Virus record (IMG/VR): IMGVR_UViG_3300030101_003463
Location: 1-33,270 of that record
From: a virus
DNA length: 33,270 bases
Direction: 5' to 3' (one strand)
Shown: piece after piece, positions 1 to 33,270 of the stretch
How positions within the stretch are numbered: the first letter of the stretch is position 1
Layout: every line of letters begins with the position of its first letter
Translations under genes and position numbers: made by a program
The notes under the pieces: generated by a model
Told to the model about the DNA's origin: nothing
Seen by the model: only the letters and a program-made list of their open reading frames with translations
Database searches by the model: none

Positions 1-137
1 ATGAAGGCAAAGATTTAAATACAATAAGAAAAGCAGTAAAACAAAAATATTTCTTTACTGACAATGATGGCAGATCAGTAGATGCCATACAATTTATAAA
101 ACCAATATTTGATACTACCATAGGTATGCCTGAATGA
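1..137 (+). CDS. C-terminal end of an unidentified phage protein (partial)
   Basis: Reading from base 3, an open frame runs without interruption to a TGA at 135-137 and ends in ...DTTIGMPE. Its start lies outside the window. The stop overlaps the ATG of the next gene (ATGA-type junction at 134-137), the usual coupling in this genome, which is the main reason to treat it as real. The 44 visible residues show no recognisable domain. Its position ahead of a large internal-virion-like gene suggests a late structural gene, but that is inference only. Confidence 0.6.
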   Translation, partial: EGKDLNTIRKAVKQKYFFTDNDGRSVDAIQFIKPIFDTTIGMPE

Positions 138-2374
138 GTGAAAATGAAGAAGAAAATCTAAAAGGTAAAAGTGCTAGTGAAATATTATCATTAATACAAG
201 ATGGTGTTGATGATACTACTATAGAAGATGTACCATTTATTGGTAAAACATTAGGTGCAGTTGTTGATGTCGCAGGAGATGTTGTAGATGCTTACAAAGG
301 CACTAAAGTACCAATTGAATATCCTGATGCAAAAGAAGTTACTGAAATAGATATTGGTTTTTGGGAAGATTTAATACCAAGTGCAAAAGGTTTATTTGTC
401 AGGTCAGATGCTGGTAAAGCAGAAATCATAAAAGATACATATGAAGCAGATGAAAGATTTGGTGGAGCTTATGTTGATAAATTCAATAACCCACTAATTT
501 TATGGCAAAATAAACCTTATTATATTAATAAACCCGGTTTTACAGAATTAGATTTTAATAATGTTCTATCAGAAATTATTAAATTTTATCCAGCAAGTAA
601 ATTTGTAAGTGGTGCAAAAAACATAGGTGGAATACTTAAAAGAGGAATACCAGCATATGGTGGTACTGAAATAGCCAATATAATTGCAGAAGAAAACATA
701 GCACCAGAAGTTGCAAAAGAAAAAAATATTGCAGAAAGAGTTGGCGAAGTTGCAACAAGCACTGGAATAGGTGTTGGAACAGATATTGTAGCACCACCAG
801 TTGCTAAAGTAGTTGGTAAAGGTGTTAAGGCTATAATACCTGATAAATTAATTAGTAATTTACCAAGATTAACACCAGAAGTTTATGAAACGGTTACTAA
901 ATCAAAATTTATGTTAACAAAAGGTCAAGCAGGTACAAAACCACCTACGAAAGCAGATTCAGGTGATGCTCAGGCACAAGCATCAAGACAAATAATGGAA
1001 GAAGATAGAATAAGATATTCTAAAGATGATGGTGCTGAAATATTAACTGGATTTGATGAAGCACAACTAGATCAAATAAGAACTGAGGCAGATAAATTAA
1101 CTAAAGAAATGGGAACTGGCAAAGTTGTTGGTCTAGAAAAAAAGGATATTCCAATTGAATCTGCAACATCTATAAAAAATATTGTTTCAGATATAGCTGA
1201 TAAAAAACAAAAAACAGCAAGAGATTTATATACAAATAATGCTATTAGTCAATTAACAATAACACCTGAAGGTGTTAATAGATTTGCTACAAATGCTCTT
1301 GATAATTTATCTGAACTCAAATTTGGACAATTTACAATGTCCCAAATGCCATTATTAAGCAAAGTTAAATCTGATTTAACAAGAATAAAAAAATTAAGTG
1401 CTAATCCAAGATTTAAACAACAATCATTTAATGTTTTAAGAGATTATCAAATGCAATTAAACTCTTTAAGAAAAATTGCACAAGGTAAAAATCCAAGTTC
1501 TCAAGAAGCGTTAGCTATAGATAATGTCAAAAAAACATTAGATAATTTCATCACAGAAGGCATAGATAACGCATTTATAGTTGGTGACCAAGAAATAATA
1601 GATAATTTGTTAAAAGCAAACAAATCATATAGAGAATATATGAATTTGACAGGACAAAATGTAAGAGGCAAAGATAGAGTACAAACTGCAACAAATACAA
1701 TTTTACAAAAATTGACAGACCCTAGATTAGATGCTGATGCAGTTGTAAATATTTTCTTTGGTCATTCAAAATTTAATCCACCATCAGTAATGAATAATGT
1801 TTTAACAGAAATACAAAAAAATATACCAAAAGAACAATTTAAAGAAGTTATTGCACTTGTAAAAGATGGTGTATTGACAAGAGCATTTTCAGGTAAAGGT
1901 GATTCAGGTGTTACAAGAACAAATATAGTAAATAATTACAATGATATATTTAAAAGGAATAAAAATTTAATAAACAGATTGTTTTCAGAAACAGAATTAA
2001 ACAGAATAAAAGAATTTAAAGATAATGTTTTACCTACATTGTGGGCAGAACTAAAAATGAATCCACCAAATACTGCAAATACTTTGTTATTTGCATTAAT
2101 GAATAAAGGATTATTAAATTATGCTGGTAAAATACCATTCGTAGGAGAAATGGTTAGTCCACAAACATTTAAAGAATTAGGCACTAAAAGTAGAGCTAGT
2201 GATGCTGTAAGAGGATATTTACAAAGAAAAAAAGCTCCACTATTTTCAACATCTATTCAAGCAACTATAAGAACAGAAGATGATAATGATGAACTTACTA
2301 AATTTTTAGATGATATATCATCATCAGGTAAAAAAAAGATATTAGAAACTATTGATACTGGAGATGTTGAGTGA
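134..2374 (+). CDS. Large internal-virion/ejection-type protein of unknown function
   Basis: A 746-residue protein with no enzymatic motif that I can place. The N-terminal third has Ala/Gly/Val-rich stretches (around residues 35-55 and 200-235) that could be weak membrane-interacting helices. The rest looks largely helical and charged. Around residue 260 is an LTKGQAGT motif followed by a Gln/Glu-rich segment (AQAQASRQIMEEDRIRY). I associate this LTxGQA...E pattern with large virion-internal phage proteins. It lies at the end of a rightward late block, directly before a holin-like gene, with a 4-base overlap on each side. An ejection or internal core protein is the best guess. A tail-associated protein is possible. 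Confidence 0.6.
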   Translation: MSENEEENLKGKSASEILSLIQDGVDDTTIEDVPFIGKTLGAVVDVAGDVVDAYKGTKVPIEYPDAKEVTEIDIGFWEDLIPSAKGLFVRSDAGKAEIIKDTYEADERFGGAYVDKFNNPLILWQNKPYYINKPGFTELDFNNVLSEIIKFYPASKFVSGAKNIGGILKRGIPAYGGTEIANIIAEENIAPEVAKEKNIAERVGEVATSTGIGVGTDIVAPPVAKVVGKGVKAIIPDKLISNLPRLTPEVYETVTKSKFMLTKGQAGTKPPTKADSGDAQAQASRQIMEEDRIRYSKDDGAEILTGFDEAQLDQIRTEADKLTKEMGTGKVVGLEKKDIPIESATSIKNIVSDIADKKQKTARDLYTNNAISQLTITPEGVNRFATNALDNLSELKFGQFTMSQMPLLSKVKSDLTRIKKLSANPRFKQQSFNVLRDYQMQLNSLRKIAQGKNPSSQEALAIDNVKKTLDNFITEGIDNAFIVGDQEIIDNLLKANKSYREYMNLTGQNVRGKDRVQTATNTILQKLTDPRLDADAVVNIFFGHSKFNPPSVMNNVLTEIQKNIPKEQFKEVIALVKDGVLTRAFSGKGDSGVTRTNIVNNYNDIFKRNKNLINRLFSETELNRIKEFKDNVLPTLWAELKMNPPNTANTLLFALMNKGLLNYAGKIPFVGEMVSPQTFKELGTKSRASDAVRGYLQRKKAPLFSTSIQATIRTEDDNDELTKFLDDISSSGKKKILETIDTGDVE

Positions 2375-2538
2375 AGAAACCAACAGTACAAGAAATTCAT
2401 GTAACATTAGAGAAACATATTGCTGTTACAGAGGAAAGATGGATAGAAACAATATTAAGAATTAAACGTATTGAACATATAATGATAGCAACTTCGGGAA
2501 CTGCGATTGTTTTATTGATTGGTTTGCTATTGAGGTAA
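2371..2538 (+). CDS. Small single-helix membrane protein, holin/XhlA-like
   Basis: A 55-residue protein starting at a GTG that overlaps the preceding stop. The N-terminal half is charged and helical, with Trp24 in an EERWIETILRIKRIEH segment. The C-terminal half is one hydrophobic helix (about residues 38-54, ending in LLIGLLLR). A charged amphipathic helix followed by a single transmembrane segment resembles XhlA-type haemolysin/holin proteins. Its place before another membrane-anchored gene at the end of the late operon fits a lysis role. No endolysin is visible in the window, so function is inferred from topology and position only. Confidence 0.6.
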   Translation: MKKPTVQEIHVTLEKHIAVTEERWIETILRIKRIEHIMIATSGTAIVLLIGLLLR

Positions 2539-2541
2539 TAT

Positions 2542-3297
2542 ATGGAATTTGTAACAGCCACACTCACAGGCATTGCATTAGTAAAACAATCAGTAAATTT
2601 CATAAAAGAAAATATTAATACCGTAAATGACATAAAAGGCATTGCTCAACAAATAGATGGTTTTTTTGAGGGCGAAGCACAAATGAATAAGAAACAAGGC
2701 AAAGGTCTTGGTCTTAAAGAACAATTTGGTATTGAATCTACTGCATCAGATTTTATAGATAGAAAACTACTTGAAGAACAAAGGCAAGAATTAAAAAATA
2801 TAATAAATCTACGTTTCGGACCTACTGCTTGGGACCAAATAATAAAAGAACGAGCAGATAGAATAAACGAAGTAAAAGAACAACAGAGATTAGCAAAGGT
2901 AGAGGCAAGGCAAAAACAAAAAGAACTAATAGATGCCATACAAACCATGGGTATTGTATTTTGCATAATAGCAGTAATAGCCTTAACCATAGGATTATAT
3001 ATTAAGGCTTACGCATCAGAACTTGCGTATGAATATAAACCAAGAGATTATACAAGAAATCAAAAAATACACCAAGGTAAAATAGATGTTCCAAAATTTA
3101 CAACTTGTAGATTAAAAAAACGTATTACATCAAAATATACACAAAAAAAAGCCTGTATTTATGAGGGTGGTAATAAAACGTTTACCATGATGATTGAAAC
3201 TTGGTGTCCAAAGAAATATAAATGTGTATATGACCCAAATGGTACCGAACCTGACATTGACAAGGTTATGGATAGTCTTAGAAGTATAAAAGATTAG
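2542..3297 (+). CDS. Membrane-anchored coiled-coil protein, conserved in marine phages
   Basis: A 251-residue protein. Residues 1-100 are helical with a hydrophobic start (TATLTGIALV). Residues about 105-133 form a highly charged coiled coil (RADRINEVKEQQRLAKVEAR). A strong transmembrane segment follows at about 136-155 (GIVFCIIAVIALTIGLYI). The C-terminal domain after it is basic and holds four cysteines (in TTCRLKK, KKACIYE, TWCPKKYKC) that may form disulfides if it faces the periplasm. The gene sits 3 bases after the holin-like gene and ends the rightward block. The architecture recalls proteins I associate with marine phage lysis/structural regions, but I cannot assign a function. A spanin-like or virion membrane role is speculation. 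Confidence 0.6.
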   Translation: MEFVTATLTGIALVKQSVNFIKENINTVNDIKGIAQQIDGFFEGEAQMNKKQGKGLGLKEQFGIESTASDFIDRKLLEEQRQELKNIINLRFGPTAWDQIIKERADRINEVKEQQRLAKVEARQKQKELIDAIQTMGIVFCIIAVIALTIGLYIKAYASELAYEYKPRDYTRNQKIHQGKIDVPKFTTCRLKKRITSKYTQKKACIYEGGNKTFTMMIETWCPKKYKCVYDPNGTEPDIDKVMDSLRSIKD

Positions 3298-3298
3298 A

Positions 3299-3330
3299 TG
3301 GTAAGACTATTCGCCTAGCTTATCTTACCA
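3299..3330 (+). terminator. Stem-loop between convergent transcription units
   Basis: A perfect 8-base inverted repeat, TGGTAAGA (3299-3306) and TCTTACCA (3323-3330), with a 16-base loop, begins just after the stop of the rightward gene. The next genes are on the opposite strand, so it lies where transcription should end. It lacks a downstream T-run on the plus strand, so it is not a classical intrinsic terminator. It could instead be an RNA processing or stability hairpin. Confidence 0.4.
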
Positions 3331-3331
3331 C

Positions 3332-3360
3332 GGTTGGGGTGGGGCTGGGAGAAAACAATT
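3332..3360 (+). other. G-rich tract fused to an orphan ribosome-binding leader
   Basis: Bases 3332-3349 read GGTTGGGGTGGGGCTGGG, conspicuous in so AT-rich a genome and potentially able to form a two-tetrad G-quadruplex. The tract runs directly into GGGAGAAAACAATT (3347-3360). This matches the ribosome-binding leader in front of many genes here (GGGAGAAAACAATG) except that ATG is ATT. Only eight codons follow before a TAA. It may be the remnant of a lost gene's leader or a very short AUU-initiated peptide. No function is established. Confidence 0.35.
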
Positions 3361-3384
3361 ATTTTCCAAGGCGACCCAAGCTAA

Positions 3385-3648
3385 TTATTTTGCCATTCTA
3401 CATTGTCTAATGAATTTTGCAAAAACATTTCTAAAGAACTGGTGGTAACATGAATGTTTATATAGTTCTGTTGTACTATTTTCTGCCAAAAATTTAACAA
3501 AATTATCTAAATTTGTTTTTGATTTTATCATTAGTTTTATAATGTGATAACCTCTTTTATAATCACAATTATTGTAGGCATCTAATAAAAAATCATAAAT
3601 AGTATTTTTACCTTTTAGAATATTCATTATCGTCATTCTGTCCTCCAT
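3385..3648 (-). CDS. Hypothetical small protein, distal end of the leftward operon
   Basis: An 87-residue basic protein (ending KFIRQCRMAK), predicted mostly helical, with no domain I recognise. It overlaps the gene upstream on the same strand by 16 bases and is the last gene of the leftward block before the convergent boundary. The ORF begins MEDRMTIMNIL; starts at Met5 or Met8 are equally possible. The coupling supports reality; function is unknown. Confidence 0.5.
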   Translation of the reverse strand: MEDRMTIMNILKGKNTIYDFLLDAYNNCDYKRGYHIIKLMIKSKTNLDNFVKFLAENSTTELYKHSCYHQFFRNVFAKFIRQCRMAK

Positions 3649-3878
3649 AATCTTACACCAATTACTTTTTTTCCCTTATATATTTTATCGTAATTATAAA
3701 TCTGTCTACTTGTATATTTATACGAAAGTTTTTTAAATGCTCTTACATATCTTTGCACCTCAGTAGCCATCAAGAACTTACCTTCAAAATAAATACTATC
3801 TCCTATTTCCATTTTTTTGACAGTATCAACCTCAACAGAAAATTGTGGTGGTATTGGTATATTTTTTTCAATCTTCAT
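3633..3878 (-). CDS. Small conserved phage protein (MKIEKNIPIP family, DUF7303-like)
   Basis: An 81-residue protein starting MKIEKNIPIP and ending GVRLWRTE. In the middle it carries MEIGDSIYFEG, and a charged segment (RAFKKLSYKYTSRQI) follows. The pattern (MKIEKNIPIP, then MExGDS, then a C-terminal R-[IVL]-W-R motif) matches a small phage family that I recall as DUF7303. I chose the ATG at 3878, one base after the stop of the upstream gene, rather than the upstream in-frame GTG at 3896, because of that tight coupling and the family's usual N-terminus. Biochemical role unknown. Confidence 0.65.
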   Translation of the reverse strand: MKIEKNIPIPPQFSVEVDTVKKMEIGDSIYFEGKFLMATEVQRYVRAFKKLSYKYTSRQIYNYDKIYKGKKVIGVRLWRTE

Positions 3879-3879
3879 T

Positions 3880-4044
3880 TTAATCAACCAATTCACACAT
3901 TGTTATTTTATGTTTATCGTCAATTAACATTTCTAATTCATCTGTTGATTTTGCCTCAACCATGATTGTTACATATTTACCATGGTCAGGCATATCTGGT
4001 AGATTATCAAATAAACGAATTTTAACAAAATATCTGTTTTCCAT
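3880..4044 (-). CDS. Hypothetical 54-residue protein
   Basis: A short acidic protein (MENRYFVKIRLFDNL ... MCELVD) easily missed because of its length. It starts at an ATG 4 bases after the stop of the gene at 4049-4273, with an AGGA ribosome-binding site about 8 bases upstream. It ends one base before the next start. The perfect fit between neighbours is strong evidence that it is coding. The predicted beta-rich start followed by a helix (KSTDELEMLID) matches no family I know. Confidence 0.65.
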   Translation of the reverse strand: MENRYFVKIRLFDNLPDMPDHGKYVTIMVEAKSTDELEMLIDDKHKITMCELVD

Positions 4045-4048
4045 AATA

Positions 4049-4273
4049 TTATCCTACAATTAAATTTACAAGAGGTCGTGCCTCTGGTTTACAAACTGCA
4101 TAGATTGCAACTCTAGCAATTTTATTCTTATCTAATATTTGTTGCTTTATATTTTTGGCATGGTCTAAATCAGTACAATCAATCTTATTATACTGACCTC
4201 TACCAAGAAATTCAGTAACAGTATAATGATTTATATTTTGTAATAATTCTTTTTCATAGTCTTGATAAGTCAT
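4049..4273 (-). CDS. Small conserved phage protein of unknown function
   Basis: A 74-residue protein containing HYTVTEFLGRGQYNKIDC and DLDHAKNIKQQILD, then a strand-like IARVAIYAVCKPEARP. It resembles small unannotated marine-phage proteins, but no function is known to me. Its start has the full GGGAGAAAACAATG leader used throughout this phage, and a promoter-like sequence lies upstream at 4308-4335, so it probably begins a short leftward unit of four genes (4273 to 3385). Confidence 0.6.
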   Translation of the reverse strand: MTYQDYEKELLQNINHYTVTEFLGRGQYNKIDCTDLDHAKNIKQQILDKNKIARVAIYAVCKPEARPLVNLIVG

Positions 4274-4307
4274 TGTTTTCTCCCAAAAAACGTTGTTTTA
4301 TAATTAC

Positions 4308-4335
4308 AAGGTATCAAAATTAGTAGTAATGTAAA
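4308..4335 (-). promoter_or_regulatory. Promoter-like sequence for the 4273-3385 leftward unit
   Basis: On the minus strand TTTACA (4330-4335) is followed after 16 bases by TACCTT (4308-4313). The -10 match is weak, but spacing and sequence resemble the other leftward promoters at 6205-6233, 8138-8165, 11194-11221 and 30374-30401. It lies in a gap of about 140 bases upstream of a gene with the standard leader. Confidence 0.35.
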
Positions 4336-4367
4336 CCAATTTATGCAATATTTGTATTGCATCTGTT

Positions 4368-4405
4368 TTGGGGTGGTTTTGTTCTCGGTTCATTTACCAC
4401 CCCAA
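4368..4405. terminator. Strong hairpin between two leftward genes
   Basis: A perfect 10-base stem, TTGGGGTGGT (4368-4377) with ACCACCCCAA (4396-4405), and an 18-base loop. On the plus strand it is followed by TTCTTTTT. In the transcribed minus direction it comes just after the stop of the lipoprotein gene but lacks a following U-run. It probably ends or stabilises the leftward transcript, with a new promoter just beyond it (4308-4335). Confidence 0.5.
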
Positions 4406-4411
4406 TTCTTT

Positions 4412-4684
4412 TTAGTTATAATCTTTATATGTAGGGGCACATTGAACCTCTACAACAATAGGTACATATCGGTCTGTAACTTTAACACGACCATGATAAA
4501 GAACTGGTCTTAATTTAACAGAACGACAATCTTCTATAGCATTTATAACTTCTTGCCTATTCATCTGGAACATTTCTTTGTTATATACCATTTTGATGTT
4601 ATTTGAAGGTTGGCTACTGCTACAAGCAGTAACCAAACCAGTTAATATAATATACAAGAAAGGCTTTTTATATCGTTTAAGCAT
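4412..4684 (-). CDS. Small lipoprotein
   Basis: A 90-residue protein with a clear lipoprotein signal: basic MLKRYKK, hydrophobic PFLYIILTGLV, then lipobox LVTAC with Cys21, followed by SSSQPSNN. The mature part is short, with two further cysteines (EDCRSV, VQCAPT), and has no domain I know. It should be lipidated and held in a cell membrane of the host. It overlaps the end of the DUF932 gene by 8 bases and is cotranscribed with it. Early leftward placement argues against a spanin subunit and allows a host-surface role such as superinfection exclusion, but that is inference. Confidence 0.65.
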   Translation of the reverse strand: MLKRYKKPFLYIILTGLVTACSSSQPSNNIKMVYNKEMFQMNRQEVINAIEDCRSVKLRPVLYHGRVKVTDRYVPIVVEVQCAPTYKDYN

Positions 4685-5579
4685 CTTCTAGCTCCTTCCA
4701 GTTCTTGGTTTCAACCATTTCTGATACCAATTTCTGTCTGTCTACTTGAACAAGATATTTTTTGGTATCGTTTCTATTTATATCTGTAAGATGTGTAGAC
4801 CATGCTGTTGCTGATTGATATGCACACCATAGAGAGCCTTTTGCATCATTCCTACCATAATCACCCTTACCATGTATTTGGGTTACCTCTTCGTTATATA
4901 ACCCCATTAAAATGGCTAATTGTTTTTGGTTGGTTTCTGATACACCTGCCAATCTGCTACCTTTTGAAAGATTTTGTTTGGCAATAGTGTTTTCAAATAG
5001 TTTCTTTATCTGTACATCTTCAACAGATATATCCCACCATCTTTTAAATCTTTCAGTTTCATCGGTAACTGCTTTTACAGCATTGACAATCTTTTTATTT
5101 GATTGGTCAATATCAAATGATTTTGTATGTCTATTTGATGTATATGCCAATTTTTGACCAGTAACCAATGTATTGAAACAAACATGATTTAACCAACCAA
5201 AGAAAGATTGAAATTTCCATCTACCATTATATGAGTTTCTAGCAACATATTTTAATGAAAGATTATGGTCGCCAATCTGAGTGGTTTTTTCTGGTAATAA
5301 TACCTCCATCTTTGCCATGGCACCATTCTCATAAGAGTCAATTTTGACTTCTGCATTTTCTAAGGTAAGACCACCATTTTTCATTTCTTGTAATGCACCT
5401 TGAAATGCTTGTTTATGTAAGATTGGTTTATATTTAGATTTAATAATACCAAGTGGAGTATCTGTATCGGTTCTAACCAATTTTCTACCCATTTCTGTAG
5501 GTATTCCCTCAATATCTTGAATATCTATTGAGAAGTTTATTTTTTCCATTTCTTCTTCAAATAATTTAGTATTTAACAT
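4677..5579 (-). CDS. DUF932 phage/plasmid-like protein
   Basis: A 300-residue protein of the DUF932 (phage/plasmid-like, TIGR03299-type) family. Visible signatures are the N-terminal PLGIIKSKYKPILHKQAFQ, the central EVLLPEKTTQIGD and SLKYVARNSYNGRWKFQSFF, then LNHVCFNTLV, a charged helical segment (TDETERFKRWWDIS) and a C-terminal GDYGRNDAKGSLWCAYQSAT with ATAWSTH. Length is near the family norm. The family is common in phages and plasmids; its biochemical role is unsettled. The start has an AAAGGGAGAAACAAATG leader. A hairpin with a T-run lies just upstream (5604-5627), so its expression may depend on read-through. Confidence 0.8.
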   Translation of the reverse strand: MLNTKLFEEEMEKINFSIDIQDIEGIPTEMGRKLVRTDTDTPLGIIKSKYKPILHKQAFQGALQEMKNGGLTLENAEVKIDSYENGAMAKMEVLLPEKTTQIGDHNLSLKYVARNSYNGRWKFQSFFGWLNHVCFNTLVTGQKLAYTSNRHTKSFDIDQSNKKIVNAVKAVTDETERFKRWWDISVEDVQIKKLFENTIAKQNLSKGSRLAGVSETNQKQLAILMGLYNEEVTQIHGKGDYGRNDAKGSLWCAYQSATAWSTHLTDINRNDTKKYLVQVDRQKLVSEMVETKNWKELEDA

Positions 5580-5603
5580 TTGTTTCTCCCTTTTAAGTTA
5601 AAT

Positions 5604-5627
5604 GAAAAGAGGTGGCTTTATGCCACC
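5604..5627 (-). terminator. Intrinsic terminator-like hairpin inside the leftward operon
   Basis: On the minus strand GGTGGC-ATAAA-GCCACC (5611-5627) is followed directly by TCTTTTC (5604-5610), a compact stem with a U-rich tail. It overlaps the stop codon of the 5618-6169 gene and precedes the leader of the DUF932 gene, so it may terminate part of the transcripts and set the ratio of the genes on each side. Confidence 0.6.
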
Positions 5628-6169
5628 CCTGCTAGTTGAAATAGTTTTTTATGTCGATATGGAAGGTTTAGGTCATAACAAATTGAACCACCTTGGTACA
5701 TTTCGTCATTTTCTATACCCTCTGCCTGTAAAATCCATCTGATTGCAGTTCTATAATTTTTGGCACCTAATTTACAAGTATCTTTAATTCTTTTTGCAAA
5801 TTCTTTAACCTTTCTTTTATCTGCAATTCTCTGTTCTTCAACAGCCTTTGTTGATTCTTTACCCCAGTATTCAACCATTATTTCTAGTTCTTCTAAGGTA
5901 TGTTCATCTGGGTCAACCCTAACTCTTGAACCAGTAGCAGATTTGCCAAGTTCAGAAATCATGGTAACACATTCGTCTTTCTTATAATCAGTAATTGTTG
6001 TTATACCAAATTCTGCCAATCTATCTAATTCAGAAAAAGGTATTACCTCTGGAACCTCACAGTACATAATGTTAGGGTCTGTATTTGCCCTAACCATATC
6101 CATGTGTTTCTTATTTATCTTTTCTATATAAGATTTAAGTTCTAGTTGGTCTTTAGTGTATTTTATCAT
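5618..6169 (-). CDS. Hypothetical 183-residue phage protein
   Basis: A charged, mostly helical protein. It has a moderately conserved-looking start (ELKSYIEKINKKHMDMVRANTDPNIMYCEVPEVIPFSEL), a long acidic/basic coiled-coil-like middle (DEHTLEELEIMVEYWGK, ADKRKVKEFAKRIKDTCKL), and a C-terminal end rich in aromatic residues (YRTAIRWILQAEGIENDEM). I recognise no enzyme motif. It carries a GGGAGAAAACAAATG leader and one of the best leftward promoters lies upstream (6205-6233). It is thus the first gene of a unit continuing into DUF932 and the lipoprotein. Confidence 0.6.
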   Translation of the reverse strand: MIKYTKDQLELKSYIEKINKKHMDMVRANTDPNIMYCEVPEVIPFSELDRLAEFGITTITDYKKDECVTMISELGKSATGSRVRVDPDEHTLEELEIMVEYWGKESTKAVEEQRIADKRKVKEFAKRIKDTCKLGAKNYRTAIRWILQAEGIENDEMYQGGSICYDLNLPYRHKKLFQLAGVA

Positions 6170-6204
6170 TTGTTTTCTCCCATAAAAAATTTAATGATAG
6201 TTAC

Positions 6205-6245
6205 ATAGTAATTTCTATAATTATAAAAGTCAACACATAAAAGGT
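6205..6245 (-). promoter_or_regulatory. Leftward promoter with the shared 17-base element
   Basis: On the minus strand TTGACT (6228-6233) and TACTAT (6205-6210) are 17 bases apart, a good sigma70-type promoter. The -35 is embedded at the 3' end of ACCTTTTATGTGTTGAC (6229-6245). That sequence recurs with 1-2 substitutions at 11221-11237 (plus) and 30397-30413 (minus), suggesting a regulator site covering the -35. Confidence 0.65.
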
Positions 6246-6276
6246 ATTTTTTTTACAATTATAGAAATATTTTATT

Positions 6277-7524
6277 TTAAGATTTTAAATTATAATCTTT
6301 TTCAATAATCCCAAGGTCTGCATTTCCTGCGATACAAGATTTAATCCATATCTTTCTTTTGATAGTACCATCAATATCTCGTAGTCTTCGGTAGTGTCCA
6401 CGTCTTGTATGTTGTCTCTTTGGATTACCTTTACCTTGAAACCTCGTCTTGTAGACCTTTCTAACCTTATTGGCAGATAAATCTATATCAAGTATTTTAT
6501 ATTCGTTTCTTGGTACTCTTTTACCTAATTTGGTATGGATAATTTTATCATTTGGTTGCACAACCTCTTGAGTATGTAAACTTTGATTTAATAAAGAGAA
6601 TAAAGATATAAGAAACCTTGTATCGCCTTCTGTTGAGGTAATAAGATTGCTCTCGTGTGCCTGTATCTCTTCGGTTGTATATCCCTCTTTAAATTTCCAA
6701 GATGGTACAGACCAATGCATTGATGCAGATTGTGCAATAGATAATCTGTAACATATATCTTTAAGACAATTAAATTCGTGAGATTTATTGTATTTTACCA
6801 TTTTCAACAAATGATTAAATTGGTCATCATTTGATGTTAATTTGGTATTTAAAACAAATTTCTCAGGACAATATTCCATGAAATACCAACCACCTAAGAA
6901 TTTTGAACCAATCGCCAATGCCTTAACTTTAAATTCATCAGAATTTGCAATTCTACTACCTCTAGGTAATTCATCAAGAAGTTCAACCTTTGCAAGTTCG
7001 TCATCAAAGTTTGGTAATTCTTCATGGATAATTTGGCACATTGTCGGTGAATAGAATTTTTTATTTATAATTCTACCAAAATCAGATGCCACATTTTCGT
7101 CATCTATAAAGAACCAAGACTCATATAGAAAATAACTATCATCTAATACATCAGTAAATTTTGATATATGATAACCGACCCTATCAGGTGTCTCGTCTTT
7201 TAATTTAAATTTCTTTGGTGTTTTATCCCAATAATCTTTCATATAATTTTGTCTTGCTTCTTCGTCCCATTCAATCCAAAGATTATCAAAAGGCATTTTC
7301 ATATCTTCTAACATCTCTAGTAAAATTGATGGTTTCTTTAATGAAATATCAAAGGCATTTTCTACCAATTTAGGAGTAAGAACAAACTTCTGAGCATCTA
7401 CAAATGCTTTTTGTTTCTTTCTTATCATTTCATCGGCAATCTTGCCCCCTTGATAGAGGGCGATTGCTCTTTTGGGTTGTGTAAACCCTGATAAAATTTC
7501 TGAACAAAGTATAGGTCTAGACAT
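6277..7524 (-). CDS. Hypothetical 415-residue phage protein
   Basis: A large protein of the early leftward block. Features are an N-terminal region with FVLTPKLVENAFDISLKKPS and PFDNLWIEWDEE, a central part with ASMHWSVPSW, and a basic C-terminal tail with RRGHYRRLRDIDGTIKRKIW and then GNADLGIIEKDYNL. I have the impression of having seen a C-terminal RGHYR...W...GN..LG...Y pattern in unannotated phage proteins, but I know no function. No catalytic motif is evident. The start, with a GGGAGAAATACAATG leader, overlaps the end of the upstream gene by 8 bases. It is the largest gene in the leftward arm. Confidence 0.6.
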   Translation of the reverse strand: MSRPILCSEILSGFTQPKRAIALYQGGKIADEMIRKKQKAFVDAQKFVLTPKLVENAFDISLKKPSILLEMLEDMKMPFDNLWIEWDEEARQNYMKDYWDKTPKKFKLKDETPDRVGYHISKFTDVLDDSYFLYESWFFIDDENVASDFGRIINKKFYSPTMCQIIHEELPNFDDELAKVELLDELPRGSRIANSDEFKVKALAIGSKFLGGWYFMEYCPEKFVLNTKLTSNDDQFNHLLKMVKYNKSHEFNCLKDICYRLSIAQSASMHWSVPSWKFKEGYTTEEIQAHESNLITSTEGDTRFLISLFSLLNQSLHTQEVVQPNDKIIHTKLGKRVPRNEYKILDIDLSANKVRKVYKTRFQGKGNPKRQHTRRGHYRRLRDIDGTIKRKIWIKSCIAGNADLGIIEKDYNLKS

Positions 7525-7726
7525 TGTATTTCTCCCAAAATAAATCCCACATTTCTTTTACTTTTTCATCAAGACCAGTAGAGGGAATGAAATTATAATT
7601 CTTTTCCCTTTTTTCTTCTGCCCTTAATTGTGCCTCTTGTAAGGTATCAGAGTCTTTAATAATCTCAGCCACCTCTACATCAATAAATTTATCTTCTAAA
7701 TCTAGTATATATGAACTCATACCCAT
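7517..7726 (-). CDS. Hypothetical small acidic protein
   Basis: A 69-residue protein (MGMSSYILDLEDKFIDVEV ... MWDLFWEKYNV), rich in acidic residues and predicted helical, with an aromatic C-terminus. It overlaps the following 415-residue gene by 8 bases and its start shares one base with the stop of the upstream gene. An AAAGGAGAAA ribosome-binding site precedes the start. No family recognised. The acidic character could suit an inhibitor or partner protein, which is speculation. Confidence 0.55.
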   Translation of the reverse strand: MGMSSYILDLEDKFIDVEVAEIIKDSDTLQEAQLRAEEKREKNYNFIPSTGLDEKVKEMWDLFWEKYNV

Positions 7727-7917
7727 TAGATTTCTCCTTTCAATTTTTTATTTAATTCTTGAATATGTGAAGGTATCTCTTTTTCAAAATCTTTAACGAT
7801 TGATTGTTTTTCATTTATTAAATCTTGAATAAGAGATTGGATTGTTGAGTTTGAAAATAAACCAACTGATTTTTTTATATCGGTTAGTTTTTCTATATCG
7901 TGTAGAATATCGTTCAT
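7726..7917 (-). CDS. Hypothetical small helical protein
   Basis: A 63-residue, largely coiled-coil-like protein (MNDILHDIEKLTDIKKSVG ... KEIPSHIQELNKKLKGEI). It abuts its neighbours with one shared base downstream and one base upstream. No domain is recognisable. Reality rests on operon packing and absence of competing frames. Confidence 0.5.
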   Translation of the reverse strand: MNDILHDIEKLTDIKKSVGLFSNSTIQSLIQDLINEKQSIVKDFEKEIPSHIQELNKKLKGEI

Positions 7918-7918
7918 C

Positions 7919-8101
7919 TTAATATCCTTTCACAATTTTGGTTGTTATCTTACCTTTATATAATTTTTGAAGACGTTCTAATTCTTCTACAGAATTATCT
8001 AATGTCCAATATTCCATATCGCCATCTGGATATGTTACTTGAAGGTAAGTATTTAGTGGTTGATTATGAGGATAAATCTCATTTGTTTTTGTATCATTCA
8101 T
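7919..8101 (-). CDS. Hypothetical 60-residue protein
   Basis: A small protein (MNDTKTNEIYPHNQPLNTYLQVTYPDGDMEYWTLDNSVEELERLQKLYKGK...). The first half is predicted beta-rich with aromatics, the second half a short helix. No family recognised. It has the standard GGGAGAAAACAAATG leader and is the first gene after the promoter-like site at 8138-8165, so it probably starts a unit running to the 415-residue gene. Confidence 0.55.
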   Translation of the reverse strand: MNDTKTNEIYPHNQPLNTYLQVTYPDGDMEYWTLDNSVEELERLQKLYKGKITTKIVKGY

Positions 8102-8137
8102 TTGTTTTCTCCCATGAAATATTAATGAATGATTCTA

Positions 8138-8165
8138 TTGGTAAATTGTAACTAGTACCAGTCAA
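8138..8165 (-). promoter_or_regulatory. Promoter-like sequence for the 8101-6277 leftward unit
   Basis: On the minus strand TTGACT (8160-8165) is followed after 16 bases by TACCAA (8138-8143), then by AGAATCAT-like bases. The same order of TTGACT, 16 bases, TAC-type -10 and AGAATCAT occurs upstream of the 30338 gene. The -10 is weak; position and similarity are the main support. Confidence 0.45.
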
Positions 8166-8166
8166 C

Positions 8167-8412
8167 CTATTTTTTTATATTTATAAAAACTTTTTTTACA
8201 TACCCTAAATCAGCATAACCTTTATAATTTGCAGTTACACCTGTAGGTATTCTTACATCAAAATTTTCAGAATTATTTAGCGAATTTACAAAAAAATCTG
8301 CATAAGAGTTTTTTTTAATACTGCGAACTCCAACCTCAGATTCATATTCAGCAACAGCTTTTGGACAATCTTCAAAAAATTCTTCGTTATTTTTGTCTTT
8401 TTTTCTTGACAT
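8167..8412 (-). CDS. Hypothetical small protein
   Basis: An 81-residue protein: a charged start (MSRKKDKNNEEFFEDCPKAVAEYESE) and a more hydrophobic end (RIPTGVTANYKGYADLGYVKKVFINIKK). It was chosen over the overlapping frame at 8286-8486, whose translation is less balanced. The ribosome-binding site is only AAGGG about 8 bases upstream, weaker than its neighbours. The 86 bases upstream (8413-8498) hold no gene that I can support; they contain a TATGAT hexamer that could be a weak promoter element. Confidence 0.4.
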   Translation of the reverse strand: MSRKKDKNNEEFFEDCPKAVAEYESEVGVRSIKKNSYADFFVNSLNNSENFDVRIPTGVTANYKGYADLGYVKKVFINIKK

Positions 8413-8498
8413 CTACAACCCTTGCTAGAGTTAAAAACTGCTGAAATCAATTTTTTTGTATAATCATACCCTAGACCATAGACCAACTGGTACGACGT

Positions 8499-8828
8499 TT
8501 AAAGTTTGATAGCTCTAAGGTTCGCTTCTTGTGTTCTCCAAGTCTCTATTTTGACCAAAGCAGTTTCTCTACGGTATCTATTTTTTTCGTCACGTTCAAT
8601 AGCAATTTTTACTGCCTTTAAATGGTCTTGATATTCTTGACTTGCATATGCTTCTCTCTCTTGAGCAGAAATGGGAAGTTCAAGATGTTTACTCATAAGA
8701 ATTGCTTTTAAAGATTTTGAAAATGCTTCAAGGTAAATTCTTGTTGCTTTTGCCTCAGCACATAGACCTGCCGAATCACGTAACCAAGCAACTGCCTTAT
8801 GTATTTCTTCTTCATCAATTTTTTGCAT
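8499..8828 (-). CDS. Conserved small phage protein of unknown function
   Basis: A 109-residue, almost entirely helical protein starting MQKIDEEEIHKAVAWLRD, with EAFSKSLKAILM, ISAQEREAYASQEYQDHL and a C-terminal RRETALVKIETWRTQEANLRA. I recognise this sequence style (SAQEREAYA ... KIExWRTQ) from unannotated phage recombination/replication regions. I take the ATG at 8828, with GGGAGATGTACAATG, instead of far-upstream in-frame Met codons that would run through the HNH gene. It overlaps the HNH gene's end by 14 bases. A role with the adjacent nuclease and recombination genes is plausible but unproven. Confidence 0.65.
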   Translation of the reverse strand: MQKIDEEEIHKAVAWLRDSAGLCAEAKATRIYLEAFSKSLKAILMSKHLELPISAQEREAYASQEYQDHLKAVKIAIERDEKNRYRRETALVKIETWRTQEANLRAIKL

Positions 8829-9141
8829 TGTACATCTCCCAATATTTTTTTGCCACTTCTCTGCCATAATCTTTAGATAAATCAAAAGACTCCCAAAACA
8901 TATCTTCATTCCCATGTGAATCATGTAGTAAGGCATGATGATAATAACAAAGTGGTACTGCATTATTATCACTTGCCCTAATTCCCATTCCCCTTACTCC
9001 GTCATAAGGTTTCAATAAATGATGTGCTTGAACATTAGCATGACAAGGGTAAGAAGAATGAGCAGATAAACAACATTCTTTTTTAGATACGAAATCTAAA
9101 AATTTTTTGTCTTTTATCCTCTTGATTTTAAAATTTGGCAT
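8815..9141 (-). CDS. HNH-type nuclease (Ref/DUF968-like)
   Basis: A 108-residue protein with an HNH-like core: Cys23/Cys24 and Cys33 (KECCLSAH, YPCHAN), QAHHLLKPYDG at 38-48, then RASDNNAVPLCYYHHALLHD at 55-74. His40/His41, the central Asn pair and Cys65/His68-69 fit the metal-binding ββα fold, with extra Cys/His likely binding zinc. Size and pattern resemble small phage HNH proteins such as RecA-dependent Ref or DUF968. It sits in the recombination operon, so DNA processing during recombination or host DNA breakdown is likely. It overlaps the HTH gene start by one base. Confidence 0.75.
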   Translation of the reverse strand: MPNFKIKRIKDKKFLDFVSKKECCLSAHSSYPCHANVQAHHLLKPYDGVRGMGIRASDNNAVPLCYYHHALLHDSHGNEDMFWESFDLSKDYGREVAKKYWEMYNAKN

Positions 9142-9356
9142 TAAACTGTTTTATCGTAAGTCAGTTCATATTCTGCAAATGTTTTACCATTTTTAGTTTT
9201 AAAATTAGTTTCTATTGGGAAACCTTCTTGTCTTAAAGTGTATATGATAGCACTTAATCTAAAACAACCAAACATACTTAGAGCATCTATTGGGGTTATC
9301 TTTTTACCATCTTCAAGATGTTCTTTAATATTGTCATATTGTGTTTTTTTCTTCAT
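9141..9356 (-). CDS. Small helix-turn-helix protein (HTH_39-like)
   Basis: A 71-residue protein: KITPIDALSMFGCFRLSAIIYTLRQEGFPIETNF has the shape of a winged-helix domain of the HTH_39 type (helix, turn with Gly-Cys, recognition helix SAIIYTLRQEG, then a strand wing GKTFAEYEL). Such proteins are frequent in phage early operons and probably bind DNA as regulators or accessory factors. It has a GGGAGGAAATAATG leader and lies between the DUF736-like gene and the HNH nuclease. Confidence 0.65.
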   Translation of the reverse strand: MKKKTQYDNIKEHLEDGKKITPIDALSMFGCFRLSAIIYTLRQEGFPIETNFKTKNGKTFAEYELTYDKTV

Positions 9357-9370
9357 TATTTCCTCCCTTT

Positions 9371-9808
9371 TTACCAGTCAATATCTTCTAATGCAGATGT
9401 ATCGTCTTTATCATTAGAACTTTGTTTTTCTTGTTTTGGTTCATAACCAGTACTGTCTGCAAAATCTCTTAATTTTAAAGAGATATATTTATTACCTCTT
9501 TCGCTTTGTTCTTTCCATGCAGAGATAATCATGGCACCTTTATCAACCAAAGCATTTACAACACCCTTTGCATATGGGTCTTTTTCGTTGATTTGGTCTG
9601 CCCTTTTTAAGGTTCCCATTGCTCTGTATAATTCAACAATTTCTTCGCCCTTTTGATTAAGACGTTTAATACCAATAACTCTAAGTTGGTCGCCATTGAT
9701 ATTTAATTTACCTTGTTGAATTAATTTCCAATCGGGTTCGCCATCAGTTGATGTTATATTAAATAAGGCTCCACGATTGGTTTGGTCATAAGTTTTTGTA
9801 TTATCCAT
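9371..9808 (-). CDS. DUF736-like protein in the recombination cassette
   Basis: A 145-residue protein: NRGALFNITSTDGEPDW, GDQLRVIGIKRL, then MIISAWKEQSERGNKYISLKLRDF, followed by a disordered acidic tail (KQEKQSSNDKDDTSALEDIDW). The AWKxxSxxGxxYISxKL element resembles DUF736. An acidic C-terminal tail next to an ERF annealing protein recalls single-strand-binding proteins, so ssDNA binding is a reasonable guess, not shown. It has a GGGAGGAAAAAATG leader and an 8-base overlap with the ERF gene. Confidence 0.55.
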   Translation of the reverse strand: MDNTKTYDQTNRGALFNITSTDGEPDWKLIQQGKLNINGDQLRVIGIKRLNQKGEEIVELYRAMGTLKRADQINEKDPYAKGVVNALVDKGAMIISAWKEQSERGNKYISLKLRDFADSTGYEPKQEKQSSNDKDDTSALEDIDW

Positions 9809-10394
9809 TTTTTCCTCCCTTATCGGTTACACCTGATGCTGAATTTGCATCATCATCTTGTCCAAGACCAAACAATGCCTGTAAACCATACCTTTTGGCA
9901 TAGGTAATTGCAGAACCCATTTTCTGTGGGTTATCTTTTTCAACATGATTAATTAAAACTGGTACATCACATTCAATAGTCTTTTCGTCTATCGTATGAT
10001 AAATGGTTGTTTTAACCCATATATCTCTTGTGATGGTTTGACCACCAGTATTTTTGGTAGAACCATCTTTAAATGTATCAGTTATTTGTTTATCAAGTAT
10101 AATATTTTTATAATGAACTTGTTGTGTAAAACATAAACCATATTTTGCACCTTGATTACAGGCATCAATAACAGATGTTAAATCTGCATATGTGCTTTTA
10201 AAATATGTATTATCTGTACCTTTAAGTGCAGTAATATTTAATGCTTGAAATTTATTTAAAGCCTCAACCAATGTATTTGTTACATCGTCTTTTGGTTTTT
10301 TTGGTATTTCTTTAATTCTTCCACCTTGGGCATAACCACTTGCACCTGTCATCTTTGCACCAGTATGATTAATTTTTTTTGGTTCTTGGTTCAT
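9801..10394 (-). CDS. ERF-family single-strand annealing recombinase
   Basis: A 197-residue protein of the ERF superfamily. LVEALNKFQALN (about 45-56), TYFKSTYADLTSVIDAC (about 63-79), GLCFTQQV, and the diagnostic MGSAITYAKRYGLQALFGLGQDDDAN near residues 157-182. It promotes annealing of complementary single strands during phage recombination and repair. Its gene overlaps the PD-(D/E)XK nuclease gene by 4 bases, giving the typical annealing-protein plus exonuclease pair. The N-terminal about 40 residues and the tail after DDDAN look disordered. Confidence 0.9.
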   Translation of the reverse strand: MNQEPKKINHTGAKMTGASGYAQGGRIKEIPKKPKDDVTNTLVEALNKFQALNITALKGTDNTYFKSTYADLTSVIDACNQGAKYGLCFTQQVHYKNIILDKQITDTFKDGSTKNTGGQTITRDIWVKTTIYHTIDEKTIECDVPVLINHVEKDNPQKMGSAITYAKRYGLQALFGLGQDDDANSASGVTDKGGKNG

Positions 10395-11161
10395 TTATAA
10401 CTCCATTGTTTTATTTTTTTGCTTGATTGCTCTTTCAGATAGTCACTCCAAGTCCACGAATCATAATTAGGGTGGATAATTGAAGCCAATTCCTCTTTAT
10501 CATCACTGATTGCAAGGAATTTCATTAACCCAAAGGCAACAGATTTAATTTGCCTTTGATGGTATTTTATTTCTTCATAATCTATTAAGAATGTTTGATA
10601 TGCCTTTGGCGAGGCATATACGACGTTACATTGATGTTCTGGATATGCCATGTGATATAATGCCATTTGTCTTTTATTTGCATCTGTAGGCTTAGATGGC
10701 ATTCTACCAGTTGTTTTTAAATCAATTATTGTTTCTTCAAATATAAAATCTATATATCCAATTAATGGTACAGGTAAATCTTCAAAAGTAATTTCTATTT
10801 TCTTTTGGTAATCTATCATATTTTGAAAATCAAAATGTTTATTTAGAATGTTGCAATATTCTTTTAAATTTTCATTTTCTTTTATTCTTCTTTCATCATC
10901 AACATCAATTAAATCATCTTGGCATAATTGTTGATATTTTGTACCTACAACCTCTAGGTCTATTTCCCATGCCTCGTCTATATACTTTTGTGCAAGACCA
11001 AACTCTGTTGCAGTACCTCTGTGCATTGATGCAGAGCCTTTATCTCTTACACCAAATAATTTATCTGCAATGAATCTTGCTGGGTCTGTTAACCAAGTAT
11101 TGATTGAACTGTGTGATAAATGATTAATACCATGTATGGCAAATGGATTGTTTCTATTCAT
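10391..11161 (-). CDS. PD-(D/E)XK exonuclease, partner of ERF
   Basis: A 256-residue nuclease of the PDDEXK_1/Cas4-RecB-like type. HRGTATEFGL (47-56) supplies the conserved early Arg-Gly and Glu53. GYIDFIF (135-141) supplies Asp138, and IIDLKTT (145-151) supplies the D-x-K pair Asp147/Lys149. A C-terminal QMALYHMAYP helix matches the usual QxxxY motif. It should resect DNA ends to give ERF its single strands. It is the first gene of the leftward arm, straight after the divergent promoter region, so it should be among the earliest expressed. Confidence 0.85.
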   Translation of the reverse strand: MNRNNPFAIHGINHLSHSSINTWLTDPARFIADKLFGVRDKGSASMHRGTATEFGLAQKYIDEAWEIDLEVVGTKYQQLCQDDLIDVDDERRIKENENLKEYCNILNKHFDFQNMIDYQKKIEITFEDLPVPLIGYIDFIFEETIIDLKTTGRMPSKPTDANKRQMALYHMAYPEHQCNVVYASPKAYQTFLIDYEEIKYHQRQIKSVAFGLMKFLAISDDKEELASIIHPNYDSWTWSDYLKEQSSKKIKQWSYK

Positions 11162-11193
11162 CGTTACCTCAATTCTTCATTCTTCGTTATTAC

Positions 11194-11221
11194 ATACTAC
11201 CAATTTATTTTAATAAGTAAA
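11194..11221 (-). promoter_or_regulatory. Leftward early promoter
   Basis: On the minus strand TTTACT (11216-11221) and TAGTAT (11194-11199) are 16 bases apart, in the 106-base gap before the exonuclease gene. It drives the recombination genes. Its -35 lies back to back with the rightward -35 at 11233-11238. Confidence 0.55.
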
Positions 11222-11237
11222 CCTTTTTTGTGTTTAC
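11217..11237. promoter_or_regulatory. Operator-like inverted repeat between the divergent promoters
   Basis: GTAAAC (11217-11222) and GTTTAC (11232-11237) form a perfect inverted repeat with a 9-base spacer, covering both divergent -35 regions. The right half is also part of the 17-base element (11221-11237) found at two other promoters. The adjacent HTH gene is the natural candidate ligand, but this is inferred from position. Confidence 0.45.
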
Positions 11238-11261
11238 ATTATTTTTTTTTTAATTTAAAAG
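11233..11261 (+). promoter_or_regulatory. Rightward promoter for the regulator/replication operon
   Basis: TTTACA (11233-11238) is followed 17 bases later by TAAAAG (11256-11261), a weak -10. Transcription would begin near 11268, which is the regulator's ATG, so the message could be leaderless. No purine-rich ribosome-binding site better than AAAAG precedes that ATG. Confidence 0.4.
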
Positions 11262-11267
11262 TAAATT

Positions 11268-11498
11268 ATGAGATTAAAAGATTATATTAAAATGAATGGT
11301 TATAACTATAAGAGTTTCGCAAAAGAATTAGATACTCATTATAGAAACATTGAGTCTTGGGCGAAAGGCGATAGAATGCCTAGATGGGCTGAGGCAGAGA
11401 AATTATTTATATTTACTGATAATCAAGTAACAGGGACAGACCTTTATGCCGAACAAATACAACGCAAAAAAGCAATATTACAAAGGAATAAGGTTTGA
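11268..11498 (+). CDS. Small HTH transcriptional regulator (Cro/CI-like)
   Basis: A 76-residue protein. MRLKDYIKMNGYNYKSFAKELDTHYRNIESWAKGDRMPRWAEAEKLFIFT has the layout of a Cro/C1 helix-turn-helix: helix 2 YKSFAKELD, recognition helix YRNIESWAKG, and the RMP turn before helix 4. It is the first rightward gene, facing the recombination operon across an inverted repeat, so it probably controls the divergent early promoters. The C-terminal part overlaps the next gene by 53 bases. There is no sign of a CI-type cleavage domain. Confidence 0.7.
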   Translation: MRLKDYIKMNGYNYKSFAKELDTHYRNIESWAKGDRMPRWAEAEKLFIFTDNQVTGTDLYAEQIQRKKAILQRNKV

Positions 11499-11769
11499 TT
11501 CAAAAAAAGAACTGAACAGATATTTAATTTTAGAACAGATGCAAATGAAAAAATATATTACAAATTTAGAAATACACCCAACCTTTCCATTAATGGTTAA
11601 TGGTATTAAGATTGGTAGGTATACTGCTGATTTTAAATATATAAATAATAAAGGCATTGAAATAATAGAAGATGTTAAGTCAAAGGTTACAAAGACTAGA
11701 GATTATATTTTAAGAAAAAAAATTTTAGCTACATATAAACCACCTATTATTATTACGGAGATATTATGA
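11446..11769 (+). CDS. DUF1064 nuclease-like protein
   Basis: A 107-residue protein of the DUF1064 family. MPNKYNAKKQYYKGIRFDSKKELNRY has the family's typical start with the FxSKxE helix (Glu22). A strand GRYTADF with Asp62 and then IEDVKSK with Glu75-x-x-Lys78 give a PD-(D/E)XK-like arrangement. These phage proteins are often suggested to cut branched or recombining DNA, but function is not established. The start lies inside the preceding gene in another frame; its match to the family N-terminus supports that. Its stop overlaps the next ATG. Confidence 0.8.
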   Translation: MPNKYNAKKQYYKGIRFDSKKELNRYLILEQMQMKKYITNLEIHPTFPLMVNGIKIGRYTADFKYINNKGIEIIEDVKSKVTKTRDYILRKKILATYKPPIIITEIL

Positions 11770-12392
11770 GTTGGTTGGCATTAGATTGGGCATCTAAACA
11801 AAAAACTGGTAATGGTACAAATAAACTAGTCTTAATATGTCTTGCCAATTATGCTGATGATAAAAATACCTGTTTTCCAAGTTTTAAAACATTAATTGCA
11901 ATCACCGAAATGAGTAGGTCAACAATTATTAGAGCATTAAAAAATCTTGAACAACTCGAACTAATACAAATACAAGAAAGATTTACAGATTTTAATGAGG
12001 GTAAAAGGCAAACATCTAATTTATATACATTGATGGTAGGGTATCAGAGTGAAACCCACCCTGTTCAAATTGAAACCCCCCCTAGTATCACTATGAAACC
12101 CCATATAACCAGTAATAATAAACCTATATTATATACAGATGATTTTAACGAATGGTGGAATCTATATCCAAGAAAAGATGGCTCGAAGAAAAAGGCATTT
12201 GAATTATTTGAAAAGATTACAGATAAAATACTTAATTTTGACGAATTATATAGTTTTACTGTTAAATACAAACAGAGTGTTAATAATAAAGACCATAAAT
12301 TTATACCTCATGCCACAACATGGTTAAATCAAAGGAGATGGGAAACAGTTGAAGAAAAACAAAAAATCAATTTAAATCAATTAGTTGGTTAA
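11766..12392 (+). CDS. Replication initiator/helicase-loader-like protein with winged helix
   Basis: A 208-residue protein. The N-terminal domain (about 1-95) is a HTH_36-type winged helix: SWLALDWASKQ, LVLICLANYADDKNTCFPSFKTLI, then MSRSTIIRALKNLEQLELI. After a Pro/Thr-rich linker, the C-terminal part has DDFNEWWNLYPRKDGSKKKAFELF and FIPHATTWLNQRRWE, a pattern seen in phage replication O-like and DnaD-like proteins. It probably binds the origin and helps load the primase-helicase encoded 15 bases downstream. No iterons are obvious in the gene, so I cannot place an origin. Confidence 0.7.
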   Translation: MSWLALDWASKQKTGNGTNKLVLICLANYADDKNTCFPSFKTLIAITEMSRSTIIRALKNLEQLELIQIQERFTDFNEGKRQTSNLYTLMVGYQSETHPVQIETPPSITMKPHITSNNKPILYTDDFNEWWNLYPRKDGSKKKAFELFEKITDKILNFDELYSFTVKYKQSVNNKDHKFIPHATTWLNQRRWETVEEKQKINLNQLVG

Positions 12393-12407
12393 AAAAGGGA
12401 GAAAACA

Positions 12408-14147
12408 ATGAATATTCACGAACAATTAATAAATGAAGGCATTAAAGTAAATTCGCAACAAGAACAACAAAAGGTAATTTGCCCTAAATGTTCACATACA
12501 AGAAATAAAAATAGAAACGAACCATGTTTATCAGTAAATTTACATGATGATATGGCAATGTGGCATTGTCATCATTGTGAATGGAAAGGTGCTGTACATG
12601 ATAATATAATACAACCTAATCAATTTTCTAAATTTAAAAGAAAAGAAAATGTAATGCCTTTCGTACCAAAAAAACAAACAATGTCAGATGAAGCATATAA
12701 TTGGTTAATTAAAAGACAGATTGACCCAACAACAATAACTGAGATGAAATTATACACACATAACGAAAAATTATGTTTTCCGTATTATCTTGATGGTAAG
12801 GTTGTAAATATAAAATATAGAAGTAAAGATAAAAGATTTCACCAAGAAAAAGATGCAATGAAATGCCTTTATAATTCAGATAACCTTAAAAAGGTTTGGA
12901 AAGAAAACCCTGAAGCAAAAAAGAGAGTTATTTTTGTAGAGGGCGAGATGGACGTTTTATCATTAATACAAATAGGTATTAGAGATGTTGTAAGTTTACC
13001 AGATGGTGCACCTAAAACACCTAAATTTGATATGAAAGATAAAAGGTTTTCTGCTTTTGAGCAAACTGAATGGATATGGGAGGCTGAGGAGGTAATCATT
13101 GCCACAGATAATGATGAGGCAGGTAAGGCTCTTGGACTTGAGTTGATACATAGGTTTGGTCGTGATGTCTGTAAAGTTGTTCAATTTCCTACATATAAAG
13201 ATATTACCACAGAAGAAGAAAAGCAAATTAAAGATGCAAATGAATGTCTTGTTATTTATGGCGAAGAAAAACTTGGAATGGCAATAGCAAATGCAAAAGA
13301 ATTTCCGATAGAAGATTTACATTCTGCTGTTGATTACAGAGACCAAATACAAAATATGTATGAAGGTAATGTGCAAAAAGCCATTTCAACAGGTTTTGAA
13401 AAATTAGACGAGATATATAAGATAATGCCTACAACATTCAATCTTATAACTGGCATTCCAAATCATGGTAAATCTAATTTTCTTGACCAAATATTGGTAA
13501 ATCTTGCAGAACAACAACATTGGCGATTTCTGATATATTCACCAGAACATTCTACACCCAATCATATTAGAAGATTATTAGAAAAAAGATGCAGAAAACC
13601 TTTTGATATAGGAGTTTACGAGAGAATAAGCCAAGAACAATTAAATAGTGGATTAGATTTTTTAAATACACATTTTAAATTTCTTGAAGCAAAAGATGAT
13701 ATTCCAACGATTGAATATATCTTAAATAAGGCAAAGGCATCTAAACAAAGATTTGGTATAAAAGGTTTGGTAATAGACCCATTCAATCAAGTTAGTTCTA
13801 ATAGAGATGCACACAAACGAGAAGATGAACACATTAGAGATGTTATTGCTCAATGCCAACAATTTGCCAGAAACCATGATATTTGGGTTTGTATGGTTGC
13901 ACACCCACATAAATTACACAGAAATGATGCAGGGGTTATACCACCACCAGACTTATATCAAGTAAGTGGTTCAGCACATTGGGCGAATATGGCAGATACT
14001 GCCTTGGTTATTCACAGAGATTTTGAAAATAATTCAACCAAAGTTATTACAAAAAAGATTAGAGAACAGGGAGTTTATGGCGATATTGGTCAACGAGAGT
14101 TCTTTTTTAATTATAAAACAAGATGTTATGAACAAACATATGGATAA
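12408..14147 (+). CDS. T7 gp4-like DNA primase-helicase
   Basis: A 579-residue bifunctional replication enzyme. The zinc-binding primase domain has Cys25/Cys28 (CPKC), Cys40 and Cys54/Cys57 (CHHC). The TOPRIM core has VEGEMD (177-182) and DNDEAG (234-239). A DnaB-like RecA-fold helicase domain starts about residue 320 with Walker A GIPNHGKS (349-356), a Walker B-type LVIDPFNQ and a VCMVAHPHK sensor motif. Order and length match T7 gp4 and marine podovirus homologues. It unwinds DNA and primes lagging-strand synthesis. It has the GGGAGAAAACAATG leader. The DNA polymerase is not in this window. Confidence 0.92.
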   Translation: MNIHEQLINEGIKVNSQQEQQKVICPKCSHTRNKNRNEPCLSVNLHDDMAMWHCHHCEWKGAVHDNIIQPNQFSKFKRKENVMPFVPKKQTMSDEAYNWLIKRQIDPTTITEMKLYTHNEKLCFPYYLDGKVVNIKYRSKDKRFHQEKDAMKCLYNSDNLKKVWKENPEAKKRVIFVEGEMDVLSLIQIGIRDVVSLPDGAPKTPKFDMKDKRFSAFEQTEWIWEAEEVIIATDNDEAGKALGLELIHRFGRDVCKVVQFPTYKDITTEEEKQIKDANECLVIYGEEKLGMAIANAKEFPIEDLHSAVDYRDQIQNMYEGNVQKAISTGFEKLDEIYKIMPTTFNLITGIPNHGKSNFLDQILVNLAEQQHWRFLIYSPEHSTPNHIRRLLEKRCRKPFDIGVYERISQEQLNSGLDFLNTHFKFLEAKDDIPTIEYILNKAKASKQRFGIKGLVIDPFNQVSSNRDAHKREDEHIRDVIAQCQQFARNHDIWVCMVAHPHKLHRNDAGVIPPPDLYQVSGSAHWANMADTALVIHRDFENNSTKVITKKIREQGVYGDIGQREFFFNYKTRCYEQTYG

Positions 14148-14358
14148 AATTTACGATAACGGATTGACAGACGAACAACAAAAGAAAGTAGACGATGCTT
14201 ACGAAAATCTTATGTCAAAAGTAAAAGAGATTGATTTAAGGCTTTATGAAAAATTAAGAGCAAAAGAGTTAAGTGCAGAAGATGTTTTTAAATTAATGCA
14301 TACAAAAGAAGATAAAAGAATGACGAGGATAGTAGATGACCAATATACATTACTATAA
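14128..14358 (+). CDS. Hypothetical small charged helical protein
   Basis: A 76-residue protein (MNKHMDKIYDNGLTDEQQKKVDDAYENLMSK...) made almost entirely of charged amphipathic helix. The frame continues far upstream inside the helicase gene, so I take the first ATG near that gene's end. The alternative ATG at 14140 is equally possible. Neither has a strong ribosome-binding site, suggesting translational coupling. No family known; it may be an accessory to the helicase. Confidence 0.5.
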   Translation: MNKHMDKIYDNGLTDEQQKKVDDAYENLMSKVKEIDLRLYEKLRAKELSAEDVFKLMHTKEDKRMTRIVDDQYTLL

Positions 14359-14366
14359 ATTATTTT

Positions 14367-14600
14367 ATGTTTAAAATGTTTGTTATGACCTGCATAATTT
14401 GGATTGAAGGTAGTCGTTATGATGGTGGAGAGGTAAAATGCGGTATACATGAGGCAGAAATTGTTTTTTCTTCAATGTTTGCTTGTAAATCTAATATACC
14501 AAGATATGAAGAATATGTTGTTAAAAGTATTTACGACCAATTTGAAATGCCATCAGATTATGTAATAAATACAATGTGTTATGAAGATAAAATGGAGTAA
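14367..14600 (+). CDS. Hypothetical small Cys-containing protein
   Basis: A 77-residue protein starting MFKMFVMTCIIWIEGSRYDGGEVKCGIHEAEIVF. The first half looks like beta strands, the second (RYEEYVVKSIYDQF) a helix. It contains four cysteines but no regular zinc motif. It lies 8 bases after the previous gene and 3 before the ParB-like gene, in line with the operon. I do not recognise it. Confidence 0.5.
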   Translation: MFKMFVMTCIIWIEGSRYDGGEVKCGIHEAEIVFSSMFACKSNIPRYEEYVVKSIYDQFEMPSDYVINTMCYEDKME

Positions 14601-14603
14601 AAC

Positions 14604-15227
14604 ATGAAGATAGAAATGCTAGATATAAATAAAATAAAGCCTTACGAGAAGAACCCTAGAAAAAATCAAAATGCAGAGAAGATAGCAAAATCGTTAGAAA
14701 AATATGGCTGGAGACAACCAATCGTTGTTGACAAAGACTATGTAGTCATTGTTGGTCATACAAGATTAATGGGTGCAGAACATCTTAAAATGAAAAAGGT
14801 TCCAGTCCATGTTGCGCATGATATGGCAGAAGAACAGGTTAAAGCATACAGAATAGCAGATAACAGATTATCAGAAGATAGTACATGGGATTACGAATTA
14901 CTTAAATTTGAAATGGATATGTTAAACGATATTGGTTTTGACCTTGATAACTTAGGTTTTGAACAACAAGAATTAGAAACAATAATATTTCAACCAGACC
15001 ATAACTCAAGAGAATGGTTAGACCATGAAGAACATTGGCAAGATATGCCTAGTTTTGACCACGAAGACCAATCGCCATATAAATCACTAACTATAAATTT
15101 TGTTAATAAAGAATCTATGGATAAGTTTTTTCAGTTAATAAAACAAGATTACACAGATAAAACAAAATACATTTGGTACCCAAAAATAGAAAAGAATATA
15201 ATTAAGGATAAAGCCTTTGGCAGTTAA
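14604..15227 (+). CDS. ParB-like nuclease-domain protein, modification-associated type
   Basis: A 207-residue protein. The N-terminal ParB/Srx-like domain has LDINKIKPYEKNPRKN (6-21), KYGWRQPIVVDKD, VIVGHTRLMGAEHL (48-61; the GHTR motif) and the EEQVKAYRIADNRLSE helix. The C-terminal part (about 165-207) has LTINFVNKESMDKFFQLI and TDKTKYIWYP, a separate αβ domain common in phage ParB-like proteins that are not partition proteins. Such proteins act as nucleases or in base-modification systems. The next gene, a glycosyltransferase, overlaps it by 11 bases, so a DNA-modification role is plausible. It lacks a companion ParA. Confidence 0.8.
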   Translation: MKIEMLDINKIKPYEKNPRKNQNAEKIAKSLEKYGWRQPIVVDKDYVVIVGHTRLMGAEHLKMKKVPVHVAHDMAEEQVKAYRIADNRLSEDSTWDYELLKFEMDMLNDIGFDLDNLGFEQQELETIIFQPDHNSREWLDHEEHWQDMPSFDHEDQSPYKSLTINFVNKESMDKFFQLIKQDYTDKTKYIWYPKIEKNIIKDKAFGS

Positions 15228-16104
15228 GCACCAATTCCCCATCTATATACCATCAAAGGGTAGAGCAGATAGTAGATTAACTATCAAGGCATTAGAAGAA
15301 ATGGGTGTATCTTACACAGTAGTTGTTGAAGAACAAGAGTACTCGGAGTATGCGAAGGTGGTGCAGAAAAAGAATATACTCGTGTTAGATAAGACATACC
15401 AAGACGATTACGATACGTGTGACGATTTAGGCGATAGAAAATCTAAGGGACCCGGACCTGCTCGTAATTTTATATGGCAACATTCAATAGATAGAGGTTA
15501 CAAATGGCATTGGGTAATGGACGATAATATAAAATGTTTCAGAAGATGGCAGAATAACCTAGAGATTAAATGTATAGATGGCACACCATTTAAGGTAATG
15601 GAAGATTTTGTATTGAGATATAAAAACATAGGAATGGCAGGACCTAATTATACATTCTTTGTTATAGATAAATGGGCACACCAATATGGACCATTTACAG
15701 TAAATACTAGAATATACTCATGCAATCTAATTAGAAACGATTTACCTTTACCAGATAGATGGAGAGGTAGGTATAACGAAGATACTGATTTGTCTTTACG
15801 AATATTAAAGAAAGGTTGGTGTACAGTACAATTCAATGTTTTTTTACAAGAGAAAGCAAACACACAAACTGTTAAAGGTGGTAATACAGATGAGTTCTAT
15901 GCAGAAGAAGGCACAATACCTAAATCTAATATGCAGATGCGATTACACCCAGATGTTACAAAACTTGTATGGAGATATGGCAGACACCACCATTATGTTA
16001 ACTACAATAAGTTCAAAAGAGAAAACAAATTAATATTTCGTGATGATTTTAAACCTAAAAAAGGTGTAAATAATTACGGATTAAAGTTAAAAAAAGTTGA
16101 ATAA
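15217..16104 (+). CDS. TET-associated-type GT-A glycosyltransferase
   Basis: A 295-residue protein of the TET-associated glycosyltransferase (TAGT) type. FPIYIPSKGRADSRLT (7-22) is the nucleotide-sugar-binding start, GPGPARNFIW (78-87) follows, WVMDDN (99-104) is the metal-binding DxD-like motif, and YNEDTDLSLRILKKG (186-200) carries the catalytic-type Glu-Asp. The family is linked by gene context to sugar addition on modified DNA bases. The start is a TTG preceded by AAGG and overlapping the ParB-like gene; the next ATG would delete the conserved start. Substrate is unknown: no TET/JBP oxygenase or pyrimidine hydroxymethylase is in the window. Confidence 0.8.
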   Translation: MAVKHQFPIYIPSKGRADSRLTIKALEEMGVSYTVVVEEQEYSEYAKVVQKKNILVLDKTYQDDYDTCDDLGDRKSKGPGPARNFIWQHSIDRGYKWHWVMDDNIKCFRRWQNNLEIKCIDGTPFKVMEDFVLRYKNIGMAGPNYTFFVIDKWAHQYGPFTVNTRIYSCNLIRNDLPLPDRWRGRYNEDTDLSLRILKKGWCTVQFNVFLQEKANTQTVKGGNTDEFYAEEGTIPKSNMQMRLHPDVTKLVWRYGRHHHYVNYNKFKRENKLIFRDDFKPKKGVNNYGLKLKKVE

Positions 16105-16133
16105 TAAATAATTTTCGTGGTATTTAAAAAAAG

Positions 16134-16646
16134 ATGAACGAATTGAAACCCATAAAAAAGGCAAAAACAACCAAGAAAAAGGTTGGTAGACCTAAAATAG
16201 AACTGAATCTTGGCGAATTAGAAAGATTATCCAGATTAAATTGTACTATGCCAGAAATATCAGCTTACTTTGACATACCTTTACGAACTCTTGAAGATAA
16301 ATTTACTAACGAACCAGAGGTTAGAAAGGCAATAGAAAAGGGTAGGGCGACTGGTATGTTGTCTTTAAGACGAAAACAAATACAGATTATGGAAGACACA
16401 AACAATTCAACCATGGCGATTTGGCTAGGTAAACAGATGTTAGGGCAAACAGATAGACAAGAAATACGACAAGATATTAACATTGAAGAAAGAAAGGTGC
16501 TAGACGTAAGCAGATTAAGCGATGATGACCTCAACTATCTTGAAAGAACACTTAAACATGCACTCGTTGACACAGATACGAGCGGAGAAAATGAGAAGGT
16601 CCCTCAAGTTGTTCATAAAAGAGGCATGGACAACAATAGAGCCTAA
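16134..16646 (+). CDS. Small terminase subunit (probable)
   Basis: A 170-residue protein just before the large terminase. A basic start (KKAKTTKKKVGRPKIEL, with an AT-hook-like GRPK) is followed by a helix-turn-helix (ELERLSRLNCTMPEISAYFDIPLRTLEDKF) and a helical oligomerisation region (AIEKGRATGMLSLRRKQIQIMED, STMAIWLGKQMLGQ). This layout is typical of DNA-recognising small terminase subunits. It would bind the packaging site and regulate TerL. Its C-terminus overlaps the large subunit start by 56 bases. Confidence 0.75.
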   Translation: MNELKPIKKAKTTKKKVGRPKIELNLGELERLSRLNCTMPEISAYFDIPLRTLEDKFTNEPEVRKAIEKGRATGMLSLRRKQIQIMEDTNNSTMAIWLGKQMLGQTDRQEIRQDINIEERKVLDVSRLSDDDLNYLERTLKHALVDTDTSGENEKVPQVVHKRGMDNNRA

Positions 16647-18030
16647 TCGTGAATATAACGATAATTGGCATATAGATGCGATATCCGACCATTTACAGGC
16701 TGTTGCCAATGGAGACATCAAAAGATTAATTATAAACGTACCACCAAGACATATGAAGTCTATATCGGTGTCTGTTGCATTACCTGCATGGACATGGACA
16801 AATGACCCTACCAAAAAGTTTTTATATGCTAGTTATGCAGGTTCTTTATCAATTAGAGATAGTGTAAAGTGTAGGCGATTGATTGATAGTCAATGGTATA
16901 AGACAACATTTGGCGATGGTTTCTCGCTAACAACAGACCAAAATCAGAAACAAAGGTTCGAGAACGATAAGACAGGTATGCGAATTGCTACATCTGTAGA
17001 TGGTGCATTAACTGGTGAGGGTGGCGATATTATTGTTATAGATGACCCACACAATGTAAGAGAGGCAGAATCAGGTCTTGTCAGGCAAGGTGTATTAGAT
17101 TGGTGGGACCAAGCAATGCAAACAAGATTGAATGACCCTAAAAATGGTGCATTTATTATAATTATGCAAAGAGTACATGAGAACGATTTAACAGGTCATA
17201 TTTTGGCAAATGAATTTGAAGATTGGGACCATTTATGTTTACCAGCAAGATACGAAACTACGCACCCAACCATTAGTCGTTCTTCATTGGGATTTATTGA
17301 CCCACGAGAAGAAGATGGCGAATTACTATGGCCAGATAGAATAGACGAAAGAACACTAGCAAATCTTGAAAAAAGTTTAGGTTCTTATGGTTCTGCTGGT
17401 CAATTACAACAACGACCAATGCCAAGAGGTGGAGGTATATTAAGGGCAGAATGGTGGAGTGAATGGCAAGAAGAAGATTTGCCAAATATAGAGTACATGA
17501 TACAATCGTACGATACAGCATTTAGTACAAAAGAAAATAGTTCATATAGTGCTAGAACAACATGGGGAGTATTTAAACAAGATGGATATTATAATGCTAT
17601 CGTTATCGATATGTGGTACGATAGGGTTTCTTACCCTGAGTTAAGAGCGATTGCACAAGAGGCATATGAAGATTACGAACCAGATGTTGTGTTGATAGAA
17701 AAGAAAGCAAGTGGTCAAAGTTTGATACAAGATTTAAGAATGGCTGGTATACCAGTTTTAGAATATTCGCCAGATAGAGATAAGCAGGCTAGGGCACACG
17801 CAAGTTCTGCCTTGCTAGAAGATGGTAGAATATGGTACCCTGCAGGTAAGAGATGGGCAAAAGATTTAATAGATATATGTTCTGCCTTTCCAACTGGTAA
17901 CAATGATGATATAGTAGATACATGCACTCAAGCATGGTTAAGATTAAGAAAAGGTTGGTTTATAACACATTCAAGCGACGCAGAAGATGATGACGTTGAA
18001 GAACAGAAGAGGTTAACATTATATGGCTAG
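16591..18030 (+). CDS. terL: Terminase large subunit
   Basis: A 479-residue packaging motor. The ATPase domain has a Walker A-type PPRHMKS (51-57) and Walker B IIVIDDP (147-153). The RNaseH-like nuclease has Asp308 (QSYDTAF), Glu370 (VVLIEKK) and the Asp pair in NNDDIVD (437-443). It packs DNA into the prohead through the portal and cuts concatemers. I chose the ATG at 16591, preceded by GCGGAG, over the upstream in-frame ATG at 16522. The extra residues do not look conserved and the family usually starts near this point. Its end overlaps the portal start by 8 bases. Confidence 0.92.
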   Translation: MRRSLKLFIKEAWTTIEPNREYNDNWHIDAISDHLQAVANGDIKRLIINVPPRHMKSISVSVALPAWTWTNDPTKKFLYASYAGSLSIRDSVKCRRLIDSQWYKTTFGDGFSLTTDQNQKQRFENDKTGMRIATSVDGALTGEGGDIIVIDDPHNVREAESGLVRQGVLDWWDQAMQTRLNDPKNGAFIIIMQRVHENDLTGHILANEFEDWDHLCLPARYETTHPTISRSSLGFIDPREEDGELLWPDRIDERTLANLEKSLGSYGSAGQLQQRPMPRGGGILRAEWWSEWQEEDLPNIEYMIQSYDTAFSTKENSSYSARTTWGVFKQDGYYNAIVIDMWYDRVSYPELRAIAQEAYEDYEPDVVLIEKKASGQSLIQDLRMAGIPVLEYSPDRDKQARAHASSALLEDGRIWYPAGKRWAKDLIDICSAFPTGNNDDIVDTCTQAWLRLRKGWFITHSSDAEDDDVEEQKRLTLYG

Positions 18031-20449
18031 AGAACCAAACATAATACCATTCCAAGAGGGTGCTCCAGCAGACGACCTTGAGGTAGAACAAATTGGCGAA
18101 GATGTGCTTATTGGCGATGCATCACTAGACGAAGTAGTAGAAATAACAAGTGAACATGACCAAAACCTTGCAGAACAAATAGACGATAATGAATCTGCAA
18201 GAAAGGCACAAGATTTATTAGAAGCATTTGAAAGCGATAAAGAAGCTAGGTCAGAGTGGGAAGATAGATACAAACAAGGTCTTGAAACCTTAGAACCAGA
18301 TGGTGGGTTAACAGAAGAAGAAGAACAAAGAGCAACAAGAGGTTTAAGCACAGTTGTACACCCCATGATTGCTGAAGCCGCAACCCAGTTCAATGCAAGA
18401 GCAATCGCAGAATTATATCCGTCAGGTGGACCAGTAAAGACAACAATAATTGGTGAACCTACAGAAGAATTAGAAGACCAAGCAAGACGAGTTCGTGATT
18501 ACATGAACTATCAGATAACACAAGAAATGCCTGAGTATTTCCCTGATTTAGATACAATGTTATTTCAGTTACCACTAATTGGTCATGCATTCAAAAAAGT
18601 ATTTTACGACACAAATCTAGGCAGACAATGTTCTCAGTTTGTAAAGGCAGAAGACTTTGTTGTTGCACCAGACAGTAAAGATTTAATGACATCTATAAGA
18701 TATTCGCACATCATTAGAATGCCAAGAAACGACTATAATCGTTACGTTCAAGGTGGTTTTTATCTACCTATTAAATATATGGGAAGTGATTATGACCCTG
18801 CAGGAGATATAGGAGAGCAGATTGAAGGTGTTTCTTCTTACGGAGATGAAGAACACAACGAGACAGTTACATTAATTGAAATGCACGTATACGAAACATT
18901 TGATGGTCTTGATGGTATAGAAACAGATGATAAAGATTACGACAAAGATATGGTCGCATTTCCCTATGTTGTAACAATAGATTATGATTCACAAAAGATT
19001 GTATCAATAAGAAGAAACTGGGAAGAAAAAGACGAAAAGAAAATAAGACTTGATTATTTTGTTTCATATAGATTTTTGCCGGGTACTGGTTTTTACGGAT
19101 TTGGTTTATTTCATTTAATAGGCGGTCTTGGAAAGGCGGCAACAGGTTCACTTAGAGCATTATTAGATTCTGCGGCTTTCAGTAATATGCAAGGCGGATT
19201 TAAATTAAAAGGCAGGGTTACAGGTGGTGAATTACAGGTAAATCCGGGTGAGTTTGCAGATTTAGATGCCACAGTTGATGATGTTAATAAGGCGATTATG
19301 CCATTGCCATTTAAAGAACCATCAGGAACATTATTTCAATTAATGAATGCAATCGTACAGGCAGGTCAAAGATTTGCAAGTACAGCAGATTTAAATGTTG
19401 GTGACGTTAACCCTAATGCACCAGTAGGTTCAACAGTTGCCTTAATAGAACAAGGCAGTAAGGCATTTAGTGCGATACACAAAAGGCTACATTATTCACA
19501 AGGTCAAGAGTTTAAATTAATCGCCAAAACAAATGCAAAATATTTACCTGAACAATTTGAATTTTCAATATCAGGTGTAACACAACGAATACTATCTACT
19601 GATTTTGATAGTACGATTGATATTATACCAGTATCAGACCCTAACGTATTTAGTACTGCACAGAGAATAGCACAAGCACAATCTGTTTTACAACTATCAC
19701 AAACTGCACCTCAACTTTATGATATGTACGATACACATAAAAGAATGTTAGAGGCATTAAGAATACCAAATATTGGTGAGGTATTAAAAGAACCAGAAGA
19801 AGCAAGTCGTTTAGACCCTGTAGACGAGAATATGTCTATTATGTATGGTAAACCTATCAGAGCATTCCCAGAACAAGACCATGATGCTCACATAAATGTA
19901 CATATGCAATTCTTACAAGACCCATCGTTAGGTGGTAATCCGGGTGCAAGAAACCTTCAACCTATTTTAATTGCACATATTGCAGAACATATTGCACTTC
20001 TATATAGACAAAGAATGCAGACAGCGATAGGTATGCAACTAGCACCATTACCAGATATTAGAGATGCTAAATTTAAATTTGAAGATTTACCACCAGAGTT
20101 AGATATGCAGATTTCACAAAGAGCGGCAGAGGTTGTAAAACAATCACCACAAATGACACAAATACAAGCAATCGCAAATCTTGGTCAAGGTCAACAAGCA
20201 AATCCGTTACAATTTGCACAACAGTTGGCACAATTAGAACAACAAATGTTACAAATGAAGACACAACAAGAGCTACAAATTGAAGCGGCAAAAGCGAAAC
20301 AAGACATGGCTATAAAAGATGCAGAAACCAAACAAGACCTAGCCATTAAACAAGCAGAATTGAACCAAGATTTACAGGCTAAAATGATGAAGTTAGAGCA
20401 AGAACTCATGATTATTAGAGAGAAAAATATAGCAAAACAAGGAGGCTAA
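18023..20449 (+). CDS. Portal protein, P22-like
   Basis: An 808-residue portal. After an acidic variable N-terminus, ARKAQDLLEAFESDKEARSEW and GLSTVVHPMIAEAATQFNARA match P22-like portals. The wing/stem core follows (LFQLPLIGHAFKKVFYD, KAEDFVVAPDS, GFYGFGLFHLIGGLGKAATG). NVGDVNPNAPVGSTVALIEQGSKAFSAIHKRLH (about 455-487) is another strong family block. The last about 90 residues are a Gln/Ala/Lys-rich helical barrel-like coiled coil. Twelve copies would form the DNA channel at the capsid vertex. A P22-like portal suggests short-tailed morphology, though I see no tail gene to confirm it. Confidence 0.88.
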   Translation: MAREPNIIPFQEGAPADDLEVEQIGEDVLIGDASLDEVVEITSEHDQNLAEQIDDNESARKAQDLLEAFESDKEARSEWEDRYKQGLETLEPDGGLTEEEEQRATRGLSTVVHPMIAEAATQFNARAIAELYPSGGPVKTTIIGEPTEELEDQARRVRDYMNYQITQEMPEYFPDLDTMLFQLPLIGHAFKKVFYDTNLGRQCSQFVKAEDFVVAPDSKDLMTSIRYSHIIRMPRNDYNRYVQGGFYLPIKYMGSDYDPAGDIGEQIEGVSSYGDEEHNETVTLIEMHVYETFDGLDGIETDDKDYDKDMVAFPYVVTIDYDSQKIVSIRRNWEEKDEKKIRLDYFVSYRFLPGTGFYGFGLFHLIGGLGKAATGSLRALLDSAAFSNMQGGFKLKGRVTGGELQVNPGEFADLDATVDDVNKAIMPLPFKEPSGTLFQLMNAIVQAGQRFASTADLNVGDVNPNAPVGSTVALIEQGSKAFSAIHKRLHYSQGQEFKLIAKTNAKYLPEQFEFSISGVTQRILSTDFDSTIDIIPVSDPNVFSTAQRIAQAQSVLQLSQTAPQLYDMYDTHKRMLEALRIPNIGEVLKEPEEASRLDPVDENMSIMYGKPIRAFPEQDHDAHINVHMQFLQDPSLGGNPGARNLQPILIAHIAEHIALLYRQRMQTAIGMQLAPLPDIRDAKFKFEDLPPELDMQISQRAAEVVKQSPQMTQIQAIANLGQGQQANPLQFAQQLAQLEQQMLQMKTQQELQIEAAKAKQDMAIKDAETKQDLAIKQAELNQDLQAKMMKLEQELMIIREKNIAKQGG

Positions 20450-20450
20450 A

Positions 20451-20987
20451 ATGCCGGGACATACAGATAAAGGCACAAAAAATTATAGAGATATGATGAA
20501 ACGCATGGAGAAAGATGACCCATCAATAGTAAACCCAGCAAGACCGAGTGGTATGATGGGTGGAACACCTGCAGATTTGATAAAAAGCAAACCAGAAGAA
20601 ACAGCCATGGGTAGAATGGGTGCAGGTACTCGTGAGGTATTTAACATGATGAAAACTTTAGACCCAAAAAGTGTTGTTCGTGAAGGCGAAATGGCTGGTA
20701 TGAGTGGTGTAGAAGATGCCATGTCAGGTTTAACTATGGCAGATAGAGAAGCAATAGAAGCATTAACAACAATGGGTATATCACTTGAAGATGCGATAGA
20801 GGCAGTCATGGGTAACATGCAAGATAGTATGGTAGAAGGTGCAGTTGGTGCAACAATGGGAGGTGGAACATTAGGTGCATTACCAATGGCAAGACAAGGT
20901 ACTGTAGAGCGAGAAGGTGAAATGGGAGCAGATAGAACTGAAAACCCAATGAATACCATAACATCAAGAAATGCACCAAGTACATAG
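20451..20987 (+). CDS. Met/Gly-rich protein of unknown function, next to portal
   Basis: A 178-residue protein very rich in Met, Gly and Ala, with motifs such as PSGMMGGTPADL, GRMGAGTREVFNMMKTL and GMSGVEDAMSGLTMADREAIEALTTMG. It begins one base after the portal stop, behind the portal's AAGGAGG ribosome-binding site. No domain recognised. Low complexity and position suggest a head/neck-associated or internal virion protein. An open frame on the opposite strand (20483-21016) mirrors its skewed composition and is not credited. Confidence 0.6.
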   Translation: MPGHTDKGTKNYRDMMKRMEKDDPSIVNPARPSGMMGGTPADLIKSKPEETAMGRMGAGTREVFNMMKTLDPKSVVREGEMAGMSGVEDAMSGLTMADREAIEALTTMGISLEDAIEAVMGNMQDSMVEGAVGATMGGGTLGALPMARQGTVEREGEMGADRTENPMNTITSRNAPST

Positions 20988-20994
20988 GTTTTAA

Positions 20995-22242
20995 ATGGCA
21001 AAAGAACCATTTTCATTAAAAGATGTAGAAACTCTAAAGACAGGTATTTTAGCAGAAGAGGCTGGTTTTAAGCCTCTTTCGTCTTTTAATGTAGATTTTA
21101 CATTAAGACCAGAAACAATATTTGGTGCTTTGCCCGGTATTGGAGATTTAGCAATACTTGGTCAAGCAATTGGTAAAGTACAAACAGAAGATGCCGCAAC
21201 CAACTTTCTAAATACACAAAGTCCAAATCAACTTGATACAGGATTAAGTGCTACGTTAAAAAGGGCAGGTACTGGAGAAAGTGCCACAAATGCAGTAATA
21301 AACGAAATCAAGCAATTTAAAGCCAACGACCCATTCTCTACAGAACCTAATATTACTCGTGATGATATACAAAAATACATTGCAAGTAAAAGACCTGATT
21401 TAGATTTAGCACCTATTCAAAATAGAATGTTTACAAAGACTGAGATTGCTGAAGGCGATGCAGGTGGTCGTTTTGGTAACCAACAAGTATATACAACACA
21501 ACCTTTTTCAAGTGGGAGAACTGCACAAAACATAACAAGTACTGGCTTTAGAGGTGGTATAGACCCACAAGATAAGGCAATGATAGAAGAAGATTTAGCA
21601 ATATCAGGATATAGTAGTTATGGTGATGCTATGAAAGGTGGTTTTTTTGATAATGAATTAAAATCAACAGGTCAATTTGCAGAAGATAAAACAACTCAGG
21701 TAAATTTTGGCACAAGAGATGAAAAAGGTAATTTTGTAGGTGCAAAGGGTTATGACCCAGCCTTTGCAAGAGCGGCAACTTTAGAAAATCAAGGCGATAG
21801 TGCAAATGCAGACCCAACTTTTATATGTACAGTTTTGTTTGAAATGAATATACTACCTATGAGTATTTACAAATACGACCAACGATATGGTCAACAGGTA
21901 AATAGAAAAATATATAACGGATATGCTACTTGGGGAAAACCAATAGCAGAAAGAATGAGGAAACAAGGCTTTACTTTTAAAATTATGAAACCAATTGCGT
22001 GTGCTTGGGCAGAACAAATGGCATATGATTTATCAGAAGGCAAGGTTGGTAAAAATAGAGTTTCAATCAAAATAGGCAAATTTATTGGAGAGGCAATATG
22101 TTATTCAATAGGTCTATTTATAAAACCAAAAGGAGATAAAAATGGAAGAAGTAGAAGTAGGCAACATGGAGAAGAACGAAGAGTTGTTCATGGAAAAAAT
22201 GGGCTTCCCAAGAGACGCGGAAGGCCTAGAATTAAGCGATGA
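20995..22242 (+). CDS. Two-part virion-type protein with Cys-containing C-terminal domain
   Basis: A 415-residue protein. Residues 1-270 are variable and Gly/Thr/Asn-rich. From about residue 272 a compact helical domain appears: DPTFICTVLFEMNILPMSIYKYDQRYG, then GYATWGKPIAERMRKQGFTFKIMKP, then ACAWAEQMAYDLSEGKVGKN and FIGEAICYSIGLFIKP. I believe this YxxYDxxYG...YxxWGKPxAxxM...PxAxxWAxQMAYxL domain ends diverse phage structural-region proteins, but I know no function. The last about 33 residues are read in a frame shared with the next gene and end in RRGRPRIKR, an AT-hook-like basic tail. The tail may be real or the result of a lost stop. Confidence 0.6.
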   Translation: MAKEPFSLKDVETLKTGILAEEAGFKPLSSFNVDFTLRPETIFGALPGIGDLAILGQAIGKVQTEDAATNFLNTQSPNQLDTGLSATLKRAGTGESATNAVINEIKQFKANDPFSTEPNITRDDIQKYIASKRPDLDLAPIQNRMFTKTEIAEGDAGGRFGNQQVYTTQPFSSGRTAQNITSTGFRGGIDPQDKAMIEEDLAISGYSSYGDAMKGGFFDNELKSTGQFAEDKTTQVNFGTRDEKGNFVGAKGYDPAFARAATLENQGDSANADPTFICTVLFEMNILPMSIYKYDQRYGQQVNRKIYNGYATWGKPIAERMRKQGFTFKIMKPIACAWAEQMAYDLSEGKVGKNRVSIKIGKFIGEAICYSIGLFIKPKGDKNGRSRSRQHGEERRVVHGKNGLPKRRGRPRIKR

Positions 22243-22417
22243 GCAATTAGTTAATTTTCTATTATTATGTCATCAAACAATGATGCTTCCACATGAAGAT
22301 GAAGAAACAGAAGAAGAACATGGCGACATGAAAGTTAAAATTATTAAAATGGATTCTGGTAATGCACACGAAATGATGAATGATATGCTGGGACCTATGG
22401 GACCGAAGGTAATGTAA
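22142..22417 (+). CDS. Small acidic Met-rich protein
   Basis: A 91-residue acidic protein (MEEVEVGNMEKNEELFMEKMGF ... DEETEEEHGDMKVKIIKMD ... MLGPMGPKVM). It starts inside the preceding gene with a good AGGAG ribosome-binding site (22131-22135) and overlaps it by 101 bases in another frame. The overlap is unusually GC-rich. It shares the Met/Gly-rich style of the 20451-20987 product and its neighbour 22417-22641. Unknown function; such acidic proteins could bind the lysine-rich proteins encoded next. Confidence 0.55.
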   Translation: MEEVEVGNMEKNEELFMEKMGFPRDAEGLELSDEQLVNFLLLCHQTMMLPHEDEETEEEHGDMKVKIIKMDSGNAHEMMNDMLGPMGPKVM

Positions 22418-22641
22418 TGCCCGGTACTTCTAAAAAAATGGGTGCTCTTGCAGACCTACCAAAAGAAAGAATGCAAAAAGCTGAATTGCCTTTAATGAAA
22501 TTAGAAGATTTACTAGATAGTGTAGGTTATGCAAACCTTGAACCAACAATAAGGCAAATGATGGCATCAGATGTAAAAGAAATACAAATACAAGGTTTGA
22601 TGTTAATGAAAGAATTACAAAGTCTTGGAGAGGGAATGTAA
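22417..22641 (+). CDS. Hypothetical small helical protein
   Basis: A 74-residue protein (MPGTSKKMGALADLPKERMQKAELPLMKLEDLLDSVGY ... LMLMKELQSLGEGM). Start and stop share a base with each neighbour (TAATG-type junctions). It is mostly helical with Met-rich ends and has no family I recognise. It starts with MPG like the 20451 gene, which may be chance. Confidence 0.55.
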   Translation: MPGTSKKMGALADLPKERMQKAELPLMKLEDLLDSVGYANLEPTIRQMMASDVKEIQIQGLMLMKELQSLGEGM

Positions 22642-22781
22642 TGCCATTTAGTAAATATTCTAAAAAACAAAAAGCATTGGCAAGAATAGCAAAACCTAGA
22701 ACAAAGATAACTGGTGCAGACTTTGCAAAATTAAGAAAGAAGAAAAAGAATGGCAAAAAAACCAACAAAAAGAAGGTTTAA
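22641..22781 (+). CDS. Tiny lysine-rich protein
   Basis: A 46-residue protein starting MPFSKYSKKQKALARIAKP and ending in a run of Lys (KKKKNGKKTNKKKV), about 40% Lys plus Arg. Too short for most gene calling. Its ATG overlaps the previous stop by one base, and it overlaps the next basic gene by 32 bases in another frame. It is the first of a row of very basic small proteins reaching to 24332. Such proteins could bind or condense DNA, or RNA; that is inference from charge. Confidence 0.55.
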   Translation: MPFSKYSKKQKALARIAKPRTKITGADFAKLRKKKKNGKKTNKKKV

Positions 22782-22947
22782 GAAGGTACCAAAAACAAAA
22801 AAAGGTACGCCTAAGAAATATCTCGCAGGTGCAAAGAACCCTAAGGCAAGAGAAAGAGAGATAAGAAGAACTGCAAAACTTTACCGAGAAGGCAAACTTA
22901 CCAAGGCACAGATGGATAAGATAAGTAAGCAAAGGAGTAAATCATAA
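22750..22947 (+). CDS. Small lysine-rich protein with helical core
   Basis: A 65-residue very basic protein: MAKKPTKRRFKKVPKTKKGTPKKYLAG, then a charged helix KAREREIRRTAKLYREGKLTKAQMDKIS, then KQRSKS. The helix part (REIRRTxKLYREGKLTxAQMDxISKxR) looks constrained and may be a folded module in a family of small phage proteins. It starts within the preceding tiny gene and its stop shares a base with the next start. Nucleic-acid binding is likely from composition only. Confidence 0.6.
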   Translation: MAKKPTKRRFKKVPKTKKGTPKKYLAGAKNPKAREREIRRTAKLYREGKLTKAQMDKISKQRSKS

Positions 22948-23210
22948 TGGCAGAAACCAAGAAGAAAACCACCAAAAAGAAAAAAGGTAAATATTCATCA
23001 ATACCGGGAGCAGGTAGGTTCTCAAAAGAAAAGCTAGATAAGGTCTATAAAAGAGGGTTAGGGGCATACTATTCGAGTGGCAGTAGACCAAAGACATCAG
23101 CGCATCAATGGGCTATGGGACGCGTAAAAAGTTTTGTTACAGGCAAAGGTGGAGCAAGAAAGGCAGATAAAGATTTGCTAGGTAAAGGTAAGAAGAAGAA
23201 AAGTGCCTAA
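22947..23210 (+). CDS. DUF5824-like basic protein
   Basis: An 87-residue protein with Lys-rich ends around a conserved core: DKVYKRGLGAYYSSGSRPKTSAHQWAMGRVKSFVTGKGGARKADKDLL. The VYxRGLGAYYSSGSRP...WAxxRVxSF...GGARKADxDLL pattern is one I associate with DUF5824, found in phages and large viruses, often fused to or beside structural proteins. Function unknown. It overlaps the next gene by 8 bases. The aromatic, Gly and Arg-rich core suggests a fold that binds nucleic acid or a virion component. Confidence 0.7.
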   Translation: MAETKKKTTKKKKGKYSSIPGAGRFSKEKLDKVYKRGLGAYYSSGSRPKTSAHQWAMGRVKSFVTGKGGARKADKDLLGKGKKKKSA

Positions 23211-23523
23211 GAAGAAGAAAGACCCAAGAGTTGGTACAGGGAAAAAACCAAAAGGGAGCGACAGAAGACTCTACACAGATGAAAACCCTAAAGACACAGT
23301 TAGCATCAAATTTGCAACACCAACAGATGCACAAGACACGGTTAGAAAGGTTAAAAGAATCAATAAACCATATGCGAGAAAGATACAAATACTTACTGTC
23401 GGTGAACAAAGAGCAAAAGTAATGGGAAAGACAAAGGTCGCAAGTATATTTAAAAAAGCCAAAAAAACATTAAAACAGCAAAAGGAGAAAAAAGATGGCA
23501 AAAAAAGCAGTAGACGCACCTAA
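23203..23523 (+). CDS. Small basic conserved phage protein
   Basis: A 106-residue protein starting at GTG: MPKKKKDPRVGTGKKPKGSDRRLYTDENPKDTVSIKFATPTDAQDTVRKVKRINKPYARKIQILTVGEQRAKVMGK. The central part (RLYTDENPKDTVSIKFATP to QILTVGEQRAKVMGK) appears to be a small αβ domain with Lys-rich ends. I recall similar sequences in marine phages, without annotation. It is coupled to both neighbours by short overlaps and belongs to the basic-protein row. Confidence 0.6.
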   Translation: MPKKKKDPRVGTGKKPKGSDRRLYTDENPKDTVSIKFATPTDAQDTVRKVKRINKPYARKIQILTVGEQRAKVMGKTKVASIFKKAKKTLKQQKEKKDGKKSSRRT

Positions 23524-23656
23524 AGGGTTTCATTGGATGAAGTCAGGTTCTGGTTTTAAGCTAATGAAAGGTGACTATAAACCTCATAAGGGTGCAGTTA
23601 AAAAAGCATCATTTGAAATACAAAAAGTTCACACACCAGCACAAAAGAAAAAATAG
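23495..23656 (+). CDS. Tiny basic protein
   Basis: A 53-residue protein (MAKKAVDAPKGFHWMKSGSGFKLMKGDYKPHKGA ... HTPAQKKK). The segment GFHWMKSGSGFKLMKGDYKPHKGA reads as a small β-hairpin unit. Its ATG has an AAGGAG ribosome-binding site (23482-23487) and lies inside the end of the previous gene; its TAG shares a base with the next GTG start. Not a family I can name, but coding evidence is good. Confidence 0.6.
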   Translation: MAKKAVDAPKGFHWMKSGSGFKLMKGDYKPHKGAVKKASFEIQKVHTPAQKKK

Positions 23657-24075
23657 TGGCTAAATCTAAAATATTATTAGGTGCACTCGGAGAACTTTTA
23701 CAAGATAAGTTTATGCCAGATGTTGATACAGGTGCATTAAAAAATATTGATAATCAAAATATAGAGGCAATAAGTAAAGGCGACGACCTTAAATTTCAAA
23801 AGAAAGGTGTTTTAGGAGAAACAACACCAACAGAAACAAAAAGTGCAGGATTAATAGATTTTCAAGTTTTTTCCGAAGATATAGACCAAGAAAGATTTAT
23901 AAATAAAAGCATGAATGATGAAATTATTAAGGCAATAAAATTAGGTAGCTTTGATGATGCAAAAAATTACATGAGAAATATCCAAGAAAAATTTGAAGAT
24001 TTTGGTGCAAATGATAGTGAGCCAACTGCGATTATTGATTCTATATTAGAAAACTATTTTATGGGTAGCGAATAA
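23656..24075 (+). CDS. Hypothetical protein with shared N-terminal motif
   Basis: A 139-residue acidic protein, GTG start, beginning MAKSKILLGALGELLQDKFMPD. That start resembles those of the products at 24333 (MSKTRILMKALGKALEK) and 25112 (MSKIFKLFKFGTLGALDEL). The rest (FQVFSEDIDQERFINKSMNDEIIKAIKLGSFDDAKNYMRNIQEKFEDF) is helical, with no known domain. The start may be a targeting or membrane-interacting helix common to a set of proteins carried together; this is inference. Confidence 0.55.
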   Translation: MAKSKILLGALGELLQDKFMPDVDTGALKNIDNQNIEAISKGDDLKFQKKGVLGETTPTETKSAGLIDFQVFSEDIDQERFINKSMNDEIIKAIKLGSFDDAKNYMRNIQEKFEDFGANDSEPTAIIDSILENYFMGSE

Positions 24076-24332
24076 TGGCTGAATATAAAGGCAGAAAAGT
24101 AACCTTAAATAAGCCTAGACGTATAAGAAAAGGCGAACCATCTTATGGTAAAAAGAAGTCTATGGTCTTTGTAATGGATAAAGGTAAGGTTAAAAAGATT
24201 ACATTTGGCGACCCTAATATGAGAATAAAGAAAACATCACCTGCAAGAAGAAAATCTTTTAGGGCAAGGCATAATTGTGATACTGCCACAGATAAGACAA
24301 CAGCTAGATATTGGTCATGTAAGGCTTGGTAG
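24075..24332 (+). CDS. Small conserved basic phage protein (DUF6321-like)
   Basis: An 85-residue protein: MAEYKGRKVTLNKPRRI, then SMVFVMDKGKVKKITFGDPNMRIKKTSPARRKSFRARHNCDTATDKTTARYWSCKAW. The ending RKSFRARHNCDxAxDKTxARYWSCKxW is a strongly conserved signature that I have seen in many phages (recalled as DUF6321), sometimes fused to other virion proteins. Its Cys, His and Trp residues suggest a small structural or metal site. Function unknown. Stop and the next start are adjacent. Confidence 0.7.
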   Translation: MAEYKGRKVTLNKPRRIRKGEPSYGKKKSMVFVMDKGKVKKITFGDPNMRIKKTSPARRKSFRARHNCDTATDKTTARYWSCKAW

Positions 24333-25112
24333 ATGTCAAAAACACGTATATTAATGAAAGCATTAGGTAAGGCATTAGAAAAAGTACCAGAAAAGATAGG
24401 TTCTTTGCCATCAGAAGAAGAACTTAAAAAACAAGGTTTTGACCCTAGAACATTTTATCACATGACAAGAGAAGATATAACAAGTTTTGACCCAAATGCA
24501 CCTGCCGATTTAGGAGTTGGACCAAAACAGATGGAAGATTGGCAGTACGATGGTTTTGAGGGAACAAGAGGTGCAACATATTTTACTTCATCAAAAGACT
24601 ACCTAGAAGAAATTTTTGATGCAATGAGTGATGCTGATACTAAGAAAGGTATAACAGGTCTTCGTTCTATGCCAGTAAAATTAAAATTAAGAAATATATT
24701 CTTACCAAGAAATAAAGAACATATTGCAATGCTTAGAAATGCCATTGAAAAAAGTTCTCCAGAAGATAGAAAAATATTTAATTACTTTAAAGATAAACAA
24801 TTAGAATTACGAGACGAGTATACTGATGATGATTTTTTCATAGAAATGTCAAATTATCAAATGCCATACACTTTAGAAAACCCAATAGTAATTAAAAAAA
24901 TGAAAGAATTGGGATTTACAGGTTATAGTGGAGACCCTTATGCACCGGGAACTATTGCATTATTTAGTCCAGAGAAAGGTGATGTTAGAAGTGTATTTGC
25001 TAAATTTGACCCAGATAAGGTAGAAGATGGTAATATTCTTGCATCTATTGTACCACCAGTTACAACTGCAGTAGGTGTTGGTGCGTTGGCAGGATTAGAA
25101 GAAAGTACATAA
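24333..25112 (+). CDS. ADP-ribosyltransferase-like protein (ART-PolyVal type)
   Basis: A 259-residue protein. FYHMTREDITSFDP (41-54) matches the NAD-binding first strand of ART domains, with His43. RGATYFTSSKDYLEEIF (79-95) is the second motif. GFTGYSGDPYAPGTIALFSPEKGDVRSVFAKFDPDK (194-229) is the usual end, with the RS..A.FDP signature seen in phage polyvalent ARTs. I cannot place the catalytic glutamate with confidence. The start MSKTRILMKALGKALE and a hydrophobic C-terminus (ILASIVPPVTTAVGVGALAG) flank the domain. It may be packaged and act early on host proteins, as T4 Alt does; this is inferred from type and location. Confidence 0.72.
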   Translation: MSKTRILMKALGKALEKVPEKIGSLPSEEELKKQGFDPRTFYHMTREDITSFDPNAPADLGVGPKQMEDWQYDGFEGTRGATYFTSSKDYLEEIFDAMSDADTKKGITGLRSMPVKLKLRNIFLPRNKEHIAMLRNAIEKSSPEDRKIFNYFKDKQLELRDEYTDDDFFIEMSNYQMPYTLENPIVIKKMKELGFTGYSGDPYAPGTIALFSPEKGDVRSVFAKFDPDKVEDGNILASIVPPVTTAVGVGALAGLEEST

Positions 25113-27979
25113 TGTCTAAGATATTTAAATTATTTAAATTTGGTACACTTGGAGCATTAGATGAATTAGGTATGTTCTCGCCTACAGAAAAGGCAATAGA
25201 TTTACTTGGTCAAGATAAATTTGTTGCTGAAGATTTATTAAGATTAGACCCAAAAGCAACATCAGGAACAGCAGGTTTATTATCTAAATTTGGAAAACCT
25301 GTGCAAGAAGAAATGATTTTTACAGGTCTTGAAGATAAAATACTTGGTTTACCAAAGGGAGAAAAAATTACATCACAAGAATTAAAAGACTATTTGGTAG
25401 ACAATAAAACAAGAGTAAATGAAATAATTAAAAGTGATAAAGTAGTTAACAAAGAAATAAATTATGAACCATTTGAATTATCTGTAATTGAACCTGTTGG
25501 GCCGGGTAGAGGTAGATATGGCGTACAAAGTTTTTTGAATGATATAGATGATGGTGTACCATCAGCATTAGAAGCATTTGCAGAATTAGATGTAGATTCA
25601 TCAGGTACTGGTGCGACTAGACTTGGTACTTTTAAAAATCCGTTTATTAATAAAATAAATTTTGAAGATTTGAGCACACAATTTCAAACAGAAGTATTAA
25701 CACCTGTTGTAACTCAAGCCAGACAAGAAGGTTTATTAGACCCAGATGATTTTGCCATGGCATCATTAGGTCCAGATGTAGAAAATATAGTGAAGTTTGA
25801 ATTTTCACCATCATTAGATGCTGACAAAGATATTGTTTATAGAATACAAGGTAATAATACAATTGGTTATGAGGTTATAGCTAGAAAAAAAGGCGCTGAT
25901 GCAAATATGTTTGTTAGTCCTGTAAAACCTAGTTTTAATGAGGCAAAAGTAACGCTAGATGGATATAGAAGAAAGATAAATAAGGTAGATGATGAAAGTT
26001 TAATGCCAATGCATGAGCAATATACATTGCCGGGTGGAACAAACTATCAAGAGATAATACTTACAATGCCTGAACCTATCGATAATGTTGCATCTATTGC
26101 AGGTAAATATGATGATTTAGTAAAAAAAGATAAATTTGGTACTATAATTAATTTAAATGCAATTACTGGCGATAATACTGACATTACATTAAGTCCGCAA
26201 ATGTTAAGAATACTAAATGATGGAAAGGTTTTAGATTTAGGTATTGATAGAAACATAAGGTTAAATAAAGATACAGGTGATATTGAGGTACTCAAACAAG
26301 ATTATGAAAACTTTTCACATACAGCCGATGAAAAAAATGTTGTTGTATTCACAAGAACAAAAGACAGAGTTGATGAAGATGGTAGAAAGATATTGTATGT
26401 AGAAGAAATACAATCAGATATGTCGCAACAGGGCAGAAGAAGAGGTCTTGTTATGGGGCAAAAAGAGAAAAAGGCATTCATAAATAGATATAATAATAAA
26501 ATTTTTGGTGATGTTTTAGATTCTATTGATGCATTAAAAGATAAAACAAACATTGCTGATTTGAGAGGTGCAAGAATGTCAGGAACAACATACGATGACT
26601 CTTCAATAAGAAGATTGCAACCATCTTTTCAAGACGTTGATTTTAAAGATACTTTTGCTAACTTACCAAATGTTGATTATGAAAGTGCGCATAGTTTTGA
26701 AGATATAGTTAAAAAACAAATGACTAAATATAAATTTAACGAACTTAAAGATAATAAAGTTAAGATATTTACCAATAGAGGTATAGATAAAAAAAGTGCT
26801 CAAAAATTAAATATTGAGGCATTAACAGATAATTTAAAAATACCAGAAAATTTATACAATGATGTTACAGATTATGTTGATATGAGTAAATTTAAAGAAA
26901 AGATTGATGCGATTGAAACTGTTTTAGCAAATAAAATATATACAAAAGAATTTAACAAAAGACCTGACATGAGTTCTGTTGCAGGTAAAGCAGAATTTGA
27001 TAAATTACAGGCATTTAATAGAGATATGTTAAAAAGATTTATGGGCGAGAAAGAATTTAATAATTTTATGAAAAAAGAAACCAAAGATATTATTGAACAG
27101 GTTGTAAATGATAATATTGCAGAAATAACTATACCAGATAATGTTACAGACCTTTTTGAATATTATAATTCTATTGACGATACAGATATTATTTCTACAC
27201 CATTTGACGGACAAATGACAAAATTAGAATTTGATGAAAAATATTTAAATCCAAAGATAAATGCTTTGGTTGAAAACAGATTACAGGTACATGCAACTGT
27301 TACTGACTCAACGAGTAATCGTGCAATAGGTTTTGATTATCCAGAAGATGCTCTTGATGAGGTGTACGATAAAATAAAAGATTTACAAACAAATCTGGGA
27401 AATGCTGTAAGATACGATGTAAAATTAAGACCTGTAGGTAATATACCATCAGCACCGTTTATTGGTTCTTCTGAAAGGTTTACTGAATTAGCAATTAAAA
27501 GACTATTAAAACACGCGAAAGACAATGATTACGATGGTGTTGCGTTTTCTTCTGGTAAAATTCACGATAAAAGATGGAACCAACCTAATTTAACTCAATA
27601 TTATGATGTTGTTATTCCAAAGGTTGCCAAAAATTTATTGAAAGGTACTGATGCAAAACTTGAATATACTGATATATGGTTAGACCAAAATTCTTTAGAC
27701 GAAGCAACAGATATGATTCGTGTAGGCGGAAGATACGATTATTTTGATAGAGATGTACTAAATGAACTTGACCAAACACCTGCATTAATAGGACATAATG
27801 ATGGTTTTCGAGGATATATTGGCGATACACCAACAATATATTTAACAGATGATGTAAAAGAAAATATTGATTCTGGCATATCCTTATATTCTCCAATAAT
27901 CGCCACAGGTATTGCAGGTACAGTTGCAAATAAAATGATAGGCAGTGAAGAAGATATAATAAGAGACGAGGGAATATAA
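25112..27979 (+). CDS. Large polyvalent-type virion protein
   Basis: A 955-residue protein. Residues 310-450 hold a domain with YEEIILTMP-type strands (YQEIILTMPEP) and a GRKILYVEEIQSDMSQQGRRRG block (EIQSD at 432-436). Near the C-terminus PFIGSSERFTELAIKRLLKHA (782-802) and DYDGVAFSSGKIHDKRW follow. These EIQSDxxQ and PFxGS..F.ELAIKRLL..A....YDGVAF..G blocks recur in phage polyvalent proteins that are delivered with DNA; their activity is unknown. The N-terminus shares the MSKxxKL motif with two neighbours, and a hydrophobic segment (SPIIATGIAGTVANKMIG) lies near the end. No methyltransferase, helicase or peptidase domain, unlike larger relatives. Confidence 0.7.
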   Translation: MSKIFKLFKFGTLGALDELGMFSPTEKAIDLLGQDKFVAEDLLRLDPKATSGTAGLLSKFGKPVQEEMIFTGLEDKILGLPKGEKITSQELKDYLVDNKTRVNEIIKSDKVVNKEINYEPFELSVIEPVGPGRGRYGVQSFLNDIDDGVPSALEAFAELDVDSSGTGATRLGTFKNPFINKINFEDLSTQFQTEVLTPVVTQARQEGLLDPDDFAMASLGPDVENIVKFEFSPSLDADKDIVYRIQGNNTIGYEVIARKKGADANMFVSPVKPSFNEAKVTLDGYRRKINKVDDESLMPMHEQYTLPGGTNYQEIILTMPEPIDNVASIAGKYDDLVKKDKFGTIINLNAITGDNTDITLSPQMLRILNDGKVLDLGIDRNIRLNKDTGDIEVLKQDYENFSHTADEKNVVVFTRTKDRVDEDGRKILYVEEIQSDMSQQGRRRGLVMGQKEKKAFINRYNNKIFGDVLDSIDALKDKTNIADLRGARMSGTTYDDSSIRRLQPSFQDVDFKDTFANLPNVDYESAHSFEDIVKKQMTKYKFNELKDNKVKIFTNRGIDKKSAQKLNIEALTDNLKIPENLYNDVTDYVDMSKFKEKIDAIETVLANKIYTKEFNKRPDMSSVAGKAEFDKLQAFNRDMLKRFMGEKEFNNFMKKETKDIIEQVVNDNIAEITIPDNVTDLFEYYNSIDDTDIISTPFDGQMTKLEFDEKYLNPKINALVENRLQVHATVTDSTSNRAIGFDYPEDALDEVYDKIKDLQTNLGNAVRYDVKLRPVGNIPSAPFIGSSERFTELAIKRLLKHAKDNDYDGVAFSSGKIHDKRWNQPNLTQYYDVVIPKVAKNLLKGTDAKLEYTDIWLDQNSLDEATDMIRVGGRYDYFDRDVLNELDQTPALIGHNDGFRGYIGDTPTIYLTDDVKENIDSGISLYSPIIATGIAGTVANKMIGSEEDIIRDEGI

Positions 27980-28164
27980 TGTCGGCAGTAAAGAAAGTAG
28001 CAAATGCAGAAATAAGGGCGGCAAAAAAGTTTCTTGAAAGACGAAAGATAGAAACAAAAGAAATAAGCCCAAAAGAATTTGCAAAATTGGCAGGCAAACT
28101 TGACAAGAGTTTTAACCAAACATTAAAAATATTAGCAAGAAAACTAACAGCAGGACAGGTTTGA
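27979..28164 (+). CDS. Small basic helical protein
   Basis: A 61-residue basic protein (MSAVKKVANAEIRAAKKFLERRKIETKEISPKEFAKLAGKLDKSFNQTLKILARKLTAGQV), mostly amphipathic helix. Its start shares a base with the polyvalent gene's stop and its TGA shares a base with the next ATG. No family recognised. It could be a structural partner of the flanking large proteins. Confidence 0.55.
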   Translation: MSAVKKVANAEIRAAKKFLERRKIETKEISPKEFAKLAGKLDKSFNQTLKILARKLTAGQV

Positions 28165-29348
28165 TGGCAGAATTATCGTCACGAGAAGTTACTCAGAAAA
28201 AGATTGCAGATGCCTTAGATTATCTCATGGATAATTACAATATTGGTGATAGGTCAGTACGAGAGGGCAAAGCAACCAATATGGATATCGCAAGAAGTTT
28301 TACAGGAGATATTAAAAGCGATAAATTCACAGAGAATATTGGTCTTTTAGATTTTACACCTGTTGGTGCTTATTTTGCTGGAGAAGAAGCAGATAAGGCA
28401 ATTAGAGAGGCAGAACCAGATAAATTAAAAAGAACCTTGTCTTTATTAGCTTTTATGAACAACCCAGTAATGACCACAATTGCAAGACCAGATATTGGCG
28501 TGCCTGCAATAGAAGTAGGTTTAAGTACAGCAGAGGCGATACCATTGACTGCGGTTATTACAAAACCTGCGAGAAAATTTCTGTCATCGCTGAAAGCGAA
28601 GGCTACAAAGCCATCAAAAGACGTGGGTATGAATATACAAAAAACATCTTTACCAACATCAGGCGAGGCTAATACGACGACAAATATAGCAGAAAATCAA
28701 GATTTTGACCCAAGTAGAAGAAAATTCTTAAAAGATACAGCAACGGTAGGTGCATTAGGTGCAATTTCAACACAAGTGCCAGATGCAATAAAAATGGTTT
28801 CTAAAGCATCAAAAATGGTAAAACCAAAAATAACATTTGCCTCAGCACAAAAGGCATTCATTAGACCACAACTAAGAAATTATTTACAAGATTTGACCAA
28901 CGATGAAGGCTTTACATCTGATGAAATTATAGGACAAATACTTTATGACAGAGTACCTGCATATAGAAGATTAAATAACGAAATAGACCAAGACAATTAT
29001 ATAAAAGAAACATATGGTATTGACCCTAACCAAACCTCAGTAGATGAAATTATGGCTAACCAAAAATTAGTTGATGATATGTCAATAGATGTTGCAGGTG
29101 ATGACGAATACGAATTTAGATATAAAGTGCAACAAATGGCATTAGATGATGGCGCAAAGATTGATAAAAATAATATATTATCAGACCCAGCTATGGATTT
29201 ATACGAAGACCTAGATGTCGTTGAAGAAAAAAATAGTGCAGTAGAAGAATATTATCAAACCTTGAAAGAAGAAGGTAAATCGCCAAATGATATAGCATTA
29301 TTTATGCGAGATGATATAGAATACGATACAGGTAAATCAGCCAATTAA
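28164..29348 (+). CDS. Virion-type protein with internal twin-arginine-like motif
   Basis: A 394-residue protein. Residues 1-100 are helical, with FTPVGAYFAGEEADKAIREAE. At 184-190 stands SRRKFLK followed by DTATVGALGAISTQVPDA, a perfect match to the twin-arginine (S/T-R-R-x-F-L-K) plus hydrophobic segment of Tat signal peptides, but in mid-protein instead of at the N-terminus. The last 130 residues are acidic (DDEYEFRYKV, DLYEDLDVVEEKN). It is the last gene of the rightward block before a hairpin at 29351. The start is ATG 28164, overlapping the previous stop. Possibly a virion protein that crosses the envelope on delivery; unproven. Confidence 0.6.
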   Translation: MAELSSREVTQKKIADALDYLMDNYNIGDRSVREGKATNMDIARSFTGDIKSDKFTENIGLLDFTPVGAYFAGEEADKAIREAEPDKLKRTLSLLAFMNNPVMTTIARPDIGVPAIEVGLSTAEAIPLTAVITKPARKFLSSLKAKATKPSKDVGMNIQKTSLPTSGEANTTTNIAENQDFDPSRRKFLKDTATVGALGAISTQVPDAIKMVSKASKMVKPKITFASAQKAFIRPQLRNYLQDLTNDEGFTSDEIIGQILYDRVPAYRRLNNEIDQDNYIKETYGIDPNQTSVDEIMANQKLVDDMSIDVAGDDEYEFRYKVQQMALDDGAKIDKNNILSDPAMDLYEDLDVVEEKNSAVEEYYQTLKEEGKSPNDIALFMRDDIEYDTGKSAN

Positions 29349-29350
29349 AA

Positions 29351-29376
29351 ACCCTAGCCAAATTAATGACTAGGGT
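29351..29376. terminator. Hairpin between convergent operons
   Basis: ACCCTAG (29351-29357) and CTAGGGT (29370-29376) form a perfect 7-base stem with a 12-base loop right after the stop of the rightward gene and before a leftward gene (29399). A second hairpin follows at about 29383-29401 (GGAGG and CCTCC around ACA). There is no long T-run. Together they probably end both transcripts. Confidence 0.55.
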
Positions 29377-29398
29377 AGGCGAGGGGAGGACACCTCCT

Positions 29399-29629
29399 TT
29401 AGACCTTATTTAATAAAGATGCCCTATGCAATACCCTTTCTCTTTGTTTTTGATTTAAATTAGAAATAACATTTAAAACCTTGATGGCATTTTGCCTTTC
29501 ATGTTCAACAGTAAATGTATATTTTCTAGGTTCTCTTGTTATTTCAAACATCTTATTAAGAACATCTATAGTGAAACCATCTTTTTCACATAAACGTTTT
29601 GCCTCAGATTTGGTAATTTTATCTTTCAT
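29399..29629 (-). CDS. Hypothetical small protein, last gene of the leftward island
   Basis: A 76-residue basic, helical protein (MKDKITKSEAKRLCEKDGFTIDVLNKMFEITREPRKYTFTVEHERQNAIKVLNVI...). The KITKSEAKRLCEKDGFTIDVLNKMF part could form a small helix-turn-helix-like fold, but no family is clear. It has an AGGGAGAAAGCAATG leader of the phage's standard type and is the third gene of the 30338-29399 unit. Confidence 0.55.
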   Translation of the reverse strand: MKDKITKSEAKRLCEKDGFTIDVLNKMFEITREPRKYTFTVEHERQNAIKVLNVISNLNQKQRERVLHRASLLNKV

Positions 29630-29639
29630 TGCTTTCTCC

Positions 29640-29951
29640 CTATTGTACGTTACATCTAATTACTTGAAAACCAAGAGGTGCAACCAAATGTGCAACCTTT
29701 GATTCTGTGTTAATGATAATATCGCCACAAGATATAGAATAAAATTTATCAATCTTTTCTATTTCGTCTGGCTCTGTATTACCAATTCTAAAAACCTCAT
29801 TAAGATTTTCTGCCTTGATATAACCTGCATCTCTATAATTACCATTATCCCAAGCCTCACGAATAACATCTACATTAGACCTAGAGATTTGGTAGGCAGT
29901 ACCATCGTCAATTTCTGAATGATTAGGTTGTAATATTAAATATTTTTGCAT
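29640..29951 (-). CDS. Small protein with SxSxGD...GF motif
   Basis: A 103-residue protein starting MQKYLILQPNHSEIDDGTAYQIS. The C-terminus KFYSISCGDIIINTESKVAHLVAPLGFQVI has an S-[IM]-S-x-GD-[IV]-I ... V-x-x-x-GF-x-x-I pattern that I associate with small uncharacterised proteins of phages and plasmids, some near antirestriction genes. I start it at ATG 29951, with TTTTGGGAGAAAACAAAATG, not at the upstream in-frame TTG, which would read through the ribosome-binding site. Second gene of the leftward island. Confidence 0.6.
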   Translation of the reverse strand: MQKYLILQPNHSEIDDGTAYQISRSNVDVIREAWDNGNYRDAGYIKAENLNEVFRIGNTEPDEIEKIDKFYSISCGDIIINTESKVAHLVAPLGFQVIRCNVQ

Positions 29952-29964
29952 TTTGTTTTCTCCC

Positions 29965-29988
29965 AAAAGATGGGGGGATAAACCCCCC
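29965..29988 (-). terminator. GC-only hairpin with U-rich tail inside the leftward island
   Basis: On the minus strand GGGGGG-TTTAT-CCCCCC (29972-29988) is followed by ATCTTTT (29965-29971), 5 bases after the stop of the ArdC-N-like gene and just before the next gene's GGGAGAAAA ribosome-binding site. It has the shape of an intrinsic terminator; since a gene follows at once, it probably attenuates transcription or sets RNA stability. Confidence 0.6.
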
Positions 29989-29993
29989 TGTTG

Positions 29994-30338
29994 TTATTTA
30001 TTGTTTATTTCATATGCTTCAATATCAGCATTATATTCTTGTTCATCTGTACCCTCAAAAGGTGCATGACCATTTTTTAACATGGTTTTTATAAGATGGT
30101 TTTTTTCAAAAACGTTGAAATAAACTGGTCTTTTTTCTTTTACCAATTTACCATTTTTCATTTCTTGTTTATCAACAATTTTCATTAATCTTGCACAAGA
30201 TTTAGCACCTTTTAATTCTTTACCAGTAAGATGGTAATAATCAACTGCTTGTCTAAATGTGCAGAATTCAGTACCAAGACCTTGTAATAAATCTATGTTG
30301 TTGCCTTGATATTCTTGATTTGTAGTAAAATTTATCAT
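29994..30338 (-). CDS. ArdC N-terminal-like (ssDNA-binding) protein
   Basis: A 114-residue protein: MINFTTNQEYQGNNIDLLQGLGTEFCTFRQAVDYYHLTGKELKGAKSCARLMKIVDK ... KRPVYFNVFEKNHLIKTM. TFRQA...G..LKGAKSxAxLxK followed after a linker by P-V-x-F-N-V-F matches the ArdC N-terminal domain, the ssDNA-binding part of plasmid antirestriction proteins. The C-terminal metallopeptidase domain of ArdC is absent, and an acidic tail (FEGTDEQEYNADIEAYE) follows instead. It leads the leftward island, with a strong promoter and the GGGAGAAAACAATG leader. A role in protecting or handling entering DNA is a fair inference. Confidence 0.6.
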   Translation of the reverse strand: MINFTTNQEYQGNNIDLLQGLGTEFCTFRQAVDYYHLTGKELKGAKSCARLMKIVDKQEMKNGKLVKEKRPVYFNVFEKNHLIKTMLKNGHAPFEGTDEQEYNADIEAYEINNK

Positions 30339-30373
30339 TGTTTTCTCCCATGAAATTGATAATTTATGATTCT

Positions 30374-30413
30374 ATAGTACCAAATAGCCAGTATTAGTCA
30401 ACACAAAAAAGGT
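30374..30413 (-). promoter_or_regulatory. Promoter of the leftward island with the shared 17-base element
   Basis: On the minus strand TTGACT (30396-30401) and TACTAT (30374-30379) are 16 bases apart, with AGAATCAT just after the -10. The -35 ends the element ACCTTTTTTGTGTTGAC (30397-30413), nearly identical to those at 6229-6245 and 11221-11237. This implies that the island is controlled with the early genes although it lies among late genes. Confidence 0.65.
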
Positions 30414-30501
30414 TTTTTTTAAAATATTTGTAATTTTTTTTAAAAATACTATCTATATCAAAATAGAACTGATACACTAATTGTGTTGTTATGGAGTAGC
30501 A
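30414..30501. other. AT-rich divergent spacer before the head operon
   Basis: A stretch very rich in T and A (TTTTTTTTAAAATATTTG, then a second T8 run) separates the leftward island promoter from the rightward head operon. TACTAT at 30447-30452 on the plus strand could be a -10, but no convincing -35 lies 16-17 bases upstream, so the rightward promoter is unresolved. A bent-DNA or late-promoter role is possible. Confidence 0.3.
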
Positions 30502-30549
30502 ATGTTAAATAGGGCACAATTTTCTAAACTTTTAAAAGGAGGCAAAAAT

Positions 30550-30636
30550 ATGTACCACTCAAAAGGTAAAAAGGGAATGGCTAAGAAAAAAACTAAAAAG
30601 AATAAAAAGGTTAAAACAGCTAAAAAAGGCAAGTAA
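30550..30636 (+). CDS. 28-residue lysine-rich peptide
   Basis: MYHSKGKKGMAKKKTKKNKK and eight further residues, about half lysine. It is preceded by AAAAGGAGG (30535-30543) 6 bases before the ATG, one of the strongest ribosome-binding sites in the window. The frame extends upstream to an ATG at 30502 with its own GGAG (30491-30494), so a 44-residue form is also possible. It leads the head operon. DNA or RNA binding is the only suggestion that composition allows. Confidence 0.55.
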   Translation: MYHSKGKKGMAKKKTKKNKKVKTAKKGK

Positions 30637-30637
30637 T

Positions 30638-30778
30638 ATGGATAATGAACAAAAAGATGTAACTATTAATGTTACTGGTGTTTCAATGTCTGGGGAGGCA
30701 TCTATAAATGAACACGACGGACCTGTTAAATCAGATAAAGAAGAACCTACAAAAGAAGAAAGCGGAAATAGCGAATAA
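30638..30778 (+). CDS. 46-residue acidic peptide
   Basis: A short protein MDNEQKDVTINVTGVSMSG ... DKEEPTKEESGNSE. The VTINVTGVSMSGEASI part looks like a β-hairpin; the acidic tail is disordered. It starts 1 base after the stop of the lysine-rich peptide. Its second half overlaps the 30708-30905 gene by 71 bases in another frame; both may be real. No family recognised. Confidence 0.45.
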   Translation: MDNEQKDVTINVTGVSMSGEASINEHDGPVKSDKEEPTKEESGNSE

Positions 30779-30905
30779 TATGGTTGATGGACGAATGTCC
30801 GATTTTCAATCATATCAAAAAAATGTCGGTATTGCTCAAGGTATAGAAGAATCTTGTGAAATAATTGACGAAACCTTAAAACAAATAAATATAGGAGATG
30901 AATAA
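30708..30905 (+). CDS. Small helical protein before GroES
   Basis: A 65-residue coiled-coil-like protein: MNTTDLLNQIKKNLQKKKAEIANNMVDGRMSDFQSYQKNVGIAQGIEESCEIIDETLKQINIGDE. The DGRMSDFxSYQxxVGxAQGIEES...ILxETL block has the regular pattern of a conserved small phage protein, and I recall similar ones in structural regions without annotation. If its start at 30708 is right, it overlaps the acidic-peptide gene; an in-frame ATG at 30780 avoids the overlap but removes the first helix. Confidence 0.55.
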   Translation: MNTTDLLNQIKKNLQKKKAEIANNMVDGRMSDFQSYQKNVGIAQGIEESCEIIDETLKQINIGDE

Positions 30906-30906
30906 C

Positions 30907-31311
30907 GTGACTCATCAACACGGAGATAAAATTTATGCAGATAGTTTGTCTAAGGCAACTATTGCATCACATCAACTTCCAAAGCCTCTAAACTGGAAGA
31001 TACTAATTCAACCAGCAGAAATTTCTACAGAGACCAAAGGTGGTATTATATTACCAGAAACTGCTAAAGATAATCAGCAAATTCTAACTGCACATGGTCA
31101 TGTTGTTGCTATTGGTGAATTAGCCTACCGAGATAGAGACACAGGAGCTAAGTGGAGACAAGAAACAACACCTAAAGTCGGCGATTTTGTTACGTTTGGC
31201 AAATATGCTGGTCAAAAGATTGTTGTTAATAACGTACGGTTTATTTTACTAAATGATGACGAGATTACATCAATCTTGCCTGAGGGAGTAAAAGTAACCG
31301 CTTATATTTAA
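30907..31311 (+). CDS. groES: Phage GroES co-chaperonin (Cpn10)
   Basis: A 134-residue Cpn10-fold protein: PKPLNWKILIQPAEISTETKGGIILPETAKDN (mobile-loop region included), HGHVVAIGELAY, KVGDFVTFGKYAGQKIVVNNVRFILLNDDEITSIL. It should cap the host GroEL so that it folds capsid or other large phage proteins, as T4 gp31 does. I take the GTG at 30907, 9 bases after AGGAG (30893-30897), over the ATG at 30898 which lies directly on that site. An N-terminal extension of about 27 residues (THQHGDKIYADSL...) is unlike bacterial GroES. Directly followed by the scaffold-like gene. Confidence 0.85.
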   Translation: MTHQHGDKIYADSLSKATIASHQLPKPLNWKILIQPAEISTETKGGIILPETAKDNQQILTAHGHVVAIGELAYRDRDTGAKWRQETTPKVGDFVTFGKYAGQKIVVNNVRFILLNDDEITSILPEGVKVTAYI

Positions 31312-31334
31312 TGCGCAACTTGGAGGTCGCAACC

Positions 31335-32300
31335 ATGGAAAATAATATAGAAGATAAAGTTTTAGAAGAAGTCAATGCTGAGATTAACGAAAGCATAGAT
31401 GAAGCCAAAAACAAGTTAAAAGAACAAGAAATAGAAATAGAAATAGAAGAACCACAACCACTATCTAACGAAAACAGACCAGCAGTCCCAGATAGAAAAC
31501 AAGAGATTAAAACTGAACCGAAGAAAAAAATACCAGAAATTGCTGACGAAGAAATGAGTGCGGCAGTACAAAGAAGAATTAAAAAAATCTTACGTGATAA
31601 AAAAAATGCAGAAGAAGAAGCACAAAATCTACAAAATACTGTCGCTGGATTGACACAAAGGCTTGAAAAGATAGAAAAAGCCAATGAAACACAAGGTCAA
31701 AACCAACTAGCAGAACATTATAATTTAACCAAAAAAGCCTTAGCAAAAGCAATAGAGGAAGGCGATACAGAACAACAGGTTAAATTTAATGAAGAATTGG
31801 TAGATATAAAAACTGCTATTGCTTTACAAAATCAGGCGAAGGCACAACGACAACAAAGCGAGACAACCTCGCCAAATGTTGGTAGAGCACAACAACAAGC
31901 CACAAATCCTGCACCAGAGAAGGCAATGAATTGGTGGAGAGAAAACGATTGGTTTAATGCCAAAGGGTTTGAAAAAGAAACAGCCATGGCAAGAGCAATA
32001 GATGTTCAGCTTGACATAGAAGGCTACGATAAAAATGATGCATCATATTATGATGAATTAAATAATCGTTTACAAAAGAGTTTTCCCGAGCTAATATCTA
32101 AAAAAGAGGTAACTGAAAGTAAGCCTAGACAAAGTAGACAAGCAGTTGCACCCACTACAGGTGGTCAGGCATACAGAGGTAACCGAATACGAATGACTTC
32201 GGAGCAACTAAGAATGGCAAGAGAATTAGGTATAACGGACCCTGAGCATCTTAAAAAGTATGCTAAAGAAATAACCAATTTAAGCAGGAAGGATACATAA
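31335..32300 (+). CDS. Scaffold-like head assembly protein
   Basis: A 321-residue charged, largely helical protein. An acidic start (EDKVLEEVNAEINESIDEAKNKLKEQEIEIEIEEP), a coiled coil (SAAVQRRIKKILRDKKNAEEEAQNLQNTVAGLTQRLEKI), Gln-rich linker, then a small C-terminal region (NWWRENDWFNAKGFEKETAMARAIDVQL ... SEQLRMARELGITDPEHLKKYAKEITNL). Composition, coiled coil and place between portal/GroES and coat-region genes are typical of phage scaffolds. I choose the ATG at 31335, 8 bases after GGAGG (31322-31326), not the ATG at 31311 that overlaps the GroES stop. Confidence 0.7.
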   Translation: MENNIEDKVLEEVNAEINESIDEAKNKLKEQEIEIEIEEPQPLSNENRPAVPDRKQEIKTEPKKKIPEIADEEMSAAVQRRIKKILRDKKNAEEEAQNLQNTVAGLTQRLEKIEKANETQGQNQLAEHYNLTKKALAKAIEEGDTEQQVKFNEELVDIKTAIALQNQAKAQRQQSETTSPNVGRAQQQATNPAPEKAMNWWRENDWFNAKGFEKETAMARAIDVQLDIEGYDKNDASYYDELNNRLQKSFPELISKKEVTESKPRQSRQAVAPTTGGQAYRGNRIRMTSEQLRMARELGITDPEHLKKYAKEITNLSRKDT

Positions 32301-32301
32301 T

Positions 32302-32778
32302 ATGTCTAGTAAGAGTTCAAGAAGTGATTTAAGGATTTCAATGCGAGACGAAGAGGCAAGACCTCAAACACATTGGAAACCACCAGCATTGTTAGATGCC
32401 CCAGAAGCACGACCGGGGTATGTTCAACGATGGGTAGCTACCGCGATTCAGGGTAAAGATACTCCCGATAACGTATACAAACGTCTACGAGAAGGTTGGG
32501 AACCAAGAAAATCTGATACAGTTAAAGAGCAACATTTTCCTACAATCAATCATGGACAATGGGTTGGTTGCATAGGTATTGAGGGAATGCTACTTTGTGA
32601 AATGCCAAAAGAAAAACATCAGCAGATGAAGGCATATTACAATGCAAAGTCAGACCAACAAAATGAGGCTTTAACTGGTGAATTAGATTCATTAGGTCGG
32701 CGCACTGGACAACCTATTTATCAAGATAGGAAGTCTACAAGTAGTCGTGGTAGGCAAGTGTCTGCCATGGAGGATTAA
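32302..32778 (+). CDS. Conserved head-region protein of unknown function
   Basis: A 158-residue basic protein: RSDLRISMRDEEARPQTHWKPPALLDAPEARPGYVQRWVATAIQGKDTPDNVYKRLREGWEPR, then GCIGIEGMLLCEMPKEKHQQMKAYYNAKSDQQNEAL, and a disordered tail (SLGRRTGQPIYQDRKS). The P-P-x-L-x-x-P...R-P-G-x-x-x-R-W and E-G-W-E-P-R blocks match proteins that I have seen just before the coat gene in marine phages. It lies one base after the scaffold-like gene. Probably a minor head or assembly protein. Confidence 0.65.
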   Translation: MSSKSSRSDLRISMRDEEARPQTHWKPPALLDAPEARPGYVQRWVATAIQGKDTPDNVYKRLREGWEPRKSDTVKEQHFPTINHGQWVGCIGIEGMLLCEMPKEKHQQMKAYYNAKSDQQNEALTGELDSLGRRTGQPIYQDRKSTSSRGRQVSAMED

Positions 32779-32803
32779 CACTTTGAAGAAAAGGACTTAA
32801 ATT

Positions 32804-33270
32804 ATGGCAAATGCAAATGCACCATATGGATTAATACCTCTTCGTCACATGAGTGGAAGTTCACCAAGAGCAAACAAATATACAATAGCTTCTGGTTTGG
32901 CTGAGAACATTTTTACTGGGGATTTATGTATCCTTGATGCAAATGGACAAATAACACCACATACAGCCACAGAAACTAATAACATAGGTGTTTTCGCAGG
33001 TGTTTCTTACACAGCAAGTGATGGCGAATATGTATATTCTAAATTTTTCCCATCAGGAACAGTAGCAACAGATATAATTGCTTATGTTTATGACGACCCA
33101 TACATTGTTTATAGAATACAATCAGCAGGAACTCCGGCACAAACCAACGTAGGTAATTGTGCAGATGTTGTTGCAGGCGCTGGTTCTACAAACACAGGTC
33201 AATCGGCTTTCAGCTTAAATGGTACCATGGGTACTGGAACAGCAACATGTAAAATTATTGGTTTATATGA
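32804..33270 (+). CDS. Phage structural protein, N-terminal part (decoration- or coat-type)
   Basis: The gene is cut by the window end after 155 residues. MANANAPYGLIPLRHMSGSSP is a common start of phage structural proteins, followed by β-rich, Gly/Thr/Ala-rich sequence (NIGVFAGVSYTASDGEYVYSKFFPSG, IIAYVYDDPYIVYRIQSAG) with no coiled coil. The 'NANAPxGLxPxRH' start with a DDPxxVYxxQ segment suits a head decoration or capsid-associated protein, usually about 180-200 residues. A major coat protein cannot be excluded, since this is the first gene of that kind after the scaffold. It has an AAGGA site 8 bases before the ATG. Confidence 0.65.
   Translation, partial: MANANAPYGLIPLRHMSGSSPRANKYTIASGLAENIFTGDLCILDANGQITPHTATETNNIGVFAGVSYTASDGEYVYSKFFPSGTVATDIIAYVYDDPYIVYRIQSAGTPAQTNVGNCADVVAGAGSTNTGQSAFSLNGTMGTGTATCKIIGLY

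Follow-up and report, generated by a model that had tools for sequence, protein, structure and literature searches.

Overlapping virus genes for a ParB_N-headed adaptor and a TAGT glycosyltransferase: a candidate two-subunit enzyme for putting sugar on phage DNA

The window analysed here is a whole IMG/VR record, a stretch of 33,270 bases classed as 'linear'. The relative G001 (51.2 kb) is probably nearly complete, because both ends of its contig map to one point in the gene order of the window, and comparison with it suggests a genome of about 51 kb, of which the window covers 33.3 kb and about 18 kb are missing. A primase/helicase lies 5′ of the ParB-TAGT gene pair studied here and both terminase subunits lie 3′ of it. 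The features of the locus are the following.

14604..15227, + strand: ParB_N-headed TAGT adaptor protein, 207 aa, ATG start (Pfam ParB_N; phrog_620), 5′ of the TAGT gene in 75/75 assessable group-1 loci
14607..14858, + strand: ParB_N domain, aa 2-85 (Pfam), with GHTR at aa 51-54 and DN at aa 86-87 just beyond
15006..15203, + strand: putative adaptor domain (approximately aa 135-200) with homology to the N-terminal domain found in full-length TAGTs (hhalign, tblastn)
15204..15208, + strand: Shine-Dalgarno-like purine-rich AAGGA, 8 nt 5′ of the TTG (sequence)
15217..15227, + strand: 11-base overlap read in both frames (ORF coordinates); the overlap is conserved
15217..16104, + strand: TAGT glycosyltransferase, 295 aa, TTG start, predicted GT-A fold, DDN at aa 102-104 and NED at aa 187-189 (PF20691, AF2)
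16134..16646, + strand: probable terminase small subunit, the final gene of the conserved cassette (phrog_309, 0.0019; homologue in 78/81 group-1 loci)
16522..18030, + strand: terminase large subunit, 74% identical to TerL of Roseobacter phages CRP-901/902

Both open reading frames of the sequence-only reading, a ParB-like gene overlapping a TTG-started TAGT gene by 11 bases, are thus present. In Pfam the first product reached ParB_N (2.3e-7, 31.2 bits against a cut-off of 26.3) and the second matched PF20691 over the entire profile (8.8e-43, 147 bits against a cut-off of 27.5, positions 1-205 of 205), which bears out the assignment of the glycosyltransferase to the TAGT family. The PHROG matches were ParB-like for the former (phrog_620, 6e-48) and beta-glucosyl-HMC-alpha-glucosyltransferase for the latter (5e-47). 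Compared with ParABS, the window protein has the ParB_N domain and lacks the central HTH parS-binding domain, ParB_N being the only domain to reach the Pfam cut-off; NCBIfam ParB models scored far below cut-off, and no ParA gene was found among the window proteins scanned, which were part of the ORFs.

Elsewhere in the window, 30898-31311 encodes a GroES-like co-chaperonin within the structural module, and its CRP-901 counterpart is annotated GroES. Two large adjacent proteins (24333-25112 and 25112-27979) have diverged quickly among closely related phages and are perhaps injected virion proteins; one of them weakly matches an ADP-ribosyltransferase (ART-PolyVal, E 0.024). Between 2372 and 19146 the strain G009 matches the window at 99.96% identity, and left of 2372 the two sequences differ. 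ORF 134-2374 is a variable gene, given that G007 encodes a 62% homologue of it and G001 has none. In G001 a 258-residue ORF that is not in the window (L112:10524-11300; phrog_7084, unknown function) lies between the helicase and ParB genes.

Loci were picked by TAGT similarity, as non-independent samples, and surveyed by ORF calling and home-made profiles. Group 1 comprised 81 window-like loci (80 related ones and the window), 75 of them assessable. A ParB_N protein was encoded 5′ of the TAGT in all 75 and was immediately adjacent in 68. The reading frames overlapped at 74 of 75 adjacent junctions, most commonly by 11 or 14 bases, and a probable terminase small subunit followed the TAGT in 78 of the 81 loci. 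The overlap phase was constant (2 mod 3 in 68/68 group-1 pairs and in 64/71 of group 2, the second TAGT subgroup described below). Despite this constant frame we do not claim a programmed frameshift, since short overlaps of that phase are common, and no fusion of ParB and TAGT within one ORF occurred across the survey. A look at the neighbours of the pair in related phages had been proposed from the sequence; the usual neighbour proved to be the terminase, and not solely capsid or surface-sugar genes. On contig G008 the TAGT and ParB are 89% and 66% identical to their window counterparts, but only 8 of its 40 genes have window homologues, and its large terminase and portal have none; therefore the cassette moves between genomes. 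Roseobacter phages CRP-901/902 were not among the matches listed by a TAGT search of GenBank phages, and neither a ParB nor a TAGT gene is annotated in CRP-901.

A second TAGT subgroup, about 22% identical to the window TAGT (range about 16-25%), repeats the ParB-TAGT layout, usually beside the terminase, in phages of Lactobacillus, E. coli (Rac-type prophages), Porphyromonas and Nocardia and in an archaeal virus. Lactobacillus phage jlb1 encodes ParB, an 11-base overlap, TAGT (PF20691, 1e-32) and then both terminases, an order found also in L. delbrueckii phage c5, Escherichia 613R10, Porphyromonas phage005b and Nocardia NTR1. The order ParB, TAGT is kept in the archaeal (Haloarcula) virus HHTV-2, where some small genes precede the large terminase, while in Gordonia Lilbeanie the pair is present and no terminase lies within the 3.5 kb viewed on each side. 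At least 557 IMG/VR stretches encode second-subgroup relatives, and GTDB prophages with such TAGTs (41 loci scored) come from Firmicutes, Bacteroidota, Proteobacteria, Spirochaetes and others. The overlap is kept, and unrelated phages share the order ParB, TAGT, terminase; the pairing is not due to chance. No description of it was found in the literature searched, the scope of which stopped short of the key 2013 TAGT paper.

A Rac-type prophage locus corresponds to the 613R10 cassette, with at least 80% of it present in 885 of 5,426 complete E. coli genomes. Its ParB gene is ynaK, which in NZ_CP033884 is an intact 263-residue ORF (L327:6959-7750) overlapping the TAGT gene. Despite this, RefSeq labels it incomplete, 'missing C-terminus', and the short K-12 version of ynaK seems to have been used as the reference. 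K-12 itself retains only a ynaK fragment and has the TAGT deleted; YdaY was considered as a TAGT remnant and dismissed, since similarity was absent.

Full-length TAGTs (of phages such as Aeh1, POP12, PTm1, Kuja and 1.124.O) are longer at the N-terminus by a domain of roughly 100 residues or more. In hhalign the window ParB aligned with this domain through its C-terminal part (Prob 99.1, E 1.3e-18), whereas the ParB_N half gave E 0.4 and reversed sequences gave 0.13. Searched alone by tblastn against 50,697 phage records, the window adaptor retrieved only N-terminal parts of TAGT genes, in 12 records. The C-terminal domain of the jlb1 ParB, also queried alone, matched 28 phage records, all within the 36 with that TAGT type. 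Moreover, in Vibrio phage SRILMA the second-subgroup adaptor is a separate 139-residue gene directly 5′ of the TAGT and without ParB_N, and it is also standalone in large Vibrio phages. Judged by sequence similarity, the C-terminal half of each "ParB" is a putative TAGT-partner domain, a point that is new here, subject to the 2013 TAGT paper. The "ParB" would therefore be a ParB_N head on a TAGT adaptor, and a two-subunit enzyme is probable. The pair of 'ParB plus glycosyltransferase' proposed earlier is accordingly real, strictly conserved and overlapping, but its ParB half needs redefinition, the C-terminal half of that gene being itself a TAGT component. In the full-length TAGTs (those of Aeh1, POP12, PTm1 and Kuja and of Vibrio 1.076.O and 1.124.O), whose catalytic domain is about 50% identical to that of the window, the adaptor is fused to the N-terminus of the glycosyltransferase itself and there is no ParB_N, whereas in the window it is carried by the ParB_N protein.

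An adaptor adjoined or lay near the TAGT in 75/75 assessable loci of group 1, in 73/75 of the second subgroup in IMG/VR (45 ParB-headed, 20 with the adaptor alone, 8 with an adaptor nearby and 2 with none) and in 38/41 from GTDB, and the frames overlapped at nearly all adjacent adaptor-TAGT junctions. TAGT distances tracked those of the adaptor more closely than those of the ParB_N head, with Mantel r of 0.89 versus 0.77 in group 1 and 0.16 versus 0.10 in group 2. The adaptors of the two subgroups could not be treated as one domain, as hhalign gave no match between them; therefore the two TAGT subgroups appear to have gained their ParB_N heads independently, each by way of an adaptor of its own. 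Some loci have other arrangements. Tandem TAGT arrays, of five copies in L251, three in L323 and two in Vibrio phage Kuja (L141:4581-7269), suggest stepwise building of a sugar chain. Five loci (L204, L205, L229, L238 and L240) encode a protein of 765-822 residues directly 5′ of the TAGT, with a standalone adaptor nearby; by its sequence this protein resembles DNA polymerases of family A, a hint of a link with replication.

The ParB_N head is found on, or beside, enzymes that modify DNA. Residues 1-130 of the window ParB matched a model for Type II methyltransferases in its N-terminal part (PADLOC MTase_II, 7e-29), and the head is common to DNA methyltransferases (phrog_498). The slot before the terminase that holds ParB-TAGT in jlb1 is taken in Lactobacillus Lj771 by a methyltransferase with a ParB_N match ahead of it. 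Thus the methyltransferases of phrog_498, Lj771 and Javan254 share the head, and in Lactobacillus phages the slot, with the pair, but there the enzyme is a methyltransferase usually fused to the head, whereas the window enzyme is a glycosyltransferase encoded by a separate gene. Furthermore, in HTVC112P-like pelagiphages the gene of the ParB_N head overlaps that of a TET/JBP oxygenase (PF12851, 1.1e-29) at 29/29 assessable loci. The layout of Pelagibacter phage HTVC112P resembles that of the window pair in that the ParB_N gene overlaps the gene of a DNA-base enzyme; it differs in having an oxygenase in place of the glycosyltransferase, a different ParB C-terminus and no TAGT nearby. The GHxR motif is present in 75/75 group-1 and 29/29 TET-linked ParBs. 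Taken together, the methyltransferases and the TET/JBP loci uphold the earlier suggestion that this ParB-like type is tied to DNA modification. A ParB/Srx-fold NTPase domain also occurs in GmrS, part of the type IV restriction enzyme GmrSD that cuts glucosyl-hmC DNA (PMC4619093). GmrSD likewise deals with glucosylated DNA, but it is a host nuclease, opposite in role to the ParB-TAGT pair.

An AF2 model of the window TAGT, built from a 71-sequence alignment (pLDDT 86), matched GT-A enzymes, the best being GalNAc-T2 (Z 14.4, rmsd 4.3, 223 aligned). In addition it matched viral TAGT-domain models (TM up to 0.85) and the beta-glucosyl-HMC-alpha-glucosyltransferase of a Klebsiella phage (TM about 0.6); a sequence and profile search of the PDB returned no relative. 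Across the 71 TAGTs, D103, N187 and D189 are invariant and D102 is at least 90% conserved. The TAGT is thus predicted to be a GT-A glycosyltransferase with conserved acidic metal/base motifs (DxD, NED). The T2/T6 TAGT, which acts on glucosylated DNA (PMC13390438) and adds a second glucose to glucosyl-hmC DNA (PMC13216743), is likewise phage-borne and shares PF20691 and the predicted GT-A fold. T-even TAGTs are too distant from that of the window for tblastn at 1e-5, and the window enzyme, in contrast, is paired with a ParB_N-headed adaptor and has relatives in which no hydroxymethylase was found.

The ParB name and the terminase neighbourhood would also fit a packaging or partition device in which the glycosyltransferase is incidental or inactive. 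We regard this as very improbable: the DD and NED motifs are conserved, only ParB_N is detected and the remainder of the protein appears to be TAGT adaptor, and in Pectobacterium, Aeromonas and Vibrio phages the TAGT is located away from the terminase.

On balance we think it probable, if not strongly so, that the ParB_N-adaptor and the TAGT form one two-subunit enzyme that puts sugar on phage DNA and protects it from restriction. One subunit would consist of the ParB_N domain, of an NTP-dependent, DNA-associated type, joined to the adaptor; the other would be the catalytic TAGT. Translation coupled through the overlap may match the amounts of the two. The adaptor would hold the glycosyltransferase and the head would deliver it to the phage DNA; there a host nucleotide-sugar would donate the sugar for transfer to a hydroxyl, late in infection or at packaging, and the sugar would then protect against restriction. 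DNA is our best inference for the substrate, because the head is also carried by DNA methyltransferases that occupy the same slot and adjoins TET/JBP in pelagiphages, because the characterised TAGT adds glucose to glucosyl-hmC DNA (PMC13216743), and because GmrS of the enzyme that cuts such DNA has the ParB/Srx fold (PMC4619093). As counterpoints, no base-hydroxylating enzyme could be recognised in near-complete relatives or small complete isolates, the position near the terminase may stem from a role in packaging or from late expression in common, and a GT-A fold, with GalNAc-T2 as its top match, equally fits protein acceptors.

The pair might instead glycosylate a protein (such as a terminase subunit, capsid or tail protein), possibly after hydroxylation by phage P4H-type 2OG oxygenases. 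In favour of this, the pair mostly adjoins terminase genes, window relatives have P4H-type PF13640 oxygenases encoded within or close to the tail region, and protein glycosyltransferases are among the best fold matches. We nevertheless consider it clearly unlikely: small isolates with the pair have no PF13640, the neighbouring terminase families differ widely, the ParB_N head otherwise joins DNA-modifying enzymes, and TAGT relatives in large phages lie among replication or nucleotide-metabolism genes.

If DNA is the substrate of the two-subunit enzyme, an acceptor is needed. The sequence-only reading rightly noted no oxygenase or hydroxymethylase within the window: PF12851, PF13640 and PF00303 (thymidylate-synthase-type hydroxymethylase) all lack a match in this 33.3-kb fragment. 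Its further idea, that a partner of the TET/JBP or dCMP-hydroxymethylase type might be encoded outside the window, found no support in near-complete relatives (G001-G003) or small complete isolates. PF12851 was absent from 19 related records, from G001-G003 and from jlb1, c5, HHTV-2, 613R10, NTR1, Lilbeanie, phage005b and SRILMA, while the positive control HTVC112P matched. PF00303 was absent from 14 related records and from the small isolates; it is present in Kuja, PTm1, henriette, Aeh1, POP12 and SRILMA. Among phages with full-length TAGTs the large ones carry it, and the small partial Vibrio records 1.076.O and 1.124.O do not. An association of PF00303 absence with the ParB head (p = 0.007) was set aside as confounded with genome size, and partial genomes were involved (one on the ParB side, two on the other). 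PF13640 genes occur far from the pair in G001-G004 and G009, and are absent from small isolates carrying the pair; the two in G009, which shares 16.8 kb with the window, lie about 24 kb from the TAGT, past the point where the two sequences part. The usual acceptor, hmC or hmU, thus has no known source in these genomes, which leaves an unrecognised hydroxylase or a different acceptor.

An unrecognised phage (P4H-type, HxD...H) or host hydroxylase supplying hydroxymethylated bases would be a narrower form of the two-subunit DNA enzyme, and we treat it as a real but lesser possibility. It would agree with the known acceptor chemistry of TAGTs, with PF00303 in most large TAGT phages and with the two PF13640 genes of G009, a strain otherwise nearly identical to the window. 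Furthermore, the ParB and TAGT genes of L008 and L009 are separated by an ORF of 180 aa in which an HxD...H pattern is invariant. Few loci have this ORF, however, and it is not accepted as a 2OG oxygenase: Pfam, PDB profiles and hhalign gave no support beyond the motif, and the AF2 model from a two-sequence alignment reached a pLDDT of 39. Against the hydroxylase also stand the isolates jlb1, c5, HHTV-2, NTR1, Lilbeanie and phage005b, which have none of the three families. PHROG labels the intervening ORF 'ferrochelatase'. The same invariant HxD...H pattern occurs in marine phage 'ferrochelatase' proteins (phrog_2954-type; L332:7-777, L333:173-742), for which that label seems doubtful.

It might also be that the ParB_N-headed TAGT glycosylates phage DNA without a dedicated base hydroxylase, at an unmodified base atom or at sites picked by the ParB_N clamp. 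We rate this as rather unlikely; if true, it would be a new kind of DNA modification across viruses of bacteria and archaea. The pair poses a testable question, namely what the enzyme targets where a hydroxymethylase is absent, and it can serve as a model of the way in which DNA-modifying enzymes may be guided by ParB_N heads. Such pairs are candidates for evasion of restriction and CRISPR and, if they modify DNA, sugar on DNA would be far more widespread than the T-even phages suggest.

What the first reader, a model, noticed from the sequence alone, without database searches (positions are those of the whole stretch)
22641..29348. Possible block of virion-delivered effectors, including an ADP-ribosyltransferase and a polyvalent protein
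Between portal and scaffold lie an ART-PolyVal-type protein, a 955-residue polyvalent-type protein, small DUF proteins (DUF5824-like, DUF6321-like) and a Tat-motif protein, all coupled by short overlaps. Polyvalent proteins are known to be delivered with phage or plasmid DNA to act on the recipient cell. A phage with short-tail features carrying an ART in this block would parallel T4 Alt but with unrelated partners.
Basis: partly seen in the sequence, partly recalled or inferred. Interest (0 to 1): 0.75.

Follow-up and report, generated by a model that had tools for sequence, protein, structure and literature searches.

The report
Phage effector cassette with shared tag

Summary
The observation largely holds. 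Between portal and GroES/scaffold, the window (an IMG/VR contig related to Roseobacter phages CRP-901/902) has a tightly packed plus-strand run. The 259-aa protein has an ART fold: its closest solved structure is the cyanophage A4 pre-ejectosome, then RES, ParT, pertussis S1 and PARP. The 955-aa protein matches large polyvalent-type phage proteins by fold. Some details fail: the window ART scores below Pfam's ART-PolyVal cut-off and has Thr in place of the strand-5 Asp; the 'Tat' motif is internal; DUF6321 was not found. In ~200 fetched loci the slot is a swappable cassette (ART, PBECR5 nuclease, polyvalent-type), and ART homologues sit beside portal or terminase even in unrelated phages. New: a short motif, GALxx[LIVM], lies near the termini of unrelated interval proteins. 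GAL is terminal in 116/222 of them, against 1/21 core and 5/73 other proteins; GALxx[LIVM] occurs 101 times against 2.9 expected. Codons and flanks vary, so selection is on the peptide. I propose a cargo-docking tag for loading the prohead, comparable in role to T4's capsid targeting sequence or encapsulin GSL peptides. Virion presence and tag function are untested.

The parts
18023..20449 (+). portal, left border of the interval
   Evidence: phrog_1216 E 9.7e-33; 67% identical to CRP-901 gp75
20451..20987 (+). g178, interval protein with GAL near C-terminus (GTLGALPMA, 20874-20882)
   Evidence: GAL at C end in 15/19 divergent members
20995..22242 (+). g415, interval protein with GAL in N-terminal region (TIFGALPGIGDL, 21124-21132)
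   Evidence: GAL at N end in 18/25 divergent members at offsets 3-59
22417..22641 (+). g74, small protein with N-terminal tag KKMGALADL (22441-22449)
22641..23656 (+). run of small Lys-rich proteins (46, 65, 87 = DUF5824, 106 and 53 aa)
   Evidence: DUF5824 E 4e-11
23656..24075 (+). g139, slot A protein with two N-terminal tags (ILLGALGELL 23680-23688; VDTGALKNID 23731-23739)
   Evidence: 6/6 divergent members tagged
24075..24332 (+). 85-aa HVA1/phrog_7595 protein, conserved marker before slot B
   Evidence: phrog_7595 E 1.3e-16; annotated HVA1 in CRP-901
24333..25112 (+). ART-fold effector (259 aa): N-terminal helix and EKIGSLPSEEEL (24399-24407), ART core about residues 34-236 with H43, Y83 and T196, disordered tail with VGVGALAGLEE (25080-25088)
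   Evidence: Pfam ART-PolyVal E 0.024; AF2 pLDDT 76.5, pTM 0.73, core blocks up to 98, residues 238-259 below 50; Foldseek 9k3a_B E 9.6e-4 then RES/MbcT/ParT/pertussis S1/PARP
25112..27979 (+). 955-aa large polyvalent-type protein: N-terminal GTLGALDELG (25151-25159), EEIQSDMSQQGR motif, low-confidence hydrophobic-acidic C-terminal tail
   Evidence: alignments A3/A7; AF2 pLDDT 74.1; BFVD fold matches down to E 5e-13
27979..28164 (+). g61, 61-aa conserved marker between slots B and C
   Evidence: present in many related contigs
28161..29348 (+). 395-aa slot C protein: about 150-aa modular leader domain, internal twin-arginine motif SRRKFLK with GALGAIS (28749-28757), variable C-terminal part
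   Evidence: the leader domain is fused to an ART in L010
30898..31311 (+). GroES-like co-chaperonin, right border
   Evidence: homologue annotated GroES in CRP-901
31311..32300 (+). presumed scaffold, by position upstream of g158, g183 and MCP
   Evidence: phrog_28737 unknown function E 4.4e-15; synteny; MCP in L003 is Phage_capsid_4 E 1.4e-15

Best explanation
The portal-to-GroES interval is a cassette of proteins packaged inside the virion head. It holds lineage-stable internal proteins plus exchangeable effector domains (ART fold, PBECR5-type nuclease, large polyvalent-type protein). About half carry a short linear tag, GALxx[LIVM], in flexible N- and/or C-terminal regions. Proposed mechanism: during prohead assembly the tag docks on a common internal partner (scaffold, portal or inner capsid face), so unrelated cargo is loaded by one address label; on infection the cargo is ejected with the DNA, and the ART-fold and other effectors act on host targets before phage genes are expressed. 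Shown: the genes, the ART fold, the cassette swapping, the synteny with head genes, and the tag as a peptide-level motif largely confined to this interval. Inferred: presence in virions, the tag's binding partner, ejection, and any enzymatic activity.
For: ART fold and best match to the A4 pre-ejectosome chain. ART homologues next to portal/terminase in related and unrelated phages. Slots filled by different effector domains at the same place: PBECR5 E 3.4e-15 in CRP-901 gp66 and 9.2e-13 in L003, tandem ARTs in L003, ART fused to the slot C leader in L010. Tag statistics: GAL at a terminus in 116/222 interval proteins against 1/21 core, 5/73 outside and 2/23 minus-strand, Fisher p 1.8e-13 against outside; GAL is the most enriched terminal tripeptide (132 against 12.9, z 33), GALxx[LIVM] 101 against 2.9, while GGL, GAI, GAV and AAL are at or near chance; family-level 12.2 against 1.96 expected over 32 cargo families, core 0.4 against 0.5. 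Flanks of tagged members are only 13-25% identical in g415 and g178, with offsets varying (3 to 59 in g415). 49 different 9-mers encode the tag with near-background codon usage. In CRP-901 8 of 47 late proteins and 0 of 30 early ones have GALxx[LIVM]. Inserted 2OG-oxygenase-like genes in the same slots lack it (0/5).
Against: No proteomics or structure of any phage of this group was found. About half of interval proteins have no terminal GAL. In CRP-901 alone the enrichment is modest (GAL 23 against 9.9 genome-wide; GALxx[LIVM] late against early p 0.015). Two early proteins of the window also carry GAL near an end. Family independence is limited: one merged cargo family holds 90 of 156 members. 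The tag hypothesis was formed on these data, so the statistics are not a blind test; absence of the tag in other HVA1-bearing loci and in HTVC027P shows lineage restriction but says nothing about function. The window ART lacks the strand-5 Asp.
Confidence: 0.5

Rival explanations
1. The block encodes virion-internal ejection and effector proteins, but GAL is not a loading tag: it is a membrane-active or trans-envelope-channel element that works after ejection.
For: Many C-terminal tails are hydrophobic: 33% of cargo against 9% of controls have a 14-residue window of hydropathy >=1.3 in the last 40 residues. Slot C proteins carry a twin-arginine-like motif with a hydrophobic GAL stretch. The top structural match is a pre-ejectosome protein.
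Against: Many N-terminal tags sit in polar contexts (MAEGALGNIGNTA, MARPNQYGALGSLTQDQ), and the motif is sequence-specific: similarly hydrophobic GAI, GAV and AAL are not or hardly enriched.
Confidence: 0.2
2. GAL marks a proteolytic maturation site in head-internal proteins, as in T4 and phiKZ-like phages, and not a docking motif.
For: It sits between a short leader and the folded core in many N-termini (e.g. ART residues 23-25, between a predicted helix and the core).
Against: It also lies 9-12 residues from the extreme C-terminus of ARTs, where cleavage would do little; the scaffold, the usual substrate, has none; no protease gene was identified in the head cluster (not exhaustively tested).
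Confidence: 0.1
3. The block is a set of late-expressed host-manipulation or superinfection-exclusion genes that merely sit in the structural operon and are not packaged.
For: No virion data. Some slot genes (2OG-oxygenase-like, by eye) look like ordinary auxiliary genes and lack the tag. The window ART has lost the canonical Asp.
Against: Position is conserved across many contigs and in unrelated phages next to portal; an ART motif is present in a solved pre-ejectosome protein; the tag is shared with lineage-stable interval proteins.
Confidence: 0.15

Closest known systems
Polyvalent proteins / ART-PolyVal (PF18760), Iyer et al. 2017 (PMC5512222)
   Same: Homologous ART-fold domain with His in strand 1 and aromatic in strand 2, head-gene neighbourhood, mix of ART, PBECR and large polyvalent-type domains
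   Different: Domains are spread over separate short genes in fixed slots instead of one long polypeptide; the window ART scores below the Pfam cut-off and has Thr in place of the strand-5 Asp
Cyanophage A4 pre-ejectosome protein (9k3a chain B = A-4L gene A4L_27, 1717 aa)
   Same: Best structural match of the ART model; its C-terminal part has the YHGT...GTYFS ART motif; solved inside a short-tailed phage head
   Different: One giant multidomain protein, located after the tail genes; only two GAL strings, neither at the termini
Phage T4 Alt
   Same: ART proposed to be delivered from the virion and to act on host proteins
   Different: Alt has an R-S-E active site and belongs to a different clade (PMC5512222); T4 is a contractile-tailed phage
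T4 capsid targeting sequence on internal proteins
   Same: Idea of one short shared peptide that sends unrelated proteins into the prohead
   Different: GAL occurs at both ends and internally, with no evidence of cleavage (T4 details from general knowledge)
Encapsulin targeting peptides (GSL motif; PMC10960027, PMC7925596)
   Same: Short flexible terminal peptide with G-S/A-L and hydrophobic neighbours that loads cargo into an HK97-fold shell
   Different: Different spacing (GALxx[LIVM] against GSLxIGSLK), found at N-termini too, and on a phage; no evidence of common descent
Roseobacter phages CRP-901/902 (PMC10149686)
   Same: Same gene order TerS-TerL-portal-interval-GroES-scaffold-MCP; PBECR5 protein in the slot
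   Different: No ART or 955-type protein in the slot; tag sparser

Membership tests
ART-PolyVal (PF18760) | Score above curated cut-off | tested here: not met
   Window protein 15.8 against 31.2 bits; the L003:4667-5383 paralogue reaches 41.9
ART-PolyVal (PF18760) | ART fold | tested here: met
   Foldseek top hits nearly all ART-fold proteins
ART-PolyVal (PF18760) | His in strand 1 and Tyr in strand 2 | tested here: met
   H43 invariant in 27/27 and in strand 41-45; Y83 in strand 82-85, aromatic in most relatives
ART-PolyVal (PF18760) | Asp in strand 5 | tested here: not met
   T196 in the window; Asp in 13 of 27 aligned relatives
ART-PolyVal (PF18760) | NAD-dependent ADP-ribosylation | not testable with these tools
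   Needs biochemistry
Polyvalent proteins (Iyer 2017) | Two or more disparate domains in one polypeptide | tested here: not met
   The 259-aa ART is one domain plus tags; the 955-aa protein is unresolved; relatives L010 (fusion) and L003 841 aa do combine modules
Polyvalent proteins (Iyer 2017) | Neighbourhood of late virion genes | tested here: met
Virion-delivered effector | Protein present in virions | not testable with these tools
   No proteome found in the literature held
T4 Alt clade | R-S-E active site | tested here: not met
   His/Tyr type (clade definition in PMC5512222)
Encapsulin targeting peptide | GSLxIGSLK-type C-terminal peptide | tested here: not met
   Consensus GALxx[LIVM], both termini; shell binding not testable

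The most novel reading that the evidence does not exclude
A tailed phage lineage uses a short linear peptide code, GALxx[LIVM], to address many structurally unrelated proteins, including exchangeable host-acting effectors, into the capsid: a phage counterpart of encapsulin cargo-loading peptides, which would make the virion head a programmable protein-delivery container.
Probability: 0.42. Interest if true: 0.85.

Novelty: new variant of a known kind. Interest (0 to 1): 0.68.

Why it matters
How phages choose which proteins to pack with their DNA is known for few systems, mainly T4. If the GAL tag is the address label, it identifies injected proteins directly from sequence across an abundant marine phage group, makes host takeover by packaged effectors testable, and gives a small genetically encoded peptide for loading proteins into phage heads. 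It would also bear on whether encapsulin cargo loading has viral roots.

Tried and rejected
Sequence searches of the 259-aa and 955-aa proteins against named phages gave nothing, and PDB sequence searches nothing useful. A GNAT reading of the 955-aa protein (weak local SSAT/NatD matches; strand-helix order around EEIQSD) was considered and left as speculation. GAL as a DNA element was rejected: 49 different 9-mers and near-background codon use. GAL as a by-product of composition was rejected by shuffles and by the near-chance level of GGL, GAI, GAV and AAL. A common tag in pelagiphage HTVC027P was looked for and not found. Slot B ORF starts reading ...GHVRRGxM are artefacts of overlap with the HVA1 gene and were trimmed. 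Early iterative HMM searches merged the ART and slot C families through the L010 fusion and were redone by domain.

Full report
WHAT IS THERE. The window is a 33,270-base linear IMG/VR virus record. TerS, TerL and portal (16134-20449) are followed by an uninterrupted plus-strand run to 29348, then minus-strand ORFs, GroES (30898-31311) and a presumed scaffold (31311-32300). The portal is 67% identical to that of Roseobacter phages CRP-901/902, which have the same order. Genes in the block touch or overlap by a few bases.

THE ART. The 259-aa product matches Pfam ART-PolyVal weakly (E 0.024). Its orthologue L003:5386-6120 matches at 8.7e-6 and a tandem paralogue at 2.2e-10. An AlphaFold2 model from 27 locus-derived sequences has a confident core, with residues 238-259 disordered and the first 20 residues of low confidence. 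Foldseek against the PDB gives first the cyanophage A4 pre-ejectosome chain 9k3a_B (E 9.6e-4, probability 0.99), then RES, MbcT, an anti-CRISPR (6kyf), ParT, pertussis S1 and PARPs. Sequence search identifies 9k3a_B as the 1717-aa A4L_27 protein; a profile of the ART family points, with a weak score, to the motif YHGT...GTYFS at residues 1425-1460 of it. His43 is invariant and lies in strand 1, Tyr83 in strand 2; the strand-5 Asp named by Iyer et al. (PMC5512222) is Thr196 here and Asp in 13 of 27 relatives. Fold and kinship are therefore shown; activity is not.

THE 955-AA PROTEIN. It belongs to a family conserved in related contigs with the motif EEIQSDxxQxGR. No Pfam, NCBIfam or PDB relative was found. 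Fold comparison with viral models gives 12 matches at E<=0.001, to large phage proteins, mostly of uncultured phages; proteins named 'Large polyvalent protein associated domain-containing' follow at E 0.0055 and 0.051.

THE 395-AA PROTEIN. The twin-arginine motif is around residues 185-190, after a leader domain of about 150 residues. Similar motifs occur at residues 141-191 in many, not all, relatives, so it is conserved but not an N-terminal signal. In L010 the same leader domain is fused to an ART.

A SWAPPABLE CASSETTE. Loci fetched with the ART, 955-aa, portal and HVA1 proteins as queries show three slots around the HVA1 and g61 marker genes. Contents vary: ART (one or two), 955-type, PBECR5 nuclease (CRP-901 gp66 E 3.4e-15; L003 E 9.2e-13), proteins with ParB-like DGRHR/EGNHR motifs (by eye; Pfam gave no support), and 2OG-oxygenase-like genes (by eye). 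ART homologues in the group lie between portal and GroES wherever both borders are visible; in unrelated contigs L116, L122, L121 and L004 they lie near portal or terminase.

THE GAL TAG. Reading the termini side by side showed a repeated peptide. In the window it is in g178, g415, g74, g139 (twice), the ART (GSL near the N-terminus, GAL near the C-terminus), the 955-aa protein and the 395-aa protein. Among dereplicated interval proteins 116/222 have GAL within 70 residues of the N-terminus or 45 of the C-terminus (10.2 expected from shuffles), against 1/21 core head/tail, 5/73 outside and 2/23 minus-strand interval proteins. In an unbiased scan GAL is the most enriched terminal tripeptide (132 against 12.9, z 33); GALxx[LIVM] is 101 against 2.9 and GALxxL 63 against 1.0; GGL, GAI, GAV and AAL are at or near chance. 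N- and C-terminal copies share the same extension, a hydrophobic residue at +5. Counting homologous families once: 12.2 observed against 1.96 expected for cargo, 0.4 against 0.5 for core. Tagged members of g415 and g178 are only 13-25% identical around the tag, and its offset varies (3 to 59 in g415). Forty-nine different 9-mers encode it with near-background codon use. In the CRP-901 genome GALxx[LIVM] occurs in 8 of 47 late and 0 of 30 early proteins, including gp32, gp35 and gp36 at the far end of the tail module. It is not enriched in other HVA1-bearing loci nor evident in pelagiphage HTVC027P.

INTERPRETATION. The tag is a short linear motif selected at protein level in proteins of one late-gene interval. 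The simplest role is recruitment to a shared partner during head assembly. It is comparable in role, not in descent, to T4's capsid targeting sequence and to encapsulin targeting peptides, whose GSL motif binds the inner face of an HK97-fold shell (PMC10960027, PMC7925596). Rivals are a membrane or channel function after ejection, a cleavage site, or unpackaged late genes. No experiment on this phage group separates them.

LIMITS. No virion proteomics was found. The tag was noticed and tested on the same collection. ORFs were called mechanically. Family merging limits independence. The slot identities marked 'by eye' were not supported by profile searches.

Noticed in passing
28161-29348 and slot C homologues (e.g. 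L173, L144, L177, L072, L115): Conserved internal twin-arginine motif (RRxF[LVI]-like) followed by a hydrophobic stretch that itself contains GALxx[LI]; it could become an N-terminal Tat signal if the leader domain were removed.
   Followed up: partly
22641-23656: Five consecutive very Lys-rich small proteins (46-106 aa), one of them DUF5824; pelagiphage HTVC027P has a similar run after its portal. Possibly head-internal DNA-binding proteins.
   Followed up: no
25112-27979: Strand-helix order around EEIQSDMSQQGR and weak local matches to GNAT acetyltransferases hint at an interrupted GNAT-like fold.
   Followed up: partly
L127, L130, L137, L147 and similar loci: The 85-aa HVA1 protein also occurs in loci with a different gene context in which GAL is not enriched.
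   Followed up: partly
L012, L014, L125, L177, L192: 2OG-oxygenase-like genes inserted into the same slots lack the tag, leader and tail (family assigned by eye).
   Followed up: partly
15217-16104: Glycosyltransferase-like gene (phrog_842, beta-glucosyl-HMC-alpha-glucosyltransferase, E 5e-47) just before the terminase genes.
   Followed up: no
29399-30338: Three small minus-strand ORFs, conserved in close relatives, interrupt the late run between the cassette and GroES.
   Followed up: no
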